Shown: piece by piece, positions 1-43,495 of the stretch | How positions within the stretch are numbered: position 1 is the first letter of the stretch | Layout of the letters: each line of letters starts with the position of its first letter | From: a virus | Virus record (IMG/VR): IMGVR_UViG_3300043463_000024 | Location: 1 to 43,495 of that record | Strand: one strand, 5' to 3' | Length of the DNA stretch: 43,495 nt | Translations under genes and position numbers: made by a program | The notes under the pieces: generated by a model | What the model was told of the DNA's origin: nothing | The model's input: the letters and a program-made list of their open reading frames with translations, nothing else | Database searches by the model: none

Positions 1-464
1 TCTGGATGTTTTTTCATGACACTTTCGGTTGTAAGACTTCCTGGTGAAATGAGCGTAGTTTTTATATTACTACCGCCTATTGTAGCATAACTTAGGTTAC
101 GATTGAAGTCTTTTATTGACTTCTTTTCGATAGGATATCTCCATGCAGAACCCCTTACGCCAGTGTCGGCAGTTGAACCAATATGAATGAAGTATGCAGA
201 TTTTTGTGCTTCTGCCACTGTGTTATACATAGTTTCAGCTAAAAGGGTCTGGTTGAATTTCCATAGTGCCGAGTTGTTTATGAACACATCGTAAGACTGT
301 TCCACAAATTCATTGGCAAGTTTTTGATGGTTGTTATTATCGCAAAGATCGTATCCGGTGGAACGACTAACAGTGCGATAAACAACGCTATCCATAGTAT
401 CAAAAAGATCACATATTTTTTGGCAAAGCCCATACTCACGGTTTCCTGTAATCAGTATTTTCAT
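1..464 (-). CDS. Short-chain dehydrogenase/reductase-like protein (3' part cut by window edge)
   Basis: An open frame starts at ATG 464 and runs off the left edge, giving about 154 residues. The start MKILITGN followed by a glycine-rich turn is a Rossmann nucleotide-binding strand. Further on there is an INNSAL segment where SDR proteins carry NNAG, a serine in IHIGST, a YPIEK segment matching the Tyr-x3-Lys catalytic pair, and SPGS at the usual Pro-Gly position. These features are seen directly and fit the SDR family (NAD(P)-dependent oxidoreductases). The substrate cannot be told. Its ATG overlaps the TGA of the gp47 gene by 4 bases, so it is probably translationally coupled as the third gene of the gp55-gp47 operon. 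The first glycine motif is spaced slightly unlike classical TGxxxGxG. Confidence 0.75.
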   Translation of the reverse strand, partial: MKILITGNREYGLCQKICDLFDTMDSVVYRTVSRSTGYDLCDNNNHQKLANEFVEQSYDVFINNSALWKFNQTLLAETMYNTVAEAQKSAYFIHIGSTADTGVRGSAWRYPIEKKSIKDFNRNLSYATIGGSNIKTTLISPGSLTTESVMKKHP

Positions 465-1471
465 AGGTTTTGGTATATCTCAATCAGAACGTTATTGTTA
501 TACGAACCATCAAGTTCTTTTAGTTGTGATACTACAATTTGGTCAATGGTTTCAAAATGAATTTCCGCCCCGACATCTTCGGTATGCTCTGTATTTTTGA
601 TTGGAACCAGTGTGATTTCTCTCAGGTTATAAGTTTCCACAAATGTATCCTTGATGTAGTTTGCTTCTTCATATGTAATATCAATATCCAGAGATACCTT
701 GATGTGAGACTTTGGAAGTAGATATCGTTCTGTGTTGTCCAATAACGCAGATAGTTTTACCGTTTTGTATTTCGGGGCATCTGGCCACGCAAAGAACTCA
801 GGTTCTTTATCCCATTCAAGGAACATCCATCCACGGTCATCATCCCAGTTGTCGGAGAAGTTATGTGGAAATGCGTTACCCATATAGATTACGTTTTTCT
901 TTATCTGGCGTTTATGAAAGTGTCCAGTGAATACGTAATCTTGATGTTCAAACATGTCTCCATTCAAACCGCCATGGTCTGGCATTTCTACCATGGCGTT
1001 TAGTTTGAATGTAGGAAGTTCAAAGTGGCCAAACATATATTTGGATTTGATACGAGGAATACTTTTCCATTCCTCGCCAACAATCCAAGATACAAGGGCA
1101 ACATCACCTTCTACCATAACATCATCTACTAGAGTGATGTTTGGAAACTCTTTGATAAACTCAATAGAGTTCACTTCTCTGGTTTCACGATAGTAAAGGT
1201 CATGGTTGCCCAAAATGAAATATACTTTTTCAAAAGCGTTACTCAGTTTTCGTAGACCTTGAAGGCTGTATTTCATAGTTGAAATATTGAGGCTGGCACG
1301 ATTGTGGTGCCAATCCCCTCCAAAGATACAAGTCTCACATCCCTTTTTCTTTGATTCGGCAATAAACCAATCAATAAAATCTAAACAATCTTCGTTATGT
1401 GATTTTGAGTTGTTTTTATTACCAAAGTGAATGTCTGTGAATACTGCCGCTTTTTGAAATAGATTAGTCAT
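461..1471 (-). CDS. 47: gp47-like recombination endonuclease subunit (SbcD/Mre11-type phosphoesterase)
   Basis: This is a calcineurin-like metallophosphoesterase of 336 residues if started at ATG 1471; T4 gp47 is 339. Visible metal-site motifs in order are TDIH (D13, H15), GGDWHHN (D53), GNHD (88-91), FGHFE and TGHFH (H184, H186). Their order and spacing match T4 gp47, the nuclease subunit that pairs with the gp46 ATPase to resect DNA ends in recombination-dependent replication. gp46 is not in the window. I chose the start at 1471 because it overlaps the gp55 stop by 8 bases (ATGACTAA) and begins just before the first conserved strand. An upstream in-frame ATG at 1516 would add 15 residues deep inside gp55. 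Confidence 0.9.
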   Translation of the reverse strand: MTNLFQKAAVFTDIHFGNKNNSKSHNEDCLDFIDWFIAESKKKGCETCIFGGDWHHNRASLNISTMKYSLQGLRKLSNAFEKVYFILGNHDLYYRETREVNSIEFIKEFPNITLVDDVMVEGDVALVSWIVGEEWKSIPRIKSKYMFGHFELPTFKLNAMVEMPDHGGLNGDMFEHQDYVFTGHFHKRQIKKNVIYMGNAFPHNFSDNWDDDRGWMFLEWDKEPEFFAWPDAPKYKTVKLSALLDNTERYLLPKSHIKVSLDIDITYEEANYIKDTFVETYNLREITLVPIKNTEHTEDVGAEIHFETIDQIVVSQLKELDGSYNNNVLIEIYQNL

Positions 1472-2339
1472 CTTCTGCGTAAATTTCCTTGATGGTTTCT
1501 GTTGGTATTTGATCATCAGTGATTGGAGTTGACTTGATTTTCTGCCAGCGTTCTTGGGACTTCATTTCATGTTCAAGCTGTCTTGTCCATGATGGTGATT
1601 GTCCAATACTTTCAAGTAGGTCGTCACGCAGTCCTTGATTTTTCTTCTCAGTGTTGAGAACACGTGTGAATGAGTTGTTAACCACCGCTGTGAAATAAGC
1701 GAATGGATTGTCACTCTTATCTTCATTGAACTGTAGACCTACTTGTGTTAGCTGTAGTAGTGCTTGCCCTCTCATCTCATCAATGTATGTATAGCCACGC
1801 CAGTTTGAACGTTGTGAATAACGTTCAACCAACTTGATATACATGTTAGCCAGTGTAGCAGTTACCTTGCCATAAGTCAAGTCGAAATCTTTGTGTTTGT
1901 TGTGATGGCTCAATCCAACACAACGTAAACTACCATCATCTTCAACTATGAAATGTTTGAATGGCGGAAAGTTTAGCTTTATTTTGTGGTCGGCAGGAGA
2001 TTTTGGGTTCTTCTTTCTTCCTGGTTCGTCTGGTATATGATCATATGTCATAACTCTAAAAACTAAATCAGACGTTTTGAACGTATCTGGGTCAATCGCA
2101 AAATCTGACTGTTTTAGTTTTTTATCTTCGTTGTCATCCCATGCGCGTTTCTGTATTCTATCCGCACGGTTTTGTCTTGCAATTTCTATTGAATCTTTTA
2201 TATCGTTTTCGGAATAAAGAATTACATCGTATTGACTATGCTTTTCCCTATCTTCAAACCAACAGAAATTACTCTTTGAAATGTGTATTTGACGTAACAT
2301 ATCTTTGTTATTCAAATAATTTGGTCCTCGTTTAGCCAT
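1464..2339 (-). CDS. 55: gp55-like late-transcription sigma factor
   Basis: This 291-residue protein has a central segment (about residues 160-245) with the gp55 pattern: SNWRGYTYIDEM, then an alpha-helical stretch with NPFAYFT and NNSFTRVLNTEKK. T4 gp55 (185 residues) is a minimal sigma factor that directs host RNA polymerase to late promoters and touches the sliding clamp through a short C-terminal tail. The C-terminus here (TIKEIYAEDD) is a comparable short hydrophobic-acidic tail, which I infer to be the clamp-binding epitope. The protein is about 100 residues longer than T4 gp55 because of N-terminal and internal extra sequence. An AGGAG Shine-Dalgarno and a consensus sigma70 promoter lie directly upstream, fitting early or middle expression ahead of the late boxes it would serve. 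Confidence 0.9.
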   Translation of the reverse strand: MAKRGPNYLNNKDMLRQIHISKSNFCWFEDREKHSQYDVILYSENDIKDSIEIARQNRADRIQKRAWDDNEDKKLKQSDFAIDPDTFKTSDLVFRVMTYDHIPDEPGRKKNPKSPADHKIKLNFPPFKHFIVEDDGSLRCVGLSHHNKHKDFDLTYGKVTATLANMYIKLVERYSQRSNWRGYTYIDEMRGQALLQLTQVGLQFNEDKSDNPFAYFTAVVNNSFTRVLNTEKKNQGLRDDLLESIGQSPSWTRQLEHEMKSQERWQKIKSTPITDDQIPTETIKEIYAEDD

Positions 2340-2368
2340 AAAAATCTCCTAAAGAATAAATTATTATC

Positions 2369-2397
2369 ATTATATCAAAAACGAATCACTTTGTCAA
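2369..2397 (-). promoter_or_regulatory. Consensus sigma70 promoter for gp55-gp47-SDR operon
   Basis: On the minus strand TTGACA (2397-2392) and TATAAT (2374-2369) are separated by exactly 17 bases. Both hexamers are perfect matches to the E. coli-type consensus. The promoter lies 30 bases upstream of the gp55 ATG, with an AGGAG ribosome binding site between them. Confidence 0.9.
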
Positions 2398-2408
2398 CTA
2401 CAAGTATA

Positions 2409-2438
2409 AAGTTCGTATATAATACGATGATAAATACT
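2409..2438 (+). promoter_or_regulatory. Late promoter with upstream inverted repeat (copy 1)
   Basis: The late box GATAAATACT (2429-2438) resembles the T4 late consensus TATAAATA. It is preceded by an inverted repeat TCGTA (2413-2417), 5 bases, TACGA (2423-2427). The block 2409-2438 is matched at 26 of 30 positions by 9857-9886, upstream of gp25, with identical spacing. It precedes the tube-cap gene at 2463, which has a GGAG ribosome site 6 bases before its ATG. Confidence 0.75.
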
Positions 2439-2462
2439 GTATAACGATAGTCGGAGAACAAA

Positions 2463-3074
2463 ATGAGCAATCCATATAATGAAAGTCAACCTGTATACAT
2501 AAAAGACCCAACTGGAAGACTTGGAGGCGGTTCAAGTGTTTCCACGCCAGTTGGTCCACAAACTGGTGGAAAGATATTTTATTTTCCTTACACGCCGACT
2601 ATAACCAATGTTAATTCAACAAGTTACAGTAGTTACGATATGACTCATAGTAACTTCCAACAGAAGGCATTTGATATGTCAACTAACTCTGTTTTCTCAG
2701 TTACCGCTCCGATGATTGCTAGAAATTCCGAAGAAGCACAGAGTATTTTAAGTGGTGTTGATTTTTTTAGAGCCGCTATGAAAATGGGATTTGGTAAGAC
2801 CGACCCATTGGCTGGCCTTCCGCCAGTTGTCATGCATTTTTATGCATATGGTATTTATGAAGCAGTTCCAGTGGTTCTTACCGATTTCACTTGGAACTTG
2901 GATGACAGTATAGATTATATTGATTTTAAGAGTAACAACAAGAATGTAAGAATACCAACAACCAGCACATTTGTTTTGTCATTGACAACCACATATGGCG
3001 CTAAAAGAGTAAGAAACGAGTTCACATTGCAAAAATATGCATCTGGTGCTCTCAGAAATATAGGATATGTATAA
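2463..3074 (+). CDS. Baseplate/tail-tube-cap protein, gp48-like (tentative)
   Basis: This 203-residue structural protein is the first gene behind the late promoter. Its N-terminal 35 residues are Gly/Ser/Pro-rich and probably disordered. The C-terminal half carries a pattern I associate with tube-cap or tube-initiator proteins of T4-like phages: VPVVLTDFTWNL, a hydrophobic beta strand, PTTSTFVLSLTTTYGAKRVR, then FTLQKYASG. The stop overlaps the gp53 ATG as TAATG, so the two are coupled. The neighbours (gp53, hub, gp5-like spike) support a role at the tube-baseplate junction. The gp48 label is an inference from remembered family patterns, not a confirmed alignment; it could also correspond to another hub or tube adaptor. 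Confidence 0.55.
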   Translation: MSNPYNESQPVYIKDPTGRLGGGSSVSTPVGPQTGGKIFYFPYTPTITNVNSTSYSSYDMTHSNFQQKAFDMSTNSVFSVTAPMIARNSEEAQSILSGVDFFRAAMKMGFGKTDPLAGLPPVVMHFYAYGIYEAVPVVLTDFTWNLDDSIDYIDFKSNNKNVRIPTTSTFVLSLTTTYGAKRVRNEFTLQKYASGALRNIGYV

Positions 3075-3364
3075 TGTATGATAGCCGTAGTAATTACATA
3101 AAAACTCCAATCGTAAATAACACGTACATGGATATATTGGTTGATAGATATATATTTCTTGACCCAAACGATGAGGTATATGAAATAGAGCAAAAATATC
3201 ACAAGAGACCTGATTTGTTCAGTTATCATCGTTATGGAACATCAAAATATTGGTGGGTTTTTGCAAGAAGAAATATGAATACCATAATTGACCCTATAAA
3301 TGATTTTGTTGCTGGTGCTAAAATTAAAATACCTTCATTGAAAAACTTGGAAAATACAAAATAA
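3074..3364 (+). CDS. 53: gp53-like baseplate wedge protein
   Basis: A 96-residue protein with the gp53 signature: an N-terminal YIKTPIV segment, DPNDEVYEIEQKYHKRPDL, then SYHRYGTSKYWWVFARRN and a C-terminal GAKIKIPS. The DE.Y.I..KY..RPDL..Y..YG...YWW order is typical of gp53, a small LysM-like wedge component that clamps adjacent wedges around the hub. T4 gp53 is about twice as long, so this is a compact version, as in many environmental T4-like phages. Both ends overlap their neighbours by a TAATG junction, with an AGGA ribosome site upstream. Confidence 0.85.
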   Translation: MYDSRSNYIKTPIVNNTYMDILVDRYIFLDPNDEVYEIEQKYHKRPDLFSYHRYGTSKYWWVFARRNMNTIIDPINDFVAGAKIKIPSLKNLENTK

Positions 3365-6300
3365 TGGCAACTGTTGATGATATCGCAGAAACAATAAAAA
3401 TACGAGAGTCTGGTGGAAATTATACAATCAAAAATCCAGCACCAGGAGCAACTGCATCTGGTGCATATCAATACATTGACTCAACATGGCAAGCAGAAGC
3501 CACAAAAGCTGGAATCAATTGGAAAGCAAATGGATGGACTTCCGCTAATATGGCACCTGCTTCAGTTCAAGATACTGTTGCAAAGAACAACATTCAAAAT
3601 ATATTGAACGCAAATAATGGAAACATTGAAGCGGTTCCTAATGTTTGGTATACAGGAAATGCCGCTGGTAACATGACAGCAAAACAACTAGCTGCCAATG
3701 GCGGTCAGACTTCCGCAACCTATACGCAAAAGTGGATGCAAGATTACGCTAAAGTCACTGGTGGAACTTACACTACAGACACAAGCGGCCAAGGCGTGGT
3801 TGTGGATGATAACGGAAAAGTAATTGCAACGGTTGAGGACGTTCCAGCGCCAGCATCAAGTGGATTTGCGGTTTACACTGGAGCAGAGCAAGCCCAACTT
3901 ATTCAAAGTATGCAAGACTTGGAAAACTTTGAGGCAAACTGGGAAGAAAACGTCCTTGACCAATCCGACGATTATATTTACAACTTGGAATTGTTTCTTG
4001 TTGATAAAGAAGATGTAATTGGGTTCATGAGTGTTCCTGCCGAGGTTATTGAAAATGATGGCTGGCCAGGTGTTGGTCAGAAGAAAGTTGTTATTGCTAA
4101 AACAGGAGAGACGGCAGAGTTTGTTATTACTGATTTGGTCGTTGATTCTATATCTGTTGGCGGTGTTGGAAATCCAAACATGCTCATAGCAAACGCATCA
4201 ACCGAACTATCATTTAACATTACACGAGTTGGGAACGCAAGACTTGGTGATGCAATTCAAGATGCTGTTGCCGTTGCTGGATATGCTGATGTTTCTAGTG
4301 CGTATTTCTTCATTAAGATAAAATTCACACATGTAAGCCGAAATGGTTCTGCTACATTCATTCCAAATACAACGAAGGTATTGCCATTTAGACTAAAAAA
4401 GGTAATGGATATTTCAACTTCCACTGATAACCGTGGGACGGCGGCTACTCTTGAAGGAACAATTATACGAAAACATGCCTTGCAAACTCCAAGTGTCGGG
4501 CAAATAAAAGAAAAGATAACCTCAGATGTTGTAAAAAACAGTGCAGACGCTACTATAGATAATTTTATTAGTAAATTGAATGAAATGATGGTTAAAAATT
4601 CATACGGAGTTGATTCAAAGTATGTTGTTGAATACAAATATGAACGTGATGACCATTTTAAACAAAAATATTCACAGTTGGTAATTGGTTATCCTGAAAC
4701 TTATAGAACTGGCACTGGAAGTGGTGAAGCAGAAACACTAGCAAATCCAGATTATAATACTATTTCAATTGCTGGAACTACACTTGAGGTTCAACCAACA
4801 ACAAATATAATTGATGTATTGAGAGATATATTAATTAATACTAACGAAATGAGAGCAGCATTAACTACTCCAAACAAAACATTGAGTGATTTATTTTCAA
4901 TTGAAATTGACTACGTTCCAAAAGAAGACGGTTATAATATTTTAACAAGAACCGAGGGCGCAACTGTTACATTTAGAGCTTGCTTGAAAGAAGAATTAAT
5001 TGAACACAATACACTGAATCAAATTGACCAGCTTACAAATATAAATCAAACATTGCAAGCTATGATAACCACTGGTAGAATTAAAAAGAAATACTACTAT
5101 TATTATACTGGTAAAAACGATCAGATAATGCAATTTGATATTTCTTTGAACAACCAACTATTAAAAGTTCAAAATGAAGAATATACTGTATTTTTTGATG
5201 TAAACCAAGTTAATTCATTGGAAGACATGCTTTCTGCTACTCAAGCTCAGTATAAAGCACGATTGACCGCTATGTCAGAAGAATTTTCCAGAACAAAAAC
5301 AAATGTGCAGCAAACAGAAGCAGCCCTAGAATCCGCTAAAAACACTTATGCGGCAATGGTTGATGAATTAAAGAAAACTTTTATAGATGGCATTATTTCA
5401 AGTGATGTTCCACCATATGAAAGAAGTGAATTGGCTCGTATAATTGATCAACGATTTGAACAATTAGATTTATATAGTGCTGACGAAAACGGATATTCAA
5501 CTCTCGTTGACGATTTAAACGCAATATTAGGTGAATTAGGATTATCAGATGAACTTTTAAACGATGAGATGGTAAATTCACTAGATAAATTACTTGAAGA
5601 TGTTTCAAAAGCACAACAAAACTATAATAATGCCAAAGCTGCATTATCAGATAAAGAAGCTGAACTAAATGACGGTGCAAGAACTATATTAGGCGTAAAC
5701 GCAACGGAAGAATGGATAACACGTGGTGGTGGAGATGCAGATACAACATTCGATACCCTTGGTATAGCATCAAACATAGCCACCTTGGAAGATTTGGGAA
5801 CTGATATACGTAGGAAATTAACCACGACAGAAGTTGCTGGTATATTGAACTTTTTATCGGTTGGGTCTGCAAGATTCATAAGTGCGCAACTTTCAGAATT
5901 ATCTGGTGAAAAAACCGATGCTAGATTAATATTGACCGCTGATCAAAGAAAGGCGGAACTTGCAAACATTAAATATATTGAAGGATGGTCACAAGACCTA
6001 AGTATGGTTAACGCAACCATGAAAATTAAAGGTGACCCATACTGGATTGAAAACTATTTAACATCTGAAAAACGAAATTCCATATATCAACGAAACAATT
6101 ATAGACCCAATAACGTATCAAATGTAGTTGGAACTAATTTTATTATGGTGGTAAGCAACACAATAGATGGAGTTGATAACATTGACCAGCCTATTGTATC
6201 AAATTTGTTTAGATATTTGTATATGGTAAAATCAATCAAAAGTGAATTTTCAAATGGTTTGTTTACCCAAACATTAGATATGTCTCGCTTTACACTTGCA

Positions 6301-6477
6301 GATACATACAATTACAATCCAACATCGGCAGACAGCGCGGCAAGTAATTTACCAAACGGTGTGGATGATGAAAACTCAGAACCAGTGAGAGAGGGAGTTC
6401 AACCTGGAGAGTCAATTACAGTAGAAGAAACACAAATACCAATAGAAGAAACAACTCCACAGCAAGGTCCGAGATAA
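3364..6477 (+). CDS. Large baseplate hub protein with N-terminal transglycosylase-like domain
   Basis: A 1037-residue protein. Residues 1-130 look like a lytic transglycosylase/resuscitation-promoting-factor-type lysozyme fold: RESGGNY near the N-terminus (candidate catalytic E15), followed by ASGAYQYIDSTW. Residues of about 190-600 are beta-rich hub-like sequence. Two heptad-like, Lys/Glu/Ala-rich stretches (about 620-680 and 743-770) suggest an inserted coiled-coil hairpin. The C-terminal part contains MKIKGDPYWI, a motif common in gp27-type hub proteins, and ends in a Glu/Pro/Thr-rich tail. Position between gp53 and the gp5-like spike supports a gp27-equivalent role, threading the tail tube onto the spike and carrying a wall-degrading domain. 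The transglycosylase assignment is fairly firm; gp27 homology is inferred. Confidence 0.75.
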   Translation: MATVDDIAETIKIRESGGNYTIKNPAPGATASGAYQYIDSTWQAEATKAGINWKANGWTSANMAPASVQDTVAKNNIQNILNANNGNIEAVPNVWYTGNAAGNMTAKQLAANGGQTSATYTQKWMQDYAKVTGGTYTTDTSGQGVVVDDNGKVIATVEDVPAPASSGFAVYTGAEQAQLIQSMQDLENFEANWEENVLDQSDDYIYNLELFLVDKEDVIGFMSVPAEVIENDGWPGVGQKKVVIAKTGETAEFVITDLVVDSISVGGVGNPNMLIANASTELSFNITRVGNARLGDAIQDAVAVAGYADVSSAYFFIKIKFTHVSRNGSATFIPNTTKVLPFRLKKVMDISTSTDNRGTAATLEGTIIRKHALQTPSVGQIKEKITSDVVKNSADATIDNFISKLNEMMVKNSYGVDSKYVVEYKYERDDHFKQKYSQLVIGYPETYRTGTGSGEAETLANPDYNTISIAGTTLEVQPTTNIIDVLRDILINTNEMRAALTTPNKTLSDLFSIEIDYVPKEDGYNILTRTEGATVTFRACLKEELIEHNTLNQIDQLTNINQTLQAMITTGRIKKKYYYYYTGKNDQIMQFDISLNNQLLKVQNEEYTVFFDVNQVNSLEDMLSATQAQYKARLTAMSEEFSRTKTNVQQTEAALESAKNTYAAMVDELKKTFIDGIISSDVPPYERSELARIIDQRFEQLDLYSADENGYSTLVDDLNAILGELGLSDELLNDEMVNSLDKLLEDVSKAQQNYNNAKAALSDKEAELNDGARTILGVNATEEWITRGGGDADTTFDTLGIASNIATLEDLGTDIRRKLTTTEVAGILNFLSVGSARFISAQLSELSGEKTDARLILTADQRKAELANIKYIEGWSQDLSMVNATMKIKGDPYWIENYLTSEKRNSIYQRNNYRPNNVSNVVGTNFIMVVSNTIDGVDNIDQPIVSNLFRYLYMVKSIKSEFSNGLFTQTLDMSRFTLADTYNYNPTSADSAASNLPNGVDDENSEPVREGVQPGESITVEETQIPIEETTPQQGPR

Positions 6478-6480
6478 AAT

Positions 6481-8232
6481 ATGCCAAGAAAAAACTCAAA
6501 TGATATTGGTTTACCTGAACTTTTAAGACAGGGTAGAAAACGCGCCCAGAATCCAATTTCCAGTAAAATGGAAAGTGGTATATTCAAGGCAATCACCGTT
6601 GGTATACCAGACCCAGAAGGCAGAGGAAGACTTTCTGCCTATGTCCCACGATTAGGTGGAAACCCAGAAAACTATCAATTCTTTGAATATGCAAGTCCAT
6701 TTGGTGGACAAGCAGAAGGAAGTTCTTATGGATTTTTCGCTGCACCACCTCACGCAAACGTAACAATATTGGTGTTCTTTGCCGAAAATGGAGATATGAG
6801 AGAAGGATATTGGTTTGCCGTTACACAACAGGCACCATCTGTTGCATCTGGAGGGGCATTGGGAACCCCTCACCCCGACCCACAAACTGGTATTGGGGTT
6901 GGAGTTTTTGAAGGCGTTCCAGCGGCAAAAGATGGACGTTCAACGTTACATGATGCACAGCTTGGACCAGACGCTTTCAATGCAGATTTACCACCAATGT
7001 ATTCACCAGATGGTGAAATGATTCCACCGACTGGTGGAAATAGCCCAAGAAACGCAAACGCAGCGGAACAGGGAACATTCTCTGACGTGTTGCGAGGTGG
7101 AACAACTGCACATCCAGCACGTGATCCGTCTTACTCAACCCCACAGCCTTCTCGTGTATTTGGTATGGTTACACCTGGCCAGAGCGCAATCACATTTGAT
7201 GACGGTAGTGTTGGAGATGATGGGACTATACACCCAACTCAGATACGATTGACTACAGGAAATGGTGCAGCCGTCATCCTTGACGGAACAAATGATTTTA
7301 TATACATAGTCAACAGTAGCGGAACTGGTTGGGTTGAAGTCGGCGCAGATGGTGAAGTTTCAATATATGCTAAGGGTTCAATGAGTGTTCGTGCGGAAAA
7401 AGATATAAACTTTCGCGCTGATGAAAACATAAACTTTGATGCTGGAAAGAAAGTAAACATTCGCAGTGGAAATGACATGATGTTGACTTCCGCTGGCCAA
7501 ACACATATGCATAGTGCAGGAAATCAATTTTTCCAAACCGAAGGTTCGAATCACACAAAATCTGGTGCTAACATGTATGTTAGCACAGATGGTGTATTAC
7601 ATTTGAATGGTCCGGCAGCCACTCCTGCACTTAAAGTGTCTGGTGTTTCAATACCCGATATTCAAGGGCATTCATCCGTTGAAGCACCCGATGTGTCTGT
7701 TCCATACATGCCATCAGCGGAACCATACTTACGCCCAGCGCCACCAAGCACTGGGGGTGGTGGAATTGTGCCAGACCTTGCAAGTTATCAGAGCCAAGCA
7801 GATTCATTTAACACTCCATCTACTGGCGCGTTCAACGACCCACAAGCAAGTGCGCCAACTGGCGAAAATGGTAGACTAGATACCAGCACTCTAAAATCTA
7901 TTGGTGGGTCGCATCTAATGCGACCAGATGCAGCGGATGCTTACTTGAGAATGGTTGAAGCGGCAAGGGCAGATGGAATAACATGGTCTGTCACAGATAG
8001 TTATAGAACATATGAACAACAAGTAGATTGCGTGAGAAGAAAAGGACTGTATTCGCAGGGTGGTAAGTGCGCAAGACCTGGCACTTCACGACATGGTTGG
8101 GCATTAGCCGTTGACCTTGGTGGTGGTGCAAACAGTGAATATACACCGCAAAATAACTGGCTAGTAGCAAACGCTGGTAGATTTGGATTTAGAACTATCC
8201 CTGGCGAGCCTTGGCACTGGCAGTATGGATAA
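6481..8232 (+). CDS. 5: gp5-like baseplate spike with C-terminal M15 D-Ala-D-Ala carboxypeptidase domain
   Basis: A 583-residue protein. Residues 30-130 resemble the N-terminal OB-fold of gp5/VgrG spikes (IFKAITVGIPDPEGRGRLSAY and the following PFGG). Residues of about 240-350 are repetitive short beta strands (for example SMSVRAEKDINF, ENINFDAGKKVNI), the pattern of a gp5C or VgrG triple-stranded beta-helix needle. After a Pro/Ser/Thr linker the last 110 residues form an M15-family peptidase: SRHGWALAVDL gives zinc ligands H538 and D545, and EPWHW gives E576 and H579. T4 gp5 has a muramidase inserted between OB-fold and helix instead; none is visible here. The enzyme would cut peptide stems of peptidoglycan during tail penetration. 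Confidence 0.85.
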   Translation: MPRKNSNDIGLPELLRQGRKRAQNPISSKMESGIFKAITVGIPDPEGRGRLSAYVPRLGGNPENYQFFEYASPFGGQAEGSSYGFFAAPPHANVTILVFFAENGDMREGYWFAVTQQAPSVASGGALGTPHPDPQTGIGVGVFEGVPAAKDGRSTLHDAQLGPDAFNADLPPMYSPDGEMIPPTGGNSPRNANAAEQGTFSDVLRGGTTAHPARDPSYSTPQPSRVFGMVTPGQSAITFDDGSVGDDGTIHPTQIRLTTGNGAAVILDGTNDFIYIVNSSGTGWVEVGADGEVSIYAKGSMSVRAEKDINFRADENINFDAGKKVNIRSGNDMMLTSAGQTHMHSAGNQFFQTEGSNHTKSGANMYVSTDGVLHLNGPAATPALKVSGVSIPDIQGHSSVEAPDVSVPYMPSAEPYLRPAPPSTGGGGIVPDLASYQSQADSFNTPSTGAFNDPQASAPTGENGRLDTSTLKSIGGSHLMRPDAADAYLRMVEAARADGITWSVTDSYRTYEQQVDCVRRKGLYSQGGKCARPGTSRHGWALAVDLGGGANSEYTPQNNWLVANAGRFGFRTIPGEPWHWQYG

Positions 8233-8243
8233 GGAATACTATT

Positions 8244-8885
8244 ATGATATTTGATAAAAGAAAAGGTTCACTTCTTAATATTATTCAACGTCCGTTGAAT
8301 GTTATAACTCCATATGGAACATATATAGGATTAGATTATAAAAAGGACAATACACCAAATTATATTCTTTCCCATGTGAGAGTTAACACATTTAAAGTAT
8401 CGGACCTTGTATTTTCATATCTGAGTAAAGATTATATAATTCGAAGAAATAAACCCATACTAACACTAACACCAGATAACATTATAGGATATAACTATCA
8501 TGTTTCTGATGTTGAGTTAAAGTATGGGTATATAACTGTTGCATCAAAAAGAATATCAATATCAAACAAGTCTATAATAAAACTTGAAGCAGATAAAATT
8601 CTTGAAAAGCAACTAAGAGTTATTGGAAATATTCTTGACCAACATGTAAAAATGGAACTTGGTCAACCGCAGTATGATGCTTTATTAGTATACTTTTTTT
8701 ATGAAGGAACTGATAAAATAGCGGGGCATCCTATCATTGAAATGATAAACAAGGGATTGTGGTTTGATATAACTGACGAACTTCAAACTAATATTAGAAG
8801 GCAGAATGGCAGAGTTGATGAACAACTTGCCAGACTGCGCATGGATATTGCAAATATTTGGAGTTTTGTTCCTAATTATAGCTGA
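8244..8885 (+). CDS. Degenerate GH24 (T4-lysozyme-type) domain protein, probable baseplate component
   Basis: A 213-residue protein from ATG 8244, which has AAGGA upstream; an earlier in-frame ATG at 8211 lies inside the spike gene. The first 95 residues match nothing I recognise. From about residue 100 the sequence follows the C-terminal lobe of GH24 lysozymes: [41 protein letters not shown], then [12 protein letters not shown]. The N-terminal lobe with the catalytic Glu and the Asp/Thr that follow is absent, replaced by unrelated beta-rich sequence ([12 protein letters not shown]). It is therefore probably not catalytic, and more likely a structural or peptidoglycan-binding baseplate part, or a remnant of a gp5-type lysozyme. 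It overlaps clpP tail to tail by 10 bases. Confidence 0.65.
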
Positions 8886-9505
8886 CTTGAACGGTCAGTA
8901 ATAACTTTGTCCGCAAGACCCCACGCAACTGCTTCTTCTGCACGAAGGAAGGTGTCATACTTCATAGTTTCAAACAGTTCTTCAAACGTCTTGCCAGCAG
9001 AGTTATGTGAAACATAAATCTCTGTGAGACGCTTGTTCAAATCTTTTGATTCTTGAAGGTGGCGAAGGTTGTCTTCCATTTCCATTTCTTGAATATGGAC
9101 AGAACCCCCAGTTCCACGTGTCCCAGAAGAAACACGGTGAATCATGGTGCGAGAGTTTGGAAGAACATAACGTTTTCCAGCCGCTCCTGCTTGTGCAAGC
9201 AATGAACCCATGGATGCAGCCTGACCCATGACCATTGTTGATACATCAGGTTTGATAAACTGCATTGTATCGTAAATTGCTAGGCCAGCAGTTACATGCC
9301 CGCCTGGAGAGTTGATATAAAAATGAATGTCCTTTTCAGGATTGTCGGCTTCAAGGAATAGAAGCTGCGAACAAATCAAATCAGCTTGATGATCATCTAC
9401 CCCGCCAGTCAAAAATACTACCCGCTCTTTCAAAAGACGGGATTTTAGGTCCATCGCTCGTTCTCCACCAGCGGTGGTTTCCAATACCATTGGAACAAAT
9501 GTCAT
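8876..9505 (-). CDS. clpP: ClpP-family ATP-dependent protease proteolytic subunit
   Basis: This 209-residue protein is collinear with bacterial ClpP. It shows VPMVLE at the N-terminus, [19 protein letters not shown], then GQAASMG with the nucleophile S98, MIHRVSSG with H123, and KYDTFL with D184. The Asp aligns with E. coli D171, so the Ser-His-Asp triad is intact. ClpP forms a double heptameric barrel fed by ClpX or ClpA. A phage copy could redirect host proteolysis or process phage proteins; the role here is unknown. Residues 128-165 diverge most from the bacterial sequence. It lies 10 bases after the small gene at 9516 with its own AGAGGT ribosome site, on the minus strand between two late structural operons. 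Confidence 0.93.
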
Positions 9506-9515
9506 ATATTACCTC

Positions 9516-9698
9516 TTATTTTGTTGATAGTTGTTGTTTTAGACGTGTATTTTCTTCAATTAGTTCATCAATACGCTTGTATGCATTTTGAAGTTGTGAT
9601 TGAAGAATTTTCATTTCATGTTCCATTGTGCCTACCCGTAATCTTGATTCTTGGGCGATGCTCTCGTTGATGAAATATTGGTTGTCGTAAGTCATGGC
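9516..9698 (-). CDS. Small coiled-coil protein, or second half of a frameshifted gene
   Basis: From ATG 9698 this frame encodes about 60 residues ending in a clear heptad-type helix (QLQNAYKRIDELIEENTRLKQQL), likely a short coiled coil. The same frame is open back to an ATG at 9746, but those extra residues (Trp, Cys, Arg-rich) look like the shadow of the upstream frame. Only a weak AGGGGG sits 11 bases before ATG 9698. It may be an independent small gene, or the continuation of the frame that starts at 9810, joined across the G5 run near 9707-9711. Function unknown. Confidence 0.55.
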   Translation of the reverse strand, partial: AMTYDNQYFINESIAQESRLRVGTMEHEMKILQSQLQNAYKRIDELIEENTRLKQQLSTK

Positions 9699-9810
9699 TG
9701 TATGAACCCCCTGTAATTGACAAGACCATCTTGTCAATAATTTCATTGGTTACACGGTAATCCCACGATTCGTATGATACGGTTAGTGTATAGTTCACAG
9801 AAATCTCCAT
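9616..9810 (-). CDS. Small protein of unknown function, possibly 5' half of a frameshifted gene
   Basis: An open frame of 64 residues. The first 32 residues (MEISVNYTLTVSYESWDYRV then TNEIIDKMVLSI) look like genuine beta-rich coding sequence, while the rest (HDLRQPIFHQREHRPRIKIT) looks like out-of-frame noise over the neighbouring frame. Removing one G from the GGGGG at about 9707-9711 would fuse the good first half to the coiled-coil frame ending at 9516, giving one protein of about 97 residues. A GTG at 9798 has a GGAG six bases ahead and may be the true start rather than ATG 9810. It is transcribed from the minus-strand promoter at 9823-9851, ahead of clpP. Confidence 0.5.
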   Translation of the reverse strand: MEISVNYTLTVSYESWDYRVTNEIIDKMVLSITGGSYSHDLRQPIFHQREHRPRIKITGRHNGT

Positions 9811-9822
9811 AGTCTAAGGATT

Positions 9823-9851
9823 ACTGTATCACACCGTTATTTATATGTCAA
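9823..9851 (-). promoter_or_regulatory. sigma70-type promoter for the small gene and clpP, overlapping a minus-strand late box
   Basis: On the minus strand TTGACA (9851-9846), 17 bases, then TACAGT (9828-9823), preceded by TGTGA as a partial extended -10. Inside the spacer, at 9845-9838, is an exact TATAAATA, the T4 late consensus. The same stretch could therefore be read by host sigma70 early and by gp55 late. The sigma70 element is a good but not perfect match. Confidence 0.65.
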
Positions 9852-9856
9852 GAAAT

Positions 9857-9886
9857 AAGTTCGTAGTTTATACGAAGATAAATACT
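9857..9886 (+). promoter_or_regulatory. Late promoter with upstream inverted repeat (copy 2)
   Basis: TCGTA (9861-9865), 5 bases, TACGA (9871-9875), one base, then the late box GATAAATACT (9877-9886). Arrangement and spacing are identical to 2409-2438. It precedes gp25 at 9918 and probably drives the gp25-gp6-giant protein operon. Confidence 0.78.
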
Positions 9887-9917
9887 CTAACAAGAACAAT
9901 AAAGGGACGAGGCGAAG

Positions 9918-10277
9918 ATGAAAAGTTATAAAGGGTTCAGCACAAAAAATCCAGCAGCCATCAACAACATCCTTCAGGGTAAGGATTTGGTGATTGAGGA
10001 TGTATTGAACGAGATTATGACTCGTAAGGGTGAGCGCATTATGCTTCCAAACTACGGGTGTATCATTCATGATTTGATTTTTGAACCTCTGACGCCAGAT
10101 GTATCTGGACTTATCAAAGAAGATTTGGAACGAATTATAGACAACGACCCAAGAATAGAACTTCTTTCGGACATCACCCTTTTGGAACAAGAACACAGTA
10201 TTACTGCTACTATGATAGTGAAGATTTTACCAAGTGGCGAAGTTGAACAACTAACAATAGACTTAGAAAGAGAATAA
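9918..10277 (+). CDS. 25: gp25-like baseplate wedge protein
   Basis: A 119-residue protein of the gp25 (GPW_gp25) family, the conserved sheath-initiating wedge subunit of contractile tails. Family marks are a VLNEIMTRKGERIMLPNYG segment, LIFEPL, and NDPRIEL. Most family members carry Glu-Pro-Arg in the last motif; here it reads Asp-Pro-Arg. T4 gp25 is 132 residues. The start has a GAGG five bases upstream, and the gene opens a long late operon, with only 3 bases between its stop and the gp6 start. Confidence 0.92.
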   Translation: MKSYKGFSTKNPAAINNILQGKDLVIEDVLNEIMTRKGERIMLPNYGCIIHDLIFEPLTPDVSGLIKEDLERIIDNDPRIELLSDITLLEQEHSITATMIVKILPSGEVEQLTIDLERE

Positions 10278-10280
10278 CAA

Positions 10281-13200
10281 ATGGCTCAGGACAGAATAGA
10301 CAACTTATTTGCAAGCGAAAGCTGGTCAGCGGTATACACTGCTTTCACTAACATAAGCCTCAAAGCATATGACTTTGACAACATAAGAGAAGCCCTGCTT
10401 ACCTATGTTTCTCAGACATATCCTGACAAGTTTAACGATTACATCGCAAGTTCTGAGTTTATCGCAGTTCTTGACCTTGTTGCGTATCTTGGTCACTCAT
10501 TGTCTTTCCGTATGGATATGAACAGCCGTGAGAATTTCTTGGATACAGCAGAGCGCAGAGCAAGTATTCTTCGTCTTGCAAAAAATCTTGGGTATCAAAA
10601 AAATCGTCCATTGAACGCCCGTGGATTTATGAAAATCACATCAGTTATGACAAACCAACGCATATTGGATTCTGACGGAAAGAGCCTACAGTCAAAAAAG
10701 ATACGTTGGAATGATACCAATAATGAAAATTGGTATGATAACTTCGTTACCATTCTAAACGCCGCCCTACAGTATAACACCAAAACAAACTCTCCTGCAT
10801 CTTCGTTGGTTTCAAACGGAATTGTAAACAACATTCATTACGTTAATGAAAATCCAAAATACAAATCAGTTCGTTATTCTTTCACTGGTAAAGTGGCGGG
10901 AGAAACACGTGCGTTTGACGCAGTAAGAGCCGAAATAGATGGAGACATTATAACTGAATCGGAACCAAACATCCTGAACAATTTTAGTATTCTTTCAAGA
11001 GACGACTCATTCGGTCCATCAAGTGACAGAACAGGTTTCTTTGTCTATGCTAAAGCAGGACAACTAAGATTCAAGGACTTGAATTACACATCAAAAGTAT
11101 CAAACAGAATAGAACAGATACTTGACACTGATATTTCGAACAGTGACGTTTGGCTTCAACGAGTTGATAGCACAGGTCAATATAGTTCAAGTGTTGCAAT
11201 CCTTGATAATAGCACACGAGATACCGCCATATACAACTATTTCAGAACAGGAAATGGTGACGTTGCTTCCATAAGAACTAATGACGAAAACAGAGTTGAG
11301 ATCGTATTCCCAGATGGAGTTTACGGTAATTCTGCATACGGACGATACAGATTGTGGTATAGAATTGTTGACAATACAAACTTTTCTGTTGACCGTAGCG
11401 AAATCAAAAATGCATCAATAGTTATTCCATATATTGGTGAAGACGACAAGCCATATCTGCTTACAGTAACTCTACAATCAACTGTTGACTTTGTTGATAA
11501 CTTCGTTGGTGAAAATTACTATAGCGTAAAAAGATTGGCACCAAAGACATATTACACGCAGGACCGAATGGTCAATGGTCAGGATTATAATATCTTACCG
11601 TTGTCTCTTGGTTCAAGTGTGGTCACAAAAGTAAAAGCAGTGAATACTACATTTGCGGGGAACTCACGATATTTTGAGATGGATGATGTTACTGGTCACC
11701 ATTCAACAATATCCGTAACTGGAACTGATGGGTCAATATACATTGAGGATGACCCAGTGCAAATGGAAATGTTCTTCAACATGGCTAGTGGAGACATTGA
11801 CAGTTTTATACGAAACGATTTGACCGCCGCAATAAATCATCAGAGTATGGTGAACGCTTATTACTATGAGCACCGTTATGACGCTTCTGTCAACATGACT
11901 AACATTACATACAATGAATGGCAACGAGACCCAACTGACTTATCTAATAATCTGAAGGGAACATTTAGTAATTTTTTCTCTGTCACTCAGGGAGACAGCA
12001 TAAAAATTGGACATGAGTGGTATACCGTTGTAAAATATGTAGATTCAACTAAGTCAATTACTCTTGACCGCGTTGCTCCGTATGGCGAGATACTGAAAGA
12101 ACGTGTCCAAGCATACGAAAGAGTGTTTATTGATTCGGTTGTTGATTCCATAAAATATGAACTTTCCGAAAATTTCGTAAATTCATTCTATCTAGTTTAT
12201 GCGTTTACATTCCCAGAATGTGGAACGACAAATTGGACTATGATGACCGAGAGTGATGTGGCTAGTTTGGGAGAAGAAGAAGCCGCATTGTTTGCCGACT
12301 TGAAAATGAAAATATATGTAAAATACTTACCTGGTATTAGAACAAATGAGTCAAGATTTGTAGTTTCTTTCACTGGAAAGAAAATTGTATTTGAGAGTAA
12401 CGACCAAGTTAAATTCTATTATAGCAATGGAAACAAACAGGTAATTGACAATTCAACTAACTTGGCAAATACTGACACTATAATAATAAACTATGCAGAA
12501 GGTGAATATCAAGAAACAAGCAACGTAGCAGCTATGTCAAACGTTGGAATGACAGTTGGATTTGGTCCAGTTGTTAGTATCGATCACGTCAATAATACAT
12601 TTGACGTGTCGTTTGCATGTGCTGGCGGTCCAGAAAATATGAACTTTATTCAGAATAATGAAACATATTTAAATGTGTCTTACAGTCACTATATGGTTTC
12701 CCCAGAGTGTGTAGAAAAACAAGTTCCGTCTCCTGCAAATCCAATTGGGACTAGTTCCAATGGTTATATTGTTACTTTTCCACTTGATACTATTGATGAA
12801 ACATTGTCCACTACCACAGAAATCGCCACAAACATAAACACCGAAAATACAGATGAATTGAAAATATCTCTTCACAATGTATCACTTTATGTCGGAACAG
12901 GAAACATTGGTAATGTGGGCAACGTAGGAAACGTAGGAAACGTAGGAAATGTAGGAAACGTAGGAAATGTTTGCGGTAACGTAGGAAATGTTTGCGGCGA
13001 TGGGGTAGGCAACGTAGGAAATGGTTCATACTATGGAGACGTATATACAGTTATTACCTCAAGTCAGTTGGAAGGAGTCATGGGCCTTCATGGAAACATA
13101 ACAATGGATTACATAGACCGAGCGCAGAATGATGGGCATTTCTTCTTTATTGATGAGAGTGAAATGCTATCTGGTAAAACGTTACAGACAATAGAACTTG

Positions 13201-14660
13201 GAGACAGAGGAACCCAAGCGCCGTTTGTCACATTAGAATCTGATTCCAATGGCGTTCAAACATTCAAGTTTACGTTTATAAACAATCAAGATTTCAAGTT
13301 TTGCTCAGATGATTGTGACATTTTCATCAAGCAAAAAGCATATTCAGAAGTTACATTCATTACTACAGTTAATATAACCGCATCTCAGCTTGTGTTCAGA
13401 ACAGAAAGCGGAAAATTGATAGAACCTGAATATTTTGATGTTATTCTAATTTCTGATGATGTATACCGTGTTATATTTTGGTCACCAGATGTTCCAGTTA
13501 GCACACTAGTTGATGTCCTATATTCAAATATAGGGGATTCTGAACTATATCGTTTCCACTGCCGAGTAAGGGCGCAGTTCACAGATGTTGACTATAACAT
13601 ATATAGAGACAAGACATATTCGACAATCGGTTCATACGTGTATGATACTTATCTGACTCCAGAAGGGTATGTTGATAATACTAAGGTCAAACTAACATCA
13701 ATGGATAAGTCTGGAAATCCAAATGGACTACTGAATATATTCAAAGATCAGACATCCACTGACCATATGATTATAGAAACATATACAAAAAATGATATTA
13801 CATATACTCGTGCATCAGAATATGCAGTAGTAATTGAAGGAGATGTAAGTATTTCACTTCGTATGCCATCTACTGCAAGATTGGCTTACGATATAGAATT
13901 TGGTCGTTGGTATAAAAAGGTAGACGGACTATGGGAAATCATGCCAACTACTAGTAGCGATTATACAATCGCATCGGACGGAACACTGATATACGCCGGT
14001 GTCACATATAAGATTGTGGAAGGTAAAACATTCGTCACTGATAACTACATGAGTTTCCGTTGGGACCATTATGCAGATAAGGACAAGCGTATTGACCCAA
14101 GCACTTCAAACATCGTAGACGTATATGTTCTATCTTCGGAGTATGTAAGAAAAGTAAATCAGTGGATAGCAAGCAACTTCAAATCACAGATGCCATCGCC
14201 TCCTACATCATATGAGTTGAAAGCGATAATGAGCAAGATAAATGACAAGTCTGCCATTGCAGACCATATAAGCTATATTCCAGTTCGTTTCAAATACTTG
14301 TTTGGTTCATACGCAGAAGAACAAAACCAAGCGGTATTCAAAGTAGTGAAAAGAAAAGGAACACCATATACCGACAGTGAAATAAAGTCAATGGTATCTG
14401 CAAAAGTAAACGAGTATTTCTCAATTGAAAATTGGGATTTCGGAGATACATTCTACTTCTCAGAGGTCGCTGCATATCTTCATAAAGAACTGAACGAGTA
14501 TATTGCTTCCGTTGTGATTACTCCTAGATTCTCAAACTACAACTTTGCAGATATGCTAAGTATTACTAGCGAACCATACGAGATGTTTTTATCTGTCACC
14601 ACATCAGCAGACGTAAAAATAATCGATTCAATAACAAAATCAGAACTATCAGGTGGATAA
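10281..14660 (+). CDS. 6: gp6-like baseplate wedge protein, greatly enlarged
   Basis: A 1459-residue protein, more than twice T4 gp6 (660). The N-terminus matches gp6/gpJ-type wedge proteins: SYIASSEFIAVLDLVAYLGH-like segment, RMDMNSRENFLDTAERR, then LAKNLGYQ. The C-terminal 150 residues match the gp6 dimerisation end: YFSIENWDFGDTFYFSEVA, AYLHKEL, SVVITPRFSN, EPYEMFLSVT. The extra length is in the middle, including a Gly-Asn-Val tandem repeat at residues 874-915. gp6 dimers form the rigid ring of the wedge. Only 3 bases separate it from gp25 and 3 from the giant gene after it, consistent with the T4 order 25-6-7. Confidence 0.9.
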   Translation: MAQDRIDNLFASESWSAVYTAFTNISLKAYDFDNIREALLTYVSQTYPDKFNDYIASSEFIAVLDLVAYLGHSLSFRMDMNSRENFLDTAERRASILRLAKNLGYQKNRPLNARGFMKITSVMTNQRILDSDGKSLQSKKIRWNDTNNENWYDNFVTILNAALQYNTKTNSPASSLVSNGIVNNIHYVNENPKYKSVRYSFTGKVAGETRAFDAVRAEIDGDIITESEPNILNNFSILSRDDSFGPSSDRTGFFVYAKAGQLRFKDLNYTSKVSNRIEQILDTDISNSDVWLQRVDSTGQYSSSVAILDNSTRDTAIYNYFRTGNGDVASIRTNDENRVEIVFPDGVYGNSAYGRYRLWYRIVDNTNFSVDRSEIKNASIVIPYIGEDDKPYLLTVTLQSTVDFVDNFVGENYYSVKRLAPKTYYTQDRMVNGQDYNILPLSLGSSVVTKVKAVNTTFAGNSRYFEMDDVTGHHSTISVTGTDGSIYIEDDPVQMEMFFNMASGDIDSFIRNDLTAAINHQSMVNAYYYEHRYDASVNMTNITYNEWQRDPTDLSNNLKGTFSNFFSVTQGDSIKIGHEWYTVVKYVDSTKSITLDRVAPYGEILKERVQAYERVFIDSVVDSIKYELSENFVNSFYLVYAFTFPECGTTNWTMMTESDVASLGEEEAALFADLKMKIYVKYLPGIRTNESRFVVSFTGKKIVFESNDQVKFYYSNGNKQVIDNSTNLANTDTIIINYAEGEYQETSNVAAMSNVGMTVGFGPVVSIDHVNNTFDVSFACAGGPENMNFIQNNETYLNVSYSHYMVSPECVEKQVPSPANPIGTSSNGYIVTFPLDTIDETLSTTTEIATNINTENTDELKISLHNVSLYVGTGNIGNVGNVGNVGNVGNVGNVGNVCGNVGNVCGDGVGNVGNGSYYGDVYTVITSSQLEGVMGLHGNITMDYIDRAQNDGHFFFIDESEMLSGKTLQTIELGDRGTQAPFVTLESDSNGVQTFKFTFINNQDFKFCSDDCDIFIKQKAYSEVTFITTVNITASQLVFRTESGKLIEPEYFDVILISDDVYRVIFWSPDVPVSTLVDVLYSNIGDSELYRFHCRVRAQFTDVDYNIYRDKTYSTIGSYVYDTYLTPEGYVDNTKVKLTSMDKSGNPNGLLNIFKDQTSTDHMIIETYTKNDITYTRASEYAVVIEGDVSISLRMPSTARLAYDIEFGRWYKKVDGLWEIMPTTSSDYTIASDGTLIYAGVTYKIVEGKTFVTDNYMSFRWDHYADKDKRIDPSTSNIVDVYVLSSEYVRKVNQWIASNFKSQMPSPPTSYELKAIMSKINDKSAIADHISYIPVRFKYLFGSYAEEQNQAVFKVVKRKGTPYTDSEIKSMVSAKVNEYFSIENWDFGDTFYFSEVAAYLHKELNEYIASVVITPRFSNYNFADMLSITSEPYEMFLSVTTSADVKIIDSITKSELSGG
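12900..13025 (+). repeat. In-frame 9-bp tandem repeat encoding Gly-Asn-Val inside gp6
   Basis: The unit GTAGGAAA(C/T) recurs in phase with the reading frame and encodes Gly-Asn-Val or Gly-Asn-Ile about eight times in a row. Two Cys-containing interruptions (Val-Cys-Gly) and further copies follow, for 42 residues (874-915). Glycine falls at every third position. Near-identity of the DNA units indicates recent expansion by slippage. Confidence 0.95.
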
Positions 14661-14663
14661 AAT

Positions 14664-17600
14664 ATGAAAGATAAAGTATACGATTTTCTTCCAGCACATT
14701 TAAAAAACAGCGAATTAGAGAACATTTTTAATGCTACTCTGGACCGCGTTTTTTCAAAAGGCAAAGTAGAAAAAATCAGATCATTTGTGGGTAGAAAAGA
14801 AAAGGGTATTTACAATTCCAAAAACTCTTATGTTGAATATCCATTCTCACAATCTTATCGTAATGACTATTCATTTGAACCAGTTTATGCAAATCCTAAT
14901 ATACAAGATAATGTATTTTATGATGACCTATTGAACTTAATATACAATAAGGGTGGTTTGATAAATGACCATCGTCGTCTGTTTACAAATGAATATTATA
15001 CTATAAACTTGCCAATTGACGCAGATAAGTTCTGTAATTGGGCGATGTATTATTGGGTATACCCTGGGTTTGATGAATCAATATCTGGTTCTAATCTAAA
15101 GCATTATGTGACTATTGATAAAAATCAAAACAACTGGTGGGGAGTGAATAACTCTTGGTATCATTTTGATGATATAAAAAATTTGTTGACTGTTGATAAT
15201 AAGCATCTAATCAAGAAGGCGTCTCGTCCTATTATTGAGTTTGATAAAGGACTTGAATTGTCTACAACCAGTTCTACAAAGCCAATTGAAGACTTGGATT
15301 TTGAAGAACCAACCTTCGCATTATATGGACCAACTGGGTTGTCTCAGGAAGGAAGTAAGATTTTCTCATATGTTACTGGGACTGCCGAAGATTATCCATA
15401 CGATGCAGAATTGATGCTTTACCCAAAACTGATAGCTGGTGATTACCAGAGTGAATATTCATACATTATTAGCCTGCCAGAATCATTAACATGTAAATTG
15501 AACGGCGATGATTTAAGTATATACATACCAAGCAATTTCAAATACAGAAACGTCCGTCAGGAAAAACCAGAAGGATTAGTTTCATTCATTAATCTTGAAT
15601 ATGAACCATCATCTGAAAATGACATTGATGTTTATGTAAATGGGGTTCGCCAGATTGGAAATTATTCGTATGATAATAGAACAATCACTCTTGATACTCC
15701 AACATCGGAATATGTTTATGTTGATTATTCCACTGCTTCTCCGATTGATGAAAAAAAGCCATATACTTTTCAACGAGTAAATCCATCAGTTGAATATAAC
15801 CCTGATGGGGTAAGTCATGTGAACGTTGAGTTTTCATACTCAACTATCTTTGAGCATTTGATTCGTATCATTGAGACGGCAGTTGGCCTTGAAGGCGAAC
15901 CAATATCAAGTAGCAACTTTAGAACTTTGATTGGGACAGACAAAACGAAATTGAATGACCAAGGCAGCGTTATGATAAAGAGTGGCGTCGATTTAGCGTT
16001 TGCTTATTTCGCAATCAACAGAGACGACTTCAACCCATTTGCTGCGGTAGAGTCACTATCAACATACTACAATAGTTTCAAAAATAAACTAGTTTTGACC
16101 ATTCAGGAAATTCTAAAGTCTGCTGACCAAGGCAATAAAACTGACACAGAGATATTAGAAGAAGCACTCAAAACAATTTCCATCAACAAAAGCACTGTCT
16201 ACAAAGTATTTGACAGTGTGTTTATGCTTGATTATGGTGTCAAAAATAATCACTACCAAGAACTGACAGTAACAAACGTAGCCGGTTCTCTTGAACAGTT
16301 TATGCCACAATTTGACAACCCAGTTGTGAGCGACAGTGATGTGGCAGTATACGTAAATGGTGTAATTCAAATATATGGTCACGATTATACGATATCATCT
16401 ACTGGTGGAGAAATACTATTCAAAACATATGCCCCATCTTCAACTGACATAATATCGGTTAGAAACTATATTAATCGTGAAGATTTGCGTATTCCGCCAT
16501 CATCCGTAAAATTGGGCATCTCTCCTTCATACATACCATCATTTCAAACAGACAATGAATTTTCAGAACCAGTTGAGTTCATTATAGGACACGATGGGTC
16601 AAAAACACCACGTTGGAATGATAGAACAGATAACATCCTACTTGAATACGAAATCCGTGTGTATAACAAACTGTCAGTATATGAAACAAATATTGACTAT
16701 ATGAACTATGGAGTTTTTTCAACCGCAAACACCGACTATTCATACGCAGAAAAGAATCATATTGCTTATCCATTCTTCAAAAAATGGATGGTCAAGAACG
16801 AAATAAGCAATATGTATAATGATACTTTCAATCCAAATGATTGGAAGACTTGGAACTACTCTGCTCTCAATTCAGCACTTCCGGGAAATTGGAGAGGTAT
16901 ATACAGTTATCTATATGGAACCGACAACCCACTTATTGAACCTTGGAAGGCGGCTGGATTAAGCCAGAAGCCAGAAGACTTTGATATTGACTATGGCCCT
17001 GATTACACATCTCCTTCTTTTTGGGCTATGCTTATTTCAGACAATATGCTTGATGTTCCTGTTCCAGTTTATACAAGTGGCGAGTTGAAGTCAATAGATG
17101 ACTTACTATATAGTGGGTCAATTACAAATCAAGTTATTCAAACTCTGAAATCCGATTGGTATTTTGGTGATGGCTCACCAGTCGAAATGGCTTGGAAGCG
17201 TTCAAGTGAATATTCATTCATTTCGTTTATAGAAATGATGCTTCAACGACCATTTGATGTAATTTCAAAATACCGTGATAAAATAAATTACATTGTATCC
17301 TTGTATACAAAAATACTTGGCATCAATTTTAATGCGGTGGAAAGAGAAAGAAACAATTACCAATTCAAACTTGGTTCTAAACTATCTGGATTTGTAAATA
17401 ACTTTGTCCTTCTAAGTGAAAACGAATCTCTTGTGAACAGTAAATATTCAGAAATTCCATCTGATAATTATAATCTGTTTATTCACGCAAGCGTTCCATC
17501 GAGAACTGAAAATTTTAGTGCTATCACAATTGAAAGAGTGTCATTGGATAAACAGTATCCAACATATTCAATTGACAACACTGCCGATTATCTTGTTGGC

Positions 17601-20600
17601 GATATAGTTATCAATCCTAACGATGGAAAATATTACAAGAGAAAGATAGCAGGGCAGACAGATAAAGAAGAAGCGCAGTCTATCACATTTGATTATTCTG
17701 CTTGGATATTGGTTCCACAACCAAAGGTAAAACAGTTTGGTTTCAGAATCCATGGATACATTGACCTTCACCCAGAGTTCCCAGCCTTTGAATGGGACAC
17801 TGCAAGTGGAGAGAAAGTATACGAAACCGTTGGTGACAAACTGGTCATTGCAAACTGGAAGCAAAATACATTCTATCGTCAAAATGATTATGTGCTGTAT
17901 GACAACAAACCATTCGTTTGCTTAGAAACTCACACATCGTTGACTACATTCGGAGACTCATTGACAAAGTGGAAGGCGGTTGGAACATGGCCACGTGTGA
18001 ACAAGACTTATGCTTATGGATATAATAAGGTAGACGAAACCCGTGTCAAGACATACAAGTATGGTGAAGTTCTAACTTCCGCCGATGATGTTGTTCATCT
18101 TCTTGTTGGCTATCAAGAATACCTACAATCACGAGGATGGAAGTTCCTTGATATTTTTGAGAACTCGTATCCAATCAATTTTGAAAATCTGATTCCACAA
18201 TTCTTAGACTGGACAGCCGAAAATCATACAGTGGGCGAATACATTTCGCTAACGCCACTGAAAGAAAATGGCGAATTTGATTCTCCACACGGTGTTGCAA
18301 AAGTTGGTAAGGACACATTCAAAAATTACTATCGTGTTGTTGATGCCGAAGGAAATAAAATTTCCGAGAATGACATAAGTTTCTACACAACTGGAAATTC
18401 ATTGACTTGGAAATCTAGTCATCCAGTATATGGAATGATGATTGACATAACTGACATTGAACACGCTTTTGTTGTTGACCGTGTTGACTCATATAACGAT
18501 ATCATATATGACCCGCTAAACCATAACAGAAATCTTCGTATGCTGATTGACTGCAACCGAGCAGTTGATTGGGATGGGACAATGGCAACCGATGGCTACA
18601 TTGTGTATGGAAACAAGATGATTCCAAACTTTGAAACAGTTATTGATGAAATTCAAAACTACCGAGACACCATACTTGACCAAAGTTTAGAAAACATCAA
18701 TCTGTTGAAGGCAAGCCATATTGGTTTCTTCCCACGTGAATATTTTAACCGTATGGGAATTGAACGAGAAAGCCAACTTGAATTTTACAAAGGTTTCTTA
18801 GCTGGAAAAGGAACAAAAGAAAGCATTAACCGTCTAGTAAACCTTGAAAGCAACATCACTGATATTGAAAACAGCGATGTGTGGGCGTTCAAGATGGCAG
18901 AATATGGTAACAATAACTCACGTAGAAAAGAATCCAAAGTTGTAAACATATCAGACTTGCGAAAGACTCCTTATGTTGTGACATATGATAACATAGAATA
19001 TCCTATGGAAACAACAACTGCTATTTCACCAGTTCCTCTAAAAACTACTGGGTATGTAGATTCAACCTATATAAGTCATGTTGTTATGAATACTTCATCT
19101 CTTACATCTCTGAATGTTTCAAAAATATTTGAAGGCGACATTGCTTGGGTTCAGTTTGATGACGACCGTGAATGGGATGTATTGCGTTTGAGTGAGATTG
19201 CAGAAATAGTATATCTTGGTGAAACTCCTGATGCTCAACTTTACATAGCGTTGACGAATGAAATACCAACTGATAAGGAAATATTCCTTCGTGTTGTTTC
19301 AAGTGGCATACAGCCTGAAATACAAGGATACTTCTATCCAGTGTATGAATCTACGCAGACATATAATGGAATGCCAGTATATCTGTATCTGATTTTTGAC
19401 ATGAACTATGAAGCCGTGATTGTTGAAATTGATACTTCAACAAGTAACAGTGTTTACGTTCCAACTCAATCAATCCCATATGTTGAAGCAAACGGTTCTG
19501 TAGTAAATCCAAATATTGTTGATGGCGATACCTTGGTAATCAATGGAAATTCATATGTGTATGACCCAGTTGGTGTTGGAACTACGAGAGTTCAGATATA
19601 TGGTTCTGAGTTCTCAGTAAACCCATTTGTTCAGGCTGGTGAAAGAATACGAATTTCGGTATTTGATAGTTTTGGACAATTGGCGAACAACAACTCAACT
19701 GTTACATTTACTGGGACCGTTGCAGAAACTGAAAATCCTGTAACTTCTGAAATAGGAGACCAAATTAATATTGATGGGACGATACTAACTGTTGCAGCAA
19801 GTTCTGATTCGGAAATAGTAATTGTTTCTGATAATAATGAATTGACAGAAGTTCCAGTTGGCTCAACCATATTGGTCGATGGTCAAACAGTTGCAACATT
19901 TGAGAAGATAGTAGTGAATGGAACTACTAATAATCTAACGTTGTCATCTACAAAAGCACTGAGCGTCAACGGGACAATCATTACGTTTACCGTTCCAACT
20001 GGCACAACAATAGGAACAAATTCTACTGAACTATTCTCAAATGTGACTACTCCAGTGCCATCTATTCAATTGGCCTCTGCTATGACTAATTACCTACCAG
20101 GTAATATAACTGTAAGTAACGGTATTGATGCGCCATACGTTCTCACAACGTCTGCATATACATACAATAGTAATACAAAAGTTATAACTTTTGATACTCC
20201 GATACAAGATGGGCAAGTTGCTTCGGTTCAAACTGAAACTCAAATATTGGTCGCGGACTCAATCACCACGTCATTTACTCTTACAGGACCGTTCAACACT
20301 GCTGACCGTATTATAGTTGGAAGCTATACAGAAGGAACAGAATATAGCATAAATGGTTCAAACATCGTGTTTGTGACTGCCCCAACTTCTGATGTTACTG
20401 TGACTTATGAGACTGACATTCTTGTAAATCAAGATAGCGTTGTGGATATTACAGTTCAACTTGTAGCACAACCTGTGGCACAATTCTTGGATATTGATGA
20501 TATCGTATCGATCATAAATGCATCATCTGCACCTGTCACTGCGAGTAAGTCAGCATCAAACTCATTGAACATTGAATATTCTGGTGCGGTTCTTACAATG

Positions 20601-23600
20601 AACGGTTCCATATTGATAGACTTTGGCATGTCATCTACAAGTTCGTTTAGAGAGTCTACATATCAAAATGTAGTAGACCAAATAGATTCGGTCGTTGATT
20701 TGACTTCATATCTAAATTCAAACGAACAGATAGTTATAACAACAACAAACCCAACAGTTACTCTGTCTGGAACTGCACTTACTCATATCGGTATGGATGA
20801 CGGCGTATACAACGCAGTCGCCAACCCTACTAAAAACAGTATAGTTGAGCAAATCAACAACTTGAACATTCTAAATCTTCAGGCAAGTGTTACCACTTCT
20901 GGTATAGAAATATATAAAAATAATCACCTTCTAACCATCAGTGAAGTAACTACTGGCGCTATGTCAAGACTTGGATTTACAAGTTCAACGGTTGTAGTTA
21001 GGGCGTCCGACCTTATCGCAGAACAGATAAATGCACAGGCGTTTGCAAACGATAGTTCTATAGGATATGCTAGTGTTGTTGACAGTAGAATCAAGATAAC
21101 AAGTCCACAAAAATCAATCGCAATTTCCAGTCTAAATGGAAATGCGCTAGATGATATAGGGATTCCTGCGGGAACATATCTGGCAACTACAACAATATTG
21201 TCCTCTGCGTCTGCCTTCAAAGACCAAATAAATTCAGTCGCTACAGACGTTACCGTGTCAATATCGAGTGATGGACGAATGATATTTGTTGGAAACAACA
21301 ACGTAATTTCGTTTGCCGGAACGGAACAAGAAATACTTGACAAGATTGGATTGTATAGAGAATACACCAGTATCACAAGTAGTAATGACTTCAAGGTTAT
21401 GGACTGGAAATCCGTGCGTTACACACCAAATTATAATGGAGAAACATTCGGTGAGTTCTATGACAATCTTGGATTGAATGGAATATCATTTATTTGGGCT
21501 GATGAATACGATGGCAATGGTTGGGCGGTTTTGGCTCGTAAACCAGATGGAACTCTAACCGTCATGCAGCGTCAGGCACCACGAGTGAATGTTGAAAACA
21601 TAAATCGTTTGATCATAACTGATGATCAAACGAATCATCGTATGTATAGTTTGTATGATCCTTTGAATTTGAAATTCCCAGGGGATGTTGGTGCTAACTT
21701 GTCATATGTTTCCTGGCAAGACCCTGCGCAGTATGAGTTTGATGTTACACGAGACAAGTGGACTGACAGTCACGTTGGAGAATTTTGGTGGAATACCACA
21801 AACGCAAGATATTATCGCTACAATGATTATGGTGATGTCAATGGAAACATTGATGCCAACTTTGCTAGAAAATATTGGGGAAAACTAGTTCCTAATTCTG
21901 AGATAAAAGTATATCGTTGGACTGTATCAACTACTATACCAGATGACGTAACAAAATTCAACAAAGTAGTATATAATGACCCAGCGACAAATTCAAATGT
22001 CGTAAAGTATTACTTCTGGACAGCCGAGTCTATCGGACAAGAGGAAGATGATTTGACGCCATCAGATGTGAAAATGATGATAGAAAATCGTAAAATGTCT
22101 GATAACTTTATTCCTATTGCGAATAACAAAATATTGGTTTCAAATAGTAAAGAAGTCCTAAAGGGACAACGAGTAAAATTTGAACTTGATTATTACACTG
22201 ATAAATCAAGAAACGAATCTCATAGTGATTGGCATCTTGTATCTGAAAAAGATTCTACTCCAATCCCAGATGAATTATGTCAAGAATTTATAGATTCAAT
22301 TTCTGGGGCAATTATAGAAGATAGCATTTCAAACGTTATCGTCGCAGAAGAAATTGATGAGATAGGAAATGTCATAATAAGTGGAATTGATTTCTTGAAC
22401 TATTGTGACCTTACAGATTCAGTCGTTATGATCAATTCAAATTTGGTTCAGCCATCGTTTTTTAGTTACAATGGAGACACATTGGAGATAGACTATTCAT
22501 ACGCCGCTATGGTTGGTGATGTAGTGAGAGTTTACAAGCTATCTAGAAACTTCAACAACTGGTTCAAAAATCTTCCAGAAGCTAGAAGAAATTTTGGATA
22601 CATAGTAAATGAATATATGAAGCGAAAGGTTATAGGCGGTTTCGCATACAACTGGAAAGAATACGTGTCTGATTATGAGAACTCATTAGTTTCTTTGGAC
22701 TACTGGTCACTCAATTCAAAGTATGACACCATAGATTATTTTGAATATCTGTCAAAAACTAAGTCTTTTGACATGAATGGGTTGTATGAATCTGGAATAC
22801 AATCCTTCAAAGTATCAACCGATGAGGATGGGTATTACTTCCCAATTGACGGTGTTCTTCGTATGGTTCATAGAACCAATACTTCGTTGAGAATTTCTCA
22901 CGAAAATGTAATTACTCCAAAATTGAATACTGAGTATTATGAAAATGCACTATCAGTGCAAACAATTGAGTTTATGAATATGATGAAGGAATATGCAGAG
23001 CCATCATTTATGAAAAAACTATTCTTGGAAATGGTAAAATATATGCTGACTGAAAAGACATATCCTGATTTTATATTCAAGACAAGTTACTTTGACTTGA
23101 TTATGAAAAATAATGGACTGAAGCAAAGTGCAATATACCTAAGAGACTATTATGATGATATGATTGATTACGTCAACGATACCAAACCATATCATGCAAA
23201 AATAAGAAATGTAACCAATCGTTTCTCCACGCAGGAAAGCATGAACAATTCGGTGACTGACATTTCAAACATGACAGTTCGTATGAAATTTGGAAATTCT
23301 GATTATTATACCATTATAGTTGACGAATCATTTGATGCTGATCCTATCATATACGATATAGATAAAAAGTTCAATCCTTCTCCCGAACCATTGACGCTAA
23401 CAGTTTATATCAACGGCGTGAAAATACGAGACCAATATTATTCAATAGAAAATGGACATTTGGTTTTCAACACAAATGGCGATATTCTTGATGGCAGCAC
23501 TTCCGGGGCTATTAGTATTGAAGTCGGAGACAGAATAACCGTATCAAGAACAAATAGTCGTTATGCGTTGAACAGAGTGGAAGGAAACGCCACCATAAAT

Positions 23601-24068
23601 ACAGAAAACGATTATGATGGCGGAACTCTGTTACAGTCTATAACTTCGTATACAAACGTTGCGGGGGGAATTGACACTGGTTTCATTACATCCAAGTCAA
23701 GAGATATTCTAGTGCTTACGCAAAATGGATACACAGATGAGACGAGAACAACATTGACCGAAAAGAAGTTTTTTGTTTATGACCAATTTGGTAGAGGATA
23801 CATTGTTGAAGTTGACAAAATGGGAACCATCAGCCAGTTTGATGGAGATACCGTAACTGTCAACCAGCAAAGTTATTTCAAGTCTGCCAAGGGTGATACT
23901 AAACGACTATCAATATTGGACAATGGCTCACAGATAGAATTTTTCCTATATGACAAGAAGGATGGAACTGAATTGAGAATTTCAGACCGTGGAGTTTACA
24001 CTGGTAAAATGTCTAACTTCTCAAATGGAGATGCCATTTACACTGTAAAATCAGTAGTCGAAATATAA
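14664..24068 (+). CDS. Giant virion baseplate protein at the gp7 position (3134 aa)
   Basis: One uninterrupted 3134-residue frame with AGGTGG before its ATG. The N-terminal region (YDDLLNLIYNKGGLINDHR, then PIDADKFCNWAMYYWV) and the late region (FYKGFLAGKGTKESINRL near residue 1380; TKPYHAKIRNVTNRF near 2850) are patterns I associate with very large baseplate proteins of T4-like environmental phages. It contains at least four copies of a small beta-sandwich motif (V.VNGV.Q....Y....I.F..P...D) near residues 318-352, 555-602, 2579-2630 and 2906-2963, and a run of about five 75-residue repeats at 1939-2232, each ending in Ile/Phe-Gly-hydrophobic. T4 gp7 is 1032 residues; homology to it is inferred from gene order and weak pattern. 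Likely an arm or fibre-bearing wedge protein. Confidence 0.7.
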   Translation: MKDKVYDFLPAHLKNSELENIFNATLDRVFSKGKVEKIRSFVGRKEKGIYNSKNSYVEYPFSQSYRNDYSFEPVYANPNIQDNVFYDDLLNLIYNKGGLINDHRRLFTNEYYTINLPIDADKFCNWAMYYWVYPGFDESISGSNLKHYVTIDKNQNNWWGVNNSWYHFDDIKNLLTVDNKHLIKKASRPIIEFDKGLELSTTSSTKPIEDLDFEEPTFALYGPTGLSQEGSKIFSYVTGTAEDYPYDAELMLYPKLIAGDYQSEYSYIISLPESLTCKLNGDDLSIYIPSNFKYRNVRQEKPEGLVSFINLEYEPSSENDIDVYVNGVRQIGNYSYDNRTITLDTPTSEYVYVDYSTASPIDEKKPYTFQRVNPSVEYNPDGVSHVNVEFSYSTIFEHLIRIIETAVGLEGEPISSSNFRTLIGTDKTKLNDQGSVMIKSGVDLAFAYFAINRDDFNPFAAVESLSTYYNSFKNKLVLTIQEILKSADQGNKTDTEILEEALKTISINKSTVYKVFDSVFMLDYGVKNNHYQELTVTNVAGSLEQFMPQFDNPVVSDSDVAVYVNGVIQIYGHDYTISSTGGEILFKTYAPSSTDIISVRNYINREDLRIPPSSVKLGISPSYIPSFQTDNEFSEPVEFIIGHDGSKTPRWNDRTDNILLEYEIRVYNKLSVYETNIDYMNYGVFSTANTDYSYAEKNHIAYPFFKKWMVKNEISNMYNDTFNPNDWKTWNYSALNSALPGNWRGIYSYLYGTDNPLIEPWKAAGLSQKPEDFDIDYGPDYTSPSFWAMLISDNMLDVPVPVYTSGELKSIDDLLYSGSITNQVIQTLKSDWYFGDGSPVEMAWKRSSEYSFISFIEMMLQRPFDVISKYRDKINYIVSLYTKILGINFNAVERERNNYQFKLGSKLSGFVNNFVLLSENESLVNSKYSEIPSDNYNLFIHASVPSRTENFSAITIERVSLDKQYPTYSIDNTADYLVGDIVINPNDGKYYKRKIAGQTDKEEAQSITFDYSAWILVPQPKVKQFGFRIHGYIDLHPEFPAFEWDTASGEKVYETVGDKLVIANWKQNTFYRQNDYVLYDNKPFVCLETHTSLTTFGDSLTKWKAVGTWPRVNKTYAYGYNKVDETRVKTYKYGEVLTSADDVVHLLVGYQEYLQSRGWKFLDIFENSYPINFENLIPQFLDWTAENHTVGEYISLTPLKENGEFDSPHGVAKVGKDTFKNYYRVVDAEGNKISENDISFYTTGNSLTWKSSHPVYGMMIDITDIEHAFVVDRVDSYNDIIYDPLNHNRNLRMLIDCNRAVDWDGTMATDGYIVYGNKMIPNFETVIDEIQNYRDTILDQSLENINLLKASHIGFFPREYFNRMGIERESQLEFYKGFLAGKGTKESINRLVNLESNITDIENSDVWAFKMAEYGNNNSRRKESKVVNISDLRKTPYVVTYDNIEYPMETTTAISPVPLKTTGYVDSTYISHVVMNTSSLTSLNVSKIFEGDIAWVQFDDDREWDVLRLSEIAEIVYLGETPDAQLYIALTNEIPTDKEIFLRVVSSGIQPEIQGYFYPVYESTQTYNGMPVYLYLIFDMNYEAVIVEIDTSTSNSVYVPTQSIPYVEANGSVVNPNIVDGDTLVINGNSYVYDPVGVGTTRVQIYGSEFSVNPFVQAGERIRISVFDSFGQLANNNSTVTFTGTVAETENPVTSEIGDQINIDGTILTVAASSDSEIVIVSDNNELTEVPVGSTILVDGQTVATFEKIVVNGTTNNLTLSSTKALSVNGTIITFTVPTGTTIGTNSTELFSNVTTPVPSIQLASAMTNYLPGNITVSNGIDAPYVLTTSAYTYNSNTKVITFDTPIQDGQVASVQTETQILVADSITTSFTLTGPFNTADRIIVGSYTEGTEYSINGSNIVFVTAPTSDVTVTYETDILVNQDSVVDITVQLVAQPVAQFLDIDDIVSIINASSAPVTASKSASNSLNIEYSGAVLTMNGSILIDFGMSSTSSFRESTYQNVVDQIDSVVDLTSYLNSNEQIVITTTNPTVTLSGTALTHIGMDDGVYNAVANPTKNSIVEQINNLNILNLQASVTTSGIEIYKNNHLLTISEVTTGAMSRLGFTSSTVVVRASDLIAEQINAQAFANDSSIGYASVVDSRIKITSPQKSIAISSLNGNALDDIGIPAGTYLATTTILSSASAFKDQINSVATDVTVSISSDGRMIFVGNNNVISFAGTEQEILDKIGLYREYTSITSSNDFKVMDWKSVRYTPNYNGETFGEFYDNLGLNGISFIWADEYDGNGWAVLARKPDGTLTVMQRQAPRVNVENINRLIITDDQTNHRMYSLYDPLNLKFPGDVGANLSYVSWQDPAQYEFDVTRDKWTDSHVGEFWWNTTNARYYRYNDYGDVNGNIDANFARKYWGKLVPNSEIKVYRWTVSTTIPDDVTKFNKVVYNDPATNSNVVKYYFWTAESIGQEEDDLTPSDVKMMIENRKMSDNFIPIANNKILVSNSKEVLKGQRVKFELDYYTDKSRNESHSDWHLVSEKDSTPIPDELCQEFIDSISGAIIEDSISNVIVAEEIDEIGNVIISGIDFLNYCDLTDSVVMINSNLVQPSFFSYNGDTLEIDYSYAAMVGDVVRVYKLSRNFNNWFKNLPEARRNFGYIVNEYMKRKVIGGFAYNWKEYVSDYENSLVSLDYWSLNSKYDTIDYFEYLSKTKSFDMNGLYESGIQSFKVSTDEDGYYFPIDGVLRMVHRTNTSLRISHENVITPKLNTEYYENALSVQTIEFMNMMKEYAEPSFMKKLFLEMVKYMLTEKTYPDFIFKTSYFDLIMKNNGLKQSAIYLRDYYDDMIDYVNDTKPYHAKIRNVTNRFSTQESMNNSVTDISNMTVRMKFGNSDYYTIIVDESFDADPIIYDIDKKFNPSPEPLTLTVYINGVKIRDQYYSIENGHLVFNTNGDILDGSTSGAISIEVGDRITVSRTNSRYALNRVEGNATINTENDYDGGTLLQSITSYTNVAGGIDTGFITSKSRDILVLTQNGYTDETRTTLTEKKFFVYDQFGRGYIVEVDKMGTISQFDGDTVTVNQQSYFKSAKGDTKRLSILDNGSQIEFFLYDKKDGTELRISDRGVYTGKMSNFSNGDAIYTVKSVVEI
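21605..21633 (+). repeat. Perfect 11-bp inverted repeat inside the giant structural gene
   Basis: TCGTTTGATCA (21605-21615), a 7-base loop, and TGATCAAACGA (21623-21633) pair perfectly. It lies in coding sequence (residues about 2314-2324) with no T-run after it, so it is not a standard terminator. Role unknown. Confidence 0.6.
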
Positions 24069-24082
24069 ACATCTAACATATT

Positions 24083-24090
24083 GATAAATA
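24083..24090 (+). promoter_or_regulatory. Late promoter box
   Basis: GATAAATA sits 30 bases before ATG 24120 in the short gap after the giant gene, with no upstream inverted repeat. It probably starts a late transcript for the three structural genes that follow. Confidence 0.6.
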
Positions 24091-24119
24091 TAATAAATCA
24101 TAACGAAGAGAGACAATAC

Positions 24120-24779
24120 ATGTTCAATGATAAAATAGAACCTTCAATAGTTGGTTCTCTTGTAATAAGAGACAAGAACACTGGCGAGATATTGGTAAAA
24201 AAGAAAAACGCCATACACCAAGGCAACATGGCATATATAATTGCCTGTGCCTTGGCTGGCACTGCTACATCTGTAAATGTTGGTGGTGGTAGTCCTTCTA
24301 TAAACTGGATGGCATTTGGCAATGGTGGTTCTGTTTCAACTACAACATTGGCATATCGTTCACCTCGCGTATCAACTATATATGACGAGCAAAGTATGTC
24401 AACTAGCACTTCAAGTTTGTATGCTAAAACATATGAAACTCAAACGTCAAGCGTAGTATATTTTCCGGGTCAAGCACTCAGTGAAACTGAATATGTGCCA
24501 AACAGTACAGCAAAAATCGTATTCACCGTTGAACTGGACCATAATGATATTGCGGCATACACTGGTGCTACCATACCAGAAAGTGATAGTTCTACTGATG
24601 AAGCATCATTAGCAGCATTTACATTTGACGAACTTGGTTTAGTGGCGGGTGTAACGGAAGCTGGTGTTATGCAAGAAGACAAATCGCTATTGGTTACTCA
24701 TGTGGTATTCCATCCTGTTCTGTTGTCTGCGAACAGAACAATCATAATTGATTACACAATAACAATTCAAGTAAGCTAA
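24120..24779 (+). CDS. Virion structural protein, unknown role
   Basis: From ATG 24120 this is 219 residues. An earlier ATG at 24081 overlaps the late box and lacks a ribosome site, while 24120 has GAAGAGAGA upstream. Features are a SLVIRDKNTGEILVKKKNAIHQGNM segment followed by a small-residue helix, then NWMAFGNGGS. This Asn-Ala-Ile-His / AFGNGG pattern recurs in structural proteins downstream of the large baseplate genes in environmental T4-like phages. The second half is Thr/Ser-rich beta sequence ending in alternating hydrophobic strands (RTIIIDYTITIQVS). Likely a baseplate-peripheral or fibre-attachment protein; no enzyme motif seen. Confidence 0.75.
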   Translation: MFNDKIEPSIVGSLVIRDKNTGEILVKKKNAIHQGNMAYIIACALAGTATSVNVGGGSPSINWMAFGNGGSVSTTTLAYRSPRVSTIYDEQSMSTSTSSLYAKTYETQTSSVVYFPGQALSETEYVPNSTAKIVFTVELDHNDIAAYTGATIPESDSSTDEASLAAFTFDELGLVAGVTEAGVMQEDKSLLVTHVVFHPVLLSANRTIIIDYTITIQVS

Positions 24780-24788
24780 GAGAGAACA

Positions 24789-25661
24789 ATGGCAGTAGGC
24801 GATATAATATATGCAGCGGACTTGGCGACATTACGGACCACGCTGAACACCATTTTGAATGATAGTTCAGTTGCAAGCGGATATAATCAAGCAACAACTA
24901 TTACAGCTAATCCGGCAATAACTAATATAATTGACGATGCTTTCCATGATACAATATATTCTGCGTCTGGAATTTTAGCAAACTATTATAACATTGTAAA
25001 CCCATTTTTGGTAGTAAACGCTGACGGTATTATAAATTGGGCTGATTATGCAACATCGGCAAGCACATTTAACAGCACAATAACAACACAGCATGCTGCT
25101 CCATGGACGTATTCTGCTGGTTGGGATACAACCACTGCTACTGAACTAACGTCTGCTATTTCAAACTGGAACGGCGCAAAGACTTTTGATTTCAATATCG
25201 CGTTTTCTTCCACTGCACATATGAACTCTTGGTTTACAGCGGGCGGCGAAATTCGTATCAGTGCTTCACATTCGTCTGCGGCAACTCCACAGGCAGTTTC
25301 TTGGCAACAACTTTGCACTGAACTAGGGACATTCCGCATATCAGTTCGTCCGACTGATACTACCGACACAAACTTGTCTGTTAGAAAACTATACAACGAT
25401 TTGACTGGTGCATATACCACTGTAAAATTGATATATGCTGATGCAACCAGTTATTCCACTAACTACATTCAAATTCAGGCGTATAAAACCACGACTACAG
25501 TTTATGTCAGAATGATAATAAATGATGCACATGCCAACGTGTTTTCTGACATTGTATCTGGCACCACGACCGCTACAGTGTCATCTTTGAAGTTGTCTAA
25601 TACGGTAGGATCAGTAAATATAACAAACCCAACGTTCACGTCAACGGCTGTGTTCGTATAA
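24789..25661 (+). CDS. Virion structural protein, paralogue A
   Basis: A 290-residue Thr/Ser/Ala-rich beta protein with GAGAG just before its ATG. It shares with the next gene a block containing FTAGGEIRIS, then VSWQQL, a strand, then YIQIQAYKTTTTVYVRMIINDAHAN. The conserved order of GGEIRI, a following tryptophan, LVY-type strands and NDAHAN/DDVHN shows the two are tandem paralogues. The N-terminus (VGDIIYAADLATLRTTLNTIL) is a helical domain also echoed in the neighbour. Probably a fibre or baseplate decoration protein expressed late. Confidence 0.75.
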   Translation: MAVGDIIYAADLATLRTTLNTILNDSSVASGYNQATTITANPAITNIIDDAFHDTIYSASGILANYYNIVNPFLVVNADGIINWADYATSASTFNSTITTQHAAPWTYSAGWDTTTATELTSAISNWNGAKTFDFNIAFSSTAHMNSWFTAGGEIRISASHSSAATPQAVSWQQLCTELGTFRISVRPTDTTDTNLSVRKLYNDLTGAYTTVKLIYADATSYSTNYIQIQAYKTTTTVYVRMIINDAHANVFSDIVSGTTTATVSSLKLSNTVGSVNITNPTFTSTAVFV

Positions 25662-25676
25662 TCGGAGAGAGGGTTT

Positions 25677-26603
25677 ATGTCACCACAAAGTTATTATATC
25701 GGCGGTAAGATACGAGCGGAAGATTTCAATACATTTATTGGAAATATAAACGATATAGTAGGCATAGGTGCTGGGGATTCTGGTTATGGGCAAGATCATC
25801 TTGTCATGGAAGAACTATCACCAACGCAAAAAATTAGAGCATCGCATTGGAACAAATTACTAAACGCAATACACGTTGTTGCCGACCACCAAGGCACTTC
25901 CGTTTCTGTTCCAGAATCAACAAATGACCCACTGTTTCCTGCGGCAAATAAGGTCATTGAACTTATACCAACTCTAACAACCGATATTGCGAATGTGGTT
26001 GCCAACAAGTTAAACTATGACCCAGCACAACTTGTGATTGAGACAAATAAGATTTCTTCGTCTCAGACATACGTTGACCCATCATCTGGTATACCAAATT
26101 GGGTTGGAACCGTTTATTATGAATTTTCGACCAATTTTGACAATGACAACCACCGCAGACATTTTTTCAACACTGGTGGAGAAATACGTATTGGATGTGA
26201 TTTGTTACCGTCTGGTTCCGACCAACAGTCGGTAGATTGGGAAAACTTACTCAACAGTGTAGCAACGATTAAGATGAATATCAATACTACATATTCATCT
26301 ACTGGGGTTGGAACTCCTGGTCCTGGGTTCAACACGCTTACCAATTCATTCCAGCTAGTATATACGAAAGGCGGAACTGGAAACTATTCGTCAAACCAAC
26401 TAAACATATATGCCAAATTAAACACCAACCATGGAATCACGATTAAGGTTAGTTTTGATGATGTTCACAATCCGAGCACTGGAACTGGTTGGACTGGGGA
26501 CGATTATGTTGCTGGTGTATTGACTATTCAGGTAGATCAGCAACGGGCGGATGGCGTGGTTGTAATTGCTTCTCCAACATATAGTCATATTTCTGAACTA
26601 TGA
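25677..26603 (+). CDS. Virion structural protein, paralogue B
   Basis: A 308-residue protein with a strong GGAGAGAGGG ribosome site. It repeats the architecture of paralogue A: an N-terminal helical part (GKIRAEDFNTFIGNIND, then IRASHWNKLLNAI), FNTGGEIRIG, VDWENL, and LNIYAKLNTNHGITIKVSFDDVHN. Paralogue B has a longer N-terminal section. It is the last gene of the structural block; its TGA is followed within 3 bases by a sigma70 promoter for the accessory cluster. Confidence 0.75.
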   Translation: MSPQSYYIGGKIRAEDFNTFIGNINDIVGIGAGDSGYGQDHLVMEELSPTQKIRASHWNKLLNAIHVVADHQGTSVSVPESTNDPLFPAANKVIELIPTLTTDIANVVANKLNYDPAQLVIETNKISSSQTYVDPSSGIPNWVGTVYYEFSTNFDNDNHRRHFFNTGGEIRIGCDLLPSGSDQQSVDWENLLNSVATIKMNINTTYSSTGVGTPGPGFNTLTNSFQLVYTKGGTGNYSSNQLNIYAKLNTNHGITIKVSFDDVHNPSTGTGWTGDDYVAGVLTIQVDQQRADGVVVIASPTYSHISEL

Positions 26604-26605
26604 TG

Positions 26606-26634
26606 TTGACATAATATTCATTTTTTGATATACT
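26606..26634 (+). promoter_or_regulatory. sigma70 promoter opening the glycosyltransferase/radical-SAM cluster
   Basis: TTGACA (26606-26611), exactly 17 bases, TATACT (26629-26634). The -35 is perfect and the -10 differs at one position. AAGGAG and ATG 26655 follow. No late box is visible here, so the cluster is probably transcribed by unmodified host polymerase. Confidence 0.88.
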
Positions 26635-26654
26635 TTTGGAAAAGGAGTATATCT

Positions 26655-27035
26655 ATGTCTATAGAAGAAAAAAAAGATGTTGATGTAGAGCGCCTCGAAA
26701 AGGCGCTTCATTTTTCAAATACAATGCAGACCTTCAATCTGGCAAAAAATAATCTCAAAGTTAAAACTCAAAATCTTCTTTCATATTCTCAATATGGTGG
26801 AACTTTTAATATTACCCAAGAGTTCATTGGGTTTTTAAATGCAGTTAAATCTGCTGGTAGAAAAAATATAGTAATTCTAGACAAAAACGAAACTCCAATA
26901 AAAATCGAAGATGTGTCTGACTTTTTAGATAATGTTCTTTCTGTTTATTTTGAAGTGGTAAACGAATATAATAATGAGTATCAAAAACTAAAAAGTTCTC
27001 GTAAGATAGAAAAGTTTTTGGACATAACAAAATGA
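26655..27035 (+). CDS. Small helical protein of unknown function
   Basis: A 126-residue protein from ATG 26655, chosen for its AAGGAG seven bases upstream; an ATG at 26625 lies inside the promoter. The sequence is mainly charged helices: ERLEKALHFSNTMQTFNLAK, then a Gly-containing turn SQYGGTFNI, TQEFIGFLNAVKSAG, and a Lys-rich C-terminus. No signal peptide, membrane segment or catalytic motif is seen. It heads the accessory operon and its TGA overlaps the next ATG (ATGA). Confidence 0.75.
   Translation: MSIEEKKDVDVERLEKALHFSNTMQTFNLAKNNLKVKTQNLLSYSQYGGTFNITQEFIGFLNAVKSAGRKNIVILDKNETPIKIEDVSDFLDNVLSVYFEVVNEYNNEYQKLKSSRKIEKFLDITK
26689..26716 (+). terminator. Terminator-like hairpin 35 bases into the first gene of the cluster (possible attenuator)
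   Basis: AGCGCCT (26689-26695), loop CGAAA, AGGCGCT (26701-26707), followed by TCATTTTTC. The GC-rich 7-bp stem plus T-rich tail looks like an intrinsic terminator, yet it lies inside the coding sequence just after the promoter. It could act as an attenuator, with ribosome movement deciding readthrough. Confidence 0.4.
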
Positions 27036-27889
27036 GCAGAGGCATTATAATTCTGGCAAACAATACCCCAGATGTTAATTACGCAGCGATGGCTTGCTTA
27101 TGTTCAGACTTTGCCAGACATAATTTGTCAAAGTTCGATGAAATTGCAATTATAACTAATTCAGAAACATATGACGAAAATAAAGAACTGATTGATAAAA
27201 AATTTGACAGAGTTATAATTGATGACCATAAGCCATTTGTGAATATTAGATTGTTCAAGGATACTTCTTACCATACATTCAAATCTGAATGGAATAATCA
27301 TGGAAGGTCATCTGTATATGAATTATCTCCATATGATGAAACCTTGGTGATTGATAGCGATTACTTCGTTATGAGTAATATATTGGACCAAGTATGGGGA
27401 AGCCAAAACGATTTTATGATAAACTCATCATTTGTGGATTTGGCTGGTCGTCAGGAAGAACGTCTTATTTACATAGACGAGTTTACTATTCCAATGTATT
27501 GGGCAACAGTATTCTATTTTACCAAATCTAAATTCAACGAAACATTGTTTACTCTTATAAATCATATAAGAAACAACTATAAGTATTATTGCTTGTTATA
27601 CAATTGCCCAAGTGCAATGTTTAGAAATGACTTTGTGTTTTCAATTGCATTACATATTATAAATGGAAATGTGGCAAATAATATCCCAACACTTCCATTT
27701 CAATATTTGAACAATAGTTTTGACTTGGACGATATATACAAAATAAATTCCTACAATGAAATTACCATGCTATTTGCAAAAAAAACAGACGCTACCGATT
27801 ATGTGTTTGGAAAAATAAAAAATATGGATATTCACATTATGAATAAAAAGGCCATATTGCGGCAGTTGTCGGAGTTTTTAAATGAGTAA
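27032..27889 (+). CDS. Putative glycosyltransferase with DxD motif (1)
   Basis: A 285-residue protein with a GT-A/GT8-like layout: an N-terminal strand (GIIILANNTPDVNYAAMACL), then SPYDETLVIDSDYF, where D108-x-D110 is the expected nucleotide-sugar/metal motif. Such enzymes move a sugar from a nucleotide donor. The following gene has the same plan (LANNTPDVNY versus AQNTADHDYLNM; SPYDETLVIDSD versus TPFDETIILDSD), so the two are diverged paralogues. No membrane segment is seen. The acceptor could be phage structural protein, DNA or a host glycan. It overlaps neighbours by ATGA upstream and 8 bases downstream. Confidence 0.75.
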   Translation: MSRGIIILANNTPDVNYAAMACLCSDFARHNLSKFDEIAIITNSETYDENKELIDKKFDRVIIDDHKPFVNIRLFKDTSYHTFKSEWNNHGRSSVYELSPYDETLVIDSDYFVMSNILDQVWGSQNDFMINSSFVDLAGRQEERLIYIDEFTIPMYWATVFYFTKSKFNETLFTLINHIRNNYKYYCLLYNCPSAMFRNDFVFSIALHIINGNVANNIPTLPFQYLNNSFDLDDIYKINSYNEITMLFAKKTDATDYVFGKIKNMDIHIMNKKAILRQLSEFLNE

Positions 27890-28745
27890 AGGTTATATAT
27901 GCATTGCTCAGAATACCGCAGATCATGATTATTTGAACATGTCATATGCGATGGCGCTGAGTTTGAAAGCAACACAGAAAATAAACAATGTGTGCCTGTG
28001 TGTTGATGCTCCTACAAAATCCATGCTCACTGGAAAGCACTATGCAGTTTTTGATGATATTGTAAGTATACCCTGGCACGACGATGCACAGTATAAGCCA
28101 ACTTGGAAGATACATAACAAGTGGAAATACTCTCATATGACACCATTTGATGAAACAATAATTTTGGACAGTGATGTTGTATTTACTGAAAATATTGACC
28201 ACTGGTGGAGCTACCTGTCAAAGCGAGACTTTTGGGCTTGCACCAACGTAAAAACGTTTCGTGGTGAAAATATTACAGGGGACTACTACAGAAAGAAATT
28301 TACTGACTCTAACCTACCAAACATATACACAAATTTTACATATTTCAAACAATCCGACCTAACATATGAAATAACCAGAATGGTTGAGTTCATAATGAAA
28401 AACTGGAATGAGTTTTACAAAAAATTTCTTCAAGGTGTAGGGCAAGAGTGGTTGAGCGCAGACTTGGCATATGCCCTTGCTATTCGTCTGTTGGACGTTG
28501 AGAATGAAACATGTGATAATACCATTAAAGATGTTCCAACGTTTGTTCACATGAAGAGTTTTGTGCAGAATATAAATATCAACAAAATAAATGCGGATTG
28601 GACAAAAAGCCTAACGAGCCAACTTTCAGATGATTTGTCTGTAACGATTGGTAATTTTAGGCAGGAAGTTCCAGTTCATTACGTTGAAAAACATTGGATG
28701 ACAGAAGAAAAAATAAAGACATATGAGAGATTTCTTGGAATATGA
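27882..28745 (+). CDS. Putative glycosyltransferase with DxD motif (2)
   Basis: A 287-residue paralogue of the preceding gene. It has the N-terminal YICIAQNTADHDYLNMSYAM segment, TPFDETIILDSDVV with D96-x-D98, YTNFTYFKQSDL, then VGQEWLSADLAYALA, a segment resembling the acceptor-side helix of GT8-type enzymes. The start overlaps the upstream stop by 8 bases (ATGAGTAA) and the stop overlaps the next ATG by 4, so the genes are co-translated. Substrate unknown. Confidence 0.77.
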   Translation: MSKGYICIAQNTADHDYLNMSYAMALSLKATQKINNVCLCVDAPTKSMLTGKHYAVFDDIVSIPWHDDAQYKPTWKIHNKWKYSHMTPFDETIILDSDVVFTENIDHWWSYLSKRDFWACTNVKTFRGENITGDYYRKKFTDSNLPNIYTNFTYFKQSDLTYEITRMVEFIMKNWNEFYKKFLQGVGQEWLSADLAYALAIRLLDVENETCDNTIKDVPTFVHMKSFVQNININKINADWTKSLTSQLSDDLSVTIGNFRQEVPVHYVEKHWMTEEKIKTYERFLGI

Positions 28746-29317
28746 TAAAAAGCGTTACCAACAAAACAGTTCCGCTAAGATATGTCTATTTTAGCAACGA
28801 AGGAACAATCACAAAAATATCAAGTAAAAATGACGACGAAAGTGATGACATGTGGGCAACATTTGATATTGCAGATGTAAAGCCATTCATTGATGGTTCG
28901 TTCAAGTTTTCAGATTATGTGGTAAATAAAAATACAACGGACATGGGATACTCTATTGTTAAAAAGAGAGTGGACGTAAAAAGCCGTGCGATAGAAAGCC
29001 AGATACGAAAAATTACTACTTGTAAAGATGCTGAAATTATGATATTATTAGAACAAAATAGCATAAAGATAAAAGCAGCTAAAAGCGTAATAGAGAAAGA
29101 TTTATCTTCTGACCAAGAAGTTATGATTGCTGGAAAATCAAGCCATCCATTTTTTATTACGATAAAGGATAGACCAGATTTCATTTTACAAGAAGTTTCG
29201 GTCCCATATAACATACTGTTGACAGGAGAAACATTTTCTGAGTCAATACCATATAACCATTCAGCGGTTAGTATCTATACACGACCGTATTTTAATACAT
29301 ATTCATTGGAGACATAA
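28742..29317 (+). CDS. Hypothetical protein, unknown function
   Basis: A 191-residue protein I do not recognise. The N-terminus (VPLRYVYFSNEGTITKIS) and the rest alternate beta strands with charged turns; there is a helical section near 85-120 rich in Lys and Ile. No signal peptide, transmembrane stretch or catalytic motif is evident. It sits within the fully overlapping chain between two glycosyltransferase-like genes (ATGA upstream; TAA directly abutting the next ATG), so it likely serves the same pathway. Confidence 0.75.
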   Translation: MIKSVTNKTVPLRYVYFSNEGTITKISSKNDDESDDMWATFDIADVKPFIDGSFKFSDYVVNKNTTDMGYSIVKKRVDVKSRAIESQIRKITTCKDAEIMILLEQNSIKIKAAKSVIEKDLSSDQEVMIAGKSSHPFFITIKDRPDFILQEVSVPYNILLTGETFSESIPYNHSAVSIYTRPYFNTYSLET

Positions 29318-30298
29318 ATGGCAAAAATAGTAATCGGTGACTTAGATGTGTTTTATCTAAGCTATGATGAACCAAACAAAGAAGAACATTGGGCGAATCT
29401 TTTGCAGAAGTTCCCGTTTGCTAAACGAGTGGATGGCGTCAAAGGATTTGACAATGCACATAAAGAATGTGCAAGGCAAAGTGAAACTGAACGTTTTATT
29501 ACGATTGATGGCGACAATATTGTCAGCGACGAAAAGTTCTTTGACCTTGAAATTAGTATCCCAGAAAATACAAACATGGCAAACTCAGTTCTTAGTTGGT
29601 CGGCAAAGAATGTAGTAAACGGTCTGGTGTATGGAAATGGTGGAATTAAGTGTTGGCCAGTTCAACTTGTGTTGGACATGAAAACCCACGAAAACGCTGA
29701 TAACGAATCAAAGAAGTTAGACTTCTGTTGGGATTTGAATTACATTCAAATGAACAATGTCTACTCACATGTGTTCAATGCTGGTTCTCCATTTCAGGCG
29801 TTCCGTTCAGGTTATCGTGAAGGTGTAAAGATGTCTCTGGATCAAGGACATGTTGTTCCAGCAAAGCAGTTCAAAAAACGTATATGGCCAAAGAACTATG
29901 AGCGTCTTTTGACTTGGTGCAATATAGGAGCAGACGTTGAAAATGGACTATGGGCCATATACGGCGCAAGATTGGGATGCTTGGAAACTAATATAACAAA
30001 GTCGCTTCCAATTGATGGTATATCAAACTATGAATGGTTTAAGGATTATTTTGACGCTGAAATTCTTCCAGAATTTAAAAATGGCGATGAGTATTGTAAT
30101 AAAACCAAAGTTCACTGGAGCTACGATAAACTGTATGATGCCACACTTGATGTTGGCGACCAATTGATGGATTCATTAGCAATGGAACTATGCGACCCGA
30201 CTCCTGAGATGTCTGCGTTCTTCAAACGAGTTTATGTGAACCCACCACGGGTGGCAAACCCAATAGCCACCGAAAAACAAACTGGATGGGACAAGTAA
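29318..30298 (+). CDS. Putative glycosyltransferase with IDGDN motif
   Basis: A 326-residue protein that begins IVIGDLDVFYLSYDEPNKEEHWANLL, then KRVDGVKGFDNAHKECA, and ERFITIDGDN with D64-x-D66. This layout, in which a Ser-Tyr-Asp-Glu-Pro segment precedes a Gly-Asp-Asn DxD, is known from glycosyltransferase-like proteins of large phages. The C-terminal half has many Trp and Tyr residues. The stop overlaps the first radical SAM start (TAATG). Sugar and acceptor are unknown. Confidence 0.75.
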   Translation: MAKIVIGDLDVFYLSYDEPNKEEHWANLLQKFPFAKRVDGVKGFDNAHKECARQSETERFITIDGDNIVSDEKFFDLEISIPENTNMANSVLSWSAKNVVNGLVYGNGGIKCWPVQLVLDMKTHENADNESKKLDFCWDLNYIQMNNVYSHVFNAGSPFQAFRSGYREGVKMSLDQGHVVPAKQFKKRIWPKNYERLLTWCNIGADVENGLWAIYGARLGCLETNITKSLPIDGISNYEWFKDYFDAEILPEFKNGDEYCNKTKVHWSYDKLYDATLDVGDQLMDSLAMELCDPTPEMSAFFKRVYVNPPRVANPIATEKQTGWDK

Positions 30299-31884
30299 TG
30301 AGTAAAACTCTAGATGATTTTAACTGGGAACGGCAAAAAGGAAGTAATGACATAATATCGTCACATTCTAATGTCGAAAATGTAAAAGTATTGCTTGATA
30401 GCAAGGGACCAGGATTTTGCCTAGCAAAATTCAAGCAAGTGACACTTCATTTGGGAACTGGGTTGGTGCATTCATGCCATCACCCTAGTCCCCATAAGAT
30501 TGACAAAACCGAGTTAGAAAACAACGTAATGACATTATTCAATACGTCAAGATTGAAACAAGTTCGCAAGCAAATGCTAAACGGAGAAAGACCTCGCGAA
30601 TGCGACTATTGTTGGCGCATTGAAGATAACAAAAGCACCAGCGACCGTCATTTCAAGAGTGTTGAGCCATGGGCGATTGGCGACCATGACAAAATTGCGT
30701 CATACACTGGCGACGAGGATATATTTCCCTCATATCTTGAGGTTGATTTTAGTAACGTATGTAACCTACAATGCACTTATTGTGGACCAGAGTTCAGTTC
30801 AAAATGGGTTGAAGACCTTAAACATAACGGTCCATTGAAAGTTTTAGAGGGAACTCCAAGCGAAAGTTGGGTTCAGGGCTGGCAAGACTTAGAAACGCTA
30901 AACATAAAAAATCGTGATGTCAACCCTTATATTGATGCATTTTGGGAATGGTGGCCATCTGCATATCCACATCTAAAACATTACCGAATTACGGGCGGTG
31001 AACCTCTGATGAGTAAAGAAACCTTCCGCAGTATGGATTGGTTTATAGAGAACCCAAACCCAAATCTTGAGTTCAGTATCAATACAAATCTTTCTGTTCC
31101 CGATAAATTGTGGGAAAAATTTGTTGAAAAGTTAAAGTTACTGAATGATGGTAAAACTGTTGCAAAGATTACGGTTTACACCAGTGTTGAAGGATGGGGT
31201 GCAGCCGCTGAGTATGCAAGAACTGGTCTGGATTTTGAACTCTTTAAGCGTAGATTTGAAGAATTGGCTTCTATAGGAAACGTCCGTTGTGTGATTATGG
31301 CCGCTTTCAATATATTTAGTGTCACTACATTTCAGAAACTACTTGAATGGGTGTATGAGTTAAAATGCAAGCATAATACTAATGTTGGAGCAATAGGGAT
31401 GGAAAAAGAAACTGGGTATGCGTTAGCATCTCCTAGTTTATCAGACCGTGAAACTCACAATCCAACTCTTGCTCGTTCATACGTAGTGGGGCTTGATATT
31501 CCATATTTGAGAAGTCCTGCCATGTTGGATGCACACAATATTTCGCATGAGTTGGTTGAAAAGTATTTGATACCATCACTAGACTACATGGCAAGCCATG
31601 CTGCATGGGATTCTTGGAGTAATCATCAAGGATTTGAACGTCACGAAATTGAAAAACTTCGTAGAATTGTTGTTCATCGTATGTATCATAACAGAAAGAA
31701 CGACCCAACCGACAGCCATTTTGAGACTCTTAAACAGCGGGCAATGTTTTACGACTTTGTAAATGAAAACGACAAGCGCAGAGGGTCAAACTTTTTGAAC
31801 TCGTTTCCTGAAATGACTGAGTTCTACCAGTTGTGTGAAGCCGCGAAAAAAGAGTTTATCTCGCTTCTTGGAAATAAACAGTAA
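30298..31884 (+). CDS. Twitch-domain radical SAM protein, group A copy 1
   Basis: A 528-residue protein from ATG 30298. The CNLQCTYC motif (C155, C159, C162) is the CX3CX2C site for the SAM-binding 4Fe-4S cluster, followed by ITGGEPL, the radical SAM second motif. Ahead of the barrel is a Cys-bearing domain (C41, C60, C102, C105; CHHP and CDYCW), as in N-terminal twitch radical SAM proteins where it can hold an auxiliary cluster. Such enzymes cleave SAM to a 5'-deoxyadenosyl radical and often modify peptides. The substrate is unknown and no obvious precursor peptide is adjacent. Compared with copy 2 it has about 50 extra residues in the C-terminal half. Confidence 0.88.
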   Translation: MSKTLDDFNWERQKGSNDIISSHSNVENVKVLLDSKGPGFCLAKFKQVTLHLGTGLVHSCHHPSPHKIDKTELENNVMTLFNTSRLKQVRKQMLNGERPRECDYCWRIEDNKSTSDRHFKSVEPWAIGDHDKIASYTGDEDIFPSYLEVDFSNVCNLQCTYCGPEFSSKWVEDLKHNGPLKVLEGTPSESWVQGWQDLETLNIKNRDVNPYIDAFWEWWPSAYPHLKHYRITGGEPLMSKETFRSMDWFIENPNPNLEFSINTNLSVPDKLWEKFVEKLKLLNDGKTVAKITVYTSVEGWGAAAEYARTGLDFELFKRRFEELASIGNVRCVIMAAFNIFSVTTFQKLLEWVYELKCKHNTNVGAIGMEKETGYALASPSLSDRETHNPTLARSYVVGLDIPYLRSPAMLDAHNISHELVEKYLIPSLDYMASHAAWDSWSNHQGFERHEIEKLRRIVVHRMYHNRKNDPTDSHFETLKQRAMFYDFVNENDKRRGSNFLNSFPEMTEFYQLCEAAKKEFISLLGNKQ

Positions 31885-31888
31885 ATAA

Positions 31889-33304
31889 ATGCAACAACAG
31901 CTATCTGATTACAACTGGAATGTAAACTTAGAACAGCGACTTCAAAACATGAAGTCGCTGTTGAACTCTACTGGAACTGGATTTTGTTTGGCAAAATTCA
32001 AACAAGTTACTATGCATCTTTCTCTTGGCAAGGTGCATTCTTGCCACCATCCATATGCACACAAGATTGACCCAGTGGACGTTCAACAAAATCCAAGTTT
32101 ACTGTTTAATACGCCAGTGCTGAAGACAGCTAGAAAAGAAATGTTGTCTGGTGAGCGCCCGTCAGAGTGTAACTACTGTTGGAGAGTAGAAGATTCTGAC
32201 GATGAAAACTTTTCTGATAGACATCTAAAAAGTTCCGATACCTGGGCAATTGACGATCACGATACCATTGCATCTTACACTGGTGATGAAGATATATACC
32301 CATCGTATTTGGAAGTTAGTTTTAATAACGCATGTAATTTGAAATGTCTGTATTGCGGACCAGAGTTCAGTTCAAAATGGGCAGAAGAAATAAAGAGCAA
32401 TGGGCAAATACCCTTACTATCAGGCACAAAAGACTTTGAAATACATAATTATTTTAGGCCAAATGCTATTATAAAGAACAGAGAATATAATCCATACACT
32501 GAAGCATTTTGGAAATGGTGGCCAGAAGTATATAAGCATCTTCAGGTTTTTAGAATTACTGGCGGCGAACCTTTAATGAGCAAAGACACGTTTAAATCAC
32601 TGGACTGGTTTATAGAAAACCCAAATAAAAATTTAGAATTATGTATCAATAGCAATTTCAGCGTCGAAGATTCGTTATGGAAAAAGTTTATTGACAAAAT
32701 AATCACGTTGCAAAATTCAGGAAACGTTAAAACCATAACCATATATACAAGTGTTGAGGCATGGGCTGAACGTGCAGAATATATAAGAACTGGTCTTGAT
32801 TTTAATTTGCTATTGAATAGAATTGATGAGTGTTTATCCAAGGGAGTTCGCGTGGATATTATGGCAGCGTTCAACATACTGTCATTATCATCATATAAGC
32901 AATTGTTACAATGGGTTTTAAGCAGAAAAAAAATATATAATAAAGATAAAACACTAATTGCAATAGATACTGCATACGTTCGTGGCCCCGACCATTTGGA
33001 TGCAATATTTTTAACAAGTGACCTGTTAAATTACTTAAAAGATATTACAGATTATGTCAAACAAAATATTTCAAATGATGGATATCACATGTATGAATAT
33101 GAGAAAGTATCCAGAATATATTCAACTGTTTTGAATAGAAAAATATCAACGCAATCTAAAATTAAATGCAGAGCAAAGTTTTTTGATTACATTAATGAAC
33201 TTGATACTCGGTATGGCGTAAAATTTCTAAATTGCTTTCCCGAATATTCTAAATATTACAGAGTTGCAAAGAAAGCCAGAAAGAGATTTAAGGATATAAG
33301 ATGA
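31889..33304 (+). CDS. Twitch-domain radical SAM protein, group A copy 2
   Basis: A 471-residue paralogue of the preceding gene, conserved along most of its length: FCLAKFKQVT, CHHP, ECNYCWR, then CNLKCLYCGPEFSSKW (C149, C153, C156) and RITGGEPLMS. The N-terminal domain again has four cysteines. Sequence drift is greatest in the middle and C-terminus, so the duplication is not recent. A perfect 12-bp hairpin lies 43 bases into the gene. The stop overlaps the next start as ATGA. Confidence 0.88.
   Translation: MQQQLSDYNWNVNLEQRLQNMKSLLNSTGTGFCLAKFKQVTMHLSLGKVHSCHHPYAHKIDPVDVQQNPSLLFNTPVLKTARKEMLSGERPSECNYCWRVEDSDDENFSDRHLKSSDTWAIDDHDTIASYTGDEDIYPSYLEVSFNNACNLKCLYCGPEFSSKWAEEIKSNGQIPLLSGTKDFEIHNYFRPNAIIKNREYNPYTEAFWKWWPEVYKHLQVFRITGGEPLMSKDTFKSLDWFIENPNKNLELCINSNFSVEDSLWKKFIDKIITLQNSGNVKTITIYTSVEAWAERAEYIRTGLDFNLLLNRIDECLSKGVRVDIMAAFNILSLSSYKQLLQWVLSRKKIYNKDKTLIAIDTAYVRGPDHLDAIFLTSDLLNYLKDITDYVKQNISNDGYHMYEYEKVSRIYSTVLNRKISTQSKIKCRAKFFDYINELDTRYGVKFLNCFPEYSKYYRVAKKARKRFKDIR
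31932..31962 (+). promoter_or_regulatory. Perfect 12-bp hairpin at the 5' end of the second radical SAM gene
   Basis: AACAGCGACTTC (31932-31943), loop AAAACAT, GAAGTCGCTGTT (31951-31962). No T-run follows. It lies 43 bases after the ATG at the junction of two paralogous genes in an operon and could act as an RNA processing, stability or translation-control element. The role is inferred only. Confidence 0.5.
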
Positions 33305-34107
33305 AAAAAATTGCAGTTATAGGGTGTAGTCACAGTTCGTATGACCAAGTTTTTCATGGACCTAGTAGCGATGGAAAAGACTGGGTTCATCATGTGTCAA
33401 CTATTGCCCCAGAGTTTGAATTTCATAGTTTTGCGTGTGAAGGGCATGGTCCATTATATTATGACTACACTCTCAAAGAGATCGCAACAAAATACGAGCC
33501 TAAGTTTTTTGACACCTTGATAGTTCAATACACGGTCGGGGGGAGATGGATATTTCCTCTTAACGCTGGAAATCTATGGAACCCAAACCAAAATACCTAT
33601 ACCGATTTTGATTCGACCAATATCACTGACAACTACAAATTCTATAAGCTATTTCCGCAGCGTGTCTCATTGTCCAGAAACCGAGCGACAGCGTGGCATG
33701 TAAATAGAAAAGATTACTTGTATCGCAGAAGGATACGACAAATAGAAGTATCGTTGGATGAAATATACCAGCCCGATGGTATTGTTACAACATACGAATC
33801 AAATTTCTCAAGGACATTGGTTCCTTTATATGGTCAGTATTTTAACAATATTTTTTATTTCGATTTTAGCAATACAATGTTTAACGCAACTACTACGGAC
33901 AAAGATTTTCAATATAGAAACAATATTGGATGGGATAAACCATTTAAGAACTATGTAACAGACAAATATGGATTAGAATACGTGGCGGAATTTTTGTTTG
34001 ATAGCTCGTTTCACTGCTCAAAACTTGGAAATGAAGTGTTGGTGAATGAATATCTAAATGAGAGTCTTCTTGGGGATTATCTAGGAACAAGAGGTAAACT
34101 AGTTTGA
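33301..34107 (+). CDS. SGNH/GDSL-like hydrolase-fold protein (tentative)
   Basis: A 268-residue protein. The start KKIAVIGCSHSSY has the early strand plus Ser of SGNH hydrolases (Gly-Cys-Ser-His in place of Gly-Asp-Ser). There is a Gly-His-Gly segment (CEGHGPLYY) and a C-terminal FDSSFHCSKLGNEVL, in the place of the family's Asp-x-x-His block, here with one extra residue between Asp and His. If active it could act on acyl, acetyl or other esters of glycans, but the non-standard motifs make the activity uncertain. It is coupled to radical SAM genes on both sides (ATGA upstream; the next gene's TTG overlaps its TGA). Confidence 0.65.
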   Translation: MKKIAVIGCSHSSYDQVFHGPSSDGKDWVHHVSTIAPEFEFHSFACEGHGPLYYDYTLKEIATKYEPKFFDTLIVQYTVGGRWIFPLNAGNLWNPNQNTYTDFDSTNITDNYKFYKLFPQRVSLSRNRATAWHVNRKDYLYRRRIRQIEVSLDEIYQPDGIVTTYESNFSRTLVPLYGQYFNNIFYFDFSNTMFNATTTDKDFQYRNNIGWDKPFKNYVTDKYGLEYVAEFLFDSSFHCSKLGNEVLVNEYLNESLLGDYLGTRGKLV

Positions 34108-35369
34108 TTAATTTACATGAAAATAAACACATATGTGCATTGGCATGGAACCATCTTCACGTTACGATAGAAGGGCGTGTTGCGCCCTGTTGCGTTTATA
34201 CATCTTATACGTCAGAATCAGAGAAGCTATATAACTTGAAAACACATACTTTGTCTGAGGCTATAAACAGCCCTGGAATGAAAGAGATGCGAAAGGCAAT
34301 GATTGAGGGAAAGCCCCATGGATTGTGTTCCGTATGCGATTACAATTTAGAGAATGGCATTAGGTCACCAAGGGATAAATTCAATGAACGATATATGGAA
34401 CAAACTATAAATCTGATAGAAAAAACAAATCCAGATGGTTCTCTCGACATTGAAAATTTTAATCCAATATACGTAGATTTTCGATTCAGCAATCTGTGTA
34501 ATTTGAGATGCCGTATGTGTTCTATCCAAGCAAGCAGCGCATGGTACAACGAAACAGTAGAATACAACAAACTAACAAATGGTGGACCCGTATACTATGA
34601 TAAGAAGTTTGAAAACAATAATTCTAGCGAACAAGTAATACACTTACTTGACAGTGTTGAACACATGTATTGGGCTGGCGGCGAACCGTTATTACTTGAT
34701 GAGCATTATTCTATACTGAAGCATTTGATAGATTCGGGTAGGGCTGCGCAAGTAAGTCTGGTTTACAACACAAACATGACGATTTCAAAATACAAAGGAA
34801 CTCCTGTAGTAGAATACTGGAAGCATTTCAAACACGTATTCGTAGTTGGTAGTATAGATGGCATTGAAGCAGTGTCAGATTACATACGAACTGGATCGTC
34901 ATGGGAAAAAACAAAGGAAGTTTTCGAATCATTTAAACGGTCTGGATATGAGAACATCCAAGTTCATCCGTGTTTAACTGTAAGCATGTTGAACATATTA
35001 TACATTCCAGAACTTGTCAAGTGGCTGTATCAAAATAAATGGTTTGATGACGATATGGCAGAAATCGCCATAAATTTTGTTGATTACCCACCCGAAATGT
35101 CAATAAAATATATTCCAAGAGAACATAGAGAAACACTGAGTAACATGTTTTTAGAACTATACGATTGGTTACGAGAGCGTGGCCATCCTCGGTCAGTTGA
35201 TCCTTTGAATACGATACTGAAATATGTTAATGGGTTTAATTGCTCCGATGATGAAATAGAAAAAAATGTTTTGTCTCTTATAAGAAGATTGGATATATAT
35301 GACATAACCGGTAAGCTGAATTGGAGAAACAGCTTACCAGAATTAGAAAAGATATTAAGTGGCTATTGA
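34104..35369 (+). CDS. Twitch-domain radical SAM protein, group B copy 1 (TTG start)
   Basis: A 421-residue protein. The N-terminal twitch domain reads HICALAWNHLHV, then PCC, CSVCDYN (C11, C29, C30, C75, C78). The radical SAM site is CNLRCRMC (C132, C136, C139), with AGGEPL following. The only start that keeps the conserved N-terminus is TTG 34104, which overlaps the upstream TGA (TTGA) and has AGAGG nine bases before it. Its closest relative here is the gene at 37807 (shared SSAW, GSIDGIE/GSVDGIE, SDYIRTGSSWEK, VDYPP). It ends 15 bases into the antisense gene that follows. Confidence 0.87.
   Translation: MINLHENKHICALAWNHLHVTIEGRVAPCCVYTSYTSESEKLYNLKTHTLSEAINSPGMKEMRKAMIEGKPHGLCSVCDYNLENGIRSPRDKFNERYMEQTINLIEKTNPDGSLDIENFNPIYVDFRFSNLCNLRCRMCSIQASSAWYNETVEYNKLTNGGPVYYDKKFENNNSSEQVIHLLDSVEHMYWAGGEPLLLDEHYSILKHLIDSGRAAQVSLVYNTNMTISKYKGTPVVEYWKHFKHVFVVGSIDGIEAVSDYIRTGSSWEKTKEVFESFKRSGYENIQVHPCLTVSMLNILYIPELVKWLYQNKWFDDDMAEIAINFVDYPPEMSIKYIPREHRETLSNMFLELYDWLRERGHPRSVDPLNTILKYVNGFNCSDDEIEKNVLSLIRRLDIYDITGKLNWRNSLPELEKILSGY
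35310..35338 (+). repeat. 9-bp inverted repeat near the 3' end of radical SAM gene
   Basis: GGTAAGCTG (35310-35318), an 11-base loop, CAGCTTACC (35330-35338). It is about 30 bases before the stop and the convergent gene end at 35355. No T-run follows in either direction, so a terminator role is uncertain. Confidence 0.35.
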
Positions 35370-35792
35370 CTTTATCATGGTATAGTTTATGTTGTGCTTG
35401 AACATCCATACCATTAAGAATTCCTCCATTTTCCATTCTTCATTCTTGACCGCATGTAATGGGGTATTAACAAGATTGTTTACTGAATGAACCCATCTTG
35501 AAAATGTTGTCATTTTGATAAAGGTCATAAATGAATCTGCGTAAAATGTATTATAATTGTCAATAAAGCATACCGTGTTTTTTTCTGCTCCATATATATA
35601 ATCGGTGCGATTTTTTTCTGAAATATTATCTAATGAAAAACTTCTTGGTGAGCATATGACTCCCTTTACTTGAAGTTTTGTTTTTAGGGTTTCGCTGCTG
35701 ATATTTTTCATTGCAAGTTGCCATGCTTTTTTATAATGGTTCGAATCTATTCTTGATTCTGGAATTATCCCTGTTATATATTGTTCAACCAT
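35355..35792 (-). CDS. Small companion of YGQ-type glycosyltransferase (unknown function)
   Basis: A 145-residue protein that starts within the end of the preceding gene (8-base overlap ATGGTTGA). It has no recognised domain. Its C-terminal pattern (FYADSFMTFIKM, then EEWKMEEFLMVWMFKHNI) resembles that of the partial gene at 43215-43495 (FYCSYPTFLKL, then EYKSKVFTHYIMKYIL), which also adjoins a YGQ gene. I infer a split-off accessory domain of this glycosyltransferase-like family. The gene end overlaps the plus-strand radical SAM gene by 15 bases. Confidence 0.65.
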   Translation of the reverse strand: MVEQYITGIIPESRIDSNHYKKAWQLAMKNISSETLKTKLQVKGVICSPRSFSLDNISEKNRTDYIYGAEKNTVCFIDNYNTFYADSFMTFIKMTTFSRWVHSVNNLVNTPLHAVKNEEWKMEEFLMVWMFKHNINYTMIKSIAT

Positions 35793-36756
35793 TGTTCCAA
35801 TAGCTTCCTATTTTTATAAAATCGTCGTTGTCGTTTGGGTTAAGTTCTTTTATTTCTTTATTTGGTCTTGCAACAATCATATGTATTTCGTCATGAATAT
35901 CATTGATAAGTCTTTCTTCAATATTATTCATAGTTCCTCCGTCTTTCCATCTTTCTGAAATGCCTGGTGTTCTTATAATTGGAACTGAGATCGGACTTCC
36001 AAGTCTTCCGAATAGAACATGGAAGTTCATAAAGTCCCTAAATGCTTCATACTTTGGAAATGAGGTGTTTCCGTATATAGAAGTTTTTTTATGCATATAA
36101 TCAATCATCTCATAGCATATTCTATCTGCCGCCGCCCCTGTAAATACAATCAACAAGTCATTTATCATATTACAAAACATCGTATAGCGCCCAGGGTCGT
36201 TTCCTACGTATGCGTGGTTGGATGCGGGACTTATAATAGAATCTGGATCATTTGGCCAAACTTTTAAGTCATCTGACGATTTTATTTTTTCTATTAGTTG
36301 TGGTATATAATCCATTGGCCTAAAGATTACATCATATCTTAGCATTATCACAGCGTCATAAAATATACCAGTCTCGGCCTCATATTTCTGTTTTAACAAA
36401 AGGCTATCAATCACCCCCGCTGGGGACAATACGCCATGATGATTGAACTCTGTTCTTTCTTTGTTTTCATTTTGTGTGATTAACTCAAACGGGTCAGTTA
36501 CAAAATGAATACTTTTTGGATTCAATACATCTGTTATGGTTTTTCTAATATGGTCAACCTCATCATCATTTATTGTTTCAACGCCCATCTCCATCAAGCG
36601 TCTTGATGCGTGAAATGATAGGCTGTTTTTTGTTGAACAAAATATGTCTATGTTTTCTACATTTATATTGTCGATTATAGATTTTAAATGTGGCAGACAA
36701 ACGTCTCCTGAACGATATTGGCCATAAAAACATATAGCCAAGTTTACTATATTCAT
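35785..36756 (-). CDS. YGQ-type putative glycosyltransferase (1)
   Basis: A 323-residue protein beginning NLAICFYGQYRSGDVCLPHLK, then DIFCSTK. Further on it has YEAETGIFYDAVIMLRYDVIFRP and a WPNDPDSI segment. The FYGQ.R start, the FCS.K strand and an Arg-x-Asp motif after hydrophobic strands recur in three proteins of this window and look like a GT-A-type nucleotide-sugar-binding half. The exact family is not certain to me. AAGGAG lies eight bases before ATG 36756. It is the second of three minus-strand genes forming an antisense island inside the plus-strand cluster. Confidence 0.7.
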   Translation of the reverse strand: MNIVNLAICFYGQYRSGDVCLPHLKSIIDNINVENIDIFCSTKNSLSFHASRRLMEMGVETINDDEVDHIRKTITDVLNPKSIHFVTDPFELITQNENKERTEFNHHGVLSPAGVIDSLLLKQKYEAETGIFYDAVIMLRYDVIFRPMDYIPQLIEKIKSSDDLKVWPNDPDSIISPASNHAYVGNDPGRYTMFCNMINDLLIVFTGAAADRICYEMIDYMHKKTSIYGNTSFPKYEAFRDFMNFHVLFGRLGSPISVPIIRTPGISERWKDGGTMNNIEERLINDIHDEIHMIVARPNKEIKELNPNDNDDFIKIGSYWNNG

Positions 36757-36774
36757 ATGATAAACTCCTTCGCT

Positions 36775-37758
36775 TTATTTATCTTGGGTTGTAATCCATA
36801 TACTCATTATTTTGTCAAAGTCATCTTCGTTTGATGGGTTCATATTATTGATGTCTGGATGTGGCCTGACTAGAGCAAACATTGGCTGAGTTTTTAAGTT
36901 GCAATTCGCTCTTTCATCAAAGTTATGTATGTCACCACTTGCTTCATTTTTATTTTTTGGATACTTGGTGATATGCGGGGCATCTATATGATGGAGCGAA
37001 ATTCTATTTGCTAGATGTGTTAGCATACTGTGGCAATCATACATATGTTTGTATTTACTATACTTATGATTTTCATTGGTATATACACCAACAACAGTAT
37101 CAACTAAGTTGACAAGTTCGTAACACAACCTGTCTGCGCCCGAACCAGTAAATGCAATAAATAAATCTGCAATAGGATTTGGAAGAATGCTATATGGATG
37201 TGTTACATTCATTAAAAATGCGTCATTTATGATTCCCGCTATTATCGAATCTGGGTCGTTGGGCCATATCTTCAAATCATCTTCTTTTTGCATCTGGTAT
37301 ATGAATTTTTGTATGTAATCAATCGGTCTTATCATTATATCATATCTCATCAAAATTACGGCATCATAAAACATTTCATTCTCTGCTTCATATTGCTGTT
37401 TTAACAAAATAGAATCGATGATGCCAGTGAATACATAAAAATCTTTGCGAACATCTGAGTTCATTCTTTCTATATCGTCCACTAGGACATTTATTCTTTT
37501 AGGAGAGAGTAATTTTTTTAAGGTGTTGACTGTTTTTTCAATTTCGCTGGCATCAACTGAATATACTGAGTTTATATCAATTTCAGAAATTGACCCATCT
37601 GCGGTATGATATGAAACTGTATCTTTTACTGAACAAAATATGTCAACGTTGACATTTTTTATTTGAGTGAGCACATCTTTCAAATGCGGAACACATATGT
37701 CGCCCGTTCTGTATTGACCATAAAAACAAATTGCAAGATTAGTTATTTTCATATTCAT
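36775..37758 (-). CDS. YGQ-type putative glycosyltransferase (2)
   Basis: A 327-residue paralogue of the gene at 35785: NLAICFYGQYRTGDICVPHLK, DIFCSVKD, IDSILLKQQYEAENEMFYDAVILMRYDIMIRP, WPNDPDSI, FTGSGADRLCYELV. The two are collinear throughout, so this is a tandem duplication. No clear Shine-Dalgarno precedes ATG 37758; a second in-frame ATG is at 37752. It is the first gene of the minus-strand island and is divergent from the radical SAM gene at 37807, 48 bases away. Confidence 0.7.
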   Translation of the reverse strand: MNMKITNLAICFYGQYRTGDICVPHLKDVLTQIKNVNVDIFCSVKDTVSYHTADGSISEIDINSVYSVDASEIEKTVNTLKKLLSPKRINVLVDDIERMNSDVRKDFYVFTGIIDSILLKQQYEAENEMFYDAVILMRYDIMIRPIDYIQKFIYQMQKEDDLKIWPNDPDSIIAGIINDAFLMNVTHPYSILPNPIADLFIAFTGSGADRLCYELVNLVDTVVGVYTNENHKYSKYKHMYDCHSMLTHLANRISLHHIDAPHITKYPKNKNEASGDIHNFDERANCNLKTQPMFALVRPHPDINNMNPSNEDDFDKIMSIWITTQDK

Positions 37759-37777
37759 ATTTATGTCAAAATAAATG

Positions 37778-37785
37778 CATAAATA
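37778..37785 (+). promoter_or_regulatory. Possible late box before radical SAM gene
   Basis: CATAAATA followed by TAATAATAG resembles the late box at 24083, which is followed by TAATAAATC. It is in the right place for the TTG-start gene at 37807, but the first base departs from the better examples and the region is very AT-rich. Confidence 0.35.
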
Positions 37786-37806
37786 TAATAATAGTAGGAT
37801 TTAATT

Positions 37807-39108
37807 TTGACACAACCAATAGATTATAAGAATAACAAAAGAATATGTTCTCTTGCGTGGACACACCTTCATGTGACCACTACAGGAAGGGTTGCGCCTT
37901 GTGGGCAGTATGTTAATTCAAAATCCCCAGACATAAAACTTGCGAACATACAGGATAGTTCATTGGATGAATGTATCAATAGTTCTGGGATGAAATACAT
38001 TCGTTCCATGATGCTACAGAATAAGCCGAATGAGATGTGTTCATTGTGCGAATACAAAATGCAACAGGGTATTGAATCTACTAAAGACAGGTTCAATGCA
38101 TTATATTTGGAAAAAACTAAATTTGCCATTGAAGCCACACGAGCCGATGGCCATATTGATATAGATGACTACAAACCTGTGTTCTTTGATGTTAGATTTG
38201 GAAATCTTTGTAATCTTCGATGCCGAATGTGCAACTGGGAAGCAAGTAGTGCATGGTTTGATGAAACAAAGGAAATAGGAAAACAAAACCTAGTGACCTT
38301 TGATACTATAAGATTGGATGATTCAAGCCCAAAATTTGTAGCAAATGGAGCGTATGATAAGATAGAACATCTTTTGCAGTATGCAGAAAAAATGTATTTT
38401 GCTGGAGGTGAACCACTTCTCATGGAAGAACACTACCGAGCACTTCAATATCTAATTGATTCGGGAAAATCCAAAGATGTCGAATTGCATTACAGCACCA
38501 ACTATACTATTTCAAAATACAAAGGCAAACTGGTTGCAGATTATTGGAAAGAGTTCAAACAAGTAATAGTGGCTGGTAGCGTGGATGGCATCGAAGAAGT
38601 TTCTGACTACATACGAACAGGATCGTCGTGGGAAAAGATGAAACAGGTTGTATCTGAAATGAAACCGCAGGGCGACGAATACAATAACATAACCCTGTCT
38701 CCATGTTTTTCTGTAAGTATAATGAATATATTTCATAGCCCAAGATTTTTTAAATGGTGTTTTGAAAATGGATGGTTTGAAAAAAATCTATCCGTAATCG
38801 CCATTAATTATGTAGATTATCCTCCAGATTTGAGTATAAAATATTTGCCTTATGCAGCAAAGAAAACTGTAGAAGAAGAATATGTTGATTTATCAAGATG
38901 GCTAATTGAAAATGGACACCCATTGAGTGCTAAAGTTGTAAACGAAATTATAACGTATATGAATGGGGGAGATATCACACAAGCTGATATCGATTATAGA
39001 ATGAGTCAAGCGGTAAACAGAATGGATGTGTATGACAAAACATCGCATCTCAATTGGAAAGAAACACTACCAGAGTTGAAACATGCTCTTTTAGCATATA
39101 TAAAATAG
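37807..39108 (+). CDS. Twitch-domain radical SAM protein, group B copy 2 (TTG start)
   Basis: A 433-residue protein with KRICSLAWTHLHV, PCG, CSLCEYK (C14, C32, C78, C81), the cluster motif CNLRCRMC (C135, C139, C142), and AGGEPL. It pairs with the gene at 34104. No ATG precedes the conserved N-terminus; TTG 37807 has AGGA eight bases upstream and matches the TTG used by its paralogue. The minus-strand glycosyltransferase island separates the two, suggesting the island was inserted or inverted within a once-continuous operon. Confidence 0.86.
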   Translation: MTQPIDYKNNKRICSLAWTHLHVTTTGRVAPCGQYVNSKSPDIKLANIQDSSLDECINSSGMKYIRSMMLQNKPNEMCSLCEYKMQQGIESTKDRFNALYLEKTKFAIEATRADGHIDIDDYKPVFFDVRFGNLCNLRCRMCNWEASSAWFDETKEIGKQNLVTFDTIRLDDSSPKFVANGAYDKIEHLLQYAEKMYFAGGEPLLMEEHYRALQYLIDSGKSKDVELHYSTNYTISKYKGKLVADYWKEFKQVIVAGSVDGIEEVSDYIRTGSSWEKMKQVVSEMKPQGDEYNNITLSPCFSVSIMNIFHSPRFFKWCFENGWFEKNLSVIAINYVDYPPDLSIKYLPYAAKKTVEEEYVDLSRWLIENGHPLSAKVVNEIITYMNGGDITQADIDYRMSQAVNRMDVYDKTSHLNWKETLPELKHALLAYIK

Positions 39109-39111
39109 TTC

Positions 39112-39140
39112 TTGAAGTTATTATATAAATTTGGTATAAT
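39112..39140 (+). promoter_or_regulatory. sigma70 promoter for the RuBisCO-like cassette
   Basis: TTGAAG (39112-39117), exactly 17 bases, TATAAT (39135-39140). The -10 is perfect and the -35 is 4 of 6. It begins 4 bases after the preceding stop, and AGAGGT plus ATG 39171 follow. Confidence 0.85.
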
Positions 39141-39170
39141 GTAATAAAATATTCAAAAAAGAGGTATCCA

Positions 39171-40211
39171 ATGAATACATATAGAGTCACATATCGTGTT
39201 GAGAGTAGCAATATAGAAAAAGCTGCTGACGCCATAGTATTGGGGCAAAGTGTCGGTAATCCAGACATTCGTTCTTCATATGAAGAAGCAGACGGAATAC
39301 AACAAAGCAAAGCGGAATTGATTTCCATCAACGGCAACGAGGTAGTGATTGACTTCAAGTGGAGAAACTTGCACTCCACGACTGATATTGGTCAAATGCT
39401 TTGCACCATAAATGGCGGGCAGAGCGATATCGCACTGTTGGAATCATGCAGAATCGTTGGTCTTGAACTGAACCAACCGTTTGTAAAGAAGTCTCCGCAC
39501 AAGACATTAGTCAAAAGAAATCGTCCAGCAATTGGTAGTATTGTGAAACCAAAAGCTGGACTTACCTCCGAACAATTGCGAGACATCACAACACAAATGT
39601 GTGATGGCGGAATTGACTTTATTAAAGAAGATGAAATTTTGGCTGACGCTGCGTATCTTCCACTCAGACAGAGATTGGATATTGTTCAGCCAATTATGGA
39701 AAAATATCCTGAAACCGTGTATACATATTGCACAAATGGAAATCCAGAACATCTAGTTTCTCAGCTTGATATGGTGAAAGAGTGCAATGGCGATGGAGTT
39801 CATATTAATTTCTGGAGCGGCCTTGGGGCTTATTCTGATAGCAACCAACGAGGGTTCTTCACACATTTCCAACGAAGTGGAATTAGAGTATTGACTGATC
39901 CTAGAAATCCGTGGGGAATTGATTGGCCTGTGTTGGTCAAAATGGCAATTTATCAAGGCATTGATAGTATACATGTTGGTATGATTGGCGGGTATTATCC
40001 TGGCGACCATCAAGAGGTTAGAGATGCAGTCAAGCTATGTCAAGAACACAATGTGTGGGCTGCGTTAAGCTGTGGAATGACACCAGACATAGCGAAGTCA
40101 ATTCGTGATGAGATTGGAGACCATTGGCTTGCAAATGTTGGCGGATGGTTGCACACTGGGGACAGCATCGAACAGAAAATAACTGAATTGCGGATGGCAT
40201 TTGATGCTTAA
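39171..40211 (+). CDS. RuBisCO-like protein (RLP, form IV type)
   Basis: A 346-residue protein collinear with the RuBisCO large-subunit family. The N-terminus (TYRVESSNIEKAADAI, QSVGNPD) matches the small N-terminal domain. IGSIVKPKAGL aligns K126 and K128 with spinach K175 and K177. GGIDFIKEDE aligns K152, D154 and E155 with K201, D203 and E204, the carbamylated Lys and metal ligands. R235 and H268 match R295 and H327; S300 in LSCG matches S379; VGGWLHTG matches the phosphate-binding GGG loop. H294 is Gln (Q234), and the K334 loop reads GGYYPG with no lysine, so it should not fix CO2. Characterised RLPs are enolases or isomerases of sugar phosphates. At 346 residues it is shorter than most. 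It leads its own early-promoter cassette. Confidence 0.85.
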   Translation: MNTYRVTYRVESSNIEKAADAIVLGQSVGNPDIRSSYEEADGIQQSKAELISINGNEVVIDFKWRNLHSTTDIGQMLCTINGGQSDIALLESCRIVGLELNQPFVKKSPHKTLVKRNRPAIGSIVKPKAGLTSEQLRDITTQMCDGGIDFIKEDEILADAAYLPLRQRLDIVQPIMEKYPETVYTYCTNGNPEHLVSQLDMVKECNGDGVHINFWSGLGAYSDSNQRGFFTHFQRSGIRVLTDPRNPWGIDWPVLVKMAIYQGIDSIHVGMIGGYYPGDHQEVRDAVKLCQEHNVWAALSCGMTPDIAKSIRDEIGDHWLANVGGWLHTGDSIEQKITELRMAFDA

Positions 40212-40902
40212 TGTATTGCAGTTGTGTGCTGGTAAAGGGTCAAGGTTTGCAGAATACTCGCAAACCCCTAAACCATTTTTAGATGTTCACGGCGACCCAA
40301 TGTTTGTCGCTGCAATCAAATCTTTGAATTTGGGAAATGATGTTCGCCATCATTTCCTATTTCAAGAACGTGCGCTAACACAATACAAACCTTCGCAATA
40401 TGTTGATGGATTGTTTTATGGCATAGACCATTACACTGATGGCGCAGCTACAAGCGCCGCATATGTTATAAGAAACAATAAGTTTCGACACGAACCATGG
40501 TTGATAGTTGACTGTGACTTTATAGTATCATACGATTCTACAACATTCAAATCCGTATACAATCACACGAATTGTATTTTCGTTCAAAACCGTTCATTTG
40601 ATATAAAAAGTAGCTATAGCTGCGTTGACTCAAACATGAATATATTAGGTGTGGCAGAAAAGCAACCTATCAGTAGATATCGCAACAGCGGTCAATACCA
40701 TTGGGTTTCTGGCGATGTTTTTATCCAGTCGTATGATTTTTATACAGATAATGGATTGGTGTCTCTTGGTGAATACTATACTGCTCCACTATATAACTAT
40801 GCAATACAGAATGGAATACCAACCATGGCGATTGAGGTTGATAGTTTTACTCCGATAGGAACGCCTATGGATTACGAAAGGTATATACATGAGATTCGCT
40901 AA
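40204..40902 (+). CDS. Sugar-phosphate nucleotidyltransferase-like protein
   Basis: A 232-residue NTP_transferase-type protein. LQLCAGKGSRFAEYSQTPKPF is the nucleotide-binding signature with the KP lysine, and LIVDCDFIVSYDS provides the metal-binding Asp pair. DGAATSAAYVI and VSGDVFIQSYDFY fit the sugar-binding part. Such enzymes activate a sugar or alcohol phosphate as an NDP derivative. ATG 40204 overlaps the RLP stop by 8 bases; a TTG directly before it (40201) is a less likely start. The substrate may be the product of the RLP or of the kinase later in the cassette, which is inference. Confidence 0.85.
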   Translation: MLNVLQLCAGKGSRFAEYSQTPKPFLDVHGDPMFVAAIKSLNLGNDVRHHFLFQERALTQYKPSQYVDGLFYGIDHYTDGAATSAAYVIRNNKFRHEPWLIVDCDFIVSYDSTTFKSVYNHTNCIFVQNRSFDIKSSYSCVDSNMNILGVAEKQPISRYRNSGQYHWVSGDVFIQSYDFYTDNGLVSLGEYYTAPLYNYAIQNGIPTMAIEVDSFTPIGTPMDYERYIHEIR

Positions 40903-41212
40903 ATTATCTGATTTCAAAGGTGGGTGGGTGATTGGAGACTTTGAACCCACTATGCTAAAAACAGACCAGTTTGAGGTAGCAGTTTTGCACCACACGGCTG
41001 GAAAACAAATAGAAAAACACTATCAAGTTATCGCTACTGAATACAATGTCATGATTAGTGGCAAAATGAATGTAAATGGAACTATCGTCACGTCAGGTGA
41101 CGTATTTACATATGAACCAATGGAAATTACAGAAGTTGAAGTTCTGGAAGATACAGTGGTCATATGTGTCAAAACCCCAAGTATTCCAAACGATAAAGTG
41201 GTAATTGACTGA
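40889..41212 (+). CDS. Small cupin-domain protein
   Basis: A 107-residue single cupin. EVAVLHHTAGKQIEKHYQVIATEYNVMISGKM contains the first cupin motif with candidate metal ligands H (HYQ) and E (ATEYN); SGDVFTYEP is the second. The ending (VEVLEDTVVICVKTPSIPNDKVV) is typical of a cupin subfamily I associate with polysaccharide loci next to nucleotidyltransferases. It could be an isomerase, epimerase or lyase. RLP plus cupin is also the pair used in the Rhodospirillum rubrum methylthioadenosine shunt. It overlaps the upstream gene by 14 bases and the next as TGATG. Confidence 0.82.
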   Translation: MRFAKLSDFKGGWVIGDFEPTMLKTDQFEVAVLHHTAGKQIEKHYQVIATEYNVMISGKMNVNGTIVTSGDVFTYEPMEITEVEVLEDTVVICVKTPSIPNDKVVID

Positions 41213-41652
41213 TGCCAATTTTTATCGCACATCGTGGAAATACGAATGGTATAGAATTATCGTTTGAGAATAGAATAGACTATCTTGGTCACGCACTATC
41301 TATTGGGTATGGAATAGAATGTGATGTATGCTACTGGAAAGACAAATATTATTTTGGGCATGATGCGCCGCAAGAAGAGATAGATACTAATATCCTGTTA
41401 GCAGATAATTCATTTTGTCATGCGAAAGATATGCAATCTTTGCTGTATCTGAACTCAATTGGTGCTAATTGTTTTTGGCATGAAAGCGATAAAATGACAT
41501 ACACTAGTAAAGGAAATATATGGTGCTATCCAGGTGTATTTCCAATTTCAAAAAACGCAGTATGGCTTGATTTGTTGGGAATACCATTGCCTGAAAATAT
41601 ACATCATACAATATATGGTATTTGTGGAGATACATTCATAAATACCATATGA
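41212..41652 (+). CDS. Short GDPD-like (glycerophosphodiesterase/PI-PLC fold) protein
   Basis: A 146-residue protein starting IFIAHRGN with FENRIDYL, then GYGIECDVCYWKD and YYFGHD. His-Arg-Gly, Glu-x-Asp and a following His-Asp are the catalytic and metal set of glycerophosphodiester phosphodiesterases. The protein is only about 60% of usual GDPD length and lacks the second half of the barrel, but ends in a coherent CYPGVF and IYGICGD. Short GDPD-like proteins of this sort occur in glycan loci, where they may act on phosphodiester-linked groups. Activity is uncertain. Confidence 0.72.
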   Translation: MPIFIAHRGNTNGIELSFENRIDYLGHALSIGYGIECDVCYWKDKYYFGHDAPQEEIDTNILLADNSFCHAKDMQSLLYLNSIGANCFWHESDKMTYTSKGNIWCYPGVFPISKNAVWLDLLGIPLPENIHHTIYGICGDTFINTI

Positions 41653-42389
41653 ATGTAAATATTATAAGTCAATTCATTTCTGGAAGAAGCGGTGCAAAAG
41701 TTTATTTGGCCGAAAAAAATGGTATTGTCGGTGTCTATAAAACAAACGTAAAAGACCCATATGGTGTTTACGAATTATCAAAAAAACTTCCGTTTCGGAC
41801 GCCAGAGATATATGATATTTCCGATGATTCTATATTCATGGAATACATAAACGGCAGACCATTAAAAGATGTTCTAAGAGACAATGATCCTATAAAAATA
41901 GAAATAGTATCTGACTTTATATTATCTTATGTAGATTACGCATTAAATTCTTCTCTGGGAATGTATGATTTCTCAGAAATAATAAACAAAAAAATAGAAC
42001 AGGTTTCTGAATTTGTTTCAACGTCATATCTTTCAAACATAAAAACCGTCTATCCAACATCAATAACCCACGGTGATTTCACGTTTGATAATATGATATA
42101 TTGTGAGAACGAGGTTTGTCTGATTGACTTGTCGCCAACTCCATTTACAAGTGTATATTTTGATATGAACAAGTTGAGACAAGATTTGACTGGATATTGG
42201 TTTGTCCGACAAGAGCCTTCTTATGCTCCTTGGGTGTCGGCATGTAACAAAATATATAGCATCATAGATACTAAGCACCCTAGCATGTTTGACGATGGAC
42301 TTTACAATCTGATGATTTCAAGAATACTCCCATATTGCAAGAATAATGATTTTGATTTTAATTACGTGTTGAATATGTTAATCGGTTAA
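41649..42389 (+). CDS. APH/choline-kinase-fold phosphotransferase
   Basis: A 246-residue protein from ATG 41649, which overlaps the upstream TGA as ATGA; an in-frame TTG at 41622 is less likely. SGRSGAKVYLAEKNGIVGVYK is the nucleotide-loop and lysine region, IFMEYINGRPL the hinge, ITHGDFTFDNMIY the catalytic loop (D143, N148), and CLIDLSP the metal-binding Asp (D160). The family phosphorylates small hydroxyl compounds such as choline, ethanolamine, aminoglycosides and methylthioribose. Together with the nucleotidyltransferase it suggests making an activated phospho-compound. It ends at TTAA, shared with the convergent gene's stop. Confidence 0.82.
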   Translation: MNVNIISQFISGRSGAKVYLAEKNGIVGVYKTNVKDPYGVYELSKKLPFRTPEIYDISDDSIFMEYINGRPLKDVLRDNDPIKIEIVSDFILSYVDYALNSSLGMYDFSEIINKKIEQVSEFVSTSYLSNIKTVYPTSITHGDFTFDNMIYCENEVCLIDLSPTPFTSVYFDMNKLRQDLTGYWFVRQEPSYAPWVSACNKIYSIIDTKHPSMFDDGLYNLMISRILPYCKNNDFDFNYVLNMLIG

Positions 42390-43222
42390 GTTTGCGTTTT
42401 TGCCCATAAGTCTTTATATTTGAACCAAGTGTCTCTTTCAAGTATATCCAAGTGTTCTAACCCATCTCTTACTATAGTTACGTTGACTTTTGTTTGAGAT
42501 AATTCATTCTTAAACTCGTGCATTTCAATATTATTTTTGGCAAATATGTCATATATTAGCTCGTGTATATTTGTTATGGTGTCATCTAACACTCTATCAG
42601 ACTGACGCCTTTTACCAAATTCCCCTACGTATTTTATAAGTTCACTTGCGAATATATCCATTGAATTACCAATAGAAAAAAAAGCAACATCTTGTAACAT
42701 TTTTATTATGTTGCCTTTTTTGTTGTAGTTTCCCATTCTGAAATGAAATACATGATTTGGATTTGTAAAGTTTTTTGCATTCATCAGGCTGTTTACAATA
42801 AAATCTAACGTTTCGTGCATTGGATATATTATTGAATCATATCGCTGTAAAATTGTTATGTCGTAATGAAAATTATTCAATGCTTCATATTCTGATTTGA
42901 GTAGAATACTATCGGCAAATGCTAAATGTATTTTTTGTATCTTGTCATAATCGCACAGATCGTCCAATCTTTTTGGAATTATGCGCAATGACTTCGGATT
43001 GTATATTTTTGATATTTTTTCTGCAATTTCATTTGCATCATCTGTTTCAATTATACCAAGTTTTCTTTTATCAGTAAACCATTCGTAATATGTTTTAGCA
43101 CTACAAAAATAATCAATTTCGTAATTTTCATTATCGTAATACTTTTTTATGTATTTTGAGGTATATTCTAATTTTCTTGGCTGACCGTATAAACATACTG
43201 CTATTTTTATTTTTTTATTCAT
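42386..43222 (-). CDS. YGQ-type putative glycosyltransferase (3)
   Basis: A 278-residue diverged member of the family at 35785 and 36775: KIAVCLYGQPRKLEYTSKYIK, DYFCSAK, IYNPKSLRI (compare VLNPKSIHF), ADSILLKSEYEALNNFHYDITILQRYDSIIYP. It lacks the WPNDPDSI segment of the other two. The start overlaps the upstream gene's stop by 8 bases (ATGAATAA). Its conserved Arg-x-Asp motif is present as RYDS. Confidence 0.68.
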   Translation of the reverse strand: MNKKIKIAVCLYGQPRKLEYTSKYIKKYYDNENYEIDYFCSAKTYYEWFTDKRKLGIIETDDANEIAEKISKIYNPKSLRIIPKRLDDLCDYDKIQKIHLAFADSILLKSEYEALNNFHYDITILQRYDSIIYPMHETLDFIVNSLMNAKNFTNPNHVFHFRMGNYNKKGNIIKMLQDVAFFSIGNSMDIFASELIKYVGEFGKRRQSDRVLDDTITNIHELIYDIFAKNNIEMHEFKNELSQTKVNVTIVRDGLEHLDILERDTWFKYKDLWAKTQT

Positions 43223-43495
43223 ATAGTATTTTTACCTTTAGGTTTGCTGACAATATGTATTTCATTATGTAATGTGTAAATACTTTTGATTTGTATTCGT
43301 AATTGAAATTGGTCGAATAGTCGATGAAATACTTATATGATGATGTTAGTTTCAAAAATGTTGGATATGAGCAATAAAAGTTTCTGAAATCATTAAGTCT
43401 TAGCATCGCACCCTCTTTTATGTAAATGTAGTCTTCCTCTAGTTGTATAGTTGTAAAGTCATAGTTTTTCATAAATGAATAAGAACTAGACATTG
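43215..43495 (-). CDS. C-terminal part of unknown protein cut by window edge (YGQ-companion-like)
   Basis: The frame is open from the right edge to a stop at 43215, giving 92 residues after an ATG at 43493 that may or may not be the true start. The visible part (LNDFRNFYCSYPTFLKL, YKSKVFTHYIMKYILSANLK) resembles the C-terminal half of the 145-residue protein at 35355-35792. It could be an independent small gene or the tail of a longer glycosyltransferase-like protein. Confidence 0.6.
   Translation of the reverse strand, partial: MSSSYSFMKNYDFTTIQLEEDYIYIKEGAMLRLNDFRNFYCSYPTFLKLTSSYKYFIDYSTNFNYEYKSKVFTHYIMKYILSANLKVKILYE

Follow-up and report, generated by a model that had tools for sequence, protein, structure and literature searches.

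A giant structural protein encoded beside baseplate wedge genes carries five diverged flagellin IN-like repeats in constant number

Results and discussion

The window, i.e. the whole 43,495-nucleotide stretch of viral DNA analysed here, encodes a giant structural protein in which five much-diverged tandem units resembling the flagellin hook IN motif are kept at the same number among close relatives, next to a cassette that differs widely between them. The best explanation, which we hold with moderate confidence, is a baseplate wedge protein that takes the place of gp7, in which the five IN modules would form a scaffold of fixed length and small domains would serve as exchangeable fittings.

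The giant gene and its family

The gene and two parts of its product are located as follows:

14664..24068, + strand: giant wedge-type structural protein of 3134 aa, PHROG 10938 (ORF call, profile match and synteny)
14664..18953, + strand: conserved N-terminal core, residues 1-1430 (mean identity 58.7% over 561 orthologue pairs)
17853..17945, + strand: CBM_5_12-like stretch, residues 1064-1094 (E 4e-4; 20.8 bits, under the Pfam cut-off of 26.2)

ORF analysis bears out the single 3134-residue reading frame that an earlier note on this DNA had described. The whole protein matches the profile of PHROG 10938 in four stretches (E 7.4e-181, 604.5 bits), a family annotated as 'virion structural protein' and placed in the PHROGs category head and packaging. 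Its named members are PA5oct gp355, Atu_ph07 gp180, RaK2 ORF070, PBECO4 gp538, SCTP-2 gp140, Vibrio 2.275 gene 424 and Phosso 294; the window protein has in common with these seven jumbo-phage proteins the family, the place in the gene order and the conserved core regions at residues 1-1430 and 2341-2600. In the core at residues 1-1430, aromatic and charged residues are conserved, and identity even to distant phages is 22-29%. The CBM_5_12 match recurs below the cut-off in the orthologues of PA5oct (E 0.0011) and SCTP-2 (E 0.0068).

For comparisons between orthologues, 47 complete orthologues and the window protein were thinned at 95% identity, giving a set of 34 proteins. The first set of loci comprised the best 80 of 99, and two later scans took the best 80 of 479 and the best 80 of 111. 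All loci were retrieved with residues 1-1500 and 1120-1600, so the repeat array played no part in their selection. A tblastn search of phage records with residues 1501-2232 gave no match.

A place after the gp25 and gp6 genes

The window contains a cluster of baseplate genes upstream of the giant gene:

3074..3364, + strand: small baseplate wedge subunit (phrog_7145)
6481..8232, + strand: hub/lysozyme-like protein with a VanY peptidase domain (profile matches)
9918..10277, + strand: gp25-like wedge subunit (phrog_261, phrog_43)
10281..14660, + strand: gp6-like wedge subunit of 1459 aa (phrog_10646, E 2e-220; phrog_219, E 4e-12)

The giant gene lies directly 3' of the gp25-like and then the gp6-like gene. 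The same gp25-gp6-giant ORF order was found in all seven annotated phage regions examined, including those of PA5oct, Atu_ph07 and RaK2, with the qualification that the SCTP-2 stretch shows just an unnamed large gene upstream and that some of the genes concerned are named only generically in RaK2 and Vibrio 2.275. Relatives of gp25 and gp6 were present at 85 and 86 of 88 loci, respectively, and the database record of the PA5oct orthologue carries an ESI-MS/MS mark. The suggestion in the earlier note that this is a large baseplate protein is thus supported through gene order. Because the giant gene stands after those for gp25 and gp6, its product is the best candidate for a giant occupant of the gp7 place in a jumbo myovirus baseplate wedge.

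By analogy with T4 and XM1, the protein would pair with two gp6 and one gp25, probably as one copy in each of the six wedges. The XM1 wedge (gp16)2-gp17 is described as homologous to (gp6)2-gp7, with an N-terminal helix-turn-helix of gp17 lying in the core bundle, a domain shared by gp16 and gp17, and with tail spikes held by unresolved gp17 loops (PMC10457771). T4 gp7 is reported to sit in the wedge as a monomer, in six copies, with domains that bind gp9 and gp10 and shift position upon activation (PMC3004832). Gene order is shared with T4 gp7 and XM1 gp17, and the role of wedge partner and attachment carrier is probably shared as well, whereas size is very different, 3134 aa in the window against 1032 aa for T4 gp7 and 242 aa for XM1 gp17 (PMC10457771). 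Searches found no sequence or profile kinship to solved gp7, XM1 gp17 or other wedge proteins, at a sensitivity that distant kin could escape. Profiles A4, A5 and A6 matched a single solved chain at E<=1, a chitinase (E 0.51), an NCBIfam scan gave no match, and hhalign did not match the N-terminus of the giant protein to that of its gp6-like neighbour (E 0.29). The model of residues 1110-1610, the putative gp7-like part, was too poor for a fold search (pLDDT 47.9). For Atu_ph07, the baseplate proteins listed by the authors include gp181 and gp182 and leave out the orthologue gp180 (PMC6102473).

Within the baseplate cluster, a ClpP protease gene (8876-9505, - strand, E 2e-62) lies antisense to its neighbours, with relatives at 75 of the 88 loci; RaK2 and PBECO4 have, beside the giant gene and on the opposite strand, a gene annotated as ATP-dependent protease. 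A short tandem DNA repeat with periods of 9-27 bases (12899-12997, + strand) encodes a Gly-Asn-Val run in the gp6-like protein.

Five old repeats in a conserved chain

Profiles, alignment and a structure model delimit five tandem units at residues 1943-2232 (DNA 20490-21359), with lengths of 58, 57, 58, 64 and 53 aa:

20490..20663, + strand: IN repeat 1, residues 1943-2000
20664..20834, + strand: IN repeat 2, residues 2001-2057
20835..21008, + strand: IN repeat 3, residues 2058-2115
21009..21200, + strand: IN repeat 4, residues 2116-2179
21201..21359, + strand: IN repeat 5, residues 2180-2232

The earlier note had placed about five tandem repeats of 75 residues at 1939-2232. Their presence, number and approximate position stand, but the units measure 53-64 aa; a length of 75 is ruled out by the unit alignment (about 58 aa), and the span first given, 294 aa for five units, itself amounts to 59 aa each.

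Taken literally, the self-alignment proposed as a check came out against repeats, as self-BLASTP of the window protein at E<=10 returned no off-diagonal match. By pairwise shuffling, only three of the ten repeat pairs were clear (2-4, 2-5 and 3-4, for each of which no more than one of 500 shuffles scored as high); the score of pair 1-2 was reached by 6/500, those of 3-5 and 4-5 by 10/500 each and those of the other four by 43-245/500. Profiles built across orthologues with one repeat position left out recovered the held-out repeat at E<1e-3 in 34, 34, 34, 34 and 31 of the 34 proteins for positions 1-5, and shuffled copies in 0/34 at every position. The held-out repeats of the window protein scored E values of 2.7e-8, 2.9e-11, 1.1e-5, 9.2e-11 and 1.4e-6, and a profile built without any window repeat found all five of its units (E 3.5e-12 to 6e-15), together with an extra weak match at residues 1695-1739 (E 0.0017).

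Different units within one protein are on average 23% identical, whereas corresponding units in two orthologues share 43.5-52.7% identity. On this comparison of sequences, the array is an old one. Features specific to single units are conserved, among them S-D-G-R in unit 5 and glycines that are invariant close to where units 2-5 end.

Constant copy number

The repeat profile counted five copies in 34/34 non-redundant full-length proteins. Five were likewise present in each of the 60 orthologous ORFs that extend past residue 2300, among 80 orthologous ORFs from the best 80 of 99 loci, the 20 others being cut by contig ends. Recounts on the two later scans gave 60/60 (10 more ORFs stop short) and 42/42 (8 more are cut); these scans overlap the first set, so the counts are not additive. 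Across the 34 proteins, the array block is 282-295 aa long, and its mean pairwise identity (48.2%) is close to that of residues 2233-2880 (48.3-49.2%). The earlier note had described a repeat array in the middle of an otherwise conserved chain, which is supported, and had supposed that the array, as a possible protruding arm, may vary between strains; this variation fails on these counts and lengths, and a variable repeat number is thereby rejected. Repeat arrays in phage tails are often presumed to be variable in length, whereas here a much-diverged array stays at five in the close relatives counted.

Outside this clade, the repeat profile did not find the five-unit array in any of the seven named phages, nor in 24 ORFs of other clades, of which nine are truncated by contig ends and two belong to a single locus (L160). 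The counterpart of window residues 1601-2232 is 56 aa long in the orthologues of RaK2 and PBECO4 and 105 aa long in that of Vibrio 2.275, while Atu_ph07 and Phosso have about 570 aa there that the repeat profile does not recognize. Both flagellin-IN modules and giant wedge-linked proteins belong to kinds already known; the five-unit array was not seen in the named relatives.

Orthologues of other clades (L199 and others) reach 4000-5100 aa without an IN array. The SCTP-2-like orthologue at L160 consists of two ORFs of 2167 and 1642 aa, and that at L161 is a single ORF of 3787 aa.

Variable stretches and the V.VNG motif

Variable stretches and small sandwich-type motifs are distributed along the chain as follows:

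15585..15749, + strand: V.VNG-type copy, residues 308-362 (firm)
16302..16481, + strand: V.VNG-type copy, residues 547-606 (firm)
19974..20489, + strand: exchangeable cassette INS1, residues 1771-1942 (length among orthologues 12-216 aa)
20148..20249, + strand: V.VNG-like copy in the cassette, residues 1829-1862 (joint profile E 5e-4, likely)
20328..20429, + strand: V.VNG-like copy in the cassette, residues 1889-1922 (joint profile E 7e-4, likely)
23304..23588, + strand: second variable stretch INS2, residues 2881-2975 (length among orthologues 13-188 aa)

Length also varies, among the 34 proteins, at the C-terminus (159-564 aa) and over the first 1430 positions (1416-1605 aa). L065 and L020, two relatives with 90% identity in the core, share 37% in INS1 and 87-100% in the segments other than INS1. 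In INS1, L065 is 64% identical to the window protein (108 aligned residues), whereas these two share 50% in the core and 42% in the array, and the next relative, L003, is also unlike L065 in INS1 (31%). A tree built from the conserved parts calls for three changes in whether a long cassette is present, with details left unsure by long branches, including that of the window. INS2 measures 128 and 21 aa in L018 and L032, whose cores are 89% identical. From these sequences, the cassette differences fit an exchange or a gain and loss of small domains. A tblastn search of phage records with INS1 gave no match, and a scan of viral contigs for the cassette found only a contig bearing the window's own sequence.

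At least four copies of a V.VNG motif had been proposed. Two are firm and two likely, while a fifth at residues 2908-2943, within INS2, is doubtful (joint profile E 0.043; best shuffled E for this profile 0.37). Single-copy profiles of the two firm copies each find the other weakly (E 0.0037 and 0.47). These two are conserved in orthologues, and the cassette copies follow the cassette.

Likeness to the flagellin hook IN motif

When array regions were scanned alone, Pfam Flagellin_IN (PF07196) matched 14 of the 34 (best E 2.7e-7), and the window's own array gave no match at E<=1. The family's repeats have in common with the IN domains of flagellin and FliD the domain fold, the profile match in those 14 orthologues and I-N in four of the five window units; the window protein differs from flagellar proteins in its five head-to-tail units and in being encoded in a phage structural gene cluster. 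An AlphaFold model of residues 1600-2250 based on 34 sequences (mean pLDDT 85, pTM 0.50) contains five successive units, each with one helix and then three strands. With Foldseek, the top match of this model in the PDB, and the sole one at E<=0.001, was Helicobacter pylori FliD (6iwy, E 2.5e-4), at a probability of 0.66 and TM-scores of 0.09 and 0.15. VIA-align 2 placed flagellin 9n8g_C first (Z 11.4, rmsd 1.9 over 84 residues), with FliD chains at Z 6.6-8.7 (5h5v_A, 8.7).

All flagellin and FliD matches in the VIA list fall in model residues 148-399 (protein residues 1747-1998), the only part that this list tests well, so that folds missing elsewhere carry no meaning. Because the 84 aligned residues spread over 252, the alignment would take in, in the model, repeat 1 and a hairpin that precedes the cassette, leaving out the cassette itself. 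The putative hairpin opens the matching stretch:

19902..20018, + strand: hairpin of module 1 (tentative assignment), residues 1747-1785

The flagellin/FliD domain fold is accordingly found for module 1, and modules 2-5 are tied to it through their profile kinship with module 1. The cassette region (model residues 184-337) matches phage proteins, namely CBA120 TSP4 (Z 8.6) and Gp48/Gp49 of phage B2 (Z 8.7), with its second half modelled poorly (pLDDT 56-69, model residues 251-320). Among phage proteins in BFVD, similar predicted folds occur in baseplate J-like, tail sheath and tail fibre proteins (Foldseek E down to 7e-6), with low TM-scores and with a matching part that may be either the array or the sandwich domains. 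Judged by the titles listed, a literature search returned nothing on the IN motif in phage baseplates.

Hits of the array profile to Rheb and an antifreeze protein in the PDB (E 0.16-0.66) were set aside as chance, as was a SlpA hit of the array under the Pfam cut-off (E 0.012); the PHROGs scan of the array gave single chance-level hits only.

Proposed role and alternatives

Taken together, we infer from these data a place in the virion, a stiffness and spacing role for the array and a binding role for the cassette. On the analogy of the gp7-type loops and domains in XM1 and T4, long stretches on the wedge body would hold peripheral attachments. In the window's clade, one such stretch would be the row of five flagellin-IN modules, acting as a stiff scaffold, constant in length, that determines the distance or the angle between the wedge body and outer parts. 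The fixed module number argues for a geometric constraint over a variable receptor binder. The small sandwich domains, which lie around residue 2900 and in a loop of module 1, would be exchangeable fittings and the likely site of adaptation to partners or hosts.

It is unlikely that the array is instead a receptor-binding arm touching the host surface, possibly by flagellar mimicry, and conserved as its receptor is. IN-type domains are described as occupying parts of flagellin and of the FliD cap that are exposed (PMC7316729), and fENko-Kae01, which belongs to the wider family, has been called a flagellum-specific jumbo phage, but its match spans only residues 610-1442, outside the array, and RaK2 and PBECO4 have just their 56 aa across this region. 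A fixed copy number, with an identity similar to that of residues 2233-2880, is also unlike a host-range determinant.

We give little credence to a plain spacer or a relic of domain duplication with no constrained role. The divergence of the units and the clades that do without them would suit it, yet exactly five units in 60/60 ORFs, with their glycines and S-D-G-R kept in place, speak for constraint.

A tail-fibre or whisker protein encoded beside the wedge genes is quite improbable. The size of the protein, its beta-rich repeats and its cassettes would be in keeping with a fibre, and the generic PHROGs annotation and the lack of a gp7 match are compatible with it; against this, the giant gene follows gp25 and gp6 even in distant phages, and the core that these phages share is conserved.

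An elaboration in which six wedge proteins with five IN modules each would encircle the baseplate with thirty flagellin-type modules, on the plan of a larger FliD cap, the count serving as a ruler for baseplate diameter and the module 1 cassette as a plug-in socket swapped between phages, is highly improbable.

If the gp7-place scaffold is correct, flagellin-type modules are used in a phage baseplate, and residues 1771-1942 are the place to seek adaptation to partners or hosts. A fixed array beside a swapped cassette would mean that scaffold and adaptable fitting are separable within one chain.

Other genes in the window

Downstream, four radical-SAM ORFs lie at 30286-39108 (+ strand) near a RuBisCO-like gene. 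Those at 30286-31884 and 31889-33304 score slightly under the Pfam cut-off, and those at 34104-35369 and 37807-39108 carry SPASM domains; a search of the 88 loci, which cover flanks only, did not find the first of the four. The RuBisCO-like ORF (39171-40211, + strand, 346 aa) matches the large-chain catalytic domain PF00016 (E 3e-28) and contains the stretch GGIDFIKEDE; it had no match in 13 related phage records, several of them fragments, in a search run without a positive control. A further ORF at 41622-42389 (+ strand) encodes a RIO1/APH-like kinase (E 3e-5).
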